A stretch of DNA of 64,000 nucleotides. Origin: Verrucomicrobiaceae bacterium. GTDB lineage: Bacteria; Verrucomicrobiota; Verrucomicrobiia; Verrucomicrobiales; Verrucomicrobiaceae. Both the position numbers and the translations under genes were made by a program. The stretch is taken from positions 1 to 64,000 of the forward strand of contig JAEUHM010000012.1 of assembly GCA_016795485.1 (NCBI GenBank). Reading direction: 5' to 3'. Positions 1 through 64,000 of the stretch are shown one piece after another; within the stretch, counting starts at the first letter, position 1, and every line of letters begins with the position of its first letter. The notes under the pieces are model-generated. The model saw nothing but the letters and a program-made list of their open reading frames with translations, did not search any database and was not told where the DNA came from.

Positions 1-1
1 C

Positions 2-112
2 GGAGGCGATGGCGAAGGAAGTATCTCCAGTTTGCTGCTTCGCAATAGACTGTGGTTATTTGGAGGCCTTGCAGTCATTTTGACTGGCTGGGCGATAGTC
101 GCGAATACATGA
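2..112 (+). CDS. C-terminal end of a membrane protein (partial)
   Basis: An open frame enters from the left edge and ends at TGA 110-112, giving 36 residues. The last 20 or so (LWLFGGLAVILTGWAIVANT) form one hydrophobic segment with only one following polar turn, so the protein probably ends in a transmembrane helix. A Gly/Ser-rich stretch precedes the helix. The family cannot be named from so short a piece, and the frame could be chance, but the hydrophobic run ending at a stop is typical of a tail-anchored or multi-pass protein. About 160 bases without a visible gene follow before the toxin-antitoxin pair. Confidence 0.45.
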   Translation, partial: GGDGEGSISSLLLRNRLWLFGGLAVILTGWAIVANT

Positions 113-273
113 ACGGCACGTCAAAGGCGAACAATAAAGGCTGGATTGCTGCGAGAGGTTGAGGGAATTGCTCTTGGGCTCCATCGAGCCAGCACCTACG
201 GTCCTGAAGAGCGGGATTGAACGGGACCGTCCGAAGCTGTTGCGCACCGTGGGAAGTGCAATACTGTGCTGCC

Positions 274-507
274 ATGAGTTCAGCCGTAGCCCATCTGCTG
301 GAGGAAGCCCTTCTCTTGCCGTCAGAATCCCGCACCGAATTGGTCGAGGCTTTGCTTGAGCGTTCTGAGCCATCCCAGGACTTTCTCGATCATCAGCTTG
401 GCATTGTAAGGCGTAGGATGCAGGCGGTGCAGGGCGGCACGTCAGCGCTGATAGCAGAAGAGGATGCTCACGAGCAGGTGATGAGGTCTCTTCGAATAAG
501 GGAATGA
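274..507 (+). CDS. type II antitoxin, addiction-module component family
   Basis: A 77-residue acidic protein with the family signature of TIGR02574-type addiction module components: an N-terminal helix, then LPSESRTELVEALLER, followed by a variable acidic tail. Members neutralise ParE/RelE-like toxins and autoregulate their operon. The frame is open back to a TTG at 217, but the ATG at 274 gives the usual family length and start. The last codons overlap the toxin start (ATGA, 504-507), so the two are translationally coupled. The assignment rests on the size, the motif and the partner gene; which toxin activity it blocks is inferred. Confidence 0.82.
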   Translation: MSSAVAHLLEEALLLPSESRTELVEALLERSEPSQDFLDHQLGIVRRRMQAVQGGTSALIAEEDAHEQVMRSLRIRE

Positions 508-803
508 CGATTCGTTTTGAGTCGGAAGCGCTGATCGAATACGAGGAAGCGGCCCAGTATGCAGAGGATCGCTTTGGATGTGGTCAGAAGCTTGTTGCTG
601 CTATGCGGGCGGCACTGGTGTCCATCGCTAAAGATCCCACCCGATTTCAGCCAGTCGGTGGGGGGATTCGGATCTTTCGCCTCAAGCGTTACCCCTACTA
701 TCTGTTTTACCACTTGGATGAACCAGCTTTGACGGTGACGATCTATGCAGTGGCCCACCACAAGCGGCAACAGGACTACTGGCGCGCTCGACTTCCAGAG
801 TAG
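504..803 (+). CDS. ParE/RelE-family toxin
   Basis: A 99-residue protein with the RelE/ParE fold pattern: two N-terminal helices (YEEAAQYAEDRFG, then a helix ending in SIAKDPTRF), and a C-terminal beta sheet with IRIFRLKRYPYYLFYHLD and IYAVAHHKRQQDYW. The 'F..YPY.L.Y' strand and the final 'A..H.....YW..R' strand are classic for the plasmid-stabilisation (ParE/RelE) superfamily. It could be a gyrase poison (ParE) or an mRNA interferase (RelE); the sequence alone does not decide. It overlaps the antitoxin by four bases. Chromosomal pairs like this are commonly gained horizontally. No other mobile-element genes are seen beside it. Confidence 0.85.
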   Translation: MTIRFESEALIEYEEAAQYAEDRFGCGQKLVAAMRAALVSIAKDPTRFQPVGGGIRIFRLKRYPYYLFYHLDEPALTVTIYAVAHHKRQQDYWRARLPE

Positions 804-977
804 AAGGAGGCCGAACATCAAAATGGCGGGGTCAGGTGATGCACGTTGCATAACACCACTTTCTCAATCATTCAGCAGCGCCCAAGATTCCAGGAAACCA
901 CGGCATCGCAGAACCGCTGTCAAAGCACGAGCAGCCTGCCATGGGAAACACCCGAGCCGACAACTCCAATGCCAATA

Positions 978-1012
978 GGTAAGAACATTGATGCCAGGAA
1001 AATGTTCTTACC
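978..1012. repeat. 12-bp perfect inverted repeat (hairpin)
   Basis: GGTAAGAACATT at 978-989 is followed after an 11-base loop by its exact reverse complement AATGTTCTTACC at 1001-1012. It lies between the converging toxin gene (ending 803) and the large minus-strand gene (ending 1056). Neither arm is followed by a T-run, so it is a weak candidate for a classical terminator but may still protect or end both transcripts. The rest of 804-1055 holds no gene that can be supported. Confidence 0.6.
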
Positions 1013-1055
1013 ACCCATCTTCTTACCTCCAGTCTCCCAGCCCAATGGCGGGACG

Positions 1056-4000
1056 CTAATCCAACAGCATTCGGTAGAACCTGCGTGTGGCGGGGTCTGG
1101 GGCTAGGTCCAAGAAGAGGCGTTGGGTGTTGTCGGGGTCGGTGAAGAGAGATGGCTCTTGTTGCCAGTCGGCTGGCACCTCTCCCAGCGGAAGCCAGGGG
1201 CTGGTGCTGAGGGCGGTGGTGGTGAAGACGGGGGTGACGGTGCCAAGTGAGGAGATGCCTCTGAATGTGTGGAGCCTGATGCCGCCGTCGGGGCGCTCCG
1301 AGATGTTCAGCAACTGCGGTAGTGGCGGATCTGGCTGATAAGGATTGCCGCCAAAGAGATACTCCATCTGATTGCTCACTTCGTCATGATCGAAGTCGTC
1401 CTCTGGCGCGGTGCCTGCAGGCAGTTGCATGTAGTCCACCCACTGCGTGAAGGTCATGGGGGCGTTGGGGTTGCCATGATCGAGCCTTCGTTGGATGACG
1501 CCGGTGACGTCGTTGTAGTTCCAGGGCTGCGGCAGCGGTGGTGCGGCCACAGTGGCCAGAGGCATGGGAGTGTAACGGTCATTGAAGCTCTCGGTTTCCT
1601 CATAACCGACCTGCGGATGAGGCATGTGGATGCCCCACGAGCCGACGAGAAGATTATAAACCGTGGGTTGCAGATACTTCACGATGGCGTGCGTAGACTT
1701 GTGATAAGGCACACTGCCCTCGTAGGGTTGCTTGGCGATTTGAAGGATGCCGAGTCCTGCCACGCTTCCGAACGAGTTGGAGACGCCAACGGTGTAAATG
1801 CCTTCGTTGGTGGGAAGCACATCCAGCGTGGAGTCCGGCAGGCCATCGCCTTCATGCGTGACCATCCAGCGGACACCGAGCTTCTCGGTGAGCAGGATGC
1901 TCATGGGCGCGGTGTCGTTGCCATTCCCGGTGTAGCCTGTGACTAGCAAGCCGCTGGGCGTCCAGGCGAGGCTCAAAAGTTGATCATAGGGAGTGAAGCC
2001 GGAGTCCTCCAGCCACTCTTTTGCCAGCGCGTAGTTCATCACGCCTTTGTCGTCCGAGTCGAGAAAGGAAGAAGGTGTGATGGGTGGCTCAGCAAGGCTG
2101 ATGAGACGCTCGATGCTTCCATTGGCGTTGTAAGCGCCAACCGTCATGGCGGGAATGTCGGCGGTGACGATGGGTAGGAAGTTGCCCGCCGTGAAGATGA
2201 TGCCATCCGGGCTCTCGGTGACTTTGTTCCAACTGATGGCGGGCTTGCTGCGGATGCTCCATAAAACTTGGTTGGTGTCGGGGTTGATTTTCATGAGCCA
2301 GCCACCCCACTCGGCACCGGAGTTGATCGGCGTGCCATCGGAGTTGCCACGGGCTTCACCCGCGAGCAGAAGCTTGCCGTCATTGAGCAAGATAGCGTCT
2401 CTCACGGTCTCCAGCATGTTGGTAGAGGCGTAGCGGGTGCTAGAGAGCAGTGCGCCCGTGTCGTCGAACTTCAAAAAGAAAGGATCATCGTCAAAGGCGG
2501 CGGCATTGTTGTTGAGCGAGCCACCCACGAGGATCTCAAAGTGCCCTGGAGTGGTTGGCTTGACCACCACACCGCCCACGGAGTAGATGCGGTGAGACTG
2601 TGCCACATCATCGTTCACTGGCACCACGCCTTGGACCCAAAGCACATCACCGTTGGGTGCGTGACGCACAAGCGCGAGCGTATCACCACCCGCAGCGCTG
2701 TAGCTGATGACGCCGCCGTCGGGAGTGGGTGCGAGTTTTCTAGGACTCATGAACGCAGCGCCTTTTGCCCACACGACGTTGCCCTTGGTATCGAGCTTCA
2801 CCACGGGCGGCGATACCTCGAACGCATTCGGTGCCACGAGGAAGACTTCTTCCGGTGCTCCCGTCACGGGCGCAATGTCGGCGGTGTAGGGCGTGGGGCC
2901 GCTGTTGTTCCATTGCAGCGTCTTGGCCCAGCGCACGTTCTCGCCCTCCACGGGTTCATAGGGTCCGGGTGGCGGCTGGCCCGCACCGCTGCCGCGTTGG
3001 ACTGGGCCACCAGCGCCTGTGTTGAACAACTCAGGGCCGTCAAACTCATGAATCGCCGGATCCGTGATCTCGTAGCCTAACATGCGGATCTGGAAGCCCG
3101 CCTTGCAGCTCACATTGCCTGAGGTGCTCCACCAGGGATTGTCGAGTGGACGGAGCTGGAAGTTAAAGTTCGCCTTGGGGCCGATGTAGGGGCCGATGGT
3201 CTTGTTGATGATCAGCGAGAACTGCGCCTCTGCCCAAGCATCCACATTGAGCGAGAGCGAGTCGGCAAGCTGAGGCTTGCTGAGAGCCAGCGGACGGAAA
3301 TCCTTGAAGTCCTCCTGATGAAACTGCTGTCCTGGCGGTGCGGTGAGATCCCAGTAGTAATCCGTGCCGATCTCGAATGATCCAGTAAACGGCAGCACCA
3401 CCTGCGTGCTGACATTGGCGCTGATGCCCACAAGAGCCTTGAAGCGAGGCTGGATCTCCACCGGCACACCGCCGACATTGAAGTAGAAAGTCGCCAGTGC
3501 GATGTCAGTGAGCACCTTCTCTTTCTCAAACGAGAGGCTACCCGTGTTGTCCGCTCCAGGGCGGATGGTGGCACGCAGGTTCACTTCCAGTTCATTGCCC
3601 ATGCGCACCATGATGAACTTGGGTGCTAGATTCTTCATGCGCACCATCAGGCCTACCTTTGCCCCTTGCAGCGACACCTCGCCATCCACCGTCACACCCT
3701 TGATGATCTCCATTTCATTGATCGGCATGTGCAGGGAGAAAAAGCCCTTGAGGTCGGACAATGCAGGATGCCTTAAAAGTGCCCTATCCCGCAGTTCTGC
3801 CGCTGTTATCGCGCGCTCCTCGGTCTCGGACGAGGTGTAGAACGTGTTTCCCACGGGCGGGTCAAAGGGATCGCGTCCCTCGCTGTTGCCCGCATCCACC
3901 AAGTCGATGGCCTCCATGAGCAACGTTCCAGTTCGGAGATTGTCAAAAAATCCACGCACACGTCTATTCGTCTGGAGAGAGGGGATGAGATGCAGCACAT

Positions 4001-4826
4001 CGCTGAGGTCCAGCTCCTGACCACCCCACTGCTTCCCATGCACCTTTACCTTGCCGTCCTGCTCCAGCGTCACTGACTCCACTTCCACCATTCGCTCCGT
4101 GCGCAATCTGCCAAAGTCGGGCGGTCCCCAGCGCTTCATGGTCGAGACGTGCTTCGCCAAACCGGTGAGGTTGTTGAAGCCATCGTAGGTGCGAGTCACG
4201 CTATCGGTCATGATGGTCTCCATCAGCAATGTGCCGGGCTGCAGCGCCTGGAGAAACGGCGTCATCTGCTCGAAGTAGAGTGAGATGTCGTCGTTGAGCA
4301 GATTCGATGTAGCGTGATCAAACGCGTCATTGGTGGCATCATCAATCGGACTCGGCGGCAGGCGGAACTGATACAACTCCGTGGCTCGCGCATACAGATG
4401 CTGCCCGGCGAGCACTGCGTTCTTCACTGCGTTAGCATCGGCCGCCGGAGCCAGCAGCACGATCGGCTGTGGCAGCGTCACCGTGCCGCTAGGCTCAAGA
4501 TCAGGCATCACCACCGCGTCGTTCACGATCTCGATCGGCCACTCCGGTGAGGGTGGAGTGGTTGGCTTGTCAAAACGGATCTGCGCGCCCTCAAAGTAGC
4601 CCTCTCCTGTGTTGTGAAGGCTGGCGGTGAAAGACAGGCGCTTCCGGCCATCCGGCTCCGTCGTCTCACTGGCAAGCGTGATGGCCTCGATGGTGACTTC
4701 ATTGATGGTGGGTGACAGCTTTTCCAGAATCGTGCCATAGCCGGACACGGCATTGAAGTCCGCGGGAGCGCCAAGCAGATGCGCGGAGCAGACGATCAGG
4801 CAGCAGGTGATGGCAGGTAGGCGCAT
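1056..4826 (-). CDS. large secreted protein with propeller-like region and TSP3-like motif
   Basis: A 1256-residue protein. The frame extends upstream to 4880, but the ATG at 4826 gives a clean signal peptide (MRLPAITCCLIVCSAHLLGA, then P-A-D), so this start is preferred. No enzyme motif is recognised. Residues of roughly 1-600 are beta-rich with no named domain. From about 640 onward there are repeated short blades such as DGGVISYSAAGGDTLALV, FFLKFDDTGALLSS and GWLMKINPDTNQVLWSI, which look like PQQ/Kelch-type beta-propeller blades. Near the end is DFDHDEVSNQMEYLFGGNP, a calcium-binding dockerin/thrombospondin-3-like motif, followed by a short beta domain ending RRFYRMLLD, a tail often seen in verrucomicrobial exported proteins. 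It is probably extracellular or on the cell surface. It is divergent from the ECF sigma gene at 4938, so regulation by that module is possible but not shown. Confidence 0.75.
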   Translation of the reverse strand: MRLPAITCCLIVCSAHLLGAPADFNAVSGYGTILEKLSPTINEVTIEAITLASETTEPDGRKRLSFTASLHNTGEGYFEGAQIRFDKPTTPPSPEWPIEIVNDAVVMPDLEPSGTVTLPQPIVLLAPAADANAVKNAVLAGQHLYARATELYQFRLPPSPIDDATNDAFDHATSNLLNDDISLYFEQMTPFLQALQPGTLLMETIMTDSVTRTYDGFNNLTGLAKHVSTMKRWGPPDFGRLRTERMVEVESVTLEQDGKVKVHGKQWGGQELDLSDVLHLIPSLQTNRRVRGFFDNLRTGTLLMEAIDLVDAGNSEGRDPFDPPVGNTFYTSSETEERAITAAELRDRALLRHPALSDLKGFFSLHMPINEMEIIKGVTVDGEVSLQGAKVGLMVRMKNLAPKFIMVRMGNELEVNLRATIRPGADNTGSLSFEKEKVLTDIALATFYFNVGGVPVEIQPRFKALVGISANVSTQVVLPFTGSFEIGTDYYWDLTAPPGQQFHQEDFKDFRPLALSKPQLADSLSLNVDAWAEAQFSLIINKTIGPYIGPKANFNFQLRPLDNPWWSTSGNVSCKAGFQIRMLGYEITDPAIHEFDGPELFNTGAGGPVQRGSGAGQPPPGPYEPVEGENVRWAKTLQWNNSGPTPYTADIAPVTGAPEEVFLVAPNAFEVSPPVVKLDTKGNVVWAKGAAFMSPRKLAPTPDGGVISYSAAGGDTLALVRHAPNGDVLWVQGVVPVNDDVAQSHRIYSVGGVVVKPTTPGHFEILVGGSLNNNAAAFDDDPFFLKFDDTGALLSSTRYASTNMLETVRDAILLNDGKLLLAGEARGNSDGTPINSGAEWGGWLMKINPDTNQVLWSIRSKPAISWNKVTESPDGIIFTAGNFLPIVTADIPAMTVGAYNANGSIERLISLAEPPITPSSFLDSDDKGVMNYALAKEWLEDSGFTPYDQLLSLAWTPSGLLVTGYTGNGNDTAPMSILLTEKLGVRWMVTHEGDGLPDSTLDVLPTNEGIYTVGVSNSFGSVAGLGILQIAKQPYEGSVPYHKSTHAIVKYLQPTVYNLLVGSWGIHMPHPQVGYEETESFNDRYTPMPLATVAAPPLPQPWNYNDVTGVIQRRLDHGNPNAPMTFTQWVDYMQLPAGTAPEDDFDHDEVSNQMEYLFGGNPYQPDPPLPQLLNISERPDGGIRLHTFRGISSLGTVTPVFTTTALSTSPWLPLGEVPADWQQEPSLFTDPDNTQRLFLDLAPDPATRRFYRMLLD

Positions 4827-4937
4827 GATGCAAAAAAGGGGGTCATGCCGCAGTGAACAGGTCCCGCGCCAGCGTTGCAAAAAGAGTGAAGAAAGTTGCC
4901 GGATTCAGCGGATGAAGGATCGTGTGTGGCGAAAACC

Positions 4938-5660
4938 ATGCCCGACACCCAAGCATCCGCAGACCGCATCTTTCCGCCCACCGCGTGGACGTTGGTGCTC
5001 GCAGCATCGGAGACAGAGGTGGCACGCGAGCAGCTCTGTGGTGCCTACTGGCCCCCAGTGGCCAGGTTCTTGCGCTCGCTCGGCCTCAGTGATCAAGATG
5101 CGGAGGACGGAGCGCAGGAGATCATGACCAAACTGATGGCCCAAGACGGGCTGGCTCAGATTGACCGTTCCAAGGGCATGCTGCGTCACTACTTGAAGGC
5201 GGCCGCGCGGCACTACCTCTTCAACCTGCATAGAGATGCTGGCGCAAAGAAGCGCGGAGGCGGCCAGAACACTATCTCTCTGGATGATGTGGACCACATG
5301 CCTGCGCCCGCTTCCGTGTCGGACGCGCTGTTTGACCAGGCATGGGCGCTCACCATCTGCGAGCGCGCTATGCAGGCATTGGAGGCCAGTTGTGCGCGCA
5401 GAGGAAAAGCCGCGCTCTTTTCCGCACTCAAGCCAGCGCTCACCCTCGGAGATGAACTGCAACGTTATGCCGACATCGGTGCAATGTTTGGCGTGAACGA
5501 AAAACAGATACGCATTGAAGTGCATCGCCTCAGGCGGCGGCTGGCTGAGTTTCTCCGCGCCGAGGTCGCCGCCACCATGGCCCACGGCACCAGCGACTCC
5601 GAGTTGGAAGAGGAGACCCGCTACCTTGTCCGCACCCTGGCTCATGAACCCCGCTCCTGA
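4938..5660 (+). CDS. ECF-type RNA polymerase sigma factor
   Basis: A 240-residue sigma-70 family protein. The N-terminal PPTAWTLVLAAS matches the 'TRWTLV' start of a sigma group common in Planctomycetes and Verrucomicrobia. Region 2 lies in AYWPPVARFLRSLGLSDQDAED plus the following GAQEIMTKLM, and region 4 in YADIGAMFGVNEKQIRIEVHRLRR, the promoter -35-binding helix-turn-helix. An in-frame TTG at 4896 would add 14 residues; the ATG at 4938 fits the family better. The stop overlaps the kinase start by 17 bases, so the two are one translational unit. No anti-sigma gene is present. By analogy with known kinase-linked ECF factors (for example EcfP/PknT), the neighbouring kinase is the likely regulator; this is inference. 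Confidence 0.88.
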   Translation: MPDTQASADRIFPPTAWTLVLAASETEVAREQLCGAYWPPVARFLRSLGLSDQDAEDGAQEIMTKLMAQDGLAQIDRSKGMLRHYLKAAARHYLFNLHRDAGAKKRGGGQNTISLDDVDHMPAPASVSDALFDQAWALTICERAMQALEASCARRGKAALFSALKPALTLGDELQRYADIGAMFGVNEKQIRIEVHRLRRRLAEFLRAEVAATMAHGTSDSELEEETRYLVRTLAHEPRS

Positions 5661-7512
5661 CCAGCCCTGCCCCAAGTGCGGCTCAGCCATGCCCGCCGAA
5701 GCGCTGGGTGGGGTTTGCGCTGCGTGTTTTGCCAGTGGCGCATTGGATGAAGCAAGTGGCTGGCTTTTTTCATCCAGCCACCACGAGGCCGATGACCACG
5801 CCTGGCCACAGGTCCCGGGCTGGCAGATCACCGGCATCATCGGAGCGGGCGGCATGGGGCGAGTGTATCGCGCACAGAGTTTTGAAACCGAACAACTCGC
5901 TGCAATCAAGGTGCTGGAGGGTGCGTGGTCCCGCGATCCACTGATGAGCGCCCGATTTGAGGCAGAAGCGGATGCGCTGAAGCGACTCGACCACCCCAAC
6001 ATCGTCCGTGTGCTGGAAACCTGCGAGTCCGACGATGGCCGGCTCTGCATCGTCATGGAACTGGCCGAAGGCTGCGATCTCGGTCGCCTCATGCGTGCGG
6101 GCAGGCTGGAAAAACAACGCGCCATCAGCATCTTCACCAAGGTGTGCTCCGCCGTCGAGCACGCGCATGAGCAGGGCATCGCCCATCGCGACATCAAGCC
6201 CGCCAACATCCTCATCACGGGTGAAGACGAGGTGAAACTCGCAGACTTCGGCCTCGCGAAAGAAGGCAGCGCGTCCACCATCGGCGCGCTCACCGCCACC
6301 ACAGATCAGTTTGGCACTGCTTACTACTTGGCTCCTGAGCGAATGATCTCGCGCGATCCCGCAGGGCCACCGCAAGATGTTTATGCGCTCGGTGTGCTGC
6401 TTTACCATTTGCTCACAGGCCAGATGCCGATGGGCAACTACACGCCCGCATCGAAGCTGGCCGAACTGCCGCCGACGTTTGATGGAGTCATCGCGAGCGC
6501 GCTGGAGGCTGATCCAGCGCAACGGACTGGGAGTGTCGAAACCCTGCGAGAGGCTGCCACACGAGCCTGGCAGCAACATCTGGATGGTGCCAAGCGTCAG
6601 TCGTGGTTGAAACGGTCCTTCATTACTGCGGCCGCGCTTGTCTTTTCTTCTACACTCGTTGTAGGTGGTGCCACGTGGCAGCGAGCGCGCAACCAACCGC
6701 CACCGCCGCAAGTTTTTTCTCCCCCGTCATCTGCCACCACTGATGCGCCGTGGCAAAACAGTCTCGGTATGAAGTTCGTTCCGGTGGAAGGGACTTCGGT
6801 GCTGTTTTCCATCTGGGAAACGAGACGGCGTGACGTGGAACCTTTCATTGGAGCAGAGAGGGCGCTCATCGCCTCCAGCTACCGCGTGGAACAAGCGGAA
6901 CGCGACCGAAAGAACTTCAACATTCAGATTCTTGGACCGGGCGGGCGGCTTACGTTGGGAGGCAGTTGGGCTGACCCTGGGTTTCCAGTCACGCCAGATC
7001 ATCCAGCCTGCTTTCTGCTGGCTCGGGATGCCGACCGCTTCTGTCAGTGGCTAACCTGGAAGGAGCAGAATGAGGGCCGTCTCGCCCCTGGTCAGTGCTA
7101 CCGTCTGCCGACCGCCGCAGAGTGGCTCATCGCCTGTGGTGGGGAAGACGCAGAGCCCCGCTCTGGCAATGTAGCCGGCCCCGAAGCCCGAGATGACCAC
7201 TGGAATCCCCGCTGGCCCACGTTCACGGAGCGAGATGCCTTCCCGCGCCTCGCCCCGGTTGGCTCATTTCCCGCAGAGCCACATGGTCTCCACGACATCT
7301 CAGGAAATGTCTCCGAATGGGTGCTGCGTGACAGGTCCGGCATCCTCGCCCCATCGCTCGACTTCCAAGCCATCCTCCTCGGTCCAGACTTCCACGACGG
7401 TTCCCCAGAGACCGTAAGTTTCCGCCACCGCCGTCCCGTTCCGAACAACAACATACGACTTCCAAACATCGGCTTCCGCATCGTGCTGGAGCATCAGAAA
7501 GATGGGCCATGA
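5644..7512 (+). CDS. membrane Ser/Thr protein kinase with FGE-like outer domain
   Basis: A 622-residue protein. The ATG at 5644 is chosen because it starts a four-cysteine zinc ribbon (C9, C12, C25, C28); upstream sequence in this frame lies inside the sigma gene. The kinase domain spans about 60-315: glycine loop GAGGMGRVY, lysine K89, HRD at 181-183 with D183 catalytic, DFG at 201-203. A transmembrane helix follows at about 326-344, then a Pro-rich linker and a formylglycine-generating-enzyme-like domain (about 375-622) with YRLPTAAEWLIACGG, PVGSFPAEPHGLHDISGNVSEW and a final GFRIV. The cysteines that make true FGE catalytic are absent near the C-terminus, so the domain is probably a ligand sensor. 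Most likely it phosphorylates the co-translated ECF sigma factor in response to an outside signal (inference). It ends four bases before the convergent gene. Confidence 0.9.
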   Translation: MNPAPDQPCPKCGSAMPAEALGGVCAACFASGALDEASGWLFSSSHHEADDHAWPQVPGWQITGIIGAGGMGRVYRAQSFETEQLAAIKVLEGAWSRDPLMSARFEAEADALKRLDHPNIVRVLETCESDDGRLCIVMELAEGCDLGRLMRAGRLEKQRAISIFTKVCSAVEHAHEQGIAHRDIKPANILITGEDEVKLADFGLAKEGSASTIGALTATTDQFGTAYYLAPERMISRDPAGPPQDVYALGVLLYHLLTGQMPMGNYTPASKLAELPPTFDGVIASALEADPAQRTGSVETLREAATRAWQQHLDGAKRQSWLKRSFITAAALVFSSTLVVGGATWQRARNQPPPPQVFSPPSSATTDAPWQNSLGMKFVPVEGTSVLFSIWETRRRDVEPFIGAERALIASSYRVEQAERDRKNFNIQILGPGGRLTLGGSWADPGFPVTPDHPACFLLARDADRFCQWLTWKEQNEGRLAPGQCYRLPTAAEWLIACGGEDAEPRSGNVAGPEARDDHWNPRWPTFTERDAFPRLAPVGSFPAEPHGLHDISGNVSEWVLRDRSGILAPSLDFQAILLGPDFHDGSPETVSFRHRRPVPNNNIRLPNIGFRIVLEHQKDGP

Positions 7513-7516
7513 ACCT

Positions 7517-9112
7517 TTATGGCTCCATCACTTCCAAGTCCGAGAACAGCACGCACCAGTTCCACAACGGATACGCCTGTCCCGCCCGTGTGCCGTAGCT
7601 GGCATCGCCAAAGGTATAAACTGCACGCTCGGGGTCCGAGTCCCTCACATTGCCGTAGCTGAACGCCCGCTGGGCAGTCACCGCCTGCCCGACCTCAAAC
7701 GGCACGCCATTGCGCAGCTCCCGCGCCTCGAAACGCAGCACGCTCACGCCGTTCTCATCCCTCACTGAGCGCACCGGCACCCGCGTGCCCGAACTGGCCA
7801 CAAAGAACGCGCCTTCATCCAGCAACGGCTTCAACTCCTTCGTAAAGCTCCGTGTCAAAACCAGTTCCTCACCTCGAATCGCCACGATGGTCCCCAGCGC
7901 CGCCGCGAACGGATAGCCATAGCTCACGCGACATGTTTCACCCGCAGGCAACGGCTTGGCAAAACGAAGCCTCACACTCGTCGGCGATGCCAGCTCGACC
8001 GCCGTCAGCGTGACGCCATGTACACGAAAGCCCGCCAAAGTGCTGAAGCCACCTTCCACCACCGATTCCTGCCTCGGGAGAAAACGCGTATCGATCACCA
8101 ATGGCGGCCTTGGCACTGTGAACTCGATCACGAGGCCGTCACGCGAGGCGTCGAGCTTTGCCGCACGCGGCCGCAGCGGCTGCCAGGCCTCCTTTTCATG
8201 CAAAACACGATGCATGACCTTCCCCACCTGCTCGCCCCACCAGCGCTCGCCATCGGCGGCGAGGTGAATGGCATCGCCGTGACGATTCGGCGGGTAGAGG
8301 CTGTTCAAAGCACTCGGCACCGCATAGTGCGGCCCTACCATGTGAATCGCTTCATCCGCATCCGTCGCCATGAGCTGCGCCTCACCTGCTGGACCGAGCG
8401 TTTGATACGTAAACATCGGCAACTCGCCCTTTTGCCCCGTGATCGCACACAAATCCGCCGACCACTGCTTTCGATACGCGATGAGTTGATCGCGATACCA
8501 CTTCAAGCCCTCCGCACGCGGCATCTCCGCATCCCAACGCGTCGGCACAAGGCCACCCTTCGCTCCGCCATTGCCCTCGCCCTGCATCCAGTAGAGCGCC
8601 TCGATGCGGAAATCCGGCCTCAGCGCCTTCGCCCGCCGCGCATCATCCAAACTCGTCTTGTAGTAGCCACCACCATGCTTCTTCGCCTCCGGCGTGCGTT
8701 CATCCACCGACAGATCCGCACTCGATAGCTCCTGAATCTGCCGTCCGCCCTGTCCCGCGCATGCGACGAGGTAATGCGCAGGGCCCTGCTGCCGTGAAGA
8801 AAGATGATCCGCCATCCCATTCGCCACCGTCTCACCGAGTCCGCCATTCACCGTCGCCCGCAGCGGCACGAACTCGAACAACTCCGCGCCCCGCTTCTCC
8901 GGCGTCGCCGAGTTGTCCTTCGCCAGCCACGTCCGCACCCCGCGCTGAAACATCAGATTGCCCCAAGCACTCCCCTTCTCACTCACCACCGGCAGCGACT
9001 CGGACCCATCACACAACGACTGCCCCATCATCCAGATGCCGGACATGCTGTCTTGCGAATGCGCGAAACAAGCCGCAACTAGTGAGATGATGGTCGTCAT
9101 GTGGACTTTCAT
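7517..9112 (-). CDS. secreted sialate O-acetylesterase-like SGNH hydrolase
   Basis: A 531-residue exported protein. The N-terminus (MKVHMTTIISLVAACFAHS) is a short signal peptide; an alternative start is the ATG at 9100. IWMMGQSLCDGSESLP carries the GQS block with the nucleophile serine; further on are YWMQGEGNG (QGE block) and DAIHLAADGERWWGEQ, the D-x-x-H block that completes the SGNH catalytic set. This order matches the DUF303/SASA carbohydrate esterases that remove acetyl groups from sialic acids, xylan or other glycans. The C-terminal third is beta-rich. The start overlaps the stop of the DUF2971 gene by four bases. As the last gene of a minus-strand series of secreted carbohydrate-active proteins, it most likely deacetylates a polysaccharide; the actual substrate is unknown. 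Confidence 0.82.
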   Translation of the reverse strand: MKVHMTTIISLVAACFAHSQDSMSGIWMMGQSLCDGSESLPVVSEKGSAWGNLMFQRGVRTWLAKDNSATPEKRGAELFEFVPLRATVNGGLGETVANGMADHLSSRQQGPAHYLVACAGQGGRQIQELSSADLSVDERTPEAKKHGGGYYKTSLDDARRAKALRPDFRIEALYWMQGEGNGGAKGGLVPTRWDAEMPRAEGLKWYRDQLIAYRKQWSADLCAITGQKGELPMFTYQTLGPAGEAQLMATDADEAIHMVGPHYAVPSALNSLYPPNRHGDAIHLAADGERWWGEQVGKVMHRVLHEKEAWQPLRPRAAKLDASRDGLVIEFTVPRPPLVIDTRFLPRQESVVEGGFSTLAGFRVHGVTLTAVELASPTSVRLRFAKPLPAGETCRVSYGYPFAAALGTIVAIRGEELVLTRSFTKELKPLLDEGAFFVASSGTRVPVRSVRDENGVSVLRFEARELRNGVPFEVGQAVTAQRAFSYGNVRDSDPERAVYTFGDASYGTRAGQAYPLWNWCVLFSDLEVMEP

Positions 9113-9954
9113 GTCGTTGGTTTGTCGACGAATCTGAGCTTGAAGGCGTTCGAGTCTAAGTAGGCCCTCTTAAAGATCACGTGCTTATAGTCAGGCTGCT
9201 TTGCCATCTCTTCGATGGCGTCATATGTTTTTTCCTCTGGGTGATCGTAGCAGCCCACGAGTACGCTCTTCACTCCCTCAGGATCAAAACTCAGATCAAG
9301 AGGGACCTCTTTGTCTAAACCATCGAGGGAAGGCACCCTAATGCGAACCTCTTCTTCGTAGCTCCACTCGAGCGCCTTTGTTGTCAGCACGCGCAGTAGC
9401 CCTTCCTCAAAAGAGTTCACGTCTGCATGTAATCCAGGAATAGATGCTGGATTGCTGCGATAGCGCACCTCATACGCTTCTGGTGTTAAATCTATGCCCT
9501 CTAATATTTCGCTCGTTTCAAATTCAATCACCAAGCCTTTGTGTTGCTCCGCATAATGAGACCACATCAAAATTGAATCGTTTCGGTGCGAGCAGCAGAG
9601 TATTCTAAACCCCTCGGCTATTTTCCCCACCATTTCCCATCTCATTTTCACGGCTCTGTTGTTCCAACCTTCTGAAGTCTCGAGCTTTTGAAATCTTCGT
9701 GGCAGTTCGACCGAATGATACTCATGAGAGCTTTCCTCTCGTGAAAGCCCTTTTTTGCTTCCCACCTTCAGGAAATAATCTTCCACAATGTGATCGGCCA
9801 GCAAGCGGCCCAGAAGCAGCTCATCAGAAGGCCGCTCGATAAGTGGGGTCATTTCAAAAGGATCATTAAACGCCAAAGGGCTCGCAAAGCGCAGAGTTCG
9901 ACTTCTGAGGGTTGCCAATCCACCTTTGGCATTGAAGTAGCGAAAAAGTTTCAT
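9109..9954 (-). CDS. DUF2971 family protein
   Basis: A 281-residue cytosolic protein with the DUF2971 signature: MKLFRYFNAKGGLATLRSRT, then LRFASPLAFNDPFE, CCSHRNDSILMWSHYAEQHKG (the conserved S-x-x-x-D-x-x-x-W-x-x-Y-x-x-x-H-x-G block), and KALEWSYEEEVRI. DUF2971 has no established activity; members are widespread, patchily distributed and often found in accessory or defence-rich DNA. It breaks up an otherwise uniform series of exported enzymes, lacks a signal peptide, and looks lower in GC than its neighbours by eye, which suggests insertion. Its stop overlaps the start of the acetylesterase gene. Three overlapping inverted repeats sit directly upstream and may be its operator. Confidence 0.85.
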   Translation of the reverse strand: MKLFRYFNAKGGLATLRSRTLRFASPLAFNDPFEMTPLIERPSDELLLGRLLADHIVEDYFLKVGSKKGLSREESSHEYHSVELPRRFQKLETSEGWNNRAVKMRWEMVGKIAEGFRILCCSHRNDSILMWSHYAEQHKGLVIEFETSEILEGIDLTPEAYEVRYRSNPASIPGLHADVNSFEEGLLRVLTTKALEWSYEEEVRIRVPSLDGLDKEVPLDLSFDPEGVKSVLVGCYDHPEEKTYDAIEEMAKQPDYKHVIFKRAYLDSNAFKLRFVDKPTT

Positions 9955-9967
9955 GGGTGCCAGTTGA

Positions 9968-10045
9968 GGAACAAAATTCTGCCGATGGGCTGGAGTAAAT
10001 TATTTCGATATTTACCAGAATGTAGATTTTGTTCCGACATTCTGG
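9968..10045 (-). promoter_or_regulatory. three interleaved inverted repeats upstream of the DUF2971 gene
   Basis: Within 78 bases before the DUF2971 start (9954) there are three perfect inverted repeats: CCAGAATGT 10015-10023 with ACATTCTGG 10037-10045; GGAACAAAA 9968-9976 with TTTTGTTCC 10027-10035; and GTAAAT 9995-10000 with ATTTAC 10010-10015. They share bases, so only some can form at once. As DNA they look like a dyad operator; as RNA they could switch structures. The AT-rich centre is a plausible promoter location on the minus strand, but no clear -35/-10 pair is assigned. The remainder of 9955-10088 holds no gene. Confidence 0.5.
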
Positions 10046-10088
10046 CAAGGATCGAAGGTTTTTGATTCTTGGCAGTATACTGGGCTTC

Positions 10089-12527
10089 TCATTTGGAGGC
10101 GTTCGACTGCAGCCCCCTCATCAGCACCTCCTGCATCGTCGTCTCTGGTTTTCCATCCAACGGATGCCGCACCTCGCATTTCACGCCAAGAGGCGTCAGC
10201 GTATCCTGAAGCATCAAACCGAGCAACACGCTGTGTGTCGGATCCTTTTGAGATTCGCCTTTGATCGGTGGTTTGTCCTCTTTGGTGGTCAAAATGACGG
10301 CGGGAGGATCATCAGCGCTCGCGTGAGACATCGGCGACCACTCGCGGAGGTCGGCGAGGTGCTTGTCACGGTTGGCGAGGAAGGGCGCGAAGGTCTCTTT
10401 TCGCGTTTTGCCCACGTAGCCGAAGGCATGGCCGCCGTATTCGCTGTTCGGAATCCATTCGACGAGCTGTTTCGGGTCGAGCGAGGGCTGCGGAGCCTTC
10501 GTCGCGGTAAAAATCACGCGAGTGGACTCGCGGGCGATGGCATCGGCGGACTTCGCGTCGGCCATGTCATCGTGCATCGCCAGCCAGAGGCTGGAGCAGC
10601 CACCGGCGCTCACACCGCAGGCGGCGATGCGGGTTTTATCGAGATGCCACTCGGCGGCTTTTGAACGCAGATGCTGCAAAGCCCGCGCAGCATCATGAAG
10701 CGGCCATTGCAGCGGTGGCGTGACCTTTGCGGCGTTCGCATCGGCAAGAAAGCGGTAGTTGATCGACGCCACGGAGATGCCGACATCGAGAAACGCCCGC
10801 ACATCGAGATGCTGATGAATGTCCGTCTTGTCCTGCGCCCCCCAGCCGCCGCCGTGGATGTAAAACACCACCGGCGAGGGTTTCTCCGACTTCGCCAGCC
10901 ACACGTCCATCGTCTGCCGAAAGTGCGGGCCATACGCCACATCGACGAAAGTCGCTGGCGTGGCATCGGCTTTGTCCGTGGCGTAAAGCTTGCGCACCTC
11001 GACGGGCGGCATCCAGCCGTTCAGGCGCTGCTCATCGGGTTGGTAGGCGCAGGTGATGAAGTAAAGGCCGTCCACTGCAAGCTTCTGCGGCGGCACGTTC
11101 ACCTGCACCTGCGTGAAGCCATCCGCGAACCAGCTTTCGTAGCCATCCGCCGCGACAGGCTTCAGCGCGTGACCGTTGAGTCGCACATCGAGCTTCGTCG
11201 GTGCTCGATACGGCAGACGCATGCGGAAACCGATGCCCTTCGTGATCGTCGCATCCGTCGTCGCGGCCAGCAGTTGCTCGTTTGGCACCTCCATCGCCAC
11301 TTTGAGTTCGGGACCGGCTTCGATGAACTTCTTCACCGCTTCGGGAAATTCCTTCGCGGCGATCTTTTGCTTCGCCGCCGCCGTCGTGGCCACCACGAAG
11401 CTCTCGCGGCCCACCGTCTGCGGATAGAGAAAGCCGAGCGCGAACTCGCTCTGCTGGTTCCACAGCTCCACGCGACTCGCACGACGCTCCGTCGCATTCC
11501 GACCATACGCGGTGACAAAATGCCCGACGAAGTGCCGCAGACGATTCACGGGATAACCCGTCACCTTTTCATCCTGCCACGCTTCGTTACCTATCTTCAT
11601 GAGGCCCTTCATCCGCGCCACGAGGCTCTGCTCCCACGCCACCTCCTGCGTGATGACCATCGTGTGATACTTCGCGTAGCCATAGTGCGCCGAATAAAAG
11701 AGCGGCATGCCGTGCCAGAGCTTTTTGCCCAGCGGTGCCAGCTCCGGCCCCCAAAACGTGCGCTGCGCATCCGCTTCAAAACGATCCGAAGGGAAGCCAG
11801 CCTCTTTGCCTGCGGCGATCATCGCCTCCGTTACCCGCCAGTCCCACGGGCGCAGCGCGTAGTTCGAATAGGCACCGCCAGTCACTTCCGTCATGATCTG
11901 GCCCTGATACATGCGACGCGAGCCGAGTTGATCCGGCGCATACTCCTGCAAACCGGTGCCATGCAGGTCCGCATGCACCTCCGGCTGGTATTCATCGATG
12001 ACCGAGAGCACTGCCGCGAGCTCCGGGGCCTGTTCTGGCTTGTTGATCGTCAGTGACTTCACATCCCAGATCTTCCCCACGCGTCCTGTGCCCGTGTAAG
12101 GATCGACGCCGTGCTCGTTGCGAAAGCGATCCGTGTAAAACATCGCCAGCGGATTCACGCAGGGCATGATGAGCACGATCTGACGTTTCCGCGTCTCCAC
12201 CGCGAGCGGGTCATCGCTCAGGCACCACTCCGCAAAGGCCATCGCACCCGTTGTGCCCGTGCGCTCCGGCCCGCTGTGCAGCGTGGTGACGAGGCACACC
12301 TGCTTGTCCGTGCTCTTGACTGTCGGATCGGTGATCTTCAGCAGATACACCGGCATGTTCTGACCGCTCAAACCACGTGATTCGAGCGTGGCGACCTTTG
12401 GATAGGCTTTCCGCCAATGCGCCAGCGTGCCCGCATACTCCTCCCACGTCAGCCGGTGCATCGGCGCATGCCTTTCCTGTCCGGTGACGAACGTAAACGA
12501 CAGAGCTAAGAGAGCAAAGAATCTCAT
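10089..12527 (-). CDS. secreted M14 carboxypeptidase-like / alpha-beta hydrolase fusion
   Basis: An 812-residue protein; the ATG at 12527 begins a signal peptide (MRFFALLALSFTFVTG), so the upstream extension to 12569 is discarded. The first ~330 residues resemble zinc carboxypeptidases of family M14: TLHSGPERTG (first zinc site), EVHADLHGTG (second histidine), and VITQEVAWE (candidate catalytic Glu). The first site reads H-S-G-P-E, one residue longer than the usual HxxE. A beta-rich linker (about 330-520) leads into an alpha/beta hydrolase: VVFYIHGGGWG (oxyanion hole), AACGVSAGG (nucleophile elbow GxSxG) and a late THSVLLG histidine. The hydrolase part resembles carboxylesterases of the BD-FAE/esterase-lipase kind. 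Two catalytic domains in one exported chain suggest work on an acylated peptide- or ester-linked polymer; substrate unknown. It starts 10 bases after the previous gene's stop. Confidence 0.8.
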   Translation of the reverse strand: MRFFALLALSFTFVTGQERHAPMHRLTWEEYAGTLAHWRKAYPKVATLESRGLSGQNMPVYLLKITDPTVKSTDKQVCLVTTLHSGPERTGTTGAMAFAEWCLSDDPLAVETRKRQIVLIMPCVNPLAMFYTDRFRNEHGVDPYTGTGRVGKIWDVKSLTINKPEQAPELAAVLSVIDEYQPEVHADLHGTGLQEYAPDQLGSRRMYQGQIMTEVTGGAYSNYALRPWDWRVTEAMIAAGKEAGFPSDRFEADAQRTFWGPELAPLGKKLWHGMPLFYSAHYGYAKYHTMVITQEVAWEQSLVARMKGLMKIGNEAWQDEKVTGYPVNRLRHFVGHFVTAYGRNATERRASRVELWNQQSEFALGFLYPQTVGRESFVVATTAAAKQKIAAKEFPEAVKKFIEAGPELKVAMEVPNEQLLAATTDATITKGIGFRMRLPYRAPTKLDVRLNGHALKPVAADGYESWFADGFTQVQVNVPPQKLAVDGLYFITCAYQPDEQRLNGWMPPVEVRKLYATDKADATPATFVDVAYGPHFRQTMDVWLAKSEKPSPVVFYIHGGGWGAQDKTDIHQHLDVRAFLDVGISVASINYRFLADANAAKVTPPLQWPLHDAARALQHLRSKAAEWHLDKTRIAACGVSAGGCSSLWLAMHDDMADAKSADAIARESTRVIFTATKAPQPSLDPKQLVEWIPNSEYGGHAFGYVGKTRKETFAPFLANRDKHLADLREWSPMSHASADDPPAVILTTKEDKPPIKGESQKDPTHSVLLGLMLQDTLTPLGVKCEVRHPLDGKPETTMQEVLMRGLQSNASK

Positions 12528-12537
12528 GGCTGAGGGC

Positions 12538-14103
12538 TTAGTGCAGTGTGATGGCATAGACCGCCGCACTTTGAAGATGAATGCGGATGAGATACATGCC
12601 CGCAGGTAAATCTGAGAGTTTCTTCCCCTTCCAAGTTAGCCTGAAACGGGTGGTATCCTTTTTTAGCGGCGTGCAGTTGGCCTTGTCAAAGCCAGGGATT
12701 CGATAGCCGTCCTCGTCCAGGATATCGCACCAGACTGTGCCTCCCAGTGCATTTGCATTGACGTAAAGGTCGGTTCGGCCTGAGAGACTGATCGACTTCA
12801 AAGTGATCTGTCCGATGTCCGGCGGCAACTTCACCTTTGCAGTCGCAGGCTCTGGTTGGCTGCGGATGCCTGCAAACCGATCCAGTGGGAGGGAGACCAT
12901 GCCGACACCGCTTTTTTGCTGATCGCCAGTGATGTTGGTGCCACCACCGATCGCACCGCTACTGTAAGCACCGTAGTAGAAGCGCATCTCGCGGCCGTCG
13001 ATGATGATATCCGAGTTGGTAGCGATTGTGCCACTGTCAAAGTGACCCTCTGGACTGCGTTGTAACCACAGGTCTTTTCTAAAGGGACGCTGCCAGTCGA
13101 GACCGTCCCGGCTGATCATCAACTCGATGTCCATGGTGCCACCACCTGGCCGATTGAGGATCTGATTGAGACTGAAGTAGCGGTTATGCCGGAAGAATAC
13201 AGGAGAAGTGTGGAACTCCAGTGCGCCGTCTTGTTCGTCAGGAAAACAAACGATCTGGGGTTTGCTCCAGTGCAATAGATCACCACTTTCTACGCGTCCC
13301 ATTCCGTGTTTCCAGGCGAGACCACCATCCGGGCCAGGAATCCACGCTTTCCCGTAGATCGCCCAAAGCTTCCGTTTTGGATCAAATACAGGGTCTGCGG
13401 CGTCAGACATGCTGATAGGTCGCAAGAGTTGCCTCTTTACACGATCACCAGAGAGCTTCGTCTCCGAGTATGGGTTCTGCCCGCTAAAAGGAGGCTGTAA
13501 CTTCTTGCCGCCAAAAGCAGTGCTGTAGAGGGGTGCTTTGGAGTGTTTTGTCCACCGAATGCCATCTGGAGAAAATGCAATGTGTAGTCCCGCGATGACC
13601 TCACCTTCCTTTGACTTTGCCCAGTCGTAGTAGAGCATCTTGTAGCGCTTGGATGCGTCTGGCTCTTTCGGATCGACAATCACACTGTTGCAATAACGGT
13701 CGCCATAAACACCGCTTCCGATGAGCACAATGTTGGTGTTCTCCTCTTCGTTAAACGCGAACAGCCCGAGGTTCGGCTTGGTGAATGTAATCCCGTCCGC
13801 TGACTCTGCATAGCACACCACACACTCATGCGTCTTCAGCTTAGCACGGCTTCCAGCATAAGCCTGATACCACAACTGATAGCGTCCAGTAGACTTGTCG
13901 CGATGCACGCTCGTCCAAGCGATTGCCATTTCCCATGGCTTATCCTCGGTGATGAGGGGATTTGCCGCATGTCGTACAGGTTTCTCCAAAATGCGCTGAG
14001 TGCCTGCCCGGAAGAGGATGTCATGATCATCCACGAAGAGAATGGTCTGATCGACAGCATGGACCAAACCCAGCGTGAAGTAGACAAAGCAAAGTATCTT
14101 CAT
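12538..14103 (-). CDS. exported five-bladed-propeller glycosidase-like protein
   Basis: A 521-residue protein with a short signal peptide (MKILCFVYFTLGLVHA). The body shows beta-propeller blades typical of the arabinanase/levansucrase/invertase fold: YQLWYQAY, CYAESADGITFTKP, YKMLYYDW, IAFSPDGIRWTKH, LMISRDGLDWQRP and RFYYGAYSSG. The pattern 'S.DGI.W....' is common in GH32/GH43-like proteins of Planctomycetes and Verrucomicrobia. The catalytic acids cannot be assigned with certainty, so it may be a non-classical member. A small beta domain (about 440-521) ends the chain. The start overlaps the preceding beta-helix gene's stop by four bases (ATGA), indicating one transcript; role in polysaccharide breakdown is inferred from fold and neighbours. 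Confidence 0.75.
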   Translation of the reverse strand: MKILCFVYFTLGLVHAVDQTILFVDDHDILFRAGTQRILEKPVRHAANPLITEDKPWEMAIAWTSVHRDKSTGRYQLWYQAYAGSRAKLKTHECVVCYAESADGITFTKPNLGLFAFNEEENTNIVLIGSGVYGDRYCNSVIVDPKEPDASKRYKMLYYDWAKSKEGEVIAGLHIAFSPDGIRWTKHSKAPLYSTAFGGKKLQPPFSGQNPYSETKLSGDRVKRQLLRPISMSDAADPVFDPKRKLWAIYGKAWIPGPDGGLAWKHGMGRVESGDLLHWSKPQIVCFPDEQDGALEFHTSPVFFRHNRYFSLNQILNRPGGGTMDIELMISRDGLDWQRPFRKDLWLQRSPEGHFDSGTIATNSDIIIDGREMRFYYGAYSSGAIGGGTNITGDQQKSGVGMVSLPLDRFAGIRSQPEPATAKVKLPPDIGQITLKSISLSGRTDLYVNANALGGTVWCDILDEDGYRIPGFDKANCTPLKKDTTRFRLTWKGKKLSDLPAGMYLIRIHLQSAAVYAITLH

Positions 14104-15248
14104 GGGCGATAGTCGTGAGGCACAAGTTTCATCAGGTCGACGACATCAGCGCCAACGTCAGGGTTTTCGTGTTTTAGCTCTCCCCGTGCATCAAAGTTGA
14201 TGTTCTCTAACGTGATGCGTTTCGCACGCACGACCGCTGTTGCTGCGATCAGCGCCGTTCTCGGCTCCACCAGCCTACGGAAGAGCACGTTGTCCAAATC
14301 CAGTTCACAGCGCTTATCTTCGCGCCCCGTGACGGTGAAGGGATTCTGAGCTTTGGAGTAGATCACGGCGTTCGTGAGCTTGTAGCGACCATCGTCTAGG
14401 AAAAACAAGTCGTAGCCGATGCAGTCGGCAATGAAGACGCGGTTGTAGCTCGTCCTTGCGGCTACGGTGTCACAGATGCCAGTGCTGTTGCCGATGCTCA
14501 CGAAGCCATCGACGCTATACTCAGCCGTTTCGTGAGCGCTGATGCCATCGTCTCCGCATTCAATGGCGCGAATGTCTTCAAACACCACGTCGCGGCAGTC
14601 ACCGTGAATATTGAAGCCATCGTTGTATGGATGAGTGGCCGTTAGATTGCGGATCACTAGATGTGCATTGTCGCCGCCAAACTGAACACCCGCACTTCTC
14701 ATCGGGGCGCGAATGTTTGCTTTCGTTAGGTCTTTCCCCTCTTCGATCTTGATGTAGAAAGTACCGAAGATGGCACGTGAAGGTGGTTTTTCTCGGCTTG
14801 GATCCTTAACAAAGGTCCACTCACCGGGTTGAAGTTCTTCAGGCTTTTTTAGCGGTGCTTGTTTGCCCTTCGAGGTGCGGCCCATGTGTTGCATGTGGCC
14901 ATCAAACAGGAAAAACCAGCGCCCGATCACCGCATCACTCAGTCCCGGCATCAGGTCATCATTCGCAAACAATCCAGGAGAGACCGCGCGCCACTGTTTG
15001 ACATCAAGCGGATCACTTCCCTCCAAAGTTGCGCCGTGGCCGTCCAAGGTAATTGGCTTACCAGGCTCGCCTTTCTTCATGTAAAAGCCCGCGTATTCCG
15101 AGTACACCTTCGGCTCCAGATGAATCGTGTCCCCCGCTGCCGACAGTTTGATGGCGGCGTCAATCGTGGGCACATCTTTGCCTACGTGGATATCACGTGC
15201 TGGCAGGCTAGTGCATGAAACAATAATTGCAGCGGAGAGAGCTCGCAT
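14100..15248 (-). CDS. exported right-handed parallel beta-helix protein
   Basis: A 382-residue protein. The frame runs upstream to 15380, but the ATG at 15248 starts a signal peptide (MRALSAAIIVSCTSLPARD); IVSC could also be read as a lipobox. The body begins like many pectate-lyase-like proteins: VPTIDAAIKLSAAGDTIHLEP, then KPITLDGHGATLEG, followed by coils such as LVIRNLTATHPYNDGFNIHGDCRDVVFEDIRAIECGDDG (here split by short turns). Parallel beta-helix proteins cleave or bind acidic polysaccharides. The catalytic residues are not identified, so lyase, hydrolase or binding roles all remain open. It is first in the minus-strand series 15248-7517 and is divergent from the second kinase, sharing a 106-base promoter region with it. 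Confidence 0.78.
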   Translation of the reverse strand: MRALSAAIIVSCTSLPARDIHVGKDVPTIDAAIKLSAAGDTIHLEPKVYSEYAGFYMKKGEPGKPITLDGHGATLEGSDPLDVKQWRAVSPGLFANDDLMPGLSDAVIGRWFFLFDGHMQHMGRTSKGKQAPLKKPEELQPGEWTFVKDPSREKPPSRAIFGTFYIKIEEGKDLTKANIRAPMRSAGVQFGGDNAHLVIRNLTATHPYNDGFNIHGDCRDVVFEDIRAIECGDDGISAHETAEYSVDGFVSIGNSTGICDTVAARTSYNRVFIADCIGYDLFFLDDGRYKLTNAVIYSKAQNPFTVTGREDKRCELDLDNVLFRRLVEPRTALIAATAVVRAKRITLENINFDARGELKHENPDVGADVVDLMKLVPHDYRP

Positions 15249-15354
15249 TCCTTGGTCAAACGACCTCCGCAAGGCCATTCGTTCACCCCTTCGGCTGATC
15301 CTGACAAGGCATTGCCAGCAAACTTTGGTTCGGTATGCTATAGATCGTGATGCG

Positions 15355-17421
15355 ATGATCTCTCCCGACCAGCATGACATTCTTCCAGGCTACGAAGTGC
15401 TCGACCTAGTCGGGCGCGGCGGGATGGGTGTTGTTTACAAGGCGCGGCAGGTTTCGCTGGATCGGGTTGTGGCCATCAAGTTGTTGCCGCGAGAACTGAT
15501 CCGCGATGACATCGACTTCAAAGAGCGCTTCAAGCAGGAGGCGCGCACGATGGCCAGACTCTCGCATCCGGGAATCGTGCCGGTGTATGACTTTGGTGAG
15601 ACGGGGGACGGGCAGTTGTTCTTCGTCATGGAGTTCATCGATGGCACGGACTTGGCTAAGGTGATCGAGCAACGCGGTGCGCTGCCGGTGCATGAAGCGG
15701 TGCGCATTTTCCGCGCGGTGGCTGAGGCGCTGGTGTATGCGCATGGCGAGGGCGTCGTGCATCGCGATATCAAACCGGCGAACGTGCTAATCAAAGCGAA
15801 CGGCGAGGTAAAAGTGGCTGACTTTGGTTTGGCGAAGATCATTACACCGGGGACGGTGGGCGTTACCGCGACCAGCACATCCATGGGCTCGCATGACTTT
15901 GCAGCACCCGAGGTTTTTGTGCATGGTGGCGATGCGGATCACCGTGCGGATGTGTATTCGCTGGGCGTGATGCTTTACCAGATGCTCACGGGCGTGATCC
16001 CACGCGGCATGTTCAAGCTTCCATCAGAGCGGGTGCCGGATTTGGACGCACGGTTTGATGAGTTGATCTGTAAAGCGCTGGAACAGGATCGCGAGGATCG
16101 CTTTCAGTCCGTGCGGGAGATGCTTGTGGTGATGCAGGAGAGCACGGGCCTGATCCTTGCCTCAGATCGGCAGATCGTGACTCATCCTGCTAAGCAAATA
16201 TGGGTGTGGGTCTCTTCCACGTTGTTGATGTTAGTGGCAGGTGGATCACTCTGGATGCTCAAAGATCAGACGCCGGAGGATTCATCAGCCGTGTTTCGCG
16301 GACATCGCTATCAATACTTTCCGGGTGCATTTACTTGGGTTCAGGCACAGGCCAATGCACTTAGTCTGGGAGGGCATCTGGCTACTTTGACCAGCGCGGA
16401 GGAGAACGAGTGGGCTTGGAAACAGTTCTCTCCGCTACTGAGGTATGAAGGCAAGCCACCTCTGAAGAACAGAGGCTGGTGGATCGGGGGGTTGCCTGTG
16501 GAGCCAGATAAAACGTGGCGGTGGGTCACAGACGAGCCCTTTGAATACGCCTGCTGGTCGCTGGAGAAGTGGCCGACAGCACGCGTGCCTCGTTTGCGTC
16601 AGCATGACAACGGGGGTGACGCTGGCCTCTCTGCCTGGACACCGGTGCATTACTCTGAACGCTGTGGCTATCTGGTGGAGTGGGAGCATTCTGGTAATCC
16701 TCCAGTGGGTAGTGAGGCCGAGGTAAGAGCCTTCCTCTCGTGGCTACTCAGCTTGCCGCGCTCCACCGAACCCAACCACAACGAACACGAAGTGCCGGAC
16801 TTCATGATCGAGGGATCAAACCGCAACTTTCGCCGTCTGTTGGATGTTCCAGCTGGACCCTTGATATTGACCCGCGTGCGCATTGGGCAACTTCAGATCA
16901 ACGATACCGCGCGGCGCTATCTGCAGACCCTCTCACGCCAGACACAGCTCTACGATCTGCGTATTTACAGCACTGACAGTGCCGAGTTGTTTCGCTATTT
17001 GGGTGGGCTCAAGAGGCTTGGCACTTTGGTGATAAAGGCAGCTAAGGGAGGAGCCCTGCCCCTTTCGGATGACGAACTGGTGCATCTCAGCTCCATGTCT
17101 AACCTCAGCCAACTGCGGCTAGAAGGCTGGCATGGCCTGACAGGGTCTGGGCTTGAGCATTTGAAGGAAAAGCGCAAGCTTGTGTCCCTCAGTATCAACG
17201 AATGTCCGGATTTTGATCGTCACGGCATCACGGCCGCAGCGGCTTTCTCTAACCTTGAGACCTTATCCATCGTGGGTGCTCATCGGATAACAGATGAGGA
17301 TGTGAAACAGTTAGCCCCATTGGTTAAGCTGAGATCTCTGGGCCTCGGAGGCACTAGTGTGACACCTCAAGGCATCGCGGAACTACAGAAGCTGATGCCA
17401 GAATGCGTCATTAACCGCTGA
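15355..17421 (+). CDS. membrane Ser/Thr protein kinase with C-type-lectin and LRR outer region
   Basis: A 688-residue protein; the ATG at 15355 sits just before the kinase domain, while the longer frame runs into the divergent gene. Kinase: VGRGGMGVVYKA glycine loop, K42, HRD at 136-138, DFG at 156-158, APE at 184-186. A transmembrane helix lies at about 282-302. Outside is a C-type-lectin-like domain (about 310-440) with WVQAQANALSLGGHLATLTS, GWWIGGLP and CGYLVEW, then leucine-rich repeats ending LRSLGLGGTSVTPQGIAELQ. Both modules bind ligands, so this is a one-chain sensor kinase. It ends exactly where the convergent ECF sigma gene ends (no spacer). The probable target is that sigma factor, by analogy with the first module in this window (inference). 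Confidence 0.9.
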   Translation: MISPDQHDILPGYEVLDLVGRGGMGVVYKARQVSLDRVVAIKLLPRELIRDDIDFKERFKQEARTMARLSHPGIVPVYDFGETGDGQLFFVMEFIDGTDLAKVIEQRGALPVHEAVRIFRAVAEALVYAHGEGVVHRDIKPANVLIKANGEVKVADFGLAKIITPGTVGVTATSTSMGSHDFAAPEVFVHGGDADHRADVYSLGVMLYQMLTGVIPRGMFKLPSERVPDLDARFDELICKALEQDREDRFQSVREMLVVMQESTGLILASDRQIVTHPAKQIWVWVSSTLLMLVAGGSLWMLKDQTPEDSSAVFRGHRYQYFPGAFTWVQAQANALSLGGHLATLTSAEENEWAWKQFSPLLRYEGKPPLKNRGWWIGGLPVEPDKTWRWVTDEPFEYACWSLEKWPTARVPRLRQHDNGGDAGLSAWTPVHYSERCGYLVEWEHSGNPPVGSEAEVRAFLSWLLSLPRSTEPNHNEHEVPDFMIEGSNRNFRRLLDVPAGPLILTRVRIGQLQINDTARRYLQTLSRQTQLYDLRIYSTDSAELFRYLGGLKRLGTLVIKAAKGGALPLSDDELVHLSSMSNLSQLRLEGWHGLTGSGLEHLKEKRKLVSLSINECPDFDRHGITAAAAFSNLETLSIVGAHRITDEDVKQLAPLVKLRSLGLGGTSVTPQGIAELQKLMPECVINR

Positions 17422-18153
17422 TTACTTCCCCACGATGCTCATCAACTGCTCCAGTTCGGCTTTGACTTCAGTTGGATCGCTCACCGTTTCCGCAATGACT
17501 TGTTCAATGAGCTTTGCATACCGCTTCCTCATGCGGTGGATTTGCAGGCGCAAAGTGGCCTCGGTGATGCCGAGCTTTTTTGCGGCAGAGGCATAAGGAG
17601 TAGCGTTTTCGCCGAGAGGGAGGAACTCTCTCAAGTCATCAAAGGCCTCCGCGTTGTCTGCCTTGGCGTAGTCGTCACGGAGTCTTGACTCTGCGGCAGC
17701 GAGCACTTCATGTGCCCAGGCTTTGTCAAAAATCGCATCGGCATCCTCTCCGCCCAGCGGTTCGGCGATGTAGCGCTCTTCGGCGTTGAGTTCTTCAAAG
17801 GATAGAGTGGCAGCCCTCATTCCTCCTCTTTTGTAAGCGCTATCATGTCGAACTTGCTTGCTGATGATGCGCTTGAGCATAGCGAGCATGAAACTGCGGA
17901 GTTTTCCTTTCTCCTGAGTCACGGCCTGCAGAGACTCGTAGCTGACGAGGTTCTGGAAAAACACTTGAGTGAGGTCTTCGGCATCTTCGGCACGGAATCC
18001 GTGGCGGCGTGCATAGGCGTAGATCGGGTACCAGTAGCTGCGGCAGAGCTGGTCCAGGGCTTGGGCCGACTCTCGCTCGCCGCCGTGCTGCACCCTGCGG
18101 ATGAGGGTCCAGCGCGTCAATGGGAAGTCAGAGTTGTGGGAAGTCTCGGCCAT
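17422..18153 (-). CDS. ECF-type RNA polymerase sigma factor
   Basis: A 243-residue sigma factor starting MAETSHNSDFPLTRWTLIRR, the standard start of this family. Region 2: SYWYPIYAYARRHGFRAEDAED and LTQVFFQNLV; region 4: PYASAAKKLGITEATLRLQIHRMRKR. The same frame is open upstream to 18744 and would add about 200 residues, mostly seven-residue repeats of the form QNHSAPL. The short start is preferred because nothing like the extension is known in the family, but see the findings for evidence that the repeats may be translated. Its promoter must lie in or near the 21-bp repeat array that begins 89 bases upstream. It converges with the kinase at 15355-17421 with no gap. Confidence 0.85.
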   Translation of the reverse strand: MAETSHNSDFPLTRWTLIRRVQHGGERESAQALDQLCRSYWYPIYAYARRHGFRAEDAEDLTQVFFQNLVSYESLQAVTQEKGKLRSFMLAMLKRIISKQVRHDSAYKRGGMRAATLSFEELNAEERYIAEPLGGEDADAIFDKAWAHEVLAAAESRLRDDYAKADNAEAFDDLREFLPLGENATPYASAAKKLGITEATLRLQIHRMRKRYAKLIEQVIAETVSDPTEVKAELEQLMSIVGK

Positions 18154-18241
18154 TTTTGGCGTCTGCCGCTGAACATGGAGCGGTTTCTCCCGGAGACAAG
18201 TTACGCCTCCCAGAAGCCCTGCTAGGCCAAATAGAGGGCGC

Positions 18242-18577
18242 GCAGAATGGTTTTGCAAAGGCGCAGAATGATTCTGTAGCGGTGCAGAATGATTCTGTCG
18301 TGTCGCAGAATGGTTCTGCAAAGGCGCAGAATGATTCTGCAGCGGTGCAAAATGATTCTGTCGTGTCGCAGAATGGTTCTGCAAAAGCGCAGAATGATTC
18401 TGCAGCGGCGCAAAATGATTCTGTCGTGTCGCAGAATGGTTTTGCAAAGGCGCAGAATGATTCTGTCGTGTCGCAGAATGGTTTTGCAAAGGCGCAAAAT
18501 GATTCTGTCGTGTCGCAAAATGGTTCTGCAAAGGCGCAGAACCATTCTGCAGCGGTGCAGAATCATCCTGTACCTGC
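18242..18577. repeat. array of sixteen 21-bp palindromic repeats
   Basis: Sixteen head-to-tail units of exactly 21 bases fill 18242-18577 without spacers. Each holds a 13-base core; the commonest, CAGAATGATTCTG, is a perfect palindrome about a central G. Other units have CAGAATGGTTCTG or CAGAATGGTTTTG; unit 15 has the reverse-complement form CAGAACCATTCTG. The eight bases between cores come in three types (TGCAAAGGC, TGYAGCGGT, TGTCGTGTC endings) that often recur in order, giving a 63-base higher-order repeat. 21 bases is two helical turns, so all dyads face one side of the helix. The array starts 89 bases before the sigma start and lies in the 715-base gap before the giant surface gene. Bases 18641-18868 of that gap show no gene or clear promoter. 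Confidence 0.95.
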
Positions 18578-18580
18578 CGT

Positions 18581-18640
18581 AAATTGGGCCAAAAGGCCCG
18601 AAAAGGCCCGAAATGGCCCAAAAATGCCTCGAAAGGCAGC
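18581..18640. repeat. 10-bp phased A-tract / GGCCC repeat
   Basis: Immediately after the 21-bp array come six consecutive 10-base blocks, each starting with an A-run: AAATTGGGCC, AAAAGGCCCG, AAAAGGCCCG, AAATGGCCCA, AAAATGCCTC, GAAAGGCAGC. A-tracts repeated once per helical turn are a known cause of intrinsic DNA curvature. The alternating GGCCC parts also make overlapping short palindromes. The position, between the sigma gene's repeat array and the start of the giant gene, suggests an architectural role in a shared control region; this is inference. Confidence 0.7.
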
Positions 18641-18868
18641 CAACGGGCTAGCAAGGGGCTGGAAGAGGGTTTGGCTGTTTCCAGGTGAGGAGCCGGGGCG
18701 AGCCGAGCCGCCAGTTGCCGTGAAAATAGGGATTGCTTGTCCAATGCAAGGTGGCGTAAAACATTGGCAGCGGGATCTGATCGCCACCAATCTCCCCAAA
18801 TCCGTCACTTTTTTGGAAACAAACCGGCTTTCACCGGTAATGCAACGTGTGAGCCATCTTCTCTGCCC

Positions 18869-21800
18869 ATGAAAACCTATCTGACGCTCATCCTCATCGC
18901 GCTCACGTCATTCGTGAGCGCCGTGGACACCACACCGCCCACGTTGGACATTACCCACACCTGGATTGAGAGGGCGGGCACGCGGTCCAATTTCAAAATG
19001 CTGCTGGACCCGCAGGATGAGACCGGGTTGGCCATGGATGCGATCGTCTTCCGCAGTGCGCTGAACACCTCCACAATCCCAGCTAGCAACCCCTGGCAGT
19101 GGATGCCTTGGAAGCGCGGCGAGCCCTTTGTCCTGGGTTTTACCTGCACCTCCTGCGTGATCGAGATCCGGGCACGAGATGCGGCCAGGAACCTTTCCCC
19201 TGTGCAGAAGCGCTTTTTCCAGGCCCCGTTCCCATACAGCACCAAGGTCAATCTGGTGCCCACGGTCACGGCCGGAGAGTCCTATTCGGGTTCCGCAGCG
19301 AGTGTGAGGGGGCTGTTTATCGGGCGCTTCGATGGTGTTGGCACAGGCGATGACCTTGTGCAGGTAGATCGTGCCACTGGAAACATCATGGTACGCCGCC
19401 AGATCAACGGACAGCCGACGAAGAGTGATGTGAGTTTCACTTTGCCAGCAAATACGATCGAGGACTCTGCGAGCGCTGACTTTGATACCGATTCGAGGGC
19501 GGATTTGGCGATTGTCGCAGGTGGAGCGCTCACGGTGTATCACAACGACGGTCTGGATGGCAGCGGGGTGGTCCAGTTTGGCGCGCAGACGATCAACACC
19601 GCAGGCACGGGCATCACGATATTCAAAAACATAGCTGTAGGTGACGTGAATGGCGATGGGAAGCTCGACATCATCGTGACCGGAGAGGACGGCAGTGCTA
19701 ATCCGCGTGTGGGGTGGCTGATCGCCAACGCAAGCTGGCAGTATGACTCGTCAAACGGCGTCCCAGCACCACCAGGAACGACTCCGGGCAAGGTGGCAGT
19801 GGGTGATATGAATGGCGATGGCAAGCTGGATGTCGTGGCGGTGGATGCAGCGAACAACCAGATGATCGTGTTCAAGAACAAGGGCACAGTCCTTGCAGGT
19901 GATGGCGAAGTGGACGCGAACTATCAGCCACAGACCATCGCCACGGGTCTTGGAAACGGCAGCATGAACGATCCGACCATCCCGCTCATTTCCGCACCAG
20001 TGAAAGCGCTAACCATAGGAGATGTGACCGGTGACGGAAGGCCGGACATCATAACCGTTTTCAGTGAGATACTATACACCAATCCGCTAGACTCTAATGA
20101 CGGACGCACTCAGCAGCACTGGCGTTTGTATGAAAATCGCGGGACTTCAGGCATCCGTCCTCACACGACTGTCATGCTGGGGCAAAGTCCTGTCTCGCAG
20201 ATGACTTTGGAGGAGTTTCCCTCGGATGTGATGCTCATGGAGATGACGAATGATCGCTTCCCTGAGATGCTGTTCACCAACTACTACGACAACAGCGTCA
20301 AGATCATCCGCTTCACCCCGCTTCTGGATACCGCCAACTTCCTCACCACGCTGGATGATGGCACGGGCGTGCCGGAGTTGGATGAGATCAACTACAAGCC
20401 ACTGCTTCCCCCTGGAGAAAGCGGGCCGAGCCGCCTGGCCAAGGGCAAATACCGGTCCAGTTCGGAGGTGAACAGCATCGCCATTGCTTTTGGTGGCTCA
20501 GACACTTCGCGCTGGGACTTGGTCAGTTACAAACCCAAGAATACGGGACAGCTTGCCATCATTGGCGGTGCCACCACCACGAATGACCCCGATGGCTCCG
20601 AGGGTGCTAACGATCAACTGGAGTACTTCGCTTATCCGACAGCTACGATTGATTACTCCCTGACAGTCATCAACAACACCGCCAATCCGCTGAACAATGC
20701 GGTGTTCGATGCGCTATTGCCGAAGGAAGTGACCATCACTGACAACGGAGGAGGTACCGAAGTGCCATCTGGCACTTCCAAGTTTCTACGCTGGACGGAG
20801 ACCTTACCCGGACTCTCCGTTGTGACGAAGACGTTCAAGGTGACCATCAACAGCACCGCCAAACCCGTGATTGTCATCCGGCCCAAGCTCACCGCCAAGG
20901 CAGGGGCCTTCACGGGTAGTGACTACATGCCCAAGGTCACGGTGGATGAACCGATCAGTTTTGACTTGGTCAGTGTGCAGTCAGACACAGACATCACCGG
21001 GCGGACGGCGCATTTTGGTGAGTACATCACCTACCGCATGAAGGTCACCAACAAAGGCCATCAGACCATCACCGACACCAAGGTCGGTATGAGCAGCACC
21101 CCAGCGGGGAGTAAGATCGACGGTGGTTCCGTTAACGATCCAGAAACCCCTAGCACCTTCAGCCCTGGCGAGTCAAAGATCGAGTTCAACGTGCTCTCGC
21201 TTGCTCCAGGAGCCAACAAGGAAGTCTTCGTCAACGTCGAGGTGCGCGAAAAACCACCAGGAACGGTTATAAACAAAAGCATGTATGCTCTGCGGCCCGC
21301 GGGCCGGAAGCGCACCCTGCCCGCCGTCGAAACGGAGATTCGCCCCTCACTGAAGGTCATCGCTAGTTCCAACAAGCCGAATGGAGCAAGTCCTGGAGAA
21401 GAGATCGAGTACACGCTGGTCGTGGAGAACTGCTCGGTCAATGATGCCACCTCTTGCCGAGTCGTCTCGCTCATCCCACCGGGAACGAATCTCGTCAGCG
21501 CTCGGGCCAATGACGGCTCAGGCAACTTCATAGACTCACCACAGCCCATCGTGGGCCTCACGGAGACATCGTCTCCGGCCTATTTCTATGACACTGGCAA
21601 GCTCACGAGGCTGCTGCAATGGAACTTGGGCACCATTCCTGGCGCACCTTTGCGTTCAGGATTGCGCCCACGGAGGACTCTGATGTTCACCGTTAGAGTT
21701 GGCACGGATACGCCTACCTTTTGGACACCAGGTGGGGTACAGACGCCCATCAATGCCAATCTGGACAACTTCAACGTCGTGTACAGTTCTGGAAAAACCT

Positions 21801-24568
21801 TCTTTGCCTACCCGCGCAGGAGCGACGGCAGCATCATCAATCCCTTCAACCTCCTGCCAAAAGAAGCGGCGGATGGGACGGCAGTGGAGATCAACAACAG
21901 CAATCCGCAGCCCGAGCCGTCTTTGCAGCTCACGAAGACCGTGCGTGGACAACGGAACTACTCCCTGCCGGAAGTGCCGGCTGACGGTGATCCGAATACC
22001 GTCGTCTATCCCGTCCAACCACGGGAACCTGGTGCGGGCGATACACCATTCAACGTGCTCAAAAACGGCAGCATCACCTATTGTTTGCATTACTCCAACT
22101 ACGGCAATGTGGCTGCCACCAACGTGAAGGTGCATGACTACATCCCCAGTGGAATGATTTTCCAAGGTTTCGTAGCGAAAGATCGGAAGCTGGTGGAGAG
22201 CCTGGCTTTCTCCCGCTTTTATGACGGCGACGGCGGCATTCTCCCCCGCGGCACCGAGACCTACACCGATAGCAACGGCAACTTTGCTTTTGATCCTGGC
22301 GAGCCCTTCACCGACATCAATGGTAACGGGCTGCTGGATGAACTCGCTCCCGACATCAGGAAGATCCGCAGCTTTGATCTTCACGCCGGCACAGTGCCTG
22401 CGGGCGAAAGCCATCGCTTCTTCTATCAGGCCCAATGCACGCTCGATGTCGGGGGCACGGCCACCAGTCTGTGGGGCGGGGTAAACGGCGTGACGAACGG
22501 CCTTTTCTACACCTACTACAACGGCTACTACCTCAACTGTGACGAGCTGTATTTTCCCGTTAGCGGCGGGCCAGAGGCTGTTGTGGTGAAGGTGGTGAAG
22601 CCAGCCGTTGGACAGTTCATCCGCCCATACGGCCACGTGGGAGCCGCAGCGGCAATAGCTGACCCACCTCCATCCTTCTCGCCACTTAAAACTCGCCATT
22701 CCCGCAGCATTTCGAAAACGAACCTGTCTGCCACAGCTAGCTTTTGCGCTGCCATGCCGGTGGACATCCAGGGCAACGGAGCGTTCTCAAATCTCGAAGT
22801 CACCATGGACATCCCTGTCGGCTACATCGTGCAGGACGCTGTCGTCAAAGACAAGGCTGGTGCCAATGTGGTTAATTGGAAACCCAATCCCACCCCGGCA
22901 GAGAAGCTCACTCATGTGACCCCGGACAACCCTCCAAACAAGCCCGGTGGGAAAGGTCCCTGCCGCATCACCTTCCCTCTAGGCACCCGCACTTTCTGCT
23001 GGCCCATTGTCAAACTTGGGTTTGACCCAGATGTCCTGGCTGATCCAGCGCCCAATGCATTACAAGACGAGTACGGACACACCAAAGAGCCCCTGATCAT
23101 CAAGTGCAATATGATGGGCACCAATCTCACCAAGACTTCCAGCCAGATCAAGATCGACACCATTTCCAACTCTGAGGCCGACGGCAAAGTATTCGTGGGC
23201 CGTGCCGCCCGGATGTCCGTCACCAAGGAGGATCAGATCACCTATGTCATCTTCTGGGGCAACTTGACAGATAACGCAGAGGTCTCCGGCAGGGTTGAGA
23301 TGAAAGTCCCAGAAGGTTGTGACTATGTATCCTCTACAAAGAGAATCAGTAACTATATCCTGACTCCTCCCCTTGATTTAAACGAGTTCGGCAATTTCAC
23401 GGGCGACTACGACCCGAACACCCGTAAGGTGACTTGGAGCATTCCACTTCTGAATGGCTCCGAAGGAGGAGCCGTGACACTCACTGTTAAAGTAAGGAAG
23501 GACTTCGCTGGCAGCCGCATCGACGATGACAGTTGTCGCCTCACGGTAGGCAATCTGAAGACTTTTATCAAGTCTCCGGGGCCGCTCGCCGTAGCCATCC
23601 GAACTGGCGATGTGGATACTCAGTCCAGCGAAATCACTCAACGCTGGCTCCAAGGCGGTCTCGTCAAGAACAACGACGCCATCGTCTCCACCTTGAAGAC
23701 CAACTTCGCTCTCAACGAGAAATCCCATGGCATCACCATCGGAGGTGCTGACTACCTGCAACTCCAAAACGGCATCATCATCATACCGCTGGGGGGGAAT
23801 CGTGCGATGGTCTTGGACGACAATACCAAGGGCATCGTGTCCAACAGTGAAACCATCGTCCGCGTCCTTGCCCAGACGAGCGGTTTTCGAGTTTTTGCCG
23901 GTCCAGGTGCCCCGAATGGCTTCCAATTGGTGAACCCCCCCGGCTACCCTTCCCAACATGTGCATGTTAATAAGATCCTCCGTGATCTCGATGTCCCAGC
24001 TGACAGCCTCATCCGCAAGGGACTCGCTGATGTGATTTGTTGCCGTGGTCTCAATCTCATCCAACCTGGCAGTGCGGATTTCACTGATTTCCCGATCCTA
24101 AGTTCTAACCCAAAGTTCGTTATACCCGGTCCAGACCCCGCCCTTCCTGCATGGTTCACTGCACCCGTTGCCAACATGGGAGGCTTACTGATCAACCCAA
24201 ATGCCCCACGCGTTGTGAAGGGCAATCGTGCGGGAAGTGCCATGCTAGCTGGGCCTACACCTGGAACTCCGGGCGCGGTACTCGCTGGTGGGGCGGCCGG
24301 CTTGATCGGCCAAGACGGTGCCGCCCTTATTGGTCAGGATGGTGCCGCTGTGGTGTCCTCTGACGGCGCTGGAGTTGTGTCCTCTGATGGAGCAGGCTTG
24401 ATCGGCCAAGACGGTGCCGCCCTTATTGGTCAGGACGGTGCTGCCATCGTAGCTGGCGGTGGAGGAAATATTGTCGCCGGTGGAGGGGGCAATATCGTGG
24501 CTGGCGGCGGCGGCAATATCGTAGCCGGTGGTGGGGGCAATATCGTAGCTGCCGGCGGTGGAAACTGA
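18869..24568 (+). CDS. giant secreted surface protein with FG-GAP and DUF11 repeats
   Basis: A 1899-residue protein starting MKTYLTLILIALTSFVSAVD, a clear signal peptide; the longer frame upstream is rejected. Residues of about 130-420 hold FG-GAP/VCBS repeats with calcium-binding loops (VGDVNGDGKLDIIVTG, VGDMNGDGKLDVVAVD, IGDVTGDGRPDIITV). From about 590 to 1200 come DUF11-type beta-sandwich repeats (DYSLTVINNTANPLNNAVFD, YRMKVTNKGHQTITDTKVG, EYTLVVENCSVNDATSCRVV). A further beta-rich stretch leads to a low-complexity tail (about 1800-1899) of IGQDGAAL and GGGGNIVA repeats. Such proteins are exported adhesin- or sheath-like surface proteins. It is divergent from the second ECF sigma gene, with the phased repeat region between them, and is a good candidate for control by that sigma factor (inference). 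Confidence 0.82.
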   Translation: MKTYLTLILIALTSFVSAVDTTPPTLDITHTWIERAGTRSNFKMLLDPQDETGLAMDAIVFRSALNTSTIPASNPWQWMPWKRGEPFVLGFTCTSCVIEIRARDAARNLSPVQKRFFQAPFPYSTKVNLVPTVTAGESYSGSAASVRGLFIGRFDGVGTGDDLVQVDRATGNIMVRRQINGQPTKSDVSFTLPANTIEDSASADFDTDSRADLAIVAGGALTVYHNDGLDGSGVVQFGAQTINTAGTGITIFKNIAVGDVNGDGKLDIIVTGEDGSANPRVGWLIANASWQYDSSNGVPAPPGTTPGKVAVGDMNGDGKLDVVAVDAANNQMIVFKNKGTVLAGDGEVDANYQPQTIATGLGNGSMNDPTIPLISAPVKALTIGDVTGDGRPDIITVFSEILYTNPLDSNDGRTQQHWRLYENRGTSGIRPHTTVMLGQSPVSQMTLEEFPSDVMLMEMTNDRFPEMLFTNYYDNSVKIIRFTPLLDTANFLTTLDDGTGVPELDEINYKPLLPPGESGPSRLAKGKYRSSSEVNSIAIAFGGSDTSRWDLVSYKPKNTGQLAIIGGATTTNDPDGSEGANDQLEYFAYPTATIDYSLTVINNTANPLNNAVFDALLPKEVTITDNGGGTEVPSGTSKFLRWTETLPGLSVVTKTFKVTINSTAKPVIVIRPKLTAKAGAFTGSDYMPKVTVDEPISFDLVSVQSDTDITGRTAHFGEYITYRMKVTNKGHQTITDTKVGMSSTPAGSKIDGGSVNDPETPSTFSPGESKIEFNVLSLAPGANKEVFVNVEVREKPPGTVINKSMYALRPAGRKRTLPAVETEIRPSLKVIASSNKPNGASPGEEIEYTLVVENCSVNDATSCRVVSLIPPGTNLVSARANDGSGNFIDSPQPIVGLTETSSPAYFYDTGKLTRLLQWNLGTIPGAPLRSGLRPRRTLMFTVRVGTDTPTFWTPGGVQTPINANLDNFNVVYSSGKTFFAYPRRSDGSIINPFNLLPKEAADGTAVEINNSNPQPEPSLQLTKTVRGQRNYSLPEVPADGDPNTVVYPVQPREPGAGDTPFNVLKNGSITYCLHYSNYGNVAATNVKVHDYIPSGMIFQGFVAKDRKLVESLAFSRFYDGDGGILPRGTETYTDSNGNFAFDPGEPFTDINGNGLLDELAPDIRKIRSFDLHAGTVPAGESHRFFYQAQCTLDVGGTATSLWGGVNGVTNGLFYTYYNGYYLNCDELYFPVSGGPEAVVVKVVKPAVGQFIRPYGHVGAAAAIADPPPSFSPLKTRHSRSISKTNLSATASFCAAMPVDIQGNGAFSNLEVTMDIPVGYIVQDAVVKDKAGANVVNWKPNPTPAEKLTHVTPDNPPNKPGGKGPCRITFPLGTRTFCWPIVKLGFDPDVLADPAPNALQDEYGHTKEPLIIKCNMMGTNLTKTSSQIKIDTISNSEADGKVFVGRAARMSVTKEDQITYVIFWGNLTDNAEVSGRVEMKVPEGCDYVSSTKRISNYILTPPLDLNEFGNFTGDYDPNTRKVTWSIPLLNGSEGGAVTLTVKVRKDFAGSRIDDDSCRLTVGNLKTFIKSPGPLAVAIRTGDVDTQSSEITQRWLQGGLVKNNDAIVSTLKTNFALNEKSHGITIGGADYLQLQNGIIIIPLGGNRAMVLDDNTKGIVSNSETIVRVLAQTSGFRVFAGPGAPNGFQLVNPPGYPSQHVHVNKILRDLDVPADSLIRKGLADVICCRGLNLIQPGSADFTDFPILSSNPKFVIPGPDPALPAWFTAPVANMGGLLINPNAPRVVKGNRAGSAMLAGPTPGTPGAVLAGGAAGLIGQDGAALIGQDGAAVVSSDGAGVVSSDGAGLIGQDGAALIGQDGAAIVAGGGGNIVAGGGGNIVAGGGGNIVAGGGGNIVAAGGGN
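24299..24565 (+). repeat. coding repeats in the tail of the giant surface protein
   Basis: A 41-base sequence at 24299-24339 is repeated identically at 24395-24435, 96 bases (32 codons) on; it encodes GLIGQDGAALIGQ. Around it run VVSSDGAG repeats, and 24450-24565 encode five near-copies of GGGGNIVA. Codons differ between the Gly repeats (GGT, GGA, GGC, GGG), which argues for selection on the protein sequence and against very recent duplication there, whereas the 41-base pair looks recent. Confidence 0.85.
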
Positions 24569-24574
24569 GTTCCG

Positions 24575-25195
24575 CTAGTCCTTCAGCACTCGTTCGATTT
24601 CCTTTTCCCAACGCGCATAATCCGCCCCCCAGTCTCGGCCTATCACGTTCGTCAGTATTTCCCGTGCGTCCTGGGAACTGGGGTGCTCGGGGTGTTGCAT
24701 CAGTTTGAGGAAAATGGGGAACTTCACGGCGTCTGGTCGGATTTTGATGTCTTCAAACAGCATCTCTTTGGCCTCCAAGCTGGTCCTTGAGTCCAAAAGA
24801 ATGCGCTCCAGCCCGCTGATGCTGGGATCACGCACCATGTTGACGAGATGCCTCATCGCTGCTGCGTGATCCTTCTCTGGAAGCAGTAAAAAGTTCTGCA
24901 TAATGCGTAGTCCCGCCGCATCCGTGCTTTCAGGTTGGGAGAGCCACTCCTCCAGCATCTCGCCGCCGGATTTCTCGCCTGACTTTGGTTCTGGCATGCG
25001 CTCGGGCAGGCGTGATGTCGCAGAAAGTTCAGGTGCGGGAGCGGGCGGATTGGTCTGAGGATCTATTGACTCAGATTGCCGGTTCTTTGGAGGCAGTGGT
25101 GTTTCGACAGCAACGGGCGTGGCAAGCTGAAAGCCCAGCCAGATGGCTACGAGCAGGCATACCAAAACAGTCCAGACGATCCTGTTTCCCTTCAT
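24575..25195 (-). CDS. small exported or membrane-anchored protein, unknown function
   Basis: A 206-residue protein with an N-terminal hydrophobic segment (MKGNRIVWTVLVCLLVAIWL) that could be a membrane anchor or signal peptide. A Pro/Ser-rich linker (about 30-75) precedes a helical domain with HAAAMRHLVNMVRDPSISG and KFPIFLKLMQHPEHPSSQDA, which resembles HEAT-like helical pairs but too few to be sure. No catalytic motif is seen. It converges with the giant surface gene, ending six bases after it, and lies 50 bases from the downstream end of the next gene upstream of it, so it may be expressed alone. Function cannot be assigned. Confidence 0.6.
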   Translation of the reverse strand: MKGNRIVWTVLVCLLVAIWLGFQLATPVAVETPLPPKNRQSESIDPQTNPPAPAPELSATSRLPERMPEPKSGEKSGGEMLEEWLSQPESTDAAGLRIMQNFLLLPEKDHAAAMRHLVNMVRDPSISGLERILLDSRTSLEAKEMLFEDIKIRPDAVKFPIFLKLMQHPEHPSSQDAREILTNVIGRDWGADYARWEKEIERVLKD

Positions 25196-25245
25196 GCGAG
25201 CTAGCTTGCCGCTTCTTCTAGCCTGTGGCGAGACTTAATCCGCAT

Positions 25246-26409
25246 TTACTTGTTTTTGGCGGGCAGTTCTGGCGTGGGGATGCCGAGGGATTCGTTGATG
25301 AGGCGATGAAACGTGTCGCGTGGCTGGTTGCTATTGGGGACGAGGACGTTTTGCACCATGAAGACGGTGATAAGTCCATTCTTAGCGTCTACCCAGCCAT
25401 TGGTGGCAAAGGCACCGCCGTGACCGTAGCTGCCCACGGGCATCATGGGAGCCGGACGTTGCGCTTCAATGTTCACGAACCAGCAGAGGCCATAGTTCAG
25501 CTCTTTGCCACCGGCGTGATGTGGCTTCGTCATCTCGGCGATGCTTGCTTTGCTCACGATCTGTTTTCCTTCCCACGTTCCGCCATTCAGGATCATTTGG
25601 TAGAACTTGCCCATGTCCTCCGCCGTACTGAAGAGCCCGCCTGCGGGCTCTGTCATGTGCGTGACGGTCACATCGCTTGTGACGAACGGATTGTAGCCCG
25701 GCACGAGTTGGTTGGTTTCGTCATCCATCTTGTAAGTCTGAGCGATCCTTGCTCGCTGGGCTTCATTGGGATGAAACGTCGTGTTCTTCATGCCTAGTGG
25801 CTGGCAGATGCGCTCGTCGACGAGTTGCTCGAACTTCTTTCCACTGACGATCTCCGCGATGCGCCCGGCTATCGTGATGCCAAAACCGTACTCGTAGGCA
25901 CTGCCGGGCTCAAAGGCCAGAGGTGCCTTCACCAACGACTCGGCATAAGCCTTCAAGGAGATGGCTCCATCAGTCGGCTTTCGTGGAGGAAACGCGATAC
26001 CCCCCGTGTGGGACGTCAAATCACGCAGCGTGATTGGGCGCGCGGGCGGTTGGCCGTTTTGCAGCTTCACTTTGCCCAAACTGGGCATCCACTTTGACGC
26101 AGGCTCGTCCAAGGAGAGCTTTCCTTCATCCACCAGCGTCATGATGGTGGTGATGCTCACCGATTTGGTCATGCTCGCGATCCAAAACAGCGAGTCTTTC
26201 TGCATCGGCGCTTGTTTGGCTACGTTGGCAAAGCCTGCGGCATCGTGGTGGATGATTTTTCCATCCTTCATGGCAAGCGTGACAATCCCTGCGGCCTGCT
26301 TTTGAGCGATGGCCTTCTCCATGGCCGAGTGAATGGAGTCAATCCGCGGTGCCTCAGCAAAAACGGAGCCGGAGATAAGCGCGATGGTGGTGATTAAACG
26401 TGGAATCAT
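25246..26409 (-). CDS. exported serine hydrolase of the beta-lactamase/esterase family
   Basis: A 387-residue protein; the ATG at 26409 gives a signal peptide (MIPRLITTIALISGSVFAEA), so the 31-residue extension to 26502, which runs through a terminator, is discarded. S79-M-T-K82 is the nucleophile SxxK motif of class C beta-lactamase-like hydrolases. The second motif reads Y-E-Y where Y-x-N is usual, as in some EstB-like esterases. A late SYGHGGAF block stands where beta-lactamases have KTG. LDEPASKWMPSL and ICQPLGMKNTTFHP are standard family landmarks. It probably acts as an esterase or D-amino-acid peptidase outside the cytoplasm, not as a resistance enzyme; the Y-x-Y change supports that but does not prove it. 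It is separated from transketolase by a terminator. Confidence 0.85.
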   Translation of the reverse strand: MIPRLITTIALISGSVFAEAPRIDSIHSAMEKAIAQKQAAGIVTLAMKDGKIIHHDAAGFANVAKQAPMQKDSLFWIASMTKSVSITTIMTLVDEGKLSLDEPASKWMPSLGKVKLQNGQPPARPITLRDLTSHTGGIAFPPRKPTDGAISLKAYAESLVKAPLAFEPGSAYEYGFGITIAGRIAEIVSGKKFEQLVDERICQPLGMKNTTFHPNEAQRARIAQTYKMDDETNQLVPGYNPFVTSDVTVTHMTEPAGGLFSTAEDMGKFYQMILNGGTWEGKQIVSKASIAEMTKPHHAGGKELNYGLCWFVNIEAQRPAPMMPVGSYGHGGAFATNGWVDAKNGLITVFMVQNVLVPNSNQPRDTFHRLINESLGIPTPELPAKNK

Positions 26410-26469
26410 TGCACAGAGCCAAACGACGATTGTGGCCCAATCGTTCCAAGGGTCTTTGGAGACAAAAGA

Positions 26470-26497
26470 AAAGGCAGGCCGAGATCGACCTGCCTTT
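26470..26497 (-). terminator. intrinsic terminator of transketolase
   Basis: Read on the minus strand, AAAGGCAGG (26497-26489) pairs with CCTGCCTTT (26478-26470) across a 10-base loop, followed by TCTTTTGT. It lies 44 bases past the transketolase stop and upstream of the hydrolase start, so the two genes are separate transcription units. Confidence 0.8.
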
Positions 26498-26541
26498 CCC
26501 AAGAGTGGAAGAGATGACTGGACGGTGCCGTCCTTGATTCA

Positions 26542-28518
26542 CTACTTCGCCGCTGCAACGACAGCCTCTGCCGTGATGCCGAGTTCTTTGAAGACGGTGT
26601 TGCCAGGGGCGCTCATGCCGAAGCGGTCGATGCCGATGACCTTGCCGGAGAGACCGACGTATTTCCACCACAGGGCGGTGACACCGGCTTCAATGGCGAT
26701 GCGCTTGGTGCAGCTGGCTGGGAGGACTTCAGCTTTGTATTCGTCCGACTGACGGTCAAAGCGCTCCATGCAGGGCACGCTGACAACGCGGGTGCCTGCA
26801 CCGAGCTGTTTGGCGGCTTCTACGGCCCACTGAACTTCACTGCCGGAGGCAAGGAGGATGGTTTCCAAATCTGTGGTTTCCTTCACGGCGATGTAAGCGC
26901 CTTTAAGCACCCCTTCACGACGCTCCTTGGCGCTGATGAAGCCCATGATGGGGAGGTCCTGACGGCTGAAGCTGAAGAGCGTGGGGCCGTCTTTGCGCTC
27001 AAGAGCGGCGACAAAGGCTCCGGCGCTTTCCTCGGCATCAGCGGGGCGGATGACATCGAGATTGGGGATGACGCGCAGACCGCTCACGGTTTCCACCGGT
27101 TGGTGGGTGGGGCCGTCTTCACCAACGCCCACGGAGTCGTGAGTGAAGATGTAGGTGACGGGCAGCTTGGCCAGTGCGGCAAGGCGAATGCTGGGGCGGC
27201 AGTAGTCGGCAAACACCAGGAAGGTGGCGTTGCTGATGCGGAAGAGACCGTCGTAAGCGATGCCGTTGGAGATGGCTCCCATGGAGTGCTCGCGGATGCC
27301 GAACCAGATGTTGCGACCTGTTGGGTTCTTGGCGGAGTAGTCGCCGCCGTTTTTGATGTAGTTCTTGGTGGAACCAAAGAGGTCGGCACTTCCGGTGATA
27401 AAGTGCGGCACTGCGGCGGCCACGGCCTGGATCACGTCACCACCGCTGTTGCGGGTGGCGGACTTTCCTTCAGCTGGGAAGGCAGGAATGGTGTCAATCA
27501 GGTCCGCTGGGATGACGTCATTCAGGGCGTTGTCCAGTTCCTTGGCCTTTTCGGGATTGGCAGCTTCCCAAGCAGCGAAGGTCTTCTTCCAACGCTTGTG
27601 GATGCGGCCGCGCTTGGCTTTGAGATCGGCAAAGTAGGACTTCACATCGTCGCTAACAAAGAAATGCTGATCAGCGGGGAGGCCCAGTCCTGCGCGTGCG
27701 GCGTCAATGAACTTGGCTCCGCCTTCTCCGTGGCCTTTGGCGGTGCCGGCGACTTCCGGAATGCCTTTGGCGATGATGGTCTTGGCGATGATGAGCTTTG
27801 GCTTGCCGTTGTCGGTCTTCTTGGCGCGCTTGATGGCTTTTTCGATCTGAGCAAAATCATGCCCGTCGACCTGGACGACATCCCAGCCGATGGCTTTGAA
27901 CTTGGCGGCGGTGTTCTCGCTCTGAGTCACATCTGCCATGGCATCAAGAGTCACATCGTTGGAGTCATAAATCAGGATGAGGTTGTCCAACTGATTGTGG
28001 GCGGCAAAGCTGATGCTTTCCAGCGCCACGCCTTCCTGAAGGCAGCCGTCACCGGCAAGGGCGATGACGTGGTGGTCAATGATCTGGTGCTCGGCGGTGT
28101 TGTATTTAGCCGCGGCCATTTTGCCGGAGAGCGCATAGCCCACGGCGTTGCCCACGCCTTGGCCGAGAGGACCTGTGGTGCACTCCACGCCTGGGGTTTC
28201 ATGAAACTCGGGGTGACCGGGTGTGATGGAGTGCAAAACGCGGAACTTGGACACGTCATCAATGCTCACAGCATAACCTGCGAGGTGCAGCCAGCTGTAG
28301 ATGAACATCGAGCCGTGACCAGCACTGAGAATGAAACGATCACGGTTGATCCACTTCGGATCGGCGGGGTCACACTGAAGAAGTTCGCCAAAAAGAGCCG
28401 CACCGACCTCCGCAGCACCAAGCGGCAGGCCCAGGTGGCCAGAGTTGCACTTGTGGACGGCGTCCATGGCCAGGCCACGGGCTTGATTGGCTGCTTTTGC
28501 GAGGATTTCGGTGTTCAT
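26542..28518 (-). CDS. tkt: transketolase
   Basis: A 658-residue enzyme of full length. It moves two-carbon units between sugar phosphates in the pentose phosphate pathway, using thiamine diphosphate. Landmarks in order: [15 protein letters not shown] near the start, [18 protein letters not shown], the diphosphate-binding GDGCLQEG followed by an Asn-rich loop (YDSNDVTLD), the central [16 protein letters not shown] with the conserved glutamate, and [19 protein letters not shown]. The C-terminal domain ends [12 protein letters not shown]. It starts at ATG 28518 behind GAAAGAA and is followed by its own terminator. The 142 bases upstream to the next gene hold no other feature. Confidence 0.97.
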
Positions 28519-28660
28519 GTGAAAGAATGAGGAACGGGTTTTCGGGGCCGTCTACTTGCCGGAAAGGAAAGGGCCGCGCAACTGGAAATCCGAGAGGGCA
28601 AAAGGCGTCCTATCTGGCCAGTGACGGCCTCAGACAGTGGAGAGATCAATCCAAAGCTAA

Positions 28661-29872
28661 TCAGTAGATTGTCTTTGCCTGGACGCGCATGGTTCTCTCG
28701 TCGCCAGTGGGAACCAGCACCGAGACCGACTCGGCGTTGCTCTTCACGGCCTCTGCTTCACGACTCAGTGCCTCATACGCTCTCACTCGGGTAGGAGCAG
28801 CAATGGTCTCGTACGTGCTGGACGGCGAACTGAGGCGAGAGATTGCGTTGGCAGAGAGGTAACCGCTTTCCTGAGCCCGCTTGAAGAGTCCAGACTCCTT
28901 CAGTGCGGAGATGGTCAGGTCACTGCTGGCGTGTCCGGCTTTGGCACCGCCTCGCTCGGAGTTCCAATATTTCTTGGCGACGAAACTACGGATGGACCAG
29001 TGCCACTGAGCCAGCGTGATGGAACTGTGGGTCACGTGCTTTAGGTCCTTAATGATAGCCTGGATGCCGTAGATCTCGCCGTCACTGAGGGTCCTACCCG
29101 CCTCGGTTTTCTTGGATTTGACTAGCTCCTCGAGTCGCTTCACAAACGCCTCACACTGGCACATCTCCCAGTCGATGCATTCCATCATGATGTCGGCTGC
29201 TTCTACGATGCTGAGTGTGTGGCCCGATTTGATTTCGGTGTGGAGCCTCTTTTGTTCGGAGGCCGAGACATTTTTGAGAGTGCCTTTCGCCAACGCGTCT
29301 AGGAGGTTCTTCTGGAGTGCTGGATCGGCATAATCCTTTAGCTCGCGTAGAGTCTGATGCGATAGCCTACGAGAAGAAGCTTCTGATGAGTCAGCGGTGT
29401 AATAGGCGATACACCAACGGTGATGAGCCTCGAAGAGCCAGTCGTGAATCACTGCAGACTTGGCAAAGTCCATGGCACCAAAGCCTTTTACGCTCCAGAA
29501 CATCCTGGGCACGGTGGCTCCCGTGGTGAGCATCGACATTGGCTTAATCGTCCATGGCTTGTGGTTGCGCGTCACTAAATGGGACGTGAATGCGAATGGC
29601 TGATTGGTGCTCTGTTCAAAATAGAACTCGTTGGCGGCTAGATGAAGAAGAGTGGGTTCATTTTGAAAGCGCTGCCCCTTCTTGGTGCCATGTGGGTCGC
29701 CCAGAGCGGTGGAGGTCGTCTCGAGTCGATTGTGCAGCTTCACACCGAGTGGCTTGAACAGAAAGCGAGTGGACCTTACGGCAAGTGGACCGCTAACTTC
29801 GGAGGCGGTGTTGCATGAGGCGAGGGAGAGCAGCGCTGCGGGAATGAGGCTCAGGAGGAAAGTCGTTTTCAT
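28661..29872 (-). CDS. DUF1353 lipoprotein
   Basis: A 403-residue protein. The ATG at 29872 gives a lipoprotein signal ending LLSLASC, with lipobox LASC, so the longer frame to 29941 is rejected. The DUF1353 core appears at about 95-150: PMSMLTTGATVPRMFWSVKG followed by AVIHDWLFEAHHRWC, the 'TDGAS.PR.FW ... A.-HD-Y' pattern of that family. DUF1353 proteins are found in phage and bacterial genomes; their role is not established. The C-terminal 200 residues are helical with no named domain. It faces away from RecD2 (recD2 starts 195 bases off); the intervening DNA shows no RNA gene. Confidence 0.78.
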   Translation of the reverse strand: MKTTFLLSLIPAALLSLASCNTASEVSGPLAVRSTRFLFKPLGVKLHNRLETTSTALGDPHGTKKGQRFQNEPTLLHLAANEFYFEQSTNQPFAFTSHLVTRNHKPWTIKPMSMLTTGATVPRMFWSVKGFGAMDFAKSAVIHDWLFEAHHRWCIAYYTADSSEASSRRLSHQTLRELKDYADPALQKNLLDALAKGTLKNVSASEQKRLHTEIKSGHTLSIVEAADIMMECIDWEMCQCEAFVKRLEELVKSKKTEAGRTLSDGEIYGIQAIIKDLKHVTHSSITLAQWHWSIRSFVAKKYWNSERGGAKAGHASSDLTISALKESGLFKRAQESGYLSANAISRLSSPSSTYETIAAPTRVRAYEALSREAEAVKSNAESVSVLVPTGDERTMRVQAKTIY

Positions 29873-30066
29873 CAGGAGTGAAAGGTGAGAGAGCATGTTA
29901 GGACACCAGGAAACAGCGCAACTGCCAAGAGAAATATTCACTGGCTTGGTTCCCGTACGATATCGTTGCCCGGATAGGTTTGAGCGTGCAGTGGAACACC
30001 GTGTGGAGTAACTGAGAAGTGAATGAAGTCTTTAGCCCAACCTCAAAACTCACCACACTAACAATC

Positions 30067-32241
30067 ATGGCCGAAAGCACCGTCCAGACTCTCAGGGGTT
30101 CGGTCGTCCGTGTGACGTTTCACACGGAGGAGACGGGGTATTGTGTGCTGAAGGTTATTCCGGATGGTAAGCGTGGCGAGGAGACACTTGTGGGGAAGGC
30201 ACCGCGGGTTGTGGCTGGTGAGCGGTTCGATGCGACTGGAGTCTGGGAGCAAGACCGTAATCATGGACGCCAGTTTCGTGCCGAAGCACTGCGCCTGAGC
30301 CCCCCAGATTCCGAAGATGGGATGATCAAATACCTTGGCTCGGGTTTGATCGACGGGATTGGGCCAAAGTATGCCAAGCGGCTCATCGAGAAGTTTGGGC
30401 CACAAGTGTTCGATATCATAGAGAATGAGTCGGCTCGCCTGGAGCAGGTGGACGGGATAGGCACCAAGAGGCGGAGAGAGATTAAGGAGAGTTGGACGAA
30501 GCAGAAGTCGGTTCATGCCATCATGATGTTCCTTCATCAGCATGGTATTGGCACCGCAAGGGCACTGCGGATCTACAAGACCTACGGTGACCAGGCTTTG
30601 GATGTGATACGCGGCAATCCATATCGGTTAGCTGCAGATATTCGTGGGATTGGATTCAAATCAGCGGACGAGATCGCTAAGCGCATGGGCATTGAGGCAG
30701 AGTCTCGTGAGCGACTTCAAGCTGGTATCACGTACATCCTGGAGGAAGCCGCTCATGCCGGGCACTGTTTCATGCCGGAGGTGGAGTTGATAAAACTAAC
30801 TTGTGATGCTCTTCAGTGTGATGGAGATCGGCTAGCAACACTTCTGCAGCCAATGGAAGCGGAGGGTCTCATCGTCAAGAGGGGTGAGTCGATCTATCTC
30901 CCGCATTTATTTGGTGCTGAGCAAAGAATCGCTCGCCAATTGCTGCGGATTCATTCCGGGCCTCCGGGTTATCCAGCATTTGATGTTTCGACTGCGATTC
31001 GCAAAGCGGAAGAGCGGACAGGCAAGCAACTGGCCGAATCGCAGCGGCGATGTGTCGAGGCCGCGCTTCAGAATCGAGTGCTCATCATCACGGGCGGCCC
31101 AGGAGTGGGCAAGACGACGATTCTAAACACGCTGCTGACGGTTTTGAAGCCACACGGCACACGCATTGTTCTGGCCGCACCAACAGGACGAGCCGCAAAA
31201 CGAATGAGCGAGAGTACGGGCATCGAGTCGCGGACCTTGCACCGTTTGTTGGAGTATCAAGGTGAAGGGCAATGGGGGCGCAATCGCGAGCGACCGCTCT
31301 CGGGTGATCTTTTTGTGTTGGACGAGTGCAGTATGATTGATGCGCCGCTGATGGCGCAGTTCCTGGGCGCTCTCCCAGATGGAGCACATCTTTTACTCGT
31401 GGGTGACGCGGATCAGTTGCCTTCGGTGGGCCCAGGAATGGTGTTGGGTGACCTGATTGCAAGCGGTTGCATCCCTTGTGTGCGTCTGACGGAGATATTC
31501 CGCCAAGCTGCTGATAGCCGCATCATCACCAGCGCTCACGCGATCAATCGCGGCCAAGTTCCGGACCTCAAGCCTCATCGTGACAGCGACTTTTTCTTCT
31601 TGGAGGCAAGTTCGCCTGAAGAGATTGTGGAGACGATCACAGGTCTCGTGCACGAGCGTTTGCCAGGACGATATGGGTTTGATCCGGTGACCGATATTCA
31701 GGTGCTGACGCCGATGAATCGCAATGCACTCGGCACTCACGCGCTCAATCACATGATTCAATCAGTGCTGAACCCTCCCAATGAACTCAAGTATGAGTTG
31801 GATCGCTTTGGCATCACATTCCGGGTGGGAGATAAGGTCATTCAAACGAGCAACAACTACGACAAGAATGTCTTTAATGGCGATCTAGGCATTCTCATTC
31901 GGATCGAAACAGATCCTCTGAGGGTCGAAGTTCGATTTGAAGGTGATCGTGTGGTGAACTATGAGCCCGGCGAGCTGGACGAACTGCAACTCGCCTACGC
32001 GCTGACGATTCACAAAAGTCAGGGGAGTGAGTTTCCGTGTGTGATCATGCCGGTGAGCACGCAGCACTTCGTGATGCTGGACCGAAGCCTCTTTTACACC
32101 GGAGTGACTCGTGCAAGGAAGCTGGTGGTCCTCGTGGGAGATGCAAAGGCTCTCCGCATCGCTGTTACTCGGCAAGAGACGCGCAAACGCCACACAGGAC
32201 TGGCCGCAGCACTGAAGGCCGGGGACTCAAGAAACGATTGA
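30067..32241 (+). CDS. recD2: ATP-dependent 5'-3' DNA helicase RecD2
   Basis: A 724-residue SF1B helicase. ATG 30067 matches the family N-terminus (TVQTLRGSVVRVTFHTEETG); the frame continues 16 codons upstream but without family similarity. An N-terminal OB-like domain is followed by helix-hairpin-helix segments (YLGSGLIDGIGPKYAKRLIEKFG, QVDGIGTKRRREI, NPYRLAADIRGIGFKSADEIA), then Walker A ITGGPGVGKTTILNTLL, motif II VLDECSMID, motif III LVGDADQLPSVGPG and motif VI YTGVTRARKLVVLVG. LTIHKSQGSEFP is motif V. The long N-terminal part distinguishes it from RecBCD-type RecD; RecD2 acts alone in replication stress and repair. No RecB or RecC is nearby. Confidence 0.95.
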   Translation: MAESTVQTLRGSVVRVTFHTEETGYCVLKVIPDGKRGEETLVGKAPRVVAGERFDATGVWEQDRNHGRQFRAEALRLSPPDSEDGMIKYLGSGLIDGIGPKYAKRLIEKFGPQVFDIIENESARLEQVDGIGTKRRREIKESWTKQKSVHAIMMFLHQHGIGTARALRIYKTYGDQALDVIRGNPYRLAADIRGIGFKSADEIAKRMGIEAESRERLQAGITYILEEAAHAGHCFMPEVELIKLTCDALQCDGDRLATLLQPMEAEGLIVKRGESIYLPHLFGAEQRIARQLLRIHSGPPGYPAFDVSTAIRKAEERTGKQLAESQRRCVEAALQNRVLIITGGPGVGKTTILNTLLTVLKPHGTRIVLAAPTGRAAKRMSESTGIESRTLHRLLEYQGEGQWGRNRERPLSGDLFVLDECSMIDAPLMAQFLGALPDGAHLLLVGDADQLPSVGPGMVLGDLIASGCIPCVRLTEIFRQAADSRIITSAHAINRGQVPDLKPHRDSDFFFLEASSPEEIVETITGLVHERLPGRYGFDPVTDIQVLTPMNRNALGTHALNHMIQSVLNPPNELKYELDRFGITFRVGDKVIQTSNNYDKNVFNGDLGILIRIETDPLRVEVRFEGDRVVNYEPGELDELQLAYALTIHKSQGSEFPCVIMPVSTQHFVMLDRSLFYTGVTRARKLVVLVGDAKALRIAVTRQETRKRHTGLAAALKAGDSRND

Positions 32242-32260
32242 GCGGTCACTTCCGACTCGC

Positions 32261-33112
32261 CTACTGTGCTTCAAGGGCTGCTTGAGCGCGGGCTTTTGCT
32301 TCCTCCGCTTTACGCATGATTTCGTCAGGGGAAGGGAGAGAAGCCAGCACGTCGGCGGGAATGAAGCCGTCTGTGACCATCTTGGTGAGGCATTTTTTGC
32401 GCTCATCCAGTGCTTTGTCTGGACTCCTCTCTTTGGAGAAGCGGCTTTTTGCGGCCTCGCTGCGATTCTTGAGTGCTGCGTAAATGTCGCCGCCTAGCAG
32501 AGAAGTGATGTCCACTTTCATTTTCTCGCGCCCGAGATCGGATTCGTTCACGACATCGCCATTGATTGGTCCCGCCTGATATTTGGGGAACATGATGGCG
32601 ACTTCTGGACAGACGCGCGAACAGGCCGGGCAGTTTGTCTTGCAGTTGTCGTTGTTCTGAACCTGGATTTTGCCGTCTTTACTGACGCCGTAGACGTCAA
32701 AGAGGCAAAAGCTGAGGCACTGCATGCAATTGGTGCAGCGGCTGTAGTCGATGACCGGAAACCACGGCTTCCAGGTGCCGGGTTGGTTCATCGGCGTGGT
32801 TCCGCGTTGGTTTTCTACGAGAGAGACCACCGTTGCTGCGTCCATGCCAGTGATGTCACGTGCCTGGATCGAAACCTGGCCGTTCGCGTCCTCTAGCTCA
32901 GGCGCAGTTTGCTGTGGGAATGATCCAAGGACCAAAAGGCTGCGTTCGTCATGGGGAAAACCTTTGGTGCCGTCCACCGAGGCTCGAGTGACGGTGTAGC
33001 CTTTATCCAAAAGAGCTGCCATGACGGTAGCGCGTGCTTCTGGCGGCAGCGGTATGGCTCCCTGGCCTTCATACAAGACGACACGCAGCGGACGGTGAAC
33101 GTGAGTGATCAT
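32261..33112 (-). CDS. 4Fe-4S ferredoxin-domain protein
   Basis: A 283-residue cytosolic protein. The middle has two iron-sulphur motifs, CTNCMQCLSFC and CKTNCPACSRVCPEVAI; the second has an extra residue before the usual CxxC spacing, so at least one 4Fe-4S cluster is likely and two are probable. An N-terminal domain (about 1-95) of alpha/beta character, LRVVLYEGQG to LLVLGSFP, precedes them. The C-terminal third is charged and helical. It should carry electrons, but partner and pathway are unknown. Its start overlaps the 110-residue gene before it by four bases (ATGA), so they form a unit. It converges with recD2, 19 bases apart. Confidence 0.8.
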   Translation of the reverse strand: MITHVHRPLRVVLYEGQGAIPLPPEARATVMAALLDKGYTVTRASVDGTKGFPHDERSLLVLGSFPQQTAPELEDANGQVSIQARDITGMDAATVVSLVENQRGTTPMNQPGTWKPWFPVIDYSRCTNCMQCLSFCLFDVYGVSKDGKIQVQNNDNCKTNCPACSRVCPEVAIMFPKYQAGPINGDVVNESDLGREKMKVDITSLLGGDIYAALKNRSEAAKSRFSKERSPDKALDERKKCLTKMVTDGFIPADVLASLPSPDEIMRKAEEAKARAQAALEAQ

Positions 33113-33441
33113 GGAGTGCGAAGAAGTTGGCTTGCGATGGTTTCGGCTGAGTCAGTGCGCATATTGAGAATCTCCGTGGAGGCCTCAGGTAATGAAGAAC
33201 CCGCTTGCTGGAAAAGACCTTTCACCACACGTGGGAAACAAGCAGCTATTCTGAGCGGGCCACTTTGAGCGAGCGCTGTGAGGCGCGGATCACGATGGGC
33301 TGCCATCTCACAAAGGTCAGCAACGGATTCAAAACTCGCGCCCGAGTCGCAGAGACGGCTTAGCACTTCATCCTTCACGCCTTGGGGCACCACTTGGGCA
33401 TAGGCGCATCGGCAATAAAGGATCTTGGGCTGGTCACTCAT
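33109..33441 (-). CDS. cysteine-containing small protein coupled to ferredoxin gene
   Basis: A 110-residue protein starting MSDQPKILYCRCAYAQVVPQG. It has five cysteines (C10, C12, C31, C44, C68), with the CxC pair at the start, and no signal peptide. LRIAACFPRVVKGLFQ loosely recalls the cysteine-proximal strand of HdrA-like proteins, but this is too weak for a name. It is translated just before, and overlaps, the ferredoxin-type gene, so the two probably act together in electron transfer. Function otherwise unknown. Confidence 0.65.
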   Translation of the reverse strand: MSDQPKILYCRCAYAQVVPQGVKDEVLSRLCDSGASFESVADLCEMAAHRDPRLTALAQSGPLRIAACFPRVVKGLFQQAGSSLPEASTEILNMRTDSAETIASQLLRTP

Positions 33442-33547
33442 CGGACTGGGTCGGTAGCAGGCAGGACAGTGGCCGCAATCGGAAAATCAGGGGGCTGTAG
33501 TGCTTCGGTGGGCTTTACCTGCGTCTCCGGCGCGCTAGTTTGGAACC

Positions 33548-34486
33548 ATGGAAAAGCCACATCTGTTGATCCTTGCTCCTCTTGCCGAGTTTCTCATGCT
33601 TGAGTTGACGAATCATTATCACTGCCATTTTGGCCGGACTGCTGATGAACTCGAAGAGGCTCTGACGAACGCGGGAGATCAAATCAGTGGTGTGGTGGGA
33701 AATGGGGGGTCTGTCGTGACAGATGCTCTGCTGGCTCGGCTGCCAGCGGCAAAGATTGTCGCCATCAATGGCGTGGGATACGACGGTGTGGATGTGAGGG
33801 CATGTGCCGAGCGAGGAGTGCGTGTCACTAACACGCCGGATGTGCTCACTGACGACGTGGCAGACATCGCGGTGGCGTTGGTTTTGATGACAAGCCGCCA
33901 ACTCATTATAGCCAATCGAGATCTGCATAGCGGGAACTGGGCAGCAGGAACCAACAGACTGACCCATAAAGCATCAGGAAAACGTGCCGGCATAGTGGGC
34001 CTAGGGCGGATCGGCAAGGCGATCGCACGGCGGCTTGCAGCATTCGATATGCAGATCGGATATTTTGGCAGGCATCGCCAGGATGTGGAGCATCGCTACT
34101 TTGACGATCTCACCGAACTCGCCGTCTGGTGTGACTTCTTGATCGTTGCGTGCCCAGGGGGGCCACAGACGTTTCATCTGATCACGTCAGAGGTTTTGGC
34201 CGCGCTAGGTACCACCGGCACTCTTATTAATGTCGCGCGTGGACCTGTGGTCGATGAGCAAGCGTTAATCGTAGCACTAGAAACTGGCGGGATACGTGGA
34301 GCGGGATTGGATGTGTTCGAGAACGAACCGCATGTCCCAGAGGCTCTGCTGAAGCGCTCAGACGTGGCCTTGCTCCCTCACGTAGGCAGCGCAACCAGCG
34401 AAACACGCGGTGCGATGGCCCAGTTGGTGTTGGACAACCTGGAAGCGCACTTTCAGAATCGCCCATTGCTGACGGCTGTGGTCTGA
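33548..34486 (+). CDS. D-2-hydroxyacid dehydrogenase
   Basis: A 312-residue NAD(P)-dependent enzyme of the D-isomer-specific 2-hydroxyacid dehydrogenase family, which interconverts 2-oxo and 2-hydroxy acids (glyoxylate, hydroxypyruvate and relatives). The Rossmann loop GLGRIGKAIARRL is at 151-163. The catalytic set is intact: R231 in NVARGPVVDE, E260 in DVFENEP, and H278 in LLPHVGSAT. Length and order match glyoxylate/hydroxypyruvate reductase-like members, but the substrate cannot be fixed from sequence. The NtrC-type regulator begins 42 bases later on the same strand; a shared transcript is possible. Confidence 0.9.
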   Translation: MEKPHLLILAPLAEFLMLELTNHYHCHFGRTADELEEALTNAGDQISGVVGNGGSVVTDALLARLPAAKIVAINGVGYDGVDVRACAERGVRVTNTPDVLTDDVADIAVALVLMTSRQLIIANRDLHSGNWAAGTNRLTHKASGKRAGIVGLGRIGKAIARRLAAFDMQIGYFGRHRQDVEHRYFDDLTELAVWCDFLIVACPGGPQTFHLITSEVLAALGTTGTLINVARGPVVDEQALIVALETGGIRGAGLDVFENEPHVPEALLKRSDVALLPHVGSATSETRGAMAQLVLDNLEAHFQNRPLLTAVV

Positions 34487-34528
34487 GCATTGCAGGAGCG
34501 AGGCAGACATGCATAAATCAAAGCCCAG

Positions 34529-35953
34529 ATGACCGAACCTGCCACCATCCTCATCGTCGATGACGAAAAACACACGCGAGACGGCTTGCGCGCGGCTCTG
34601 GAGGATGAGTTTGATGTGTATGTAGCCTCTTCTGCAGCAGAAGCCGCTGAAGTGCTCAAGAGTGACAACGTGGATGTCCTGCTCACGGACTTGAGACTTG
34701 GTGCGGACGACGGGATGAAGGTCCTGGAGGACTCAATGAAGCTGCCCAAGCCACCGGTGGCCATCATGATGACGGCTTACGGCTCCGTGGATACTGCGGT
34801 GGAGGCGATGCGGCGTGGAGCGTGGCATTTTGTCACCAAACCGCTCAATCTCGACGAAGTGGACTTGCTGGTGAAGCGAGCGATCCGAAGCCGCAAGCTT
34901 GAGAAAGAAAACGTGGTGCTCAAGCAACAGGTGGAGCGCAAGTTTTCGGTTCAGGGTATTCTGGGCCAATCAGAGGTGATGAAGCCAATCATCTCCACCA
35001 TCGAGCAGGTGGCACCAAGTCGGGCCAGCGTTCTTATCGAAGGTGAAACGGGAACTGGCAAAGAACTTGTGGCGCGAGCGATTCACCATCTCAGTGGACG
35101 TCCAGCTTCCAAGCTAGTGATTGTGCATTGTGCGGCACTCTCGCCTCAATTGCTGGAAAGTGAGTTGTTTGGCCACGAAAAAGGAGCGTTCACGGGGGCA
35201 AGTGACAAGCGCATCGGACGCTTTGAATTGGCCGATGGTGGCACTCTTGTGTTGGATGAGATTGGGGAGATTGAGCCGTCAACTCAGGTGAAACTCCTGC
35301 GTGCACTCGGCGAGCAAACGATCGAGAGGGTAGGCAGCAGCAAGCCCATCAAAATTGATGTCCGTGTCGTAGCTGCCACGAACAAAAATCTCGCCCGTCT
35401 CGTCGAGGAAGGAAAGTTCCGGGAAGACCTCTACTGGCGGCTGCGTGTGGTGAGTGTTCAGATGCCACCGCTGCGGGAGCGCAAGTCCGACATTGCCCTG
35501 CTGGCCGAGCATTTTGCCAAAGATGCGGCAGATGCCAACGGCAAGCCTTACAAACCACTGAGCGACGAAGTTTGGCCTGTCTTGATGAACTATGATTGGC
35601 CTGGCAACGTGCGGGAGCTGAGGACGGTTATCGAACATGGCGTGGTCATGTGCAATACCAACCGGATCATGATCAGGCACCTGCCGGGCTATTTGTCGGG
35701 AGGCAGTGGCCTTGCCGCGCCCCGGTTGGCACCCACTCAGGGAGTGAACCCTGAAAATGGTGCCGTCGTTCCGCCGAGTTTGCCAGACGATCTCAACCTT
35801 GAGGGTATGGAGCGCCGCTTCATTCATGCCGCGCTTCAGCGGGCGGGGAACAACCGGACTGAGGCAGCTGAGCTTTTGGGGATAAGTAGGCGGACGTTGC
35901 ATCGAAAAATCGCCGAAATGGATGTCGCTGCCCGGAAAAGGAAGAAAAACTGA
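34529..35953 (+). CDS. NtrC-family sigma-54-dependent response regulator
   Basis: A 474-residue transcription activator with all three standard parts. Receiver 1-120 with phosphorylation site D54 (LLTDLRLG) and acidic pair DD11-12. AAA+ domain about 140-370: Walker A GETGTGKE, sigma-54-contact loop GAFTGA, Walker [10 protein letters not shown], and the arginine-finger region FREDLYWRL. The C-terminal Fis-type helix-turn-helix is [19 protein letters not shown]. No histidine kinase gene is adjacent, so it is an orphan here. The pseudopilin gene that follows could be a target, but no convincing sigma-54 promoter was found before it. Confidence 0.95.
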
Positions 35954-36050
35954 GTACAATCTCCCATGAAAACTTGTCCAGCGGGATTGACGGCTGGCAG
36001 AACCTTGAGGTAGTCTCGATTTTGTCAGACAACCCCCCAAGCAAACCGCT

Positions 36051-36644
36051 ATGAAATCTCATCGCCTCACCCTCACCCCCAGCCGGGGATTTACTTTGAT
36101 CGAAATGCTCGTCGTAATCGGCATCATTGCCCTATTAGCAACGATGGCGGTACCTGCTGCCAACGTGGTGATGGGCAAAGTGAAGCGCGTTCGCACTCAA
36201 GCCGCGCTGAAGGACCTTACGGTAGGCATTAAGGCATACCAGACCGAATACAGCCGCTATCCGGTGCCTTCCGGTTACAGCAGTGAGACTCCGGTTCCGC
36301 TGAGTCAGGGATCTGGCGTGCTCAAAGTACTCCTCGGTGTGAATGAGCAGAACATGAACACTCGCGGCATCGTTTTCATTGAGCCACCACCAGCCAAGAA
36401 TGGCGCGGGTGGTCTGACGGGAGACCAAGGCAGCTATGGCTACATGGACATGTGGGGCGAGCCTTATTACGTCGTGATGGATGTTAACTACGACAACAAG
36501 ATCCAGAACCCTGACGTGGCGAACATGGATCGCGATGTCTCCAATGGTGCCCCTCAGCAACTCATCACGGGAGCGATCGCATATAGCGTTGGAGAAGACA
36601 AAAAGGTGAACACCAAGGACGATGTTGTCTCTTGGAGAAACTGA
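36051..36644 (+). CDS. type II secretion / type IV pilus-like pseudopilin (GspG-like)
   Basis: A 197-residue protein with a textbook class III prepilin signal: G13 before FTLIEMLVVIGIIALLATMAVPA, with the conserved Glu five residues after the cleavage point. The globular part contains AALKDLTVGIKAYQTEYSRYP, typical of GspG, and ends GEDKKVNTKDDVVSW, close to the GspG pattern that binds calcium. Planctomycetes and Verrucomicrobia have many stand-alone pseudopilins of this sort, so membership in a complete secretion system is not shown; no other secretion gene is nearby. It is followed by a set of hairpins leading into dgt. Confidence 0.88.
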   Translation: MKSHRLTLTPSRGFTLIEMLVVIGIIALLATMAVPAANVVMGKVKRVRTQAALKDLTVGIKAYQTEYSRYPVPSGYSSETPVPLSQGSGVLKVLLGVNEQNMNTRGIVFIEPPPAKNGAGGLTGDQGSYGYMDMWGEPYYVVMDVNYDNKIQNPDVANMDRDVSNGAPQQLITGAIAYSVGEDKKVNTKDDVVSWRN

Positions 36645-36645
36645 T

Positions 36646-36711
36646 TTTGCGGATAAGTCGCCGCAAAGGTTCCTTGGCAAGGAGGGAGGCAGCCGTTAGC
36701 GTGCTGCCTCC
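36646..36711 (+). promoter_or_regulatory. three hairpins in the dgt leader, one between RBS and start codon
   Basis: Two bases after the pseudopilin stop come three inverted repeats in a row: TTTGCGG 36646-36652 with CCGCAAA 36661-36667; TCCTT 36671-36675 with AAGGA 36679-36683; and GGAGGCAGC 36685-36693 with GCTGCCTCC 36703-36711. The Shine-Dalgarno sequence AAGGAGG (36679-36685) is 26 bases before the ATG, too far to work directly. If the third hairpin folds, it brings the SD next to the ATG at 36712. The second hairpin would instead hide the SD. None is followed by a T-run. Confidence 0.6.
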
Positions 36712-37983
36712 ATGCCTCTGAATCGGTTTTACCAGGACTTTGACATTGCCACCATGACTCCGCGGAAGCGCGCGGAGGGCGAGCATCGTTCTGAGTTTCA
36801 GATTGACCGTGATCGTGTCATTCACAGCTCTGCATTCCGGCGATTGCAGAGCAAGACGCAGGTTTTTCTCTCCGGAGAGTACGATTTTTATCGAACGCGA
36901 CTGACGCACTCGATCGAAGTGGCCCAAATAGGCCGCAGCATCTGCGCTTGGCTGCTCAAGATGGCCGATAGTCATTTGATCGACGATTTTTTTATCGATC
37001 CAGACCTCGTGGAATGCATCTGCTTGTCCCATGATCTGGGCCATCCGCCATTTGGTCATGCCGGTGAACGCACTCTGCATGCACTCATGGCTGGAAGGGG
37101 AGGATTTGAGGGTAATGCACAAACGCTCCGGCTACTCACAAGGACGATTTTTGGTGAAGGGCGTGAGGGGATGAATCCCACCAGAGCATTGTTAGATGGG
37201 GTGCTCAAATACAAGACGCTTCTGCATGAGACGCCTGAAGCGAGAAATCACTACCTCTATGATGACCAGGCAGAAGCGCTGCGGTTTGTGACAGCAGGGC
37301 GGCCATTTCCAGACGAGCTTACCCCAGGGGAAGCTCGCAATGAGTTCAGGAGTATCGAGTGCCAGATTATGGATTGGGCAGACGATACCGCTTACTCTCT
37401 CAATGATCTGGCGGATGGAATCCGCGCCAAGTTCATCCGTATTGAGAACCTTGAACGCTGGGCTTCCAACAACTCGCTGGATGCGGAGCAGAGCGCTCAC
37501 GTGGAGTTCTTGCTGAACGCCATCCGGGAGCAACGAGTGGAAGCGCGACTGAATCGCATGATTGGAGCATGCATCCGGGCGACTTCTCTGAAGGCAAGGT
37601 CTTCCTTTTTGAGTGACTTAACGCATCGTCACGCGTTCGAGGTGGTGATTGATCCTGCTGTGCGCAAGCAGACGAAGCTGAACAAGCGCATCGCCTTTGA
37701 GTTGGTATTCCTGCACCCCGCGCTCCAGCAGTTGGATCACAAGGCAGATCGCATTTTGAAGGAACTCTTTGGCGCGCTGGTTGACCGCTACAGTGCCGCG
37801 AATGTCAGTGGATTGCATTTGCTGCCCGTGGAGGTTGAGCGGCAGATTGAAGCAGCATCTGACCCTGCTGCGGTTGCGCGAATCGTGTGCGATTATGTGG
37901 CCAACATGACGGACTCCTTCGCTTTTCGTACTTATCGGCGTCTGTTCGATGCTGATTTTGGCTCTATCACCGACCTCGTATGA
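36712..37983 (+). CDS. dgt: deoxyguanosinetriphosphate triphosphohydrolase (dGTPase)
   Basis: A 423-residue HD-domain enzyme that cuts dGTP (or other dNTPs) to the deoxynucleoside and triphosphate. The N-terminus PRKRAEGEHRSEFQIDRDRVIHSSAFRRLQSKTQVF splits into the known family blocks. The metal-binding set is clear: RLTHSIEVAQIGR (first His), SHDLGHPPFGHAGE (HD plus a further His), and MDWADDTAYSLNDL (late Asp). Length suits the short, dgt-like branch rather than the 505-residue E. coli enzyme. The stop overlaps the next gene's start (ATGA). Expression may depend on the hairpins in its leader. Confidence 0.94.
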   Translation: MPLNRFYQDFDIATMTPRKRAEGEHRSEFQIDRDRVIHSSAFRRLQSKTQVFLSGEYDFYRTRLTHSIEVAQIGRSICAWLLKMADSHLIDDFFIDPDLVECICLSHDLGHPPFGHAGERTLHALMAGRGGFEGNAQTLRLLTRTIFGEGREGMNPTRALLDGVLKYKTLLHETPEARNHYLYDDQAEALRFVTAGRPFPDELTPGEARNEFRSIECQIMDWADDTAYSLNDLADGIRAKFIRIENLERWASNNSLDAEQSAHVEFLLNAIREQRVEARLNRMIGACIRATSLKARSSFLSDLTHRHAFEVVIDPAVRKQTKLNKRIAFELVFLHPALQQLDHKADRILKELFGALVDRYSAANVSGLHLLPVEVERQIEAASDPAAVARIVCDYVANMTDSFAFRTYRRLFDADFGSITDLV

Positions 37984-39386
37984 TTCTAATCGTCGGCTGT
38001 GGATACCTTGGTGAAACGCTTGCAGATGACCTGCATGGCCGTGGGCATCAAGTGCTGGGAGTGACTCACAGCGCTGAATCGGCAGGGCGGTTGAGCGAGA
38101 CGAAGCCATGGCGTGCTATCGCTTGCGATATTTCGGATGGTGCAGCGGTGAGCAAACTGGGAAATGAACCCGTCAAGACGGTCATTCACTGCGCTTCTTC
38201 ATCGCGAGGTGGTCCCGATGCTTATCGGCGTGTGTTTCTCGAAGGCTTAAACCATCTCCGCGAGACATTCCCCAGTGCGCATTTGCTTTTCACATCCTCT
38301 ACATCGGTCTACACGCAGGTGGATGGCTCGCTGGTAGATGAAGACACCCCATGCCAGCCACAACGCGAGACGGGTCGTATCCTCCAGGAAGCAGAGCAGT
38401 TCGTACTGGCCCAAAATGGCACTGTGGCCAGACTCGCAGGCATTTATGGCCCAGAGCGTAGTGTGGTATTGAAAAATCTGCTGCTAAAAGAAGCCAAGAT
38501 TGAAGGGAATGATGGCCAGGGACGCTTGCTCAACCAGATTCACCGAGATGACGCCGTTTCAGCTATCCGGCTGCTGGTGGAGGATCGCGTATCCGGCGTA
38601 TTTAACGTCGTCGACAGCACCGCGCAGACGCAGCGTGAACTTTATACGCTGCTAGCTGCCAAGTTTAATGCTCCAATGCCGCCTGTGGCAGAGCCAAACC
38701 ACGAGAGAAAGCGACCTTATACGCATAAGGCTGTGTCGAACAATAAGCTGCGTGCTCTTGGCTGGCGGCCTGAATATCCCGGATATATGGATGCTATTGA
38801 TCGCGATCCATTGCTCGCATCGAGCATTCTCCAACAGTGCTTAGATGCATCGGGATCGATTCCCAGGGCACCAAACATCGTGGTCATTGGCCTCATGGGC
38901 TGTGGGAAGTCCACCGTTGGCAGGCTTGTGGCCCAGAAGATCGGATTCCAGGTCGTCGACACGGATCATTTGGTGTCTGACACTGCGCACCAGAGCATCC
39001 CAGCGATTTTTCAACGCGAGGGCGAGGTCGGCTTCCGCAAAAGGGAGACCGCGGCCCTGTTGAGTTTGTTAGGCAAGCGCGGTCACGTGATCGCAACTGG
39101 TGGTGGCATTGTCACGCAACCGCACAATCTACCCCTACTGAAGCATCTTGGTTATGTCGTGTGGTTGAACGCAGAACCCTCCACGCTAGCCAAAAGAACG
39201 TCGAGCAGCAATGACCGTCCGCTTTTGCAAAATGAAGATCCAGAAGCGAAACTCAGAGCGCTGCTGGATGTCCGCGGTCCCCTCTATCGGAAGCTTGCTG
39301 ACTTGAGGATAAGGACGGACGATCTCTCGCCGCAAGAGACCGCCTACGGCATCGCGGAGTCCGCTAGGCTCCATTTTTGCACATGA
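37980..39386 (+). CDS. aroK: NAD-binding epimerase-like (SDR) / shikimate kinase fusion
   Basis: A 468-residue two-domain protein in one uninterrupted frame. Residues 1-290 are an atypical extended SDR: ILIVGCGYLGETLADDL (GxGxxG-like loop), LLFTSSTSVYT, then PQRETGRILQEAEQFVL, where the usual YxxxK is missing; NQIHRDDAVSAI is also typical of YeeZ-like SDRs. Residues 299-468 are a complete shikimate kinase: Walker A GLMGCGKST, VVDTDHLV with the substrate Asp, FRKRETA with the substrate Arg, TGGGI, and RPLL in the lid. Shikimate kinase makes shikimate 3-phosphate in aromatic amino acid synthesis. The SDR role is unknown. It overlaps dgt before it and queG after it by four bases each. Confidence 0.9.
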   Translation: MILIVGCGYLGETLADDLHGRGHQVLGVTHSAESAGRLSETKPWRAIACDISDGAAVSKLGNEPVKTVIHCASSSRGGPDAYRRVFLEGLNHLRETFPSAHLLFTSSTSVYTQVDGSLVDEDTPCQPQRETGRILQEAEQFVLAQNGTVARLAGIYGPERSVVLKNLLLKEAKIEGNDGQGRLLNQIHRDDAVSAIRLLVEDRVSGVFNVVDSTAQTQRELYTLLAAKFNAPMPPVAEPNHERKRPYTHKAVSNNKLRALGWRPEYPGYMDAIDRDPLLASSILQQCLDASGSIPRAPNIVVIGLMGCGKSTVGRLVAQKIGFQVVDTDHLVSDTAHQSIPAIFQREGEVGFRKRETAALLSLLGKRGHVIATGGGIVTQPHNLPLLKHLGYVVWLNAEPSTLAKRTSSSNDRPLLQNEDPEAKLRALLDVRGPLYRKLADLRIRTDDLSPQETAYGIAESARLHFCT

Positions 39387-40420
39387 AATCACCTCATGAG
39401 GTGAAGGCGGAACTGGTGCAGGCCGCGAAAAATCTCGGATTTGCCGATGTGCGGATCGCCGCTGCTCGGAAGGCGCGCCACAGCCAAGAGTTTGCCAATT
39501 GGATTATGGAGGGCCGAAACGGCGACATGGCATGGATGGCCCGTGATCCCGAGAGACGCTCTAACCCGGAACTGGTATTGCCGGGAGCCAAGTCCGTCAT
39601 CATGCTGGCGGTGAACTACTATCAGGGTCCGGAGAGACCCCAGGCGAACTTCCGGGTGGCTCGCTATGCTTGGAACGATGACTACCACGATCTGATCACG
39701 CCTTGGCTACAAGCGTTGGATAAGCTTTTGCAGGGCTTCGGGGGCTTACAGCGGGTTTATGTAGACACGGGTCCGGTGCTGGAGCGGGATTTTGCGTCCG
39801 AGTCCGGGCTGGGGTGGGGCGGCAAGAGCACGATGCAGATTCACCGCAGTCTGGGGACGTGGTTCTTCCTTGCGAGCATCATCACCACACTAGATCTACC
39901 ACCCGATGATTCCGCTCGGGACCACTGCGGAACCTGCACCCGATGCATTCAGGCTTGTCCCACTCAGGCGATTACGGCTCCCCGGAGCCTGGATGCTAGG
40001 CGTTGTGTTTCGTATCTCACGATTGAGCACAAAGGAGCCATTCCCGAAGAGTTTCGGGCAGCAATTGGTGATCGGCTCTATGGCTGTGATGATTGTCTAG
40101 ACGCCTGTCCGTGGAATAAGTTTGCCCAGAAAGCCCGCGAAATGGCTTTTGAGGCTCGTCGGGCGGTTTTTGACACTCCGCTACGGGACTATTTGAGTTT
40201 AACGGAGGAACAGTTCCGCCAACTTTTCGCCAAAAGCCCCATCAAAAGGATCAAGCGCACTCGGTTTCTGCGGAATGTGTGTGTGGTGCTTGGGAATGTC
40301 GGTACGACGGATGACCTGCCAGCGCTCGAACAGACGGTCCACTCGGATGAGCCTCTTGTGGCCGAACACGCCGCCTGGGCCGTGGGACAGATTCTCAAGC
40401 GGCAAACTTCTCAAATATGA
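39383..40420 (+). CDS. queG: epoxyqueuosine reductase QueG
   Basis: A 345-residue iron-sulphur and cobalamin enzyme that makes queuosine from epoxyqueuosine in tRNA. ATG 39383 overlaps the previous stop (ATGA); a TTG at 39377 is less likely. Family blocks: VYVDTGPVLERDFASESGLGWGGKST (read as VDTGPVLER, then GLGWGGKST), two ferredoxin motifs CGTCTRCIQACPTQAI and CDDCLDACPWNKFA, and a C-terminal HEAT-like pair (TDDLPALEQTV..., EHAAWAVGQIL). QueC, another enzyme of the same pathway, is 5 kb downstream on the same strand. Confidence 0.95.
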   Translation: MKSPHEVKAELVQAAKNLGFADVRIAAARKARHSQEFANWIMEGRNGDMAWMARDPERRSNPELVLPGAKSVIMLAVNYYQGPERPQANFRVARYAWNDDYHDLITPWLQALDKLLQGFGGLQRVYVDTGPVLERDFASESGLGWGGKSTMQIHRSLGTWFFLASIITTLDLPPDDSARDHCGTCTRCIQACPTQAITAPRSLDARRCVSYLTIEHKGAIPEEFRAAIGDRLYGCDDCLDACPWNKFAQKAREMAFEARRAVFDTPLRDYLSLTEEQFRQLFAKSPIKRIKRTRFLRNVCVVLGNVGTTDDLPALEQTVHSDEPLVAEHAAWAVGQILKRQTSQI

Positions 40421-40527
40421 GAAACTTGCTCCAGAGAAAAAATGAACGAAGTTTCTAACAAGATTCGATTCCGGGCGTTTCAGCGTGCGGAGTCACAATC
40501 CATTCTCAACCCACACACCCATCAACA

Positions 40528-42768
40528 ATGAAGTCAAAAAAAGCCATCTTGCTAGGTCTTGGCTGCATCGCACTTGGACTCAGTCCTGTTCGCGGTGAAG
40601 AAACAAGCCGCATTTGGACGGATAAACAAGGCCGTCAGGTCGAGGCTATGTTCCTCGGCATCGAAGGAGATAACATCTCTCTTCAAACGAACGACGGAAG
40701 AACATTCACGTTCGCACTGAGTAACCTTTCCGCAGACGATCAGGCGTTTGCGAAAACCGCCAAACCTGCTCCAGGTTATGTGGCAACCAACGCCACAATC
40801 GGAGCCGCTGCACAGGCGATTGACCGTTTGGTGACTAAGGGATTGGAAAAAGCACAGGCGAAGATCGTGGCGGACAATGCCAAGATCAAAGCGACTGGCG
40901 GCAATATGAAGGATCTTCGTGATCCTCCTACTCCCAACCCTCTGATGAGCGATGAGCAGTTCATCCGCCGCGTGTATTTGGATATCGTGGGACGCATTCC
41001 TAACTACGAGGAAGTAAAGACCTTCCTTGATGACAACAGCGGTGCGGTGAAGCGCGCCAAGTTGATCGACAAGTTGTTGGATGACCCTGGCTATGCCGCT
41101 CACCTGTATAACTACTTCGCTGACATGCTTCGTGTTCGTGAGGATCTGCAGACCGGCAACAACCTCCGCGGCACTCCTTATGTCAATTGGCTCAAGCACC
41201 AGTGCGAGACCAATGCCTCCTGGGATAACATGGTTTACGAGATGCTGACCGCTAAGGGCAAGATGTGGGACCCGCCCGTGGATGCAAAGGGCAATCCTAT
41301 CCCTGGTAAAGTTCCAGGCGCTGCTGGCTATCTCCTGCGCGACATTGGCATGCCTCTGGACAACTTGGCGAACACTCTCGCGGTGTTCCTTGGTACGGAT
41401 GTTGCCTGCGCCCAGTGCCATGACCACCCATTCGCAGACTGGACTCAGTACCAGTTCTATCAAATGGCCTCATTCTTTGGCGCAACGACCACGGACATGC
41501 GCACTCAGGCCCGCCGCTTGAAAACCGCTCAGAAAGAGCGTGAGCGTGATATGGCGCTGCGTGAGGAGATCGACAAGATGATCACGGCCGGTGGCGGTGA
41601 TGCTGATCGCGAGCGCACTGGCATCAATCAGTTCATGGGAGCCAATCGCTTTGTCGTCTCGGATACCCAAGAGAACATGATGAAGCTTCCACACGACTAC
41701 AAGTATAAGGATCACAAGCCTTATGATCCGGTCGAGCCGAAGTTCATCACTTGGTCTCAGTCGGACAAGAGCCTGCCTGCCTACAAGCAGAAGCTTTCCA
41801 AAGAAGAAGGCCTCCGCAACGCCTTCGCCAAGTGGGTGGTTGATCCGTCGAACCCACGTTTTGCGATGGCTATCGCCAACCGCATGTGGAAGCGCGCATT
41901 CGGAGTTGCCATTGCTGAGCCTGTCACCAACATCGATGACCCAGCCAAGGCTTCCAACCCAGAGTTGCTCATGCATCTGGCGAGTGAAATGAAGCGAGTG
42001 AAGTTCAACCTGAAAGACTTCATGCGTATCGTCTACAACACTCGTTCTTATCAGCGTGAAGCAACTACCGGTGAAGTGCACATGGGCGAGCACTACTACT
42101 TCCAAGGCCCGCTTCTTCGTCGCATGAGCGCCGAGCAAGCTTGGGACTCCTACATGACCCTTACCTTGGGCAGCCCAGATAACTTCACCAAGACGAAGGC
42201 CCAGGAAGATCTCTACAGCAAGTCCATCGACCTCGACCTTCAGAATCCGAAGCTGGACGCCAAGACCGTGCTCATGAAGTACGCGGCTTTCCGCAAGATG
42301 GGCGAGAAGATGAGAGACATGGCAGGAATGTCGATGGAGATGATGAACCAGGACATGAAGTCAGACACCATGATGGCTGATTCTAGCCAGGTGGGTGCAG
42401 GAATGCGCCGTGCCTCGGAGCTTGAGCAGCCTGTGCGTGGAGGTCACTTCCTTGCCGACTTCGGCCAAAGCCAGCGCCTGTTGATTGACGGTGCAGGCTA
42501 CGGCGGTTCGGTACCACAGGTTCTCAGCCTCATGAACGGAGACGCACAGAGCATGCTCACCTCCTCTAACTCTTTGATCTTCACGAACATGCAGAAGCTT
42601 GCGACTGACGATGAGAAGATCCAGTCCGTGTTCCTCAGCGTCATGAGCCGTAAGGCAAGTGACAAAGAAATGGAACTGGCCAAGAAGACCGTTGCTGGTG
42701 GCTCAGAAGGCTACAGCAACCTCGTGTGGGCGCTCATCAACACCCGCGAGTTCATCTTTGTCCAATAA
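40528..42768 (+). CDS. exported DUF1549/DUF1553 protein with SHD1 domain
   Basis: A 746-residue protein with signal peptide MKSKKAILLGLGCIALGL and following PVRGEE. Residues of about 25-80 (RIWTDKQGRQVEAMFLGI, then DGRTFTFALSNLSADDQ) form an SLA1-homology SHD1 domain. DUF1549 follows (FIRRVYLDIVGRIPNYEEV, LLDDPGYAAHLYNYFADMLR), and then DUF1553 (FAKWVVDPSNPRFAMAIANRMWKRAFG, MRIVYNTRSYQREA). VACAQCHDHPFADW contains a CxxCH haem-type motif that is conserved in the family. These proteins are abundant in Planctomycetes and Verrucomicrobia and are nearly always followed by a DUF1501 gene, as here (57 bases). Function is unknown; export and a possible haem suggest an extracytoplasmic redox role. 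Confidence 0.92.
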   Translation: MKSKKAILLGLGCIALGLSPVRGEETSRIWTDKQGRQVEAMFLGIEGDNISLQTNDGRTFTFALSNLSADDQAFAKTAKPAPGYVATNATIGAAAQAIDRLVTKGLEKAQAKIVADNAKIKATGGNMKDLRDPPTPNPLMSDEQFIRRVYLDIVGRIPNYEEVKTFLDDNSGAVKRAKLIDKLLDDPGYAAHLYNYFADMLRVREDLQTGNNLRGTPYVNWLKHQCETNASWDNMVYEMLTAKGKMWDPPVDAKGNPIPGKVPGAAGYLLRDIGMPLDNLANTLAVFLGTDVACAQCHDHPFADWTQYQFYQMASFFGATTTDMRTQARRLKTAQKERERDMALREEIDKMITAGGGDADRERTGINQFMGANRFVVSDTQENMMKLPHDYKYKDHKPYDPVEPKFITWSQSDKSLPAYKQKLSKEEGLRNAFAKWVVDPSNPRFAMAIANRMWKRAFGVAIAEPVTNIDDPAKASNPELLMHLASEMKRVKFNLKDFMRIVYNTRSYQREATTGEVHMGEHYYFQGPLLRRMSAEQAWDSYMTLTLGSPDNFTKTKAQEDLYSKSIDLDLQNPKLDAKTVLMKYAAFRKMGEKMRDMAGMSMEMMNQDMKSDTMMADSSQVGAGMRRASELEQPVRGGHFLADFGQSQRLLIDGAGYGGSVPQVLSLMNGDAQSMLTSSNSLIFTNMQKLATDDEKIQSVFLSVMSRKASDKEMELAKKTVAGGSEGYSNLVWALINTREFIFVQ

Positions 42769-42825
42769 ACCAGTCTCTAATCAAGTAAGTCTACAATCGT
42801 TAACCCAACATAACTCTCACTCACT

Positions 42826-44100
42826 ATGAAATCCGAACTAAATCGCCTAGATGCGGCCACGCGCCGTGAGTTTGTGCTCCGTACCGCCAAGGCGGCACTG
42901 GGCGTGTCCGTCCTTCCAGTCGCCTCCCAGATGGCTCGCGCCGAAGGAGTAGGCGGCGGCAAGGCTAAGCATGTGATCTACCTTTATATGTCGGGTGGCA
43001 TGACCCACATCGACACCTTTGACCCGAAGACGGGAGCAACCAAGGGTGCCAAGGATCCGATCAAGACCAAAGCTGAGGACATGATGCTCGGCGGCTACAT
43101 GACCGAGATGGCCAAGGTCGCAGATAAGTTCGCTATTGTGCGCTCCATGAGCTCCAAGACGGGCGTTCATGAGGCTGGCAACTACCTCATGCACACGGGT
43201 TACGATCCACGTGGCACCATCGTCCACCCTTCCATGGGTGCGTGGGCATCCCACTTCCTGGGCCGTGCTACCAAGACCCTTCCTGATAGCGTGACTATCG
43301 GTGGTCCTAGCACTCATCCTGGTGCTGGTTTCTTCCCTCCTGCTCTTAGCCCGATTCCGATCAGCAACGCTCAGACAGGCTTGCAGAACATTCGTCCAAC
43401 CACCGCTGAGACTACATTCCAGCAGCGTATCTCGCTGATGAATGAGTTCGACGCTGGTTTCCGCAACAAGTACACCGCCAACGCGAATGTGAAGGCTTAC
43501 TCTGAGTTCTACGATGAGACCCTCAGCCTCATGAAGAGCGAAGACCTCAAAGCTTTCCAGATCTCTCAGGAAGACGCTGCTACTCGTGAGAAATATGGCA
43601 ACGGTGGCTTCGGCCAAGGCTGCTTGCTTGCTCGTCGTCTGGTGGAACACGGAGTCCGCTTCATTGAAGTCCAGACAGGCGGCTGGGACATGCATAATGA
43701 CGTTGACCAGAACATGACCACCACTGGTGGCGGTATGGACAAGGCATTTGCTGCTCTCATCAGCGACCTCGCTGAGCGCGGCTTGCTCGAATCCACCCTC
43801 GTTGTTCTCGGTTCTGAGTTCGGACGTACTCCTGACATCAATGAAAATGATGGTCGTGACCACTACCCAGTGGCTTACTCCACCGTGTTCGCTGGTGGCG
43901 GTATCAAGGGTGGTTTCGTTTATGGTTCTACCGATGCTGAAGGACGTCACGTCGTTGACAAGCAAGCAACGGTTCAAGACTTCGTGAGCACCATCGGCTA
44001 CGCCATGGGCCTTCCAGTGGACGAAGTGGTTATGTCCCCGTCCAACCGTCCGTTTACGGTCGGAGACAAGGGCAACCCCATCACCGACTTGTTCGCCTAA
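42826..44100 (+). CDS. DUF1501 protein, Tat-exported
   Basis: A 424-residue protein. The N-terminal TRREFVLRTAKAALGVSVLP is a twin-arginine signal, cut near ARAEG. The body carries the DUF1501 blocks VIYLYMSGGMTHIDTFDPK, SSKTGVHEAGNYLMHTGY, GVRFIEVQTGGWDMHNDVDQN, LVVLGSEFGRTPDINENDGRDHYP and DEVVMSPSNRPFTV. The family belongs to the alkaline phosphatase/sulfatase-like superfamily, but its activity is unproven. It is the downstream partner of the DUF1549/DUF1553 gene and ends at a strong terminator, so the two make one operon. Confidence 0.93.
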   Translation: MKSELNRLDAATRREFVLRTAKAALGVSVLPVASQMARAEGVGGGKAKHVIYLYMSGGMTHIDTFDPKTGATKGAKDPIKTKAEDMMLGGYMTEMAKVADKFAIVRSMSSKTGVHEAGNYLMHTGYDPRGTIVHPSMGAWASHFLGRATKTLPDSVTIGGPSTHPGAGFFPPALSPIPISNAQTGLQNIRPTTAETTFQQRISLMNEFDAGFRNKYTANANVKAYSEFYDETLSLMKSEDLKAFQISQEDAATREKYGNGGFGQGCLLARRLVEHGVRFIEVQTGGWDMHNDVDQNMTTTGGGMDKAFAALISDLAERGLLESTLVVLGSEFGRTPDINENDGRDHYPVAYSTVFAGGGIKGGFVYGSTDAEGRHVVDKQATVQDFVSTIGYAMGLPVDEVVMSPSNRPFTVGDKGNPITDLFA

Positions 44101-44132
44101 CCCAAAGCCTGATTCGCTTTATCGCGATCTCC

Positions 44133-44165
44133 ACACCCGGTTCCGAGAGGGACCGGGTGTTTTAT
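44133..44165 (+). terminator. intrinsic terminator of the DUF1549/DUF1501 operon
   Basis: ACACCCGGT at 44133-44141 pairs with ACCGGGTGT at 44152-44160 over a 10-base loop and is followed directly by TTTATTT. It lies 33 bases after the DUF1501 stop and before serS, so serS is transcribed separately. Confidence 0.88.
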
Positions 44166-44201
44166 TTGAGCATCACGGATTTCCCGACTACATAGAGCGG
44201 C

Positions 44202-45473
44202 ATGCTCGATATCCAAATCATCAGAAAGAACCCAGAGGAGGTCAAAACCCGCCTGAACCAACGCGGTGGCGATTATGGCCCTACGATCGATCAGATTATC
44301 GCCATCGACAGCGAACGTCGTTCTGCAGAGACCGAGAGGCAGCAACTGCAATCTGAGCGCAACCGCGTGAGCAAAGAGATCGGCATGGCGAAGAAGCGTG
44401 GTGAGGACACCAGCGAGATTGAGGCAGCCATGCGCGCCATTGGCGCGCGGATTGATGAGATTGGTGTCAACGCAGATGCATCTGAGTCACAGCAGCGTGA
44501 TCTCATGCTCACGTTGCCCAATTTACCCCACGAAGCGTGCCCCGTGGGTGCGAGCAGCGATGACAACCCAGTCATTCGCAGTTGGGGAGAAAGGCCTGCG
44601 TATGACTTTCAAGTGAAGGACCACATCGCCCTCACGACTTCTCTTGGAATCGTGGATTTTGAGGCAGGCACCAAGATCTCCGGCAGTGCTTTTGTCGTCT
44701 ATAAAGGGGCGGGGGCACGCTTGGAGCGCGCATTGATCAATTTTCTCCTGGATCTGCACACCACTGAGCACGGCTATCATGAAGTGGCCGTTCCTCACTT
44801 GGTGAAGCCAGAGTGTCTAGTCGGCACCGGGCAATTGCCGAAGTTTGAGGACCAGCAGTACAAGTGTGAGCGTGACAATCTTTACCTGATCCCAACGGCA
44901 GAGGTGCCCGTGACCAATTTGCATCGGGAAGAGATCCTTGCCGCTGATGCGCTCCCTGTGAAGTACGCTGGCTACACGCCTTGCTTTAGGTCTGAGGCAG
45001 GTGCAGCTGGTGTTGGCACGCGTGGGCTGATCCGGATGCATCAGTTCGACAAAGTGGAACTGGTCAAGATCACCACCCCTGAGACAAGCATGGATGAATT
45101 GGAAAGTCTCACGGCCAATGCAGAGAAGGTTCTCAAACTGCTAGGCCTCCACTATCGTGTAATTGAACTTTGCACGGGCGATATAGGGTTTGGGAGCTGC
45201 AAGACGTACGATATTGAAGTCTGGGCACCCGGTCAGAATGCGTATTTGGAGGTTTCCAGTTGCTCCAATTTTGGTGAGTTCCAAGCCAGACGTATGAACT
45301 TGCGATACAAAGACGAGAACGCGAAGAATCGCACCCCGCATACGCTAAATGGATCCGGTACCGCTCTCGCGAGACTGTTCGTTGCCCTCATCGAGACCTA
45401 TCAGCAGGCTGACGGCAGCATTCAACTTCCGGCGGCGCTCGGCCCGTATCTTACCAATCGGTCTATTCGATAG
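44202..45473 (+). CDS. serS: seryl-tRNA synthetase
   Basis: A 423-residue class II aminoacyl-tRNA synthetase of normal length. The N-terminal coiled-coil arm that grips the long variable arm of tRNA-Ser lies at about 30-110 (RRSAETERQQLQSERNRVSKE). Motif 2 is FRSEAGAAGVGTRGLIRMHQF and motif 3 HTLNGSGTALARLFVALIE; TAEVPVTNLHREEIL is the conserved serine-binding block. It charges tRNA-Ser with serine. The gene lies after a terminator and 111 bases before queC. No T-box or other leader structure was recognised. Confidence 0.97.
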   Translation: MLDIQIIRKNPEEVKTRLNQRGGDYGPTIDQIIAIDSERRSAETERQQLQSERNRVSKEIGMAKKRGEDTSEIEAAMRAIGARIDEIGVNADASESQQRDLMLTLPNLPHEACPVGASSDDNPVIRSWGERPAYDFQVKDHIALTTSLGIVDFEAGTKISGSAFVVYKGAGARLERALINFLLDLHTTEHGYHEVAVPHLVKPECLVGTGQLPKFEDQQYKCERDNLYLIPTAEVPVTNLHREEILAADALPVKYAGYTPCFRSEAGAAGVGTRGLIRMHQFDKVELVKITTPETSMDELESLTANAEKVLKLLGLHYRVIELCTGDIGFGSCKTYDIEVWAPGQNAYLEVSSCSNFGEFQARRMNLRYKDENAKNRTPHTLNGSGTALARLFVALIETYQQADGSIQLPAALGPYLTNRSIR

Positions 45474-45584
45474 TCGCGCATTGGCTTGAGCTACGAAAAG
45501 GCGGCGTGCTCGTGAATAACGGCTTCTGCGGCTAGCTAGAACGCTGGTTGCAGGATTGGCAGCCAAGGTTTACCTCCTCTCGGG

Positions 45585-46274
45585 ATGAAGGTTCTCGTAT
45601 TGCTCTCTGGCGGCATGGATTCTGTGACGGCACTGCATGTAGCAGCGCGGGAGCATGAGGTATTGGGCGGTGTGAGCTTTGATTATGGCTCCAAACACAA
45701 TGCGCGGGAGATTCCGCTGGCCGCTTGGCATTGCCTACAGCTTGGAGTCGCTCATGAGGTGATTCGGCTTCCTTTTGTTGACGAGTTGTTTGCATCGGAC
45801 CTGTTGCAGAGTGGTGGGGAGGTGCCGGACGGGCATTATGCCGAGGAGAACATGAAGAAAACCGTTGTACCTTTTCGGAATGGCATCATGCTAGCGATTG
45901 CATGTGGGTTGGCAGAGTCCCGAGGGGCGGATGGGCTCGTCATTGCAGCTCATGCTGGAGACCATGCGATCTACCCGGACTGCCGAGAGCCCTTCATGCA
46001 GGCGATGGCTTCCGCCATGGCTGAAGGAACCTATGCGCGGGTGGAACTTCTGCGCCCGTTCATCGGATTGGACAAAACTGCGATAGCGAGAGCAGGGGGT
46101 GAGTTGGGTATCGACTACGGGAAGACATGGTCGTGCTACAAGGGTAGGGAACTGCACTGCGGCACCTGTGGGACCTGTGTCGAACGCCGGGAGGCATTCC
46201 TGCAAGCCCGTCTGGCGGATCCAACGGCCTACGAGCAAGAGCCGCCTCTGCCTGAGGCACCTGTTTTGGCATGA
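45585..46274 (+). CDS. queC: 7-cyano-7-deazaguanine synthase QueC
   Basis: A 229-residue enzyme that uses ATP and ammonia to turn 7-carboxy-7-deazaguanine into preQ0, the queuosine precursor. The N-terminal PP-loop is VLLSGGMDSVTAL; VPFRNGIMLAIACGLAE and AAHAGDHAIYPDCREPF are family hallmarks. The zinc site is C-x7-C-x2-C-x2-C in CYKGRELHCGTCGTC. With queG nearby, the region supplies two steps of the queuosine pathway; the other genes (queD, queE, queF, tgt) are not in the window. Bases 45474-45584 were checked for a preQ1 riboswitch; none was convincing. Confidence 0.97.
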   Translation: MKVLVLLSGGMDSVTALHVAAREHEVLGGVSFDYGSKHNAREIPLAAWHCLQLGVAHEVIRLPFVDELFASDLLQSGGEVPDGHYAEENMKKTVVPFRNGIMLAIACGLAESRGADGLVIAAHAGDHAIYPDCREPFMQAMASAMAEGTYARVELLRPFIGLDKTAIARAGGELGIDYGKTWSCYKGRELHCGTCGTCVERREAFLQARLADPTAYEQEPPLPEAPVLA

Positions 46275-46280
46275 GATGCC

Positions 46281-46317
46281 CAAAAACAAAGAACCCTGGC
46301 GGATGAGGCCAGGGTTC
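46281..46317 (-). terminator. intrinsic terminator of the PEP-CTERM operon
   Basis: GAACCCTGGC at 46291-46300 and GCCAGGGTTC at 46308-46317 form a perfect 10-bp stem with a 7-base loop. The T-run is on the minus-strand side (TTTGTTTTTG, 46290-46281), so it mainly ends minus-strand transcripts from 46345. It may also slow transcripts from queC, whose stop is 17 bases away. Confidence 0.85.
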
Positions 46318-46344
46318 TCGCAAAATTGAAGTCTAAACCTTGAA

Positions 46345-47016
46345 TCAGGCTACACGACGGCGGCGCATTGCCAGTCCAAGAACACCACCGAGCAGAAGAA
46401 CTGCACGGCTGGGCTCGGGTACGCCTTGCAGCGTGAGATTTGCTGAGCGGATAGGATCGGCTCCAAGGAATGGAGTGCTGTAGTCTTCGGTTGCACCATC
46501 GGAGGGGATTGTCCAAGAAGCATGAGTAAAGAAGCCATACTTGTCGCCCATGTTGGTCCCAGACTCAAACCAGACGAGCGCAAACTTGTCGCCGGTTGAG
46601 ATACCACCGGACAGCGCAAGACTGCTGATGTCGTCAGCGATGCCACCGAATCCTCCTGGCGTTGTGAAGTCACCCTCCAGCAGACTGCTGGTATCCGTGG
46701 TTAATCCCCCGGGGATGAAGTAATCGTCAGTGAGGGCACCTCCTGAGTCTTTCATGAAGCCCGCTACTTGAGCTCCAGCAGCGTACTCGTAATAGGAACC
46801 GGCGGCAGAAGGGCCAGCACCGGCAAAGTCACTGTCACTCGTAGATACGATAATACCCCAGCGCATGCCGTTGATACCTGCCACGCCTGCTGAGTTAGAT
46901 AAATTGGAAACCACCCCGTTGAAGAATGCTCCATTGAAGGAAATGGTGACTGTGGCCGAGGCACTGGTGGCACCGAGTAGAGCGATGGCGAGGATTAGCT
47001 GCTTTGCGAGTTTCAT
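46345..47016 (-). CDS. PEP-CTERM-anchored secreted protein
   Basis: A 223-residue exported protein: signal peptide MKLAKQLILAIALLGATSASA, a Gly/Ser/Thr-rich beta domain without known relatives, and a C-terminal VPEPSRAVLLLGGVLGLAMRRRR. That end is a standard PEP-CTERM sorting signal (PEP motif, hydrophobic helix, basic cluster), which is recognised by an exosortase; no exosortase is in the window. It follows the TIGR02597-type gene by 28 bases on the same strand and ends at a terminator, so the two make a small operon. The protein is probably processed and released to the cell surface or matrix. Confidence 0.88.
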   Translation of the reverse strand: MKLAKQLILAIALLGATSASATVTISFNGAFFNGVVSNLSNSAGVAGINGMRWGIIVSTSDSDFAGAGPSAAGSYYEYAAGAQVAGFMKDSGGALTDDYFIPGGLTTDTSSLLEGDFTTPGGFGGIADDISSLALSGGISTGDKFALVWFESGTNMGDKYGFFTHASWTIPSDGATEDYSTPFLGADPIRSANLTLQGVPEPSRAVLLLGGVLGLAMRRRRVA

Positions 47017-47044
47017 AAGGTGAGAACGTTATGTTGGAGACTAA

Positions 47045-48061
47045 TTACTGAAGGTAGGATTGCAAGTCGCTCCAGACCACGGATGTTGGGTTGGCCCCGG
47101 TCTGGTTCTTCCGGAAGACGTACGAAGTGCCAGGCTGCAATTGATAAGTGGTCGTAACTACCGTAACGCCCTGAAGCCAATTGGTGCCGTTCCAGATCAG
47201 CGTGGTCGATGCAGACTTGTTTTTGCCCGTTGCAGCATTGTTGAAAGCGAGAAGGCGGTCGCCGGCTACAAGTGCGGCTGGAGGAAAGACATTGCCGATC
47301 ACTTCAGGAACCGGGCTGTTGTAGAATATCCGCTGATCTTGGGTGGTGTTTGCGGCCAGGGTGTAGAACCGCGAGCGAACTCCCGTCATTGGAACTGCTC
47401 CGGTGATCGAGATGGTCTGTTGAGTTGTCGTGGAGTTGTTACGAAGTGTGAATCCCTCACCCGGATTGAACGTGAGGTCATTCACGTTAGTTACGCCCTG
47501 CAACCAGTTAGTTCCATTGAACGTGTAAGTTGACGAGGTCGCCAAATTGGTTCCAGCCACATTGGTTGGATACCGAAGAATCTGAGTTCCAGCCAAAACG
47601 CCGGTTACCAACGTAGATGGTGTCCAGTAGGGGGAGATGCTCACTGCGGATCCGGTGTTGTCGACCGCGTTGGTGAGGATACCGGCCAGACTTTCACCTG
47701 CCGGGATCGTGACGGTTACCGAGTTGGCAGTGTTGGACTCAACTTTCAGGATCATGCCCTCTTTGGTATCGGAATCGACCCGCAGGAAGTAGGTTTTGGG
47801 CTGGGTGCCTGATGCGTAAACAAATTGGTTCACCGTGAAGTTAGGCGTGCCAGCAAGGGTGATGACGTTGCTTGAAATGCTTTCTACAACACCCACGAAC
47901 TCATCTGCACGACTTAACGGGGCGCCGATAGCTGCATCAGAGTTGGCAGGTATCGTAACACTAACGAACCCAACGGGAGGTGTGTAGACGGGTTGTGCCT
48001 GAATCATTGCTGGCAGAGCAACGACTGCTGTCAGGAGGAGAGTGCCGATATTTGTCTTCAT
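47045..48061 (-). CDS. TIGR02597-family exported protein
   Basis: A 338-residue exported protein; ATG 48061 gives signal peptide MKTNIGTLLLTAVVALPAMIQA, and the longer frame to 48133 is rejected. Blocks such as VGFVSVTIPANSDAAIGAPL, TYTFNGTNWLQGVTNVNDL, TLIWNGTNWLQGV and LQPGTSYVFRK match the TIGR02597 conserved hypothetical family known mainly from Verrucomicrobia. It is beta-rich and has two related halves. Function unknown. It is the first gene of the operon with the PEP-CTERM protein and is divergent from the DUF1800 giant. Confidence 0.82.
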   Translation of the reverse strand: MKTNIGTLLLTAVVALPAMIQAQPVYTPPVGFVSVTIPANSDAAIGAPLSRADEFVGVVESISSNVITLAGTPNFTVNQFVYASGTQPKTYFLRVDSDTKEGMILKVESNTANSVTVTIPAGESLAGILTNAVDNTGSAVSISPYWTPSTLVTGVLAGTQILRYPTNVAGTNLATSSTYTFNGTNWLQGVTNVNDLTFNPGEGFTLRNNSTTTQQTISITGAVPMTGVRSRFYTLAANTTQDQRIFYNSPVPEVIGNVFPPAALVAGDRLLAFNNAATGKNKSASTTLIWNGTNWLQGVTVVTTTYQLQPGTSYVFRKNQTGANPTSVVWSDLQSYLQ

Positions 48062-48218
48062 GGTGGAATGACGGGTGGAATAAAAATTGGGCCGTTCAGT
48101 AGTTTTAACCCGAAACGCCTCAAAACGTAACACAAAAAATAAACAAAAATGTAAAGGAATGGTGAAATTGCCGCTCGGAGCGTAAGGGAAAATGCCTCAT
48201 AGAGCTACAAGATCGGTT

Positions 48219-48248
48219 TTGACAATCCGGGCCGAAAATTGATATGAT
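48219..48248 (+). promoter_or_regulatory. sigma-70 type promoter of the DUF1800 gene
   Basis: TTGACA at 48219-48224 and TATGAT at 48243-48248 are separated by 18 bases, giving a perfect -35 and a five-of-six -10 hexamer. Transcription would begin near 48255. This supports the ATG at 48331 (or 48349) and rules against the in-frame ATG at 48244, which overlaps the -10 box. Confidence 0.8.
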
Positions 48249-48330
48249 CCCAAGGATAAGGCCAAAAAAATGGGCAGTTCAGCTCATCATTTTGTCACAA
48301 GCTTTCACTGACTTCTCTCCCCTTCTGCTT

Positions 48331-51300
48331 ATGACTTCAAAACTCAAGATGCTTGTCCGCAAGCAACTTATCGCCTGCTTTGGCATGGCTCTCGCTTGCA
48401 TGGTGCCAACGGCATCAGCGACTACTGACTCCTATTCAACTGGCCCTGGCGAGGGTGCAGCGGATGGGCTGGATGACGTGTGGCAAGCCCTCTTCAATTG
48501 TTGGGGCCTTGCACCCTCAGGTGACCTCGATGGCGATGGTTGCACCAACTTGGTAGAGTCCGTAGCTGGCACTGACCCGCGCAATCCCAATGACTGTATT
48601 TCAGTTGGGAATGTTTCTCTGGCAGGCAATACGATTACCTTCAAATTTGATGCTGAGGCAGGTAAAAAGTATCGGGTGATGAGCGACGATGCTCCCGACG
48701 GTGATTTCACGACGCTTGTGCCACTGACTCTACCTGCACCTGGAAATGAATATGTGCCCGCAGCTGACAACCCGAATGAGTCCGTATCGGTCGTGAAAGA
48801 TGCAGGGACCCGGAAGTTTTACAAACTGGAGGTCTCAGATGTAGACACCGATGGTGATGGGGTCTCCAACTGGGCAGAAATCAGCCTGGGACTCAACCCA
48901 AGCGATGACGACAGCGATAACGACGGCATCTTGGACGGTGCTGAAGTCGAGGCGGATGTGTCGGTGGAGGATACGGTGTCGGTGACGAGCGCAGAGACGC
49001 TCGCTTCGGAAGATGGGCCCACGAGTGGACGGTTCACCGTAAGCCGTACGCGGACCTTGTTTCCCATTAGCGTAACTTTTGGATTGAGTGGAACAGCAGC
49101 AGACCCCGCAGACTACACCGCATCACCATCTCCAGCATCCACTCTGAACTTCGTGGTTGGTGAGACCGAGAAGCAGATTTATGTTAACCCGATTCAAGAT
49201 GCTAGCGTTGAGGGCACTGAGTCAGTGACGGCTACCCTGACCTCTGCCGTAAACACCACCACGACGGGAGACTTCGAGGACCCAGACATAGCAGTGGCGT
49301 CCGCCACGGTGATTATCTCAAACAACACCACAGCTTCAGGTACAGGGTTGACCGCACGTTACTACGACCACTCAAGCAGCACCTATGCTCATGCGGCTAA
49401 CTTTGGTGATACGGCCAGCTACAACTTCACCCGTGGCTCTCCGACCACTCAAGGCACCATCGTGGTGACGCCCACCTCGGGAGTGCTGGCTACTCTGCTG
49501 GCGGCGCTCACACCTGGCAGCAGTCAGGTGAAGCTTACCTTCACGAGCGGCAACCTGAATAATGCTCTCTACAATCACTTGATGTATCCTGTGACAGCTA
49601 AGACGGCTAGCAACTTCACGGTTAGCATTACCGCGGCGGCAGCACTGCCCACCAGCGGTACAGGCAACTCCAACTTTAGCATTCAGCCGATTCACCCTGC
49701 AGTGATTGAGCGCACGGAGAACATCAACTTTGACTACGTTTACGGAACACCGAATGCGGTTAGCATTGCAGCCGCCGCAGGAACAACGGCCACCAACGTC
49801 CCAGACAACTACTCCACCACCTACGAGGCCTATTTGGCGCCCGCAACATCAGGCTCCTATCGCTTCCAACTTGATGCAGATGACAAAGCGCGTCTGTTTA
49901 TCGACTTGGATCTAAGCGGCACCTTCGATCCAGGTGAGCAAGTCTTGGAACACGGCTGGGACACCAGCGCTACAGGAAGTCCAGAAGACGGAGTGGCTGA
50001 TAACGAGGTGATCGGGACCTTCAAGGTCAGCAGTTCTTACTCGCTTTCCATTCCAGGTAGCCCGGCCCAGCGTTATAAGATGCGCATTGAGCATGTGGAA
50101 ACGGTTGATAGCGCCCGCTGCCGTCTCCAGTGGAGTCTCAATGGCGGCACGTTTGCGAACATCCCTCAAGCCGAGCAGTTCACGCATACGCAGGCGATGA
50201 CTGCCAACTACAACTACACCCGCAACACTACCACCACAGGCACAGCGACTATCACCCTGACCGCACACGGTTTGTCTGTGGGAAATACTGCAACTTTGGC
50301 CTTCTCCAGCGGAAACCTTTTCACGCCTAACATCTCCGATCTCAACGGTTACAGCGGCAACTACACCGTGGCGACTGTTCCCACGGCTGACACGTTCACT
50401 GTGGCCATAACTGGCACCAACCTACCCAACTCAGGCACAGGGGCGGGCTTCCTGGAAAATCGCTCCAACAGCGGCACGACCGGGGTCTTTAACAAAATCT
50501 ACACGAACACGACGTTCAGCAACACACCGGGCCGTATCGGAGTCGATGCCGCTGTGACCACTGGTAACAACGGCATTTGGGGCTATGGCACCCCAGATGT
50601 GGCCTTGATCAACACGGAGTCATTCTCCGTGCGCTGGAGCGGTCAGGTTCAGCCTCAGTTTTCGGAGGAATACACCTTTGTCGTTCATGTGGAGGATAAC
50701 GCGATCTTCCGCTTCAATGGACAAGTGCAGGAACTGAAGGCGCACACTAGCGCGGACCAAGCTGGAGCCACCTACGTCTATGACCCTGTCACTGGCAATA
50801 CGGTTGTGACTTTCTCCGGTATGGTCATCAAGGCCGATAACTTCGTGGTCGGTGAGACGGTGCGCGTCAATCCTACCTCTGGGAACCTCAACTACGGCGC
50901 GGGTGCCACCTATGTTTACACACCTAGCACAGGTGACATGGTGGTGGACTACACAGGTGTGGCCGCACTTGCTTCGGGTGGTTTTGTGGTGGGAGAAGAA
51001 GTCTTCCTGGACCCTACAAGCAATAAACTCACTAGCCTGGGCTCACTTCCATACATCATCACAGCCGTTTCAGGCAGCACCTTCACAGTCAATGTGGGAG
51101 CCAATCTCTTCCCCACCAGCACCGCCCTAGACAACGGGACGATAAGCTTCTCTGATACGAAAAACCTCGTCATCAGCGCGGTCACTTCTACCAGTTTCAC
51201 TGTCAATCATGGAATAGGAAAGCACGTCGCCAGCAGTGGCAACGTCAGCATTGAAATCATTAACAAGCCCATGCGTGATTGGCTCGGCACGACAAGCGCT

Positions 51301-54300
51301 TATGGAAACGAGCGCTACGTCCGCATTCCAGTCGTTGGCGGGACCCGCTACGACATTGAGTTGGAGTATTTTGAAGCCACTGGCTATGCACGCAGTCAAT
51401 TGTTCTGGTACAGCGCTAGTCAGCCCCGACAGGTCATTCCTTCTGAGCGCCTCTACCCGTCAACAGGACCCCTGGCACCATCCACACATACCAACAGCAT
51501 CTTGGCCTCCGCTCTGGCGGGTGGTCCGTTCAGTTACACCATCGCTGGTAGCAATGGGGCGTCGATCAGCGTCACCGGCCTGCCAGCCTGGCTATCCTAC
51601 AGCAACGGCGTCATCAGCGGCACGCCGCCATCGGGTTCTGCTGGCAGTTATCAGATTGTCATCACCCTCACCAACGGGAATGGCACCTCTACTTCTGTGC
51701 TGAACTTGGAAGTGCAGGAAGCAGAGGGAACGGTGGACCGTGAAGTCTGGACGGGAGTGGCGGGCACCAGCATTTCCAGTATTCCAACGGGCACCAATCC
51801 CAATCTCACCACCGCACTCACCAGCTTGGCCTTGCCCGCCAGCAGTGGAGACGATTACGGAACCCGTGTGCGCGGCTACATTACGGCACCCACCACTGGG
51901 AACTACTACTTCTGGCTCAACAGCGCCGATACTGCTGAGTTTTGGCTTTCCAACGATGCTGAACCCGTCAATGCCTTCAAGCGCGCCTCCATCACCAACG
52001 GCACCGCCAAGTCTCCATGGATGGCACTGGAGCAAGGTCAGCGTTACTACTTTGAGTTGCTCCACAAAGCGGGAACGGGCACTGCGGACGGTGCTTCGGT
52101 GAGTTGGTCCAAGCCTGATGAGCCCACGACCGCCCCGAGTGAGATCGTTCCTGGCTACGTGTTGGACTCCTACGCACCGCCAGCCCCCGGAACAACTCCA
52201 GGAACACTCTACGTGGCCACGATGCTCGCCCAAGCAGGCGCGATCACCAACGGCGTGGGCACTGCCACTCTCCGAGTCAACGACACCGAGACCATCGCCT
52301 ATGTGAGCTTTGACGAAGCCGGATTTGAGACGCCTCCTTACCGAGGCATGACCGGTGAGAAGACCGAGTGGCACGTCCACGCCGATCCTTTCCTCACCCA
52401 CTCCAGCATGATCATTTACGATGGCGATGAACCCGTCACCGATGGCGATGGTTTGATCACCAATCCCGCCGACCCCAACTACGGCAGCCACAAGTGGACT
52501 ATCACCGGAGTGGGCACACTCACTACAGATGACATCAGAGAGCTAATCAAGCAGGGCAAGGCCTACATCAATCTTCACACGGCGGCTTATCCCAACGGTG
52601 AGATTCGTGGCAACTACACTCTGGCTAACGGCTCCCGCACCTTCAGCGCACCGCCCGCAGCACCGTCTTGGACAGATGACAGCACCGACAATGCCGCTGT
52701 ATCGCGCTTCCTCACCCAGGCTAGCTTTGGCGCTAGCGCGGATGACATCAAGGCCCTCAAAGCCATCGTGCCCACAGGCGGTAAGACTCGCTATGAGATG
52801 TGGATCGAAGATCAGTTCTCAAAGGCACCCAGCCAGGCTCTGCCTGAGGTGCTGGCAAAGGAACAATCCGACGCCAATGGCGGCGGACAGTTCACTGAGG
52901 ACCTGTTCTTCAATGCTTGGTGGCGTAACAGCAACACGGGCAGTGACCAGTTGCGCCAACGGATCGCTTTTGCCCTCAGCGAGATCGTCGTGGTATCCGC
53001 ACAGGGCCCCCTGGACAATCGCGCAGAGGCTCTCTCTTACTATTACGACAAGCTCAATGCTGATGCCTTCGGCAACTTCCGCACCATTCTCGAAGATGTG
53101 ACTCTAACACCCGCCATGGGTCGCTATCTCGACATGCGGAACAACGACAAGCCCGACCTAACCGTGGGTCGCATTCCAAATGAAAACTACGCTCGCGAGA
53201 TCAAGCAACTCTTCTCCATTGGTCTCTATCGCATGTGGCCAGATGGAACGCTGATGCTGACATCCACGGATCGTCCCATTGATACTTACACCCAGAGAGA
53301 GATCGTTGGATTTGCCCATGTCTTCACTGGCTGGACAGACGGCTATGATGGTGCCTACCGCACCGCCATCAGCGCTCCTACCAACTGGATGCGCCAGATG
53401 CGTGAAGTCCCCGCTCGTCACTTCACCGGACCCAAGCGCGTGCTTAACAACGAAGTGCTTCCGGGTCTAGATACTCTTGGCGGGCAGCCTCTGGATCCTT
53501 ATGCCACGCACAATAGCACCCACTTCGGGCAGGCTGCCTATCAGAACCTGCCAAGTCAGGAACTGGATGCCAGCCACAACCAGTTGTTTGACCATCCCAA
53601 CACCGGACCCTTTATCTGCCGTCAGTTGATCCAGCGCCTTGTCACCAGCCATCCTTCTCGTGATTATCTCTATCGCGTCGTGCAAGCCTTCAACAACGAC
53701 GGAACAGGTGTTCGTGGCAACATGCAGGCCGTTATCAAAGCCATCCTCCTCGACTACGAGGCTCGTAGCACCACAGAGCGCGACAAGCCTGCGTTTGGTA
53801 AGCAACGTGAGGCCGTTCTACGTGTAGCAGCAGCGGGACGAGCCTTCAGACTTCCTGGCACCACTGGTACTTGGGTGCAGCCCTCGACAACGCAGCCTAC
53901 GGCAGGCGCACACGTCATTGAGGTCAATACTGGCACCATGAACCCCAAACTCGTCGGTGGACGCAGCGTTCACATCGACTTCGTAGGACCTGCCTGGACC
54001 GTTGGTGACACCACTCCTACCGATGGCATCTACACTGTCCTCTCCACGCCAGCACCCACGACCACTAATCCCTTCAAGTTCTACATCAATGGCACTGGAT
54101 GGGGGGGCATCAGCACCACCAACGGCACTTCCACCGAAGGCATAGCCGGCACCTACTCAGCAGCAGCCGGTGCCACGACGGCCACCATCACTTGGTCCGG
54201 TCATTGGTTGCCCGCTGGCGGTAGTATCTACTTGGACTTTTCAGTGCCCACGGGAACCGCCATACCCGATGGCGTTTATACGGCACTGACCTCAGACAGT

Positions 54301-55515
54301 ACCAACGCCACAGCTGGAACCACCTTCACCATCACCGTGCCAAGCGATGCTGCTGCACGCTCCGGTAGAGTCCGTTTCACCGCGTTCCGAGGTTCCTACA
54401 CCGTCAGCAACTCGGGTTTACCTGCTCCCAATGAGCGGCGCATCACGTTCGACACCACCGACCGCATGACCAGTCGAATCTGTGATCACCATCTCGTGGT
54501 CGGAAACCAAGTCTTCCAGAACTTCACCGCAGGCAACCCAATGCCGCTGGACAGCACGTTCACAGTCGAAAGCGTGCCTGACGCCAACACATTCACTGTG
54601 CTTACCGATGCCGCCACAGCCGTCCCAGGCGGCGGGAACAACGACGCTGACAACGGCATGTGGATGTTCCCTCTCGTGGTTCAGCCTACCTCTCGTTCTG
54701 GCAGCATGAGCGGCCAGCCCAGCACCTTTGCCATGGGCAATACCGATACCGACATGGACCAGACACCGCTCAATGCCGATACTGTGTTCAACTACTTCCT
54801 CCCTGACTACAAGTTCCCCGGCACACTCGCCTCACAGGGCATCACCACCCCTGAGTTCCAGCTCACGGCGGAAACCACCTCCGTGCGTCAGGCCAACTTC
54901 ATCTACAACGGCCTGCTCAACCCCGGTGACACCAACGGCATCAGCAGCTTTAAGTCAGGCGGACACGCGCTCGTCCTCGACTTCAGCCCTTGGTATGTGA
55001 ACGCCAACGCCAACGTCAATACACCCGGAGAAGTCTTCGGTGCCGGTCCACAAACCGGTCAGGCATGGACCAGCAATGCCAACCTGCCCACCCTCATCAA
55101 TCATCTTAACACCCTCCTGTGTTCTGGCCAGATGAGCGCCTCCGCCCGCAGTCTGATAGAGACCTTCCTGCTGTATGAGCGCACCATCAGCGCTATCCCC
55201 GTCAGTAGCCCCTGCGCCATCACCACCTCCACACCTCATGGGCTTGCCACTGGCAACTCCGTCACCATCTCTGGCGTCACGGGAGGCACCTTCAGCGCTA
55301 CCGTGAACAACACCTTCACCGTCACCGTCACCGGGGCCAATACCTTCACCGTACCGGTCAATTGCACCAGCACCAGCGGCTTGAGCCTCACCAATGCCCG
55401 CGTGTCCTACGTCCCCTACACCAACGCCGCGCCCACGGACACCAACAAGCGTGATCGCCTCCGCGCCATTATCCATCTAATCCTCACCAGCCCGGACTTC
55501 ACCATTCAGCGTTAA
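48331..55515 (+). CDS. giant exported DUF1800 protein with PA14, CHRD and Calx-beta modules
   Basis: A 2394-residue protein with signal peptide ending MVPTASA; start chosen from the promoter and this signal (48349 is an alternative). In order: TSP3/dockerin-like loops (DLDGDGCTNLVESVAG, DTDGDGVSNWAEI), a Calx-beta repeat (about 215-330), two PA14-like domains (about 455-620 and 725-1045), an Ig-like domain (GLPAWLSYSNGVISGTPP), a third PA14-like segment (RGYITAPTTGNYYFWL), a CHRD domain (about 1290-1434; INLHTAAYPNGEIRGNY), and DUF1800 (from about 1449; FLTQASFGASADDIKAL, LRQRIAFALSEIVVVS, YAREIKQLFSIGLYRMWPDG, IVGFAHVFTGWT). The DUF1800 domain is interrupted twice by beta-rich FCCH-like segments. 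The partner DUF1501 gene follows after 24 bases. Function unknown; clearly extracytoplasmic. Confidence 0.88.
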   Translation: MTSKLKMLVRKQLIACFGMALACMVPTASATTDSYSTGPGEGAADGLDDVWQALFNCWGLAPSGDLDGDGCTNLVESVAGTDPRNPNDCISVGNVSLAGNTITFKFDAEAGKKYRVMSDDAPDGDFTTLVPLTLPAPGNEYVPAADNPNESVSVVKDAGTRKFYKLEVSDVDTDGDGVSNWAEISLGLNPSDDDSDNDGILDGAEVEADVSVEDTVSVTSAETLASEDGPTSGRFTVSRTRTLFPISVTFGLSGTAADPADYTASPSPASTLNFVVGETEKQIYVNPIQDASVEGTESVTATLTSAVNTTTTGDFEDPDIAVASATVIISNNTTASGTGLTARYYDHSSSTYAHAANFGDTASYNFTRGSPTTQGTIVVTPTSGVLATLLAALTPGSSQVKLTFTSGNLNNALYNHLMYPVTAKTASNFTVSITAAAALPTSGTGNSNFSIQPIHPAVIERTENINFDYVYGTPNAVSIAAAAGTTATNVPDNYSTTYEAYLAPATSGSYRFQLDADDKARLFIDLDLSGTFDPGEQVLEHGWDTSATGSPEDGVADNEVIGTFKVSSSYSLSIPGSPAQRYKMRIEHVETVDSARCRLQWSLNGGTFANIPQAEQFTHTQAMTANYNYTRNTTTTGTATITLTAHGLSVGNTATLAFSSGNLFTPNISDLNGYSGNYTVATVPTADTFTVAITGTNLPNSGTGAGFLENRSNSGTTGVFNKIYTNTTFSNTPGRIGVDAAVTTGNNGIWGYGTPDVALINTESFSVRWSGQVQPQFSEEYTFVVHVEDNAIFRFNGQVQELKAHTSADQAGATYVYDPVTGNTVVTFSGMVIKADNFVVGETVRVNPTSGNLNYGAGATYVYTPSTGDMVVDYTGVAALASGGFVVGEEVFLDPTSNKLTSLGSLPYIITAVSGSTFTVNVGANLFPTSTALDNGTISFSDTKNLVISAVTSTSFTVNHGIGKHVASSGNVSIEIINKPMRDWLGTTSAYGNERYVRIPVVGGTRYDIELEYFEATGYARSQLFWYSASQPRQVIPSERLYPSTGPLAPSTHTNSILASALAGGPFSYTIAGSNGASISVTGLPAWLSYSNGVISGTPPSGSAGSYQIVITLTNGNGTSTSVLNLEVQEAEGTVDREVWTGVAGTSISSIPTGTNPNLTTALTSLALPASSGDDYGTRVRGYITAPTTGNYYFWLNSADTAEFWLSNDAEPVNAFKRASITNGTAKSPWMALEQGQRYYFELLHKAGTGTADGASVSWSKPDEPTTAPSEIVPGYVLDSYAPPAPGTTPGTLYVATMLAQAGAITNGVGTATLRVNDTETIAYVSFDEAGFETPPYRGMTGEKTEWHVHADPFLTHSSMIIYDGDEPVTDGDGLITNPADPNYGSHKWTITGVGTLTTDDIRELIKQGKAYINLHTAAYPNGEIRGNYTLANGSRTFSAPPAAPSWTDDSTDNAAVSRFLTQASFGASADDIKALKAIVPTGGKTRYEMWIEDQFSKAPSQALPEVLAKEQSDANGGGQFTEDLFFNAWWRNSNTGSDQLRQRIAFALSEIVVVSAQGPLDNRAEALSYYYDKLNADAFGNFRTILEDVTLTPAMGRYLDMRNNDKPDLTVGRIPNENYAREIKQLFSIGLYRMWPDGTLMLTSTDRPIDTYTQREIVGFAHVFTGWTDGYDGAYRTAISAPTNWMRQMREVPARHFTGPKRVLNNEVLPGLDTLGGQPLDPYATHNSTHFGQAAYQNLPSQELDASHNQLFDHPNTGPFICRQLIQRLVTSHPSRDYLYRVVQAFNNDGTGVRGNMQAVIKAILLDYEARSTTERDKPAFGKQREAVLRVAAAGRAFRLPGTTGTWVQPSTTQPTAGAHVIEVNTGTMNPKLVGGRSVHIDFVGPAWTVGDTTPTDGIYTVLSTPAPTTTNPFKFYINGTGWGGISTTNGTSTEGIAGTYSAAAGATTATITWSGHWLPAGGSIYLDFSVPTGTAIPDGVYTALTSDSTNATAGTTFTITVPSDAAARSGRVRFTAFRGSYTVSNSGLPAPNERRITFDTTDRMTSRICDHHLVVGNQVFQNFTAGNPMPLDSTFTVESVPDANTFTVLTDAATAVPGGGNNDADNGMWMFPLVVQPTSRSGSMSGQPSTFAMGNTDTDMDQTPLNADTVFNYFLPDYKFPGTLASQGITTPEFQLTAETTSVRQANFIYNGLLNPGDTNGISSFKSGGHALVLDFSPWYVNANANVNTPGEVFGAGPQTGQAWTSNANLPTLINHLNTLLCSGQMSASARSLIETFLLYERTISAIPVSSPCAITTSTPHGLATGNSVTISGVTGGTFSATVNNTFTVTVTGANTFTVPVNCTSTSGLSLTNARVSYVPYTNAAPTDTNKRDRLRAIIHLILTSPDFTIQR

Positions 55516-55539
55516 TCCAAGCCTACTCTCCAGCGCACC

Positions 55540-57012
55540 ATGAACGCACCCAACATCATCACCCGCCGCAGCTTCCTCACACGCACCGCTTTGTTAGCTG
55601 GGGCAGGAGCCGGAGCCAGTACCATCCGGGACATGCAACTCATGAACTCCCTCATGGCTGCACAGACCCCTACTGACTACAAAGCCCTCGTCTGCGTCTT
55701 CATGGGCGGCGGAAATGACGCCAACAACTGGATCGTCCCCACCGACAACACCACCCATGCCGAGTACTCCGCCATCCGTGGCAACCTCACCCTGCCCGTG
55801 GGTTCCCTCCTACCCCTTAGAACCGGCCCACTCCCCACTGACCCCCTCCACACCCACGGCGGGCGCACCTATGGCTTCCACCCCTCAGGTGCCAATCTCC
55901 AGACCCTCTTTGGAGAAAAGAAACTCGCCATCGTACAGAACGTAGGCACGCTCAACCGCCCCACCACCCGCGCTCAGTATCTCTCCGGCCTTGCTGCCTA
56001 CCGTCCGCCGCAACTCTTCTCCCACAGTGACCAGGTCACTCAGTGGCAGACCTCCATACCCGACGTGCCACCCACCACCGGCTGGTATGGCCGCATGGCA
56101 GACATTTATAACGCCGCAGCCAACCCCTCCGGCAACATCTCCATGTCCGTCTCCCTCAATGGAGCCAACACCCTCCAGGTAGGCAACCTCATCTCCCAGT
56201 ACCACGTCTCCACCGCAGGCGCCGTCACCCTTGCAGGCAACCACATGACCGGCAGCGGAGCACGCGTCCAGGCCATGCGCGACATCATGGCCCTCACCCA
56301 CCCCAATCTCCAGCGCCAGGCATACGCCAGCGTCCTGGACAACGCCATCTTCACCGGCGACCTCCTCAACTCCAACATCCAGGCCACTGCGGAAGCCGCC
56401 CAAGGCGGCACCTGGGTCTGGAACACCGCCTTCCCCACCTCCAGCCTCGGCAATCAGATGAAAATGATCGCCCGGCTCATTCAGGCATCCGGCCCAGCGG
56501 GGTTTAACATGAAGCGCCAGACCTTCTTCTGCTCCACCGGCGGCTTCGATACCCACACCGCCCAAGTCCGCCGCCCCAACGGCACCGACGACCCCACCGC
56601 CACCGACAGCACCCACTACACACTCCTCGCAGACATCGCCAACTGCATGTTCGCCTTCCAGCGCGCCATGGAGCAGATCGGCTTCCAGGACAAAGTCACC
56701 CAGTTCACTGCCAGCGACTTCTCCCGCACCTTCCCCACCAACAGCCAGGGTTCAGACCACGGCTGGGGTTCCCACCACATCGTGGTCGGTGGCAGAGTAA
56801 ACGGTGGCAATATGTTCGGCCATCTACCCACCTTTGCCATCAATGGCCCCGACGATACCGGCACAGGCCGTTGGATACCTACCCTCTCCGTCGATCAACA
56901 CGCAGCCACCATCGCCAAGTGGTATGGCCTCGACTCAACCGAGATCGGAGCCATCCTGCCCAACATCAGCCGATTCCCCAGCAACGACCTCGGCTTCATG
57001 AAGCCGGCATAA
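55540..57012 (+). CDS. DUF1501 protein, partner of DUF1800
   Basis: A 490-residue exported protein. The signal contains TRRSFLTRTALLAGAGAGAS, of Tat type. DUF1501 blocks: ALVCVFMGGGNDANNWIVP, RTYGFHPSGANLQTLFGEKKLAIVQNVG (two blocks), FFCSTGGFDTHTAQ, DFSRTFPTNSQGSDHGWGSHH. This is the 'YcaO-independent' DUF1800-linked branch in the sense that it differs from the copy at 42826 in length and in the SDHGWGSHH ending of the metal-like site. It lies 24 bases after the DUF1800 gene. The bottom strand is also open over long stretches because of the high GC at codon third positions. Activity unknown. Confidence 0.92.
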   Translation: MNAPNIITRRSFLTRTALLAGAGAGASTIRDMQLMNSLMAAQTPTDYKALVCVFMGGGNDANNWIVPTDNTTHAEYSAIRGNLTLPVGSLLPLRTGPLPTDPLHTHGGRTYGFHPSGANLQTLFGEKKLAIVQNVGTLNRPTTRAQYLSGLAAYRPPQLFSHSDQVTQWQTSIPDVPPTTGWYGRMADIYNAAANPSGNISMSVSLNGANTLQVGNLISQYHVSTAGAVTLAGNHMTGSGARVQAMRDIMALTHPNLQRQAYASVLDNAIFTGDLLNSNIQATAEAAQGGTWVWNTAFPTSSLGNQMKMIARLIQASGPAGFNMKRQTFFCSTGGFDTHTAQVRRPNGTDDPTATDSTHYTLLADIANCMFAFQRAMEQIGFQDKVTQFTASDFSRTFPTNSQGSDHGWGSHHIVVGGRVNGGNMFGHLPTFAINGPDDTGTGRWIPTLSVDQHAATIAKWYGLDSTEIGAILPNISRFPSNDLGFMKPA

Positions 57013-57251
57013 ATGCCGACTCGAGGCCTCAGTCACAGCGCCTTGGCACATGGGAGCTCTCCCTGAGGAGGAGGGGGATCGCGGCGTTGTGGTCTGGAGA
57101 GCGCAGGCGATACCGAGCGGTTCATTCTTGTCATCGACTCCACCACATACAAGAGGAAGGGGTGGGGGTCATCTCCACGCCAAGAGCCTCCCGGAGCTAT
57201 TTTTGATCGTAAAGACCTCTTAAATGGTCTATAACGACTCTAACTCCTGAA
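57013..57251. other. 239-base gap without a supported gene
   Basis: No gene is supported here. A short dyad, GCTCTCC and GGAGAGC about 40 bases apart, is present. No terminator with a T-run follows the DUF1501 stop, and no good promoter precedes the next gene. Confidence 0.4.
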
Positions 57252-60248
57252 ATGACAAACCGCGCTATACTTTGCCATGTGCTGCTCTGTGCCTTGATGA
57301 TGGCAGGTGGTTCTGCGGGGGTCGCTCAGCAGCCGTTTGGCATGACCTCGCGGCCGAAGGTGGGGGATTACATGGACGGTTACCTGCTGGCACCTCCTGG
57401 ATCGACGCCACCAGAGCCGCTGGTCCCGGTGAATGCGTTCCCGAATCTCACTTTCCAAAACCCCATGGGTATGGTGCAGATGCCTGGAACAAATCTGCTG
57501 GTGGTCTGGGAACGTGAGGGCACGGTCCGCGCATTCCCAAAGGACCCTGCAGCATCTACCACCACGCTTCTGCTCAACATCAGCAGCCGCTGCCAAGGCT
57601 GGGATGACTGCGGCATCGTGGCGCTGGCGTATCACCCGCAGTTCAGTTTGGGCAATGCGACTCATCGCCACGTTTACTTGTGGTACACGTGGAATCCACC
57701 GGGCACCATCAAGGGAAGTGCGGCGGCAAGGCCTGCGGGTTATCCGTATGTGGTTTGTTGGAATCGACTGTCTCGGTTCGATGTGACGGAGAGCGGCGTC
57801 ATTCTTCCTGAGACGGAGTTGGTAATGATTCACCAAAAATGCAAGACGGTGTGGCACAAAGGAGGCGGGATGTTCTTCCATCCAACAAATGGCTTCCTCT
57901 ATCTCACGGTGGGCGAGGACTTTGACCAGACGGTGAATGCTCAGCGGGTGGATCGCGGTCTGTTTGGCGGCGTGCTCAGGATTGACGTGGACATGATCGG
58001 CGGAACGACCTCTCATCCGATCCCCCGACAGCCACTGCCCGGTCCCGATGACGACACGGGGAGCTACTCTGCCAACTACTACATACCGAACGACAATCCG
58101 CTCGTGGGCCAACCGAACACGCTGGAGGAGTTTTATGTGATCGGGCTCAGGAGTCCAGACGAGATGACTTACGACTCGGTTTCTGGCCGCATCTTCATCA
58201 GTGACGTGGGCGACTACGGGCCGACGGCGAGGGAGGAGATCAACGTGATCGAACCAGGGGAAGTGACCGCCGGTATGCCGCTCAATTTCCAGTGGCACAA
58301 AGTGCAAGGCTTCCCCACGGCACCGCTAACAGGCCTCTACTCACCCAGTCTGAGCAAGAACCCGAAGCTAGCGTATGCTCATGCGGAGAATGGTAATGTA
58401 GCCGCAGTGATGGGCGGCTTTGTTTATCGCGGAGCAGCTCTGGCTGCGACTTTGGGCGGGAAGTATGTGTTTGCGGACAACATGTCCGGCAAAGTGTGGA
58501 CGCTTGATGAATCCACCAACCCAGCAGGCAAAAACTTGATCGCGATGCTGCCAAACGGTCCTGGGGTGAATCGAGGACAGAACTATTTGGGTATTTCATC
58601 GTTCGCGCTGGATGCTGCGGGTGAACTTTACCTCTGCCGATTGAGCAATGAAGGCGGAGGCATCTTCAAACTGGCACCTAACACAGGGGTGGGTTTCCAA
58701 CTTCAAAACACGCTGTCCAAGACCAAGCTCTTCAGCAACATGCTCAATCGCACTCCGAGCACCAAGCTGATCCCTTACACGCTGAACCATCCATTCTGGT
58801 CAGACGGAGCGCTGAAGTGTCGCTGGATGGCCATCCCTCACGGCGGGACGGAGTGGACAAAGAAGATCGGCTTCTCGGAGACGGGTGAGTGGACTTTTCC
58901 GGAGGGCAGTGTGTTGGTGAAGCACTTTGACCTCCGGTTGAGCGATGTAGCGACTTCGCCCGTGAGAAGACTGGAGACACGCGTCATTGCCAAGACTGCC
59001 TCTGGAATCGTAGCAGGCACCTACAAATGGCAAGCCGACCGTCTGAACGCCAAACTAGTGACCGATACGACCTTCGAGGACATCAAGATCACGATTCGCG
59101 GTGTGGGAACGCCCGCTGGATACAACTTGGGCGGTACGACGTCACCAGCGGGAAGCAGTTCACAAACGAGCACAAAACTAGTGATCAACGGTTCGGGCAG
59201 CGGCATCGGCAGCACCGGCGATCAAGCTCGGTTCAACTACGTGAAGCGAACGGGCGACTTTGATTTCTTCGTCCGCGTGGAAAGTCTGGCTCCTTCCGTG
59301 GGTGGGACGACTCCTCTGGCCACGGTGGGCTTAATAGCACGCAGTGACTTCACGCCGGGCAGTGCATGTGCCGGAGTCTCGGCGGGAATGACCACCGACA
59401 ACGTGGACAAGGAGACCACAGCATTTCAATTTCATGTTAGAAGCACCTCTGCGGCCAGCATGTCTTCTACTCCACCTCCAGATGGCATGAGCGCTGCCTA
59501 TCCACATGTCTGGCTGCGGCTGAAGCGGACGGGAAATGACTTCACGGCCTACGTAGCACGCAACGCCGTGGATTGGGAGGCAATAGGGAACACAACCCTT
59601 GCCGGAGCACCTGCTGAGATGCTCTGGGGTGTAGTCTGCTCGGCCAACGAGGCTGGCAAACGAGCCAAGGCTACCGTTCACTTCCAAACAAAGCGCGTGC
59701 AGCGCTGGACATTCCCTGGCCAGACTTCATGCATGGCATGCCACACCGCCAATGCAGGCTGGATCTTGGGCCCCAACTCGCGCCAAATGAACTGCAACGC
59801 ATACTTTGCGAACACCAAGGTGACGGACAACCAGATCCGTGCATGGAACAACGTCGGACTGTTTGACCAGACTTTGACCGAGGGTGGGATTACTGGATTG
59901 GACAAGCTGGTAGCCCTCTCGAACACCGCAGCCACGCTTGAAGCACGTGCGCGATCCTACTTGGACTCCAACTGTGGGTATTGTCACCGCCCAGGTGGCG
60001 TGAATGCGCTGTGGGACGGGCGTTGGACCACGCCTCTGGGTTCTCAGGGGCTGCTGAATGGCAATCCGCTCAATGATCTCGATATCGCTGGCGCTAAGTT
60101 GATCGCACCGGGCAATCCAGACCTCTCGTTGATACACTATCGCACGGACAGCCTTGGCGGACATCAAATGCCGCCGCTCGGAAAGAACCGAATCGACCTC
60201 GACGGAGCTGCATTGCTCAAGGAGTGGATTCTTTCGCTGCCGCCTTGA
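57252..60248 (+). CDS. exported sugar-dehydrogenase-like propeller fused to cytochrome c domain
   Basis: A 998-residue protein with signal peptide (MTNRAILCHVLLCALMMAGG). Residues of about 60-430 resemble the PQQ-dependent glucose/sorbosone dehydrogenase propeller: NPMGMVQMPGTNLLVVWEREG, ALAYHPQF, LYLTVGEDFD, GGVLRIDVD, EFYVIGLRSPDEMTYD, ISDVGDYGPTAREEINVI. Then comes an SO_2930-like region (HPFWSDGALKCRWMAIP) with two haem c sites, CMACH (827-831) and CGYCH (908-912). Between KWQADRLNAKLV and QRWTFPGQTS, a beta-sandwich of about 200 residues resembling DUF1349/LamG (DFDFFVRVESL, VGLIARSDF, WLRLKRTGNDFTAYVA) is inserted. Likely an extracytoplasmic, haem-coupled sugar or alcohol oxidase; substrate unknown. 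Its last 32 bases overlap the convergent antiporter gene. Confidence 0.85.
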   Translation: MTNRAILCHVLLCALMMAGGSAGVAQQPFGMTSRPKVGDYMDGYLLAPPGSTPPEPLVPVNAFPNLTFQNPMGMVQMPGTNLLVVWEREGTVRAFPKDPAASTTTLLLNISSRCQGWDDCGIVALAYHPQFSLGNATHRHVYLWYTWNPPGTIKGSAAARPAGYPYVVCWNRLSRFDVTESGVILPETELVMIHQKCKTVWHKGGGMFFHPTNGFLYLTVGEDFDQTVNAQRVDRGLFGGVLRIDVDMIGGTTSHPIPRQPLPGPDDDTGSYSANYYIPNDNPLVGQPNTLEEFYVIGLRSPDEMTYDSVSGRIFISDVGDYGPTAREEINVIEPGEVTAGMPLNFQWHKVQGFPTAPLTGLYSPSLSKNPKLAYAHAENGNVAAVMGGFVYRGAALAATLGGKYVFADNMSGKVWTLDESTNPAGKNLIAMLPNGPGVNRGQNYLGISSFALDAAGELYLCRLSNEGGGIFKLAPNTGVGFQLQNTLSKTKLFSNMLNRTPSTKLIPYTLNHPFWSDGALKCRWMAIPHGGTEWTKKIGFSETGEWTFPEGSVLVKHFDLRLSDVATSPVRRLETRVIAKTASGIVAGTYKWQADRLNAKLVTDTTFEDIKITIRGVGTPAGYNLGGTTSPAGSSSQTSTKLVINGSGSGIGSTGDQARFNYVKRTGDFDFFVRVESLAPSVGGTTPLATVGLIARSDFTPGSACAGVSAGMTTDNVDKETTAFQFHVRSTSAASMSSTPPPDGMSAAYPHVWLRLKRTGNDFTAYVARNAVDWEAIGNTTLAGAPAEMLWGVVCSANEAGKRAKATVHFQTKRVQRWTFPGQTSCMACHTANAGWILGPNSRQMNCNAYFANTKVTDNQIRAWNNVGLFDQTLTEGGITGLDKLVALSNTAATLEARARSYLDSNCGYCHRPGGVNALWDGRWTTPLGSQGLLNGNPLNDLDIAGAKLIAPGNPDLSLIHYRTDSLGGHQMPPLGKNRIDLDGAALLKEWILSLPP

Positions 60249-61992
60249 GGTCCGTTCCTTCGGGATTGCACAAGAGCACAGCGCTAGCCACGGCGGCCTT
60301 GCTGGTTTGCTCTTCATCATGCACCACAACATCCGCGCCAAGAAGCCGGAGACGCTTTTGATCCGAACCAAAACGTGCGCGAGCAATCACAGGAACCTCA
60401 GGAGCACGTTCTCGCACGATCTCCAGCGCCGTAGCCGTGACGGTAGCATCTGGGAAAGTGAAGGCCACGAGACGGGCCTTTTCCAGACGAGCTAGATCCC
60501 ACGTTTCGGAGTGTGCGGCGTCTGCAAAGAGCACCGGCTGCCCGGACTTCTGCAATCGGCGGATCGTGTCTGCATTGAGATCCACAATGAGCGTGGTGAT
60601 GCCTTGATCATGCAGCGCTTCGTTAAGTTTCTGCCCCACCGGGCCACAGCCACAGATGATGGCATGCCCTTCCATGGCCGAAACGCGCTTCCGCAGTACT
60701 GGCTCCACCACTGCGGCCGTAGAGGCCTTGCGCCAGCCGAGTTTTTCTAACCAAGAGCCGAGCGGAACGGCTGCTCGCATGGCAGCAGGCAGCACGGCCA
60801 TGGAGAGCGCTGCACTGGCAAGCAGTGTCTGCTGAAACTCGCTGCTCCAAAGACGTGATCCACCGGCTTTCTGCACGAGCACCAAGGAAAACTCGCCCGC
60901 ACTGGATAAACTGATGCCTGCCAGCAATGCACTCTTGGGCGCTAAGCCAAGCCGCCGCGCCACCGCCGTGATCAAAGCGGTCTTCAGCACCATGAGCCCC
61001 AGCGTGGAGCCAAGGATCATCTTCCAGGCGGGCAGCGCCACTTTGAGATCAATCATCAGACCCACCGAAACGAAGAACAATGTGAGGAACAGATCCTTGA
61101 GCGGCATCACATCCGCGAGGATGCGGTGTTTGTAGATCGACTCACTGACCGCCAAGCCAGCTACGAAAGCACCCAGAGCGAGGCTTAGCCCGAGCATGGC
61201 ACCACAAAACGCAAGACCGATGCACAAACCCACCACCGTGAGTGTGAACAGCTCTCGGTTACGCGTCAGCGCCACAGCATGGAGTAGACGCGGGATCACA
61301 TAACGAGCGAGCACGAGCGACAAGGCAACAAACGCGAGCCCACGCCACAAAAGCCCCAAGACGCTGCCCGCCAGTGGCTCGCCGCCAGCCGCGCTACCAT
61401 TCAAGAGCAACGGGAGGAACAGCAGAAAGACGATGATGAACAGGTCCTGAAAGATCGCCACGGCCAGAGCCATGCGCGCGCTTGGCGTGCCAGCCATCTC
61501 CATGTCCTGAAATGACTTCACGCTCACGGCAGTCGAACTCATGGCCAAAGCCACAGACAACACGATGGCCGCCGGCCACGAAATCATCCCAAGTGCTCCC
61601 AGCAGCAACCAGGGGACCATGCAGAGCCCCATCTGCCATCCGCCGCCCGTAAAAGCGAGCCGCCTCAGGTATTTCAGGTCACTGAGTGAGAACTCCAGCC
61701 CCAGGGTGAACATCAGCAGCATCACGCCAAACTCAGACATTTGGGCCACGGCTGCTTCCACACCCGTGCTGCTCATTCCGCCTAGCACACCGCTATTGGC
61801 CAAAGCGACCCCACAGATGAAGTAGCCAATGAGGAGGGACTGCTGAAGCCGTAGCAAGAGGAGCGAAACCAGCACCACGCTGATCAGCATGATGGCCAGA
61901 AGGGAAAATAGCGGCGGCAGTCCGTGAGCGTCTCCTGCGCCCTGCACTCCGAGCAAAATGACTCCTGCCACTGGTTCCATCACGCTTTTCAT
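60217..61992 (-). CDS. CPA2 cation:proton antiporter, KefB/KefC-like, with NAD-binding domain
   Basis: A 591-residue membrane protein; ATG 61992 is chosen because it starts the hydrophobic region, while the frame to 62361 runs through the divergent transporter gene. About 12 transmembrane helices form the Na+/H+-exchanger fold (LLIGYFICGVALANSGVLGG, GVMLLMFTLGLEFSLSDLK, LSVALAMSSTAVSVKS, LALGAFVAGLAVSES). After them, GHAIICGCGPVGQKLNEAL is a TrkA-N (RCK) nucleotide-binding domain. It expels K+ or Na+ in exchange for protons, probably regulated by NAD(H) or glutathione-like ligands. The 3' end overlaps the convergent cytochrome gene by 32 bases. Confidence 0.9.
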   Translation of the reverse strand: MKSVMEPVAGVILLGVQGAGDAHGLPPLFSLLAIMLISVVLVSLLLLRLQQSLLIGYFICGVALANSGVLGGMSSTGVEAAVAQMSEFGVMLLMFTLGLEFSLSDLKYLRRLAFTGGGWQMGLCMVPWLLLGALGMISWPAAIVLSVALAMSSTAVSVKSFQDMEMAGTPSARMALAVAIFQDLFIIVFLLFLPLLLNGSAAGGEPLAGSVLGLLWRGLAFVALSLVLARYVIPRLLHAVALTRNRELFTLTVVGLCIGLAFCGAMLGLSLALGAFVAGLAVSESIYKHRILADVMPLKDLFLTLFFVSVGLMIDLKVALPAWKMILGSTLGLMVLKTALITAVARRLGLAPKSALLAGISLSSAGEFSLVLVQKAGGSRLWSSEFQQTLLASAALSMAVLPAAMRAAVPLGSWLEKLGWRKASTAAVVEPVLRKRVSAMEGHAIICGCGPVGQKLNEALHDQGITTLIVDLNADTIRRLQKSGQPVLFADAAHSETWDLARLEKARLVAFTFPDATVTATALEIVRERAPEVPVIARARFGSDQKRLRLLGADVVVHDEEQTSKAAVASAVLLCNPEGTDLKAAAKESTP

Positions 61993-62086
61993 GATGCAGC
62001 CTCGCCCCCTGCTCAACCAGATTTCACCAGAGAGTCTGAACGAGAATGTTTTCGACAAACGTTCTGCTGCGTTCCAATCGTCCGCC

Positions 62087-63583
62087 ATGTCTTCCTCCAC
62101 TGCCAAACGCTCCACCACCGCCGCCCTCGTAGCCGCCTTCCTAGGCTGGATGTTCGACGGGTTTGAAATGGGTCTCTTTCCCCTCACCGGGCGCGATGCA
62201 CTGAAGGAACTGCTGGTGGGAGGCACACCGGATGACTTGAACCGCTGGTTTGGGGTCATCATGGCCATGTTCCTGGTAGGGGCAGCCACGGGCGGTGTGG
62301 TCTTTGGCTGGCTTGGCGACCGTATTGGCCGCGTGAAAGCCATGTCGCTGTCCATTTTCACTTACGCGATCTTCACTGGCCTTTGTGGTGTGGCTAAATC
62401 TGCCGAGCAGGTGGCGATCTTCCGCTTCATTGCCTCCCTCGGCATGGGCGGGGAGTGGTCACTCGGAGTAGCATTGGTAAACGAAGTCTGGCCAGGCAAA
62501 TCCCGAGCGATTGTGGCCGGGTTGATCGGCGCGGCTGCAAACGTGGGCTACTTACTTGGTGGGTTTCTCAGCCTGGGCCTTGCGGGCTTCCTTGGAAGCG
62601 TCGAATCAGCCCTACTTGCCATCGGACTGTCAAAGGACTGGGTAAACTCGCTCCTCTCCAACAACGGATGGCGTCTACTGATGATGAGCGGTGCTGTCCC
62701 CGCCGCTCTGGTGTTTTTCATCCAGCTATTTGTTGGTGAATCCGAGAAATGGGAAGAAGAGAAGGCCAAAGGCAGCACAGACCATTGGGCCACCAAGGAT
62801 CTGCTCGGTGTCGTGGGTGGATGCGTGGCAGCTCTCGTCGTTGTATGGGTGTGGTCACCGCTGGCGCCAAAGATGAACGTAGCACTTGCGTTGCTGATCA
62901 CTGTCGTGGGCCTAGCGATGACCCTCGTTGGCTACTTGTTTCCCGTCTGGCAATACCTCGCGCGCGCTGGAGCGGCTGGGTCTGTTTACACACAAAAGTT
63001 CATCATGGGCCGCATGCTCTTCGGTGCTGGTCTGGCCGGTGTCGCTCTCATGGGCACGTGGGGTGCTGTTCAGTGGGCACCAAAATGGGCGGAAGAGCTG
63101 GCCGGAAACCCTGCCCTCCATGCCAAAGATTGGGCACAAATCTGGACTGCTACGGGTGCCATCATCGCCACCATGCTCGCGGCCATAGTGGGAGACTGGT
63201 TGGGCCGCAGGATCACTTACTCCATCTTGTGCATTGCAACGATCGGTGCCGCGCTGCTGTTTTACCAGACCAATACTTCCTACTCCAACTGGTTCCTATT
63301 CACCGGATTCCTCATTGGCGGCATCAGCGCATCGTTCTATGGCTTCTTCCCGCTTTATTTCCCCGAGCTGTTCCCCACTCAAGTGCGCGCCACTGGCCAA
63401 GGCTTCTGCTTCAACTTTGGACGCGTCATCGCGGCCATCGGAGCGCTGCAAACGGCCAATCTCATGAAGGCGTTTGACGGAAGCTTTGCCAAAGCAGGCA
63501 GCGTCTTGTGCTTCATTTACGTGTTAGGCTTGTTTATCGTCTGGCTTGGACCTGAAACTAAGGGCAAAGCTCTCCCGCAGTAA
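62087..63583 (+). CDS. MFS transporter
   Basis: A 498-residue major-facilitator protein starting at ATG 62087 (MSSSTAKRSTTAALVAAFLGWMFDG), where homology would begin; the frame is open 43 codons further up. About 12 helices. Signature GDRIGRVKAM after helix 2 and MGGEWSLGVALVNE after helix 4 point to the sugar/organic-acid (SHS/NanT-like) branch; a second GDWLGRRIT follows the centre. QVRATGQGFCFNFGR is also common in that branch. The substrate is probably a sugar or sugar acid, as the next gene is a TIM-barrel sugar isomerase 24 bases on. It is divergent from the antiporter, with 94 bases between them. Confidence 0.88.
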   Translation: MSSSTAKRSTTAALVAAFLGWMFDGFEMGLFPLTGRDALKELLVGGTPDDLNRWFGVIMAMFLVGAATGGVVFGWLGDRIGRVKAMSLSIFTYAIFTGLCGVAKSAEQVAIFRFIASLGMGGEWSLGVALVNEVWPGKSRAIVAGLIGAAANVGYLLGGFLSLGLAGFLGSVESALLAIGLSKDWVNSLLSNNGWRLLMMSGAVPAALVFFIQLFVGESEKWEEEKAKGSTDHWATKDLLGVVGGCVAALVVVWVWSPLAPKMNVALALLITVVGLAMTLVGYLFPVWQYLARAGAAGSVYTQKFIMGRMLFGAGLAGVALMGTWGAVQWAPKWAEELAGNPALHAKDWAQIWTATGAIIATMLAAIVGDWLGRRITYSILCIATIGAALLFYQTNTSYSNWFLFTGFLIGGISASFYGFFPLYFPELFPTQVRATGQGFCFNFGRVIAAIGALQTANLMKAFDGSFAKAGSVLCFIYVLGLFIVWLGPETKGKALPQ

Positions 63584-63607
63584 CCAATCACCCGTCTCAC
63601 TCTGATT

Positions 63608-64000
63608 ATGAACACACGCCGTCAGTTTCTCGCCCAAGCAGCCGCTCTCGGAGCTGCTTCGATCACTGGTCAATCCATCGCCGCACCTGGGAAGAAGCAC
63701 ACGCTCTGTGCATTCACCAAACATCTGCAGGGCCTGTCTTACCAACAGATTGCGGACATCGCCGCAGAAGTGGGCTTGGACGGCATTGAGGCTCCTGTGC
63801 GCCCAGGAGGCCACGTGGAGCCAGAGAAAGTCACTGAAGACCTTCCCAAGCTCATTGAAGCGCTGAAGAAGAACAACCTGGAGATGACCATCCTCACCTC
63901 AGGCATCAATCAGGTGAGCAAAGAGCAGAATACCGAGCAAGTTCTCCGCACTGCCAAGGCTCTGGGCGTGCAAAGATTCCGCATGCTCTACTTTAAGTAT
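63608..64000 (+). CDS. sugar phosphate isomerase/epimerase-like TIM-barrel protein (partial)
   Basis: The first 131 residues of a protein that runs off the right edge. TRRQFLAQAAALGAAS is a twin-arginine signal. Then CAFTKHLQGLSYQQIADIAAEVGLDGIEAPVRPGGH and EDLPKLIEALKKNNLEMTILTSG are the first strands of the AP-endonuclease-2/xylose-isomerase-like barrel. Exported members of this family are common in Planctomycetes and Verrucomicrobia and are thought to handle sugars. The spacing of 24 bases to the MFS gene suggests a transport-and-conversion operon. Confidence 0.85.
   Translation, partial: MNTRRQFLAQAAALGAASITGQSIAAPGKKHTLCAFTKHLQGLSYQQIADIAAEVGLDGIEAPVRPGGHVEPEKVTEDLPKLIEALKKNNLEMTILTSGINQVSKEQNTEQVLRTAKALGVQRFRMLYFKY

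Follow-up and report, generated by a model that had tools for sequence, protein, structure and literature searches.

Kinase-linked ECF-type sigma genes in a Verrucomicrobiaceae genome and the predicted promoters that face their giant neighbours

The genes of the two modules

The window considered here, the first 64,000 nucleotides of contig JAEUHM010000012.1 of a Verrucomicrobiaceae bacterium (GCA_016795485.1), holds two modules, each with a gene for an ECF-type sigma factor beside one for a Ser/Thr kinase, and each with a gene for a very large protein divergent from its sigma gene (Table 1). The initial annotation had sigma1 and kinase1 overlapping by 17 bases and kinase2 and sigma2 meeting tail to tail, and both descriptions hold: the shared stretch is ATGAACCCCGCTCCTGA and, with the start of kinase2 assigned at the ATG at 15355, its stop ends at 17421 and that of sigma2 begins at 17422, a gap of 0. 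The single transmembrane helix ascribed to each kinase is likewise there in a hydropathy scan (residues 326-344 in kinase1, 284-302 in kinase2). In a Pfam profile scan the Pkinase matches are 170.5 bits for kinase1 and 173.2 bits for kinase2, and both keep the HRD and DFG motifs (by eye, in the translations). Kinase2 starts straight at its kinase domain and has no CxxC..CxxC element. That the modules lack an anti-sigma factor also proved right, with 0 among the 10 proteins scanned from 1056 to 18744.

Table 1. Positions of the module genes and predicted promoters in the window
Feature	Position	Strand	Description
Giant 1	1056..4826	-	Predicted secreted, 1256 aa, divergent from sigma1, no Pfam match
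Module 1 predicted promoter	4855..4879	-	TGCAAC-N15-GTTC, directly ahead of giant 1 ATG
Sigma1	4938..5660	+	ECF-type sigma factor, region 2.2 DAED motif intact
Kinase1	5644..7512	+	N-terminal CxxC..CxxC ribbon, Ser/Thr kinase domain, one TM helix, FGE-like outer domain
Kinase2	15355..17421	+	Ser/Thr kinase domain, one TM helix, C-type-lectin-like and LRR outer region
Sigma2	17422..18153	-	ECF-type sigma factor, DAED intact, convergent with kinase2
Module 2 predicted promoter	18815..18846	+	GGAAACAA-N14-GTAATGCAAC, directly ahead of giant 2 ATG
Giant 2	18869..24568	+	Predicted secreted, 1899 aa, FG-GAP/DUF11, divergent from sigma2

What do the two kinases present outside the membrane? Both had been given outer domains of related fold, and FGE, TvpA and C-type lectins do, we take it, make up one structural superfamily. 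For kinase1 the assignment stands, with FGE-sulfatase at 67 bits, above the Pfam cut-off, and in the PDB the profile of this domain finds FGE structures, the TvpA chain 2y3c and chains named as kinases (5nxl; ToxD 7spq). The catalytic cysteine pair of FGE presumably sits near the C terminus, and in the stretch corresponding to it the kinase1 domain has no cysteines; a single one is found there in 1 of 10 aligned outer domains. For kinase2 the Pfam matches fall short, Lectin_C at 18.6 bits being under its cut-off of 22.6 and LRR_14 also under its own, whereas a four-sequence profile of the region finds both C-type-lectin-type chains, at 1.7e-8 for the best, and LRR chains, at 1.5e-13, among PDB entries. 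Nearly all of the 50 Foldseek matches listed are LRR chains, the C-type-lectin type being represented by a single chain, 4uxm (E 1.7e-4). As the lectin-like part is poorly modelled by AlphaFold (pLDDT < 50 at residues 56-128), the putative C-type-lectin-like fold beside the LRR rests on sequence.

Sigma1 itself scores under the curated cut-offs (Sigma70_r2, 22.7 against 24 bits; TIGR02937, 35 against 42.9), and Foldseek with its predicted model gives ECF sigma matches only at E of at least 0.009, with poor superposition. The profile of the sigma family matches SigE across positions 18-215 (E 4e-8).

The five genes between the modules had been described as a secreted enzyme block, which is correct in part. 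One protein, an M14 peptidase joined to a BD-FAE esterase, scores over the cut-off. Three more, esterase-like, beta-helix and beta-mannosidase-like, match only weakly and have starts that look signal-like by eye, and the fifth, a DUF2971 protein, has no such start. The beta-mannosidase-like enzyme occurs in 17 of 68 genomes of the family, this one included, and in the six others that also have a sigma2 orthologue (G010, G016, G024, G081, G085 and G104, draft assemblies) the two never share a contig. Near-identical enzymes elsewhere sit on contigs other than those of the sigma1 and sigma2 orthologues. The mapped sigma1- and sigma2-type regions hold no such block, just three matches to the peptidase/esterase protein (154, 38 and 28 bits). 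In G084 the gene standing head to head with a beta-mannosidase-like gene encodes another sigma of the family, and an enzyme homologue in G086 adjoins a fragment of a sigma gene of this kind.

Giant genes and the predicted promoters ahead of them

It is the giants, on the outer flanks and outside the kinase-sigma bracket, that are the conserved partners of the modules; they are putative surface or extracellular proteins. The genome encodes many large proteins, 5.6% of 249 sampled genes reaching 1000 aa. A gene of at least 1200 aa lies within 1.5 kb of 12 of its 26 modules, against 0 of 21 other ECF genes and 15 of 160 random gene pairs. In the sigma2 clade, which comprises 16 loci from 9 genomes of the family (this one included) and one of the order, the divergent-side gene has at least 1000 aa at 14, and at L123 and L125 smaller ORFs lie between sigma and the divergent-side giant. 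Do giants then accompany the sigma family as a whole? That idea was rejected on an unbiased sample of relatives, where a gene of at least 1000 aa is within 1.5 kb of 7 of 42 sigmas as against 24 of 160 random pairs; the link is strong in the two clades studied here and absent in the wider sample.

The motif of module 2, TGAAACAA-N14-GTA, differs from that of module 1, and each predicted promoter is common to the orthologues of its sigma in other genomes. Promoters of ECF sigmas have an AAC-containing -35 and a short -10 about 16 bp apart, and sequence comparison places both motifs within that pattern. Both were first spotted by eye, in loci that afterwards became part of the statistics; the truly independent loci are five, four for module 2 and one for module 1. 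The module 2 site of the window, which like that of module 1 had already been seen while the consensus was written, scores 26.2 bits when left out of training, a level that none of 4000 random stretches of the genome attains. The same leave-one-out procedure over 16 loci puts 10 at 0/4000, two at 0.00125 and 0.00225, and four weak ones at 0.068, 0.087, 0.14 and 0.20, with L122a and L124a scored but excluded from the training sites; the four loci fetched after the motif had been fixed gave three strong matches and one moderate. Exact GAAACAA-N13/14-GTA sites number 8 in the 6.5 Mb of this genome, one of them directly ahead of the giant 2 ATG.

For module 1, 4 loci have a sigma of about 50% identity or more, one of these loci having been fetched afterwards, and in each of them TGCAAC-N15-GTTC is ahead of the giant. 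Of 8 genome sites with TGCAAC-N15-GTTCNC, two are 23-26 bases ahead of the start of a large secreted gene, and these are giant 1 and the giant beside the closest paralogue. More broadly, TG[ACT]AAC at -62 to -36 precedes 7 of 14 module-adjacent genes of at least 700 aa, compared with 6 of 378 control genes (Fisher p 2e-8). Autoregulation of the sigma genes through the same motif was considered; even the looser [TG]G[ACT]AAC is ahead of just 1 of 25 of them. The promoter stays with the sigma clade even at loci where the giant comes from a different protein family. Directly observed are the layout of the genes, the conservation of that layout, and promoter sequences ahead of the giants that are specific to each sigma clade. 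The proposal that the sigmas control the enzymes between the modules did not survive: neither predicted promoter is ahead of any of the five genes, where the best matches are only 10-12 of 17, and 12 is reached by 7% of random stretches. Among open-licence papers, no description of the promoters of this sigma family, or of a link from kinase and sigma to a giant gene, was recognised.

Pairing of sigma and kinase across genomes

The genome has 27 matches to the sigma family, which are 26 loci because one match is a split gene, and at 23 of these a kinase ORF is within 3.5 kb. The pairing is general, since 76 of 90 sigma hits, counted with one split-sigma fragment dropped, have a neighbouring Ser/Thr kinase gene. 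In the sigma2 clade a convergent kinase is present at 14 of 16 loci; at another member, L127, giant and promoter are present and no kinase was found although 4.2 kb of sequence follows. Distances among sigmas and among kinases correlate at 0.32 in 22 pairs of this genome (0 of 5000 permutations), which with the pairing upholds the earlier picture of two kinase-sigma circuits running in parallel with no anti-sigma factor. Strict one-to-one co-evolution, as a strong claim, was rejected, as just 6 of the 22 pairs have the same nearest neighbour for sigma and for kinase. For motif analysis 73 of the 76 pairs were used, 3 being dropped where the sigma or kinase match was too weak, short or distant. 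In all 73 the last DAED position is acidic (D in 69, E in 4), with DAED itself in both window sigmas, and the Thr of an invariant N-terminal T-x-W-[ST] is also present in 73 of 73.

What the modules may do

The reading favoured here, and on balance a rather probable one, is that each module is a private sense-and-respond circuit in which the kinase controls the adjacent sigma and the sigma reads the promoter of its own giant. The Ser/Thr kinase, anchored in the membrane and with a binding domain on the outside, would act on the product of the neighbouring sigma gene; together with core RNA polymerase, this sigma would bind and read its own ECF-type promoter ahead of the back-to-back giant gene. 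As the predicted start signal of each giant appears to match its own sigma, each pair probably turns on the giant and not the enzymes between, which are probably bystanders; the two circuits, differing in promoter, probably do not cross-talk. Could the promoters be real and read by another sigma, the adjoining kinase-sigma pair being incidental? It is unlikely, as their sequence tracks the sigma clade and differs between the two clades, persists when the family of the giant changes, and is rare at such a position elsewhere in the genome. The original proposal, that the two circuits are glycan sensors governing the enzymes that lie between them, draws on physical proximity, the lectin-like outer domains and the neighbourhoods in G084 and G086, yet it is quite improbable when neither promoter precedes the enzyme genes, when enzyme and sigma2 orthologue are on separate contigs in the six draft assemblies, and when the mapped regions of both sigma types are without such a block.

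How might the kinase switch the sigma? An analogy had been drawn to EcfP/PknT, in which core binding by the sigma is blocked until the kinase phosphorylates a neutral residue at the DAED position, and the adjacent kinase and missing anti-sigma factor are indeed as in ECF43. However, PMC8999054 gives EcfP of ECF43 as having STTA at that position, and with D or E there in every paired sigma analysed the analogy fails and this mechanism is very unlikely; the switch is probably not an EcfP-style creation of a missing acidic patch. A Thr two residues past DAED was considered as a phosphosite; the position is T or S in just 50 of 73 and Ala in sigma1. More likely the kinase frees or holds the sigma through a different site, which it phosphorylates or binds, perhaps around the N-terminal T-x-W-[ST], whose Thr would be the better candidate; as the model puts it just ahead of the first helix, beside a low-confidence stretch, a structural role is as likely. 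A doubtful though not negligible variant makes the kinase a tethered anti-sigma factor that binds the sigma and lets go on a signal, catalysis being secondary. With its core-binding motif intact the sigma would need restraint, and 46 of 72 sigma-linked kinases have before the kinase domain a CxxC..CxxC element which, as we see it, loosely resembles zinc anti-sigma domains; against this, kinase2 lacks the element, and the catalytic motifs are kept in both kinases.

In Bacteroidetes, ECF sigma/anti-sigma pairs adjoin SusCD genes, and the likeness to the present modules is one sensor, one sigma and one neighbouring surface-protein gene; here, in contrast, a kinase replaces the anti-sigma factor and the target proteins are unrelated. 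Kinase1 shares its FGE-like domain with known Ser/Thr kinases having such outer domains and, unlike them, is linked to a sigma gene and to a giant gene that has a predicted promoter ahead of it. Closest in layout are the ECF43 pairs, EcfP/PknT of Vibrio parahaemolyticus and EcfK/PknS of Xanthomonas citri (PMC8999054; PMC13147305), with an ECF-type sigma beside a Ser/Thr kinase and no anti-sigma factor (PMC8999054), EcfK sitting in, and serving, a neighbouring secretion-system region (PMC8999054; PMC13147305). The present modules differ in their intact DAED, in the back-to-back giant gene with a private predicted promoter, and in belonging to a family with about 26 loci in one genome and many different outer domains. 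The 2022 review PMC8999054 has kinase-linked groups other than ECF43 keeping a DAED-like motif and perhaps working differently, and ECF59/61/62/217 of Planctomycetes, with other kinase-linked groups, likewise predicted from gene neighbourhood to be kinase-regulated.

On a wider and more tentative view, less probable than not, the genome would run some two dozen mutually orthogonal circuits with a promoter for each sigma, many dedicated to one giant that is worn when the outer sensor is engaged, sensors and giants being swapped while the match of sigma to promoter is kept. What had been a vague observation of kinases beside sigmas becomes a set of sigma-promoter-target triples that can be named and tested, in a group whose regulons are almost entirely unmapped. 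It also suggests that kinases control sigmas which keep the acidic motif EcfP lacks, a second Ser/Thr-kinase route to switching a sigma. It would supply a natural set of orthogonal sigma-promoter pairs, and would offer a first handle on when these bacteria produce their very large secreted proteins.

Two kinase-sigma pairs and their family

The layout given for both modules in the initial annotation is borne out: sigma1 and kinase1 overlap by 17 bases, kinase2 and sigma2 abut tail to tail, and each kinase has a strong Pkinase match and a single hydrophobic helix. The outer domain of kinase1 is FGE-like (67 bits), with cysteines absent from the stretch in which FGE carries its catalytic pair. 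The C-type-lectin-like region of kinase2, which is followed by LRR, falls below the Pfam cut-off and is matched by profile search of PDB; because the structure model is poor there, its probable lectin fold rests on sequence.

Features of the two modules and their outer-side genes
Feature	Position	Strand	Details
Giant 1	1056-4826	minus	1256 aa; hydrophobic signal-like start
Module 1 predicted promoter	4855-4879	minus	TGCAAC-N15-GTTC; upstream of giant 1
sigma1	4938-5660
kinase1	5644-7512
Beta-mannosidase-like enzyme	12541-14103
kinase2	15355-17421
sigma2	17422-18153	minus
Module 2 predicted promoter	18815-18846		GGAAACAA-accggctttcaccg-GTAATGCAAC; upstream of giant 2 ATG at 18869
Giant 2	18869-24568		1899 aa; FG-GAP and DUF11 repeats; hydrophobic signal-like start

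The sigma family has 27 matches at 26 loci in the own genome, one locus being split by a frameshift (L085:6795-7605, with a kinase close by; either the module is decaying or the assembly is wrong). A kinase ORF is within 3.5 kb of the sigma at 23 of the 26, to which can be added L070, with a kinase's C-terminal portion visible at the contig edge; with related genomes included, the figure is 76 of 90 sigma hits. Within this bacterial family the sigma family is present in 23 of 24 genomes and expanded, with as many as 27 in one genome; outside it, the phylum sample has few cases (6 of 39 genomes, own genome counted). Kinase outer regions are diverse (FGE, WD40, TPR, M23, S26, lectin/LRR, or no match) and module types seem to swap them, judging from a sigma2-clade kinase (L231:4832-8365) that has in its outer region a match (55-59 bits) to kinase1's FGE-like domain.

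That a kinase acts on its sigma is suggested by their pairing and by the correlation of sigma with kinase distances, which is 0.32 for 22 own pairs (reached in 0 of 5000 permutations) and 0.37 for 73 pairs (reached in 0 of 2000). The kinase would switch the sigma by phosphorylation, or by holding it. A switch of the EcfP type is rejected: section 3.4 of PMC8999054 places STTA in EcfP at the position of DAED, the acidic motif of region 2.2, whereas the family here retains an acidic last position, D or E in 73 of 73 sigmas. Candidate phosphosites lie where the first predicted helix begins: an N-terminal Thr that is invariant (73 of 73) and, three residues after it, a Ser/Thr kept in 71 of 73. 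A CxxC..CxxC element is present in 46 of 72 sigma-linked kinases, and kinase2 is without it.

Neighbours of the sigma genes

What do the modules control? That there are two separate kinase-sigma circuits holds, but the enzyme block between them, formerly proposed as their target, does not, as the conserved neighbour in orthologous regions is the gene divergent from the sigma and not the enzymes. In the window, giant 1 holds this divergent position beside sigma1, and giant 2 beside sigma2. Among the 16 sigma2-clade loci a convergent kinase is present at 14, the others being L126, whose contig stops 46 bp past the sigma, and L127, where none was found; a divergent-side gene of at least 1000 aa is likewise present at 14, the others being L122a, with a second kinase in that place, and L124a. 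In a sigma1 orthologue region (L227) a giant 1 homologue (1578 bits) is divergent from the sigma position, with a kinase1 homologue on the opposite side. A gene of at least 1200 aa lies at most 1.5 kb from 12 of 26 own modules, from none of the 21 other ECF genes and from 15 of 160 gene pairs drawn at random. The rule is limited by the related genomes, where there is no enrichment: a gene of at least 1000 aa is near 7 of 42 sigmas (from 40 regions selected by sigma score only) and 24 of 160 random pairs. At its C terminus, giant 2 has glycine-rich GGGGNIVA-type repeats, encoded by a 24-bp tandem repeat (24446-24564) at the 3′ end of the gene.

Of 68 family genomes, 17, own among them, have a homologue of the beta-mannosidase-like enzyme; in the six others with both a homologue and a sigma2 orthologue, these are always on different contigs, and on present evidence neither sigma1 nor sigma2 controls the enzyme here. 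Some sigma of the family may do so elsewhere, since one genome (G084) has the enzyme gene in head-to-head orientation with another family sigma, closest to that of the kinase-less L073, and in a further genome (G086) it adjoins a sigma fragment. L236 holds a beta-mannosidase-like gene in head-to-head arrangement with a family sigma, then a second sigma gene. The otherwise secreted-enzyme run of the window includes a DUF2971 protein (9112-9954) without a signal-like start.

Predicted promoters

TG[ACT]AAC at -62 to -36, a pattern picked after inspection of some of the same loci, precedes 7 of 14 module-adjacent genes of at least 700 aa; among control genes the figure is 6 of 378. In the same interval, the looser [TG]G[ACT]AAC precedes 1 of 25 sigma genes. 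With the motif ahead of neighbours and rarely of sigma genes, the output of the modules therefore seems to be the neighbouring gene, not the sigma itself.

The module 1 pattern, TGCAAC-N15-GTTC, is in all four loci whose sigma is at least about 50% identical (the window, L064, L114 and L226, the last of which was retrieved later). The nine FGE-kinase loci tested that are more distant all lack it. A slightly longer pattern has 8 sites in the genome, two of which lie 23-26 bases upstream of where a large secreted gene begins, namely giant 1 and the giant beside the nearest paralogue; a further site is within that paralogue's sigma gene, at least 123 bases before a kinase start.

In the sigma2 clade, the intergenic regions between the divergent genes have TGAAACAA-N14-GTA-like elements in common, oriented toward the giant. 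Scored with leave-one-out matrices against 4000 random genome stretches, the window site (26.2 bits) is equalled by none, and at 10 of the 16 loci none reaches the score; the fractions for the rest are 0.00125 (L122a), 0.00225 (L231), 0.068 (L124a), 0.087 (L128), 0.14 (L070) and 0.20 (L129). As a test, four loci retrieved once the motif was known (L214-L217, with their neighbourhoods in L228-L231) gave three strong matches and one moderate. Exact sites in the own genome number 8, the window site among them, and sites of the reversed pattern 35, so the genome as a whole shows no excess of the motif.

Sigma2-type modules occur in tandem, two at L122 and three at L124/L125 (two other genomes). 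In L122 the first sigma is divergent from the kinase of the second module, and a promoter-like site is present there (leave-one-out fraction 0.00125); the two modules might form a cascade. The stretch from sigma2 to the giant 2 promoter holds, at 18240-18570, a repeat array: a 21-bp unit (two helical turns) with the near-palindrome CAGAAT-G-ATTCTG, in roughly 16 copies. No array of this repeat was seen at the other loci retrieved.

The promoter is kept despite unlike giants, in module 1, where those beside L064 and L114 have no match to giant 1, and alike in the sigma2 clade, whose giants form at least two groups. As read from the DNA, each circuit most likely uses its own predicted promoter to drive the secreted giant encoded on its outer side: module 1 would drive giant 1, and module 2 giant 2, each through a private promoter.

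Follow-up and report, generated by a model that had tools for sequence, protein, structure and literature searches.

Work on bacterial tandem arrays commonly deals with a single sequence family. In high-copy operator arrays and iteron arrays, regularly spaced dyads lie on one face of the helix. In helically phased curved DNA (10–11 bp), the period is tied to the helix. Prokaryotic satellites are head-to-tail non-coding arrays, some of which form dispersed families (Leptospira, Methanocella) and which sometimes show a higher-order structure (Subirana and Messeguer 2019, PMC6749651). The dispersed non-coding families described have longer units of 37–69 bp and one sequence per family (PMC6749651). 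In Verrucomicrobia, REPs bearing GTAG tags are known (PMC3733652).

We analysed a 21-bp tandem array in a stretch of 64,000 nucleotides (hereafter the window) from a Verrucomicrobiaceae bacterium (source genome G000, assembly GCA_016795485.1; the window lies on contig C50, JAEUHM010000012.1). On balance, we favour the reading that the array is a member of a class of intergenic minisatellites with a unit of two helical turns, and that it was inserted beside a sigma factor gene rather than evolved as the operator of the sigma module. This class resembles operator and iteron arrays in its regular dyads on the same face, but it has copies away from promoters and unrelated units within one genome. 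The array shares a helix-tied period with phased curved DNA; unlike it, the array is predicted to be straight and is a true tandem repeat. Head-to-tail non-coding arrangement, dispersal and higher-order unit order are common to this class and to prokaryotic satellites, whereas a constant 21-bp period with changing sequence is not mentioned for the latter in the consulted sections of PMC6749651. REP, BIME and REPIN elements (PMC3733652, PMC3116915) are likewise short clustered intergenic palindromes, but the window array has no consistent GTAG/CGTC tag, keeps an exact 21-bp head-to-tail spacing and has no transposase near its copies. The features of the locus are collected in Table 1.

Table 1. 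Array, flank and neighbouring features in the window
Feature	Positions	Strand	Remarks
Tandem array	18242..18577	.	16 units: imperfect dyad CARAAYSRTTYTG + 8-bp spacer; core inverted in units 15-16
Right flank, copied with array	18571..18760	.	whole also at C40, first part at C29; opens with 10-bp-periodic GGCCCRAAAA
Probable inserted unit (array + flank)	18242..18760	.	missing from sister sigma modules; left end somewhere in 18154-18242
Promoter-like motif GAAACAA-N13-GGTA	18816..18839	+	upstream of surface gene; compared by eye
ECF-like sigma factor gene	17422..18153	-	neighbour, outside repeat class
Ser/Thr protein kinase gene	15355..17421	+	neighbour, convergent with sigma
Surface-type protein gene, 1899 aa (FG-GAP, DUF11)	18869..24568	+	neighbour, divergent from sigma

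The original prediction described sixteen contiguous 21-base units, and the array is indeed 336 bp of 16 × 21 bp without indels. It thus shows the head-to-tail contiguity of a short unit that characterizes a minisatellite or VNTR. Ten dinucleotide shuffles of the complete intergenic sample gave 0 lag-21 arrays; therefore, the array is not a product of chance. The units are palindromic, with 13-bp dyads as predicted, but these are less often perfect than had been thought: the exact CAGAATGATTCTG occurs in only 5 units, and the remaining units carry G/T or A/C at mirrored positions. The 63-base pattern of three spacer types holds for units 1–9 (A-B-C three times) and breaks down in units 10–13 (A-C-A-C), which are followed by A in unit 14. 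With TRF, the array is also detected at periods of 63 bp (3.6 copies, 95%) and 42 bp. Instead of a single reverse-complement unit near the right end, there are two units with an inverted core, CAGAACCATTCTG and CAGAATCATCCTG. A CRISPR was rightly dismissed, as the spacers are not unique but belong to three recurring types. The distance of 89 bases to the sigma start (ATG at 18153, minus strand) and the gap shared with the divergent surface gene (start at 18869) were also correct. The proposed helical phasing is supported, and it extends to other intergenic arrays of the source genome through the recurrence of 21 bp.

Homologues of the sigma factor were found at E below 1e-60 in 13 of 68 family genomes. 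Among the sigma-homologue loci returned, only the window has a 21-bp array upstream of sigma. The original prediction had proposed searching relatives for the array together with the same sigma gene, and seven sister modules (the C40 paralogue, two in G002, one in G003, two in G008 and one in G018) lack it; the array is not retained with the sigma module in relatives, as would be expected of an operator. The gap between sigma and the divergent gene is 715 bp in the window and ~57–100 bp in the seven array-less modules, and therefore the array appears to be inserted. Comparison by eye revealed GAAACAA-N13-GGTA in G003 and G018 and GAAACAA-N13-GTGA in G002 and G008. In the window, this shared motif lies outside the array, with the array unit on one side and the surface gene on the other. 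The short gaps of the sister modules and the position of the motif suggest that array and flank were inserted between sigma and the motif. The motif at 18816-18839, common to relatives in the gap between sigma and its neighbour, is a candidate target of the ECF sigma factor itself. No sigma-70-type promoter match was found near the array. Neither terminal inverted repeats nor a target duplication were seen when the ends of the window and C40 copies were compared, and a MITE was rejected on this ground. A 10-bp-periodic GGCCCRAAAA sequence adjoins the array (18591-18634) and also stands beside the C40 and C29 copies.

The source genome has three further copies of this array, whose sequence family we call CAGAAT. 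The copy at C40:9284-9597 is 90% identical and is followed by the right flank at 84% identity over ~196 bp. A diverged copy at C29:92451-92785 has the opposite orientation and carries the first part of the right flank, and a short diverged copy is located at C18:50326-50445. Two of the three are close copies sharing one flank. The C40 copy is flanked by the 3' end of a surface-type gene and by an rpoD-like gene convergent with it; the C29 copy separates two same-strand genes, and the C18 copy is in a gap between tandem genes. According to the original prediction, the same 21-mer at many unrelated loci without control regions would indicate a neutral satellite; the C40, C29 and C18 copies go part of the way towards this. 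The C40 array has 15 units (A-B-C four times, then A and two inverted units), whereas the window array has 16 in another order. Unit number and order have thus changed since duplication, and array instability is plausible from this comparison of paralogues. Variation of unit number between copies is a further property of minisatellites, and arrays of the relative G023 also differ in it. Neither a transposase nor a target duplication that would account for array copying was seen. Both the surface gene of the window (24446-24564) and that of C40 end in IVAGGGGN-like 8-residue repeats (24-bp DNA repeats).

We carried out a period census of 864 kb of the 6.5-Mb source genome (13%), of which 128 kb is intergenic. 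Genes were called by a simple codon-score method, and an array was defined by 60% identity over 84 bp at a given lag. In intergenic DNA, lag 21 had 8 arrays, lag 42 had 7 and every other lag had 0–2. Of the eight arrays at lag 21, three are CAGAAT copies whose contigs were selected for carrying them, and therefore the unbiased count is five. Coding DNA had no 21-bp excess; it showed a uniform background of one array per lag, probably caused by a run of N. The repeat units are mostly unrelated in sequence and include AGACATRCAAAGAGCGTTTGY, GGTTTTGCCAATTGGCGGCAC, CGGGATGCGCCTCRGTSRTCG, a T-tract array and the CAGAAT family. After clustering, the six genomes examined together have 9 arrays with a period of 21, 4 with a period of 42 and no more than 3 with any other period. 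The class is also present in G023, G068 and G741, and similar arrays occur in two relatives and in spirochaetes; it was not found in 200 kb of the family member G067 or in 93 kb of random G805 contigs. Extrapolation from the sample, as opposed to a direct count, gives ~40–60 such arrays per genome. Periods of 20 and 22 bp are rare, 18, 24 and 30 bp are not raised, and 27 bp occurs once. This favours helix geometry over codons. The consensus units are frequently, but not universally, palindromic. In the arrays, substitutions are far more numerous than indels, but lag-based detection favours indel-free arrays, so we base no conclusion on this ratio. No description of the 21-bp intergenic class was found in the open-access literature searched, which is weak evidence of novelty.

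In G023, a duplicated unit is found on contig C3 (L084:6277-7034 and L085:6160-6916). It comprises a 21-bp array and ~570 bp with the gene of a small XRE-like HTH protein, whose Pfam matches (HTH_31/HTH_3) fall slightly short of the cut-off. The two units are 98.7% identical over 758 bp, and their arrays, which have a 99% identical flank, differ in unit number. Judged from the sequences, this array and HTH gene are a recent duplication.

The CAGAAT sequence itself is patchily distributed. A two-unit pattern, scanned for in ~85,000 species, was present in five genomes, of which three belong to Verrucomicrobia, one is labelled Acidobacteriota and one is from Spirochaetaceae. All five are metagenome-assembled, and therefore contamination is possible. 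Within the family, the pattern occurs in 2 of 68 genomes, G000 and G023 only. A relaxed pattern matched 1 of 388 genomes in a sample of the phylum and, in the order to which the spirochaete belongs, 5 of 394. Because these searches were keyed to a sequence pattern, they show patchiness of the CAGAAT sequence and not of the 21-bp class. In some spirochaetes, the spacers are also palindromic (GGAACGTTCC, GGCCTTGGCC). Unit lengths of 22 and 19 bp were also seen in spirochaete and acidobacterial arrays. Plasmids and phages searched with the array gave no match. One viral contig (IMG/VR, L064:13152-13185) carries a pair of neighbouring 21-bp CAGAATCATTCTG units within AT-rich intergenic DNA. Rfam gave only microRNA matches, far below the gathering scores.

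Several other explanations of the array were weighed. The original prediction saw an operator, or a phase-variable switch acting through copy number, for the sigma/kinase module or the surface gene. The location of the array in a divergent gap, 89 bp upstream of sigma, and the differing unit numbers of the window and C40 copies fit this, as do two spirochaete genomes in which different 21-bp arrays lie directly upstream of homologous genes (L079:5940-6150 in G805 and L083:310-550 in G690; the proteins are 48% identical). However, copies of the array are also found in convergent and tandem gaps, the sister sigma modules do without it, and the motif shared by relatives lies outside it, beside the surface gene. 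These results do not bear out the proposal that the array is an operator of the sigma/kinase module, and we regard this reading of the window array as unlikely. It is somewhat less doubtful, though still only a minority possibility, that the array is a protein-binding platform on which dimeric nucleoid or HTH proteins bind the dyads on the same face, spread cooperatively and bridge DNA or silence neighbours. Dyads two turns apart, variable positions mirrored between half-sites and the small XRE-like HTH gene beside the G023 array point in this direction. On the other hand, palindromicity is not universal, no HTH gene accompanies the copies in the source genome, and arrays of one genome have unrelated units, so no single sequence-specific protein can serve them all. 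In the CAGAAT cores, the variable positions are mirrored and mostly transitions, without covariation; dimer recognition and mirrored mutation contexts would both fit this.

Mobilization of a REP/BIME-type element by a Y1 (RAYT) transposase seems very improbable. The units are palindromic, one pair of Y1_Tnp gene and 21-bp array exists in the source genome, and in G068 a 21-bp array lies within ~1.5 kb of three of the four Y1_Tnp loci examined, compared with one lag-21 array in 215 kb of random contigs. However, the window units lack a consistent GTAG or CGTC tag at the base of the stem, none of the seven Y1_Tnp genes of the source genome is near a CAGAAT array, and the two best Y1_Tnp genes of G023 have no array nearby. 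The G068 arrays beside RAYT-like loci (L124:6982-7093, L129:2713-3192, L130:4121-4358) point to a possible link. We give hardly any credence to a protein-coding heptapeptide repeat (21 bp corresponding to 7 codons). One open frame (ORF 17422-18744) extends from 18744 across the array and on into sigma, and the G023 array is likewise crossed by an ORF, one with a signal-like start. Nevertheless, several frames are open at once, because the unit has no stops; periods of 18, 24 and 30 bp are not raised, with 27 bp found once, and spirochaete and acidobacterial arrays include units of 22 and 19 bp. Curvature was rejected as a class trait. By a wedge-model estimate, the window array is as straight as shuffled DNA (end-to-end/contour 0.93), whereas some other 21-bp arrays, such as C7:14715 (0.21) and L130 (0.23), are strongly curved; thus, curvature is not common to the class. 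The RNA of each strand of the array folds much better than shuffled sequence (z −14.3 and −12.8) because the units are palindromic. Selection for a hairpin was rejected, as the arms lack covariation and the outer pair of the window dyads shows A-C, never A-T.

Under the minisatellite reading that we favour, the unit would be 21 bp long, two turns of DNA, and would in most cases consist of two half-sites in inverted orientation. Growth, rearrangement, higher-order repeats of 42 and 63 bp and copy-number differences may have resulted from slippage or from unequal exchange among units. Occasionally, an array would be copied elsewhere with one flank, and here the array and ~190 bp were probably inserted into a short gap between the sigma gene and its divergent neighbour. 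We infer that it has no dedicated function for the sigma module. The two-turn length seems more likely to be set by a constraint at the DNA level, such as helical phase in duplication or same-face packing of proteins, than by coding. A more speculative idea, which we hold to be rather unlikely, is that a sequence-blind process (a duplication enzyme or a DNA-packing protein measuring 21 bp) makes or keeps two-turn intergenic arrays in some bacteria.

Such arrays should not be taken for operators of the adjacent gene. Their unit length is constant while the sequence changes, both within one genome and between distant phyla, and this separates sequence recognition from helix geometry. It raises the question of which cell component measures two helical turns. 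If a sequence-blind two-turn process does exist, these arrays would constitute a structural compartment, similar to satellites, within the intergenic DNA of bacteria.
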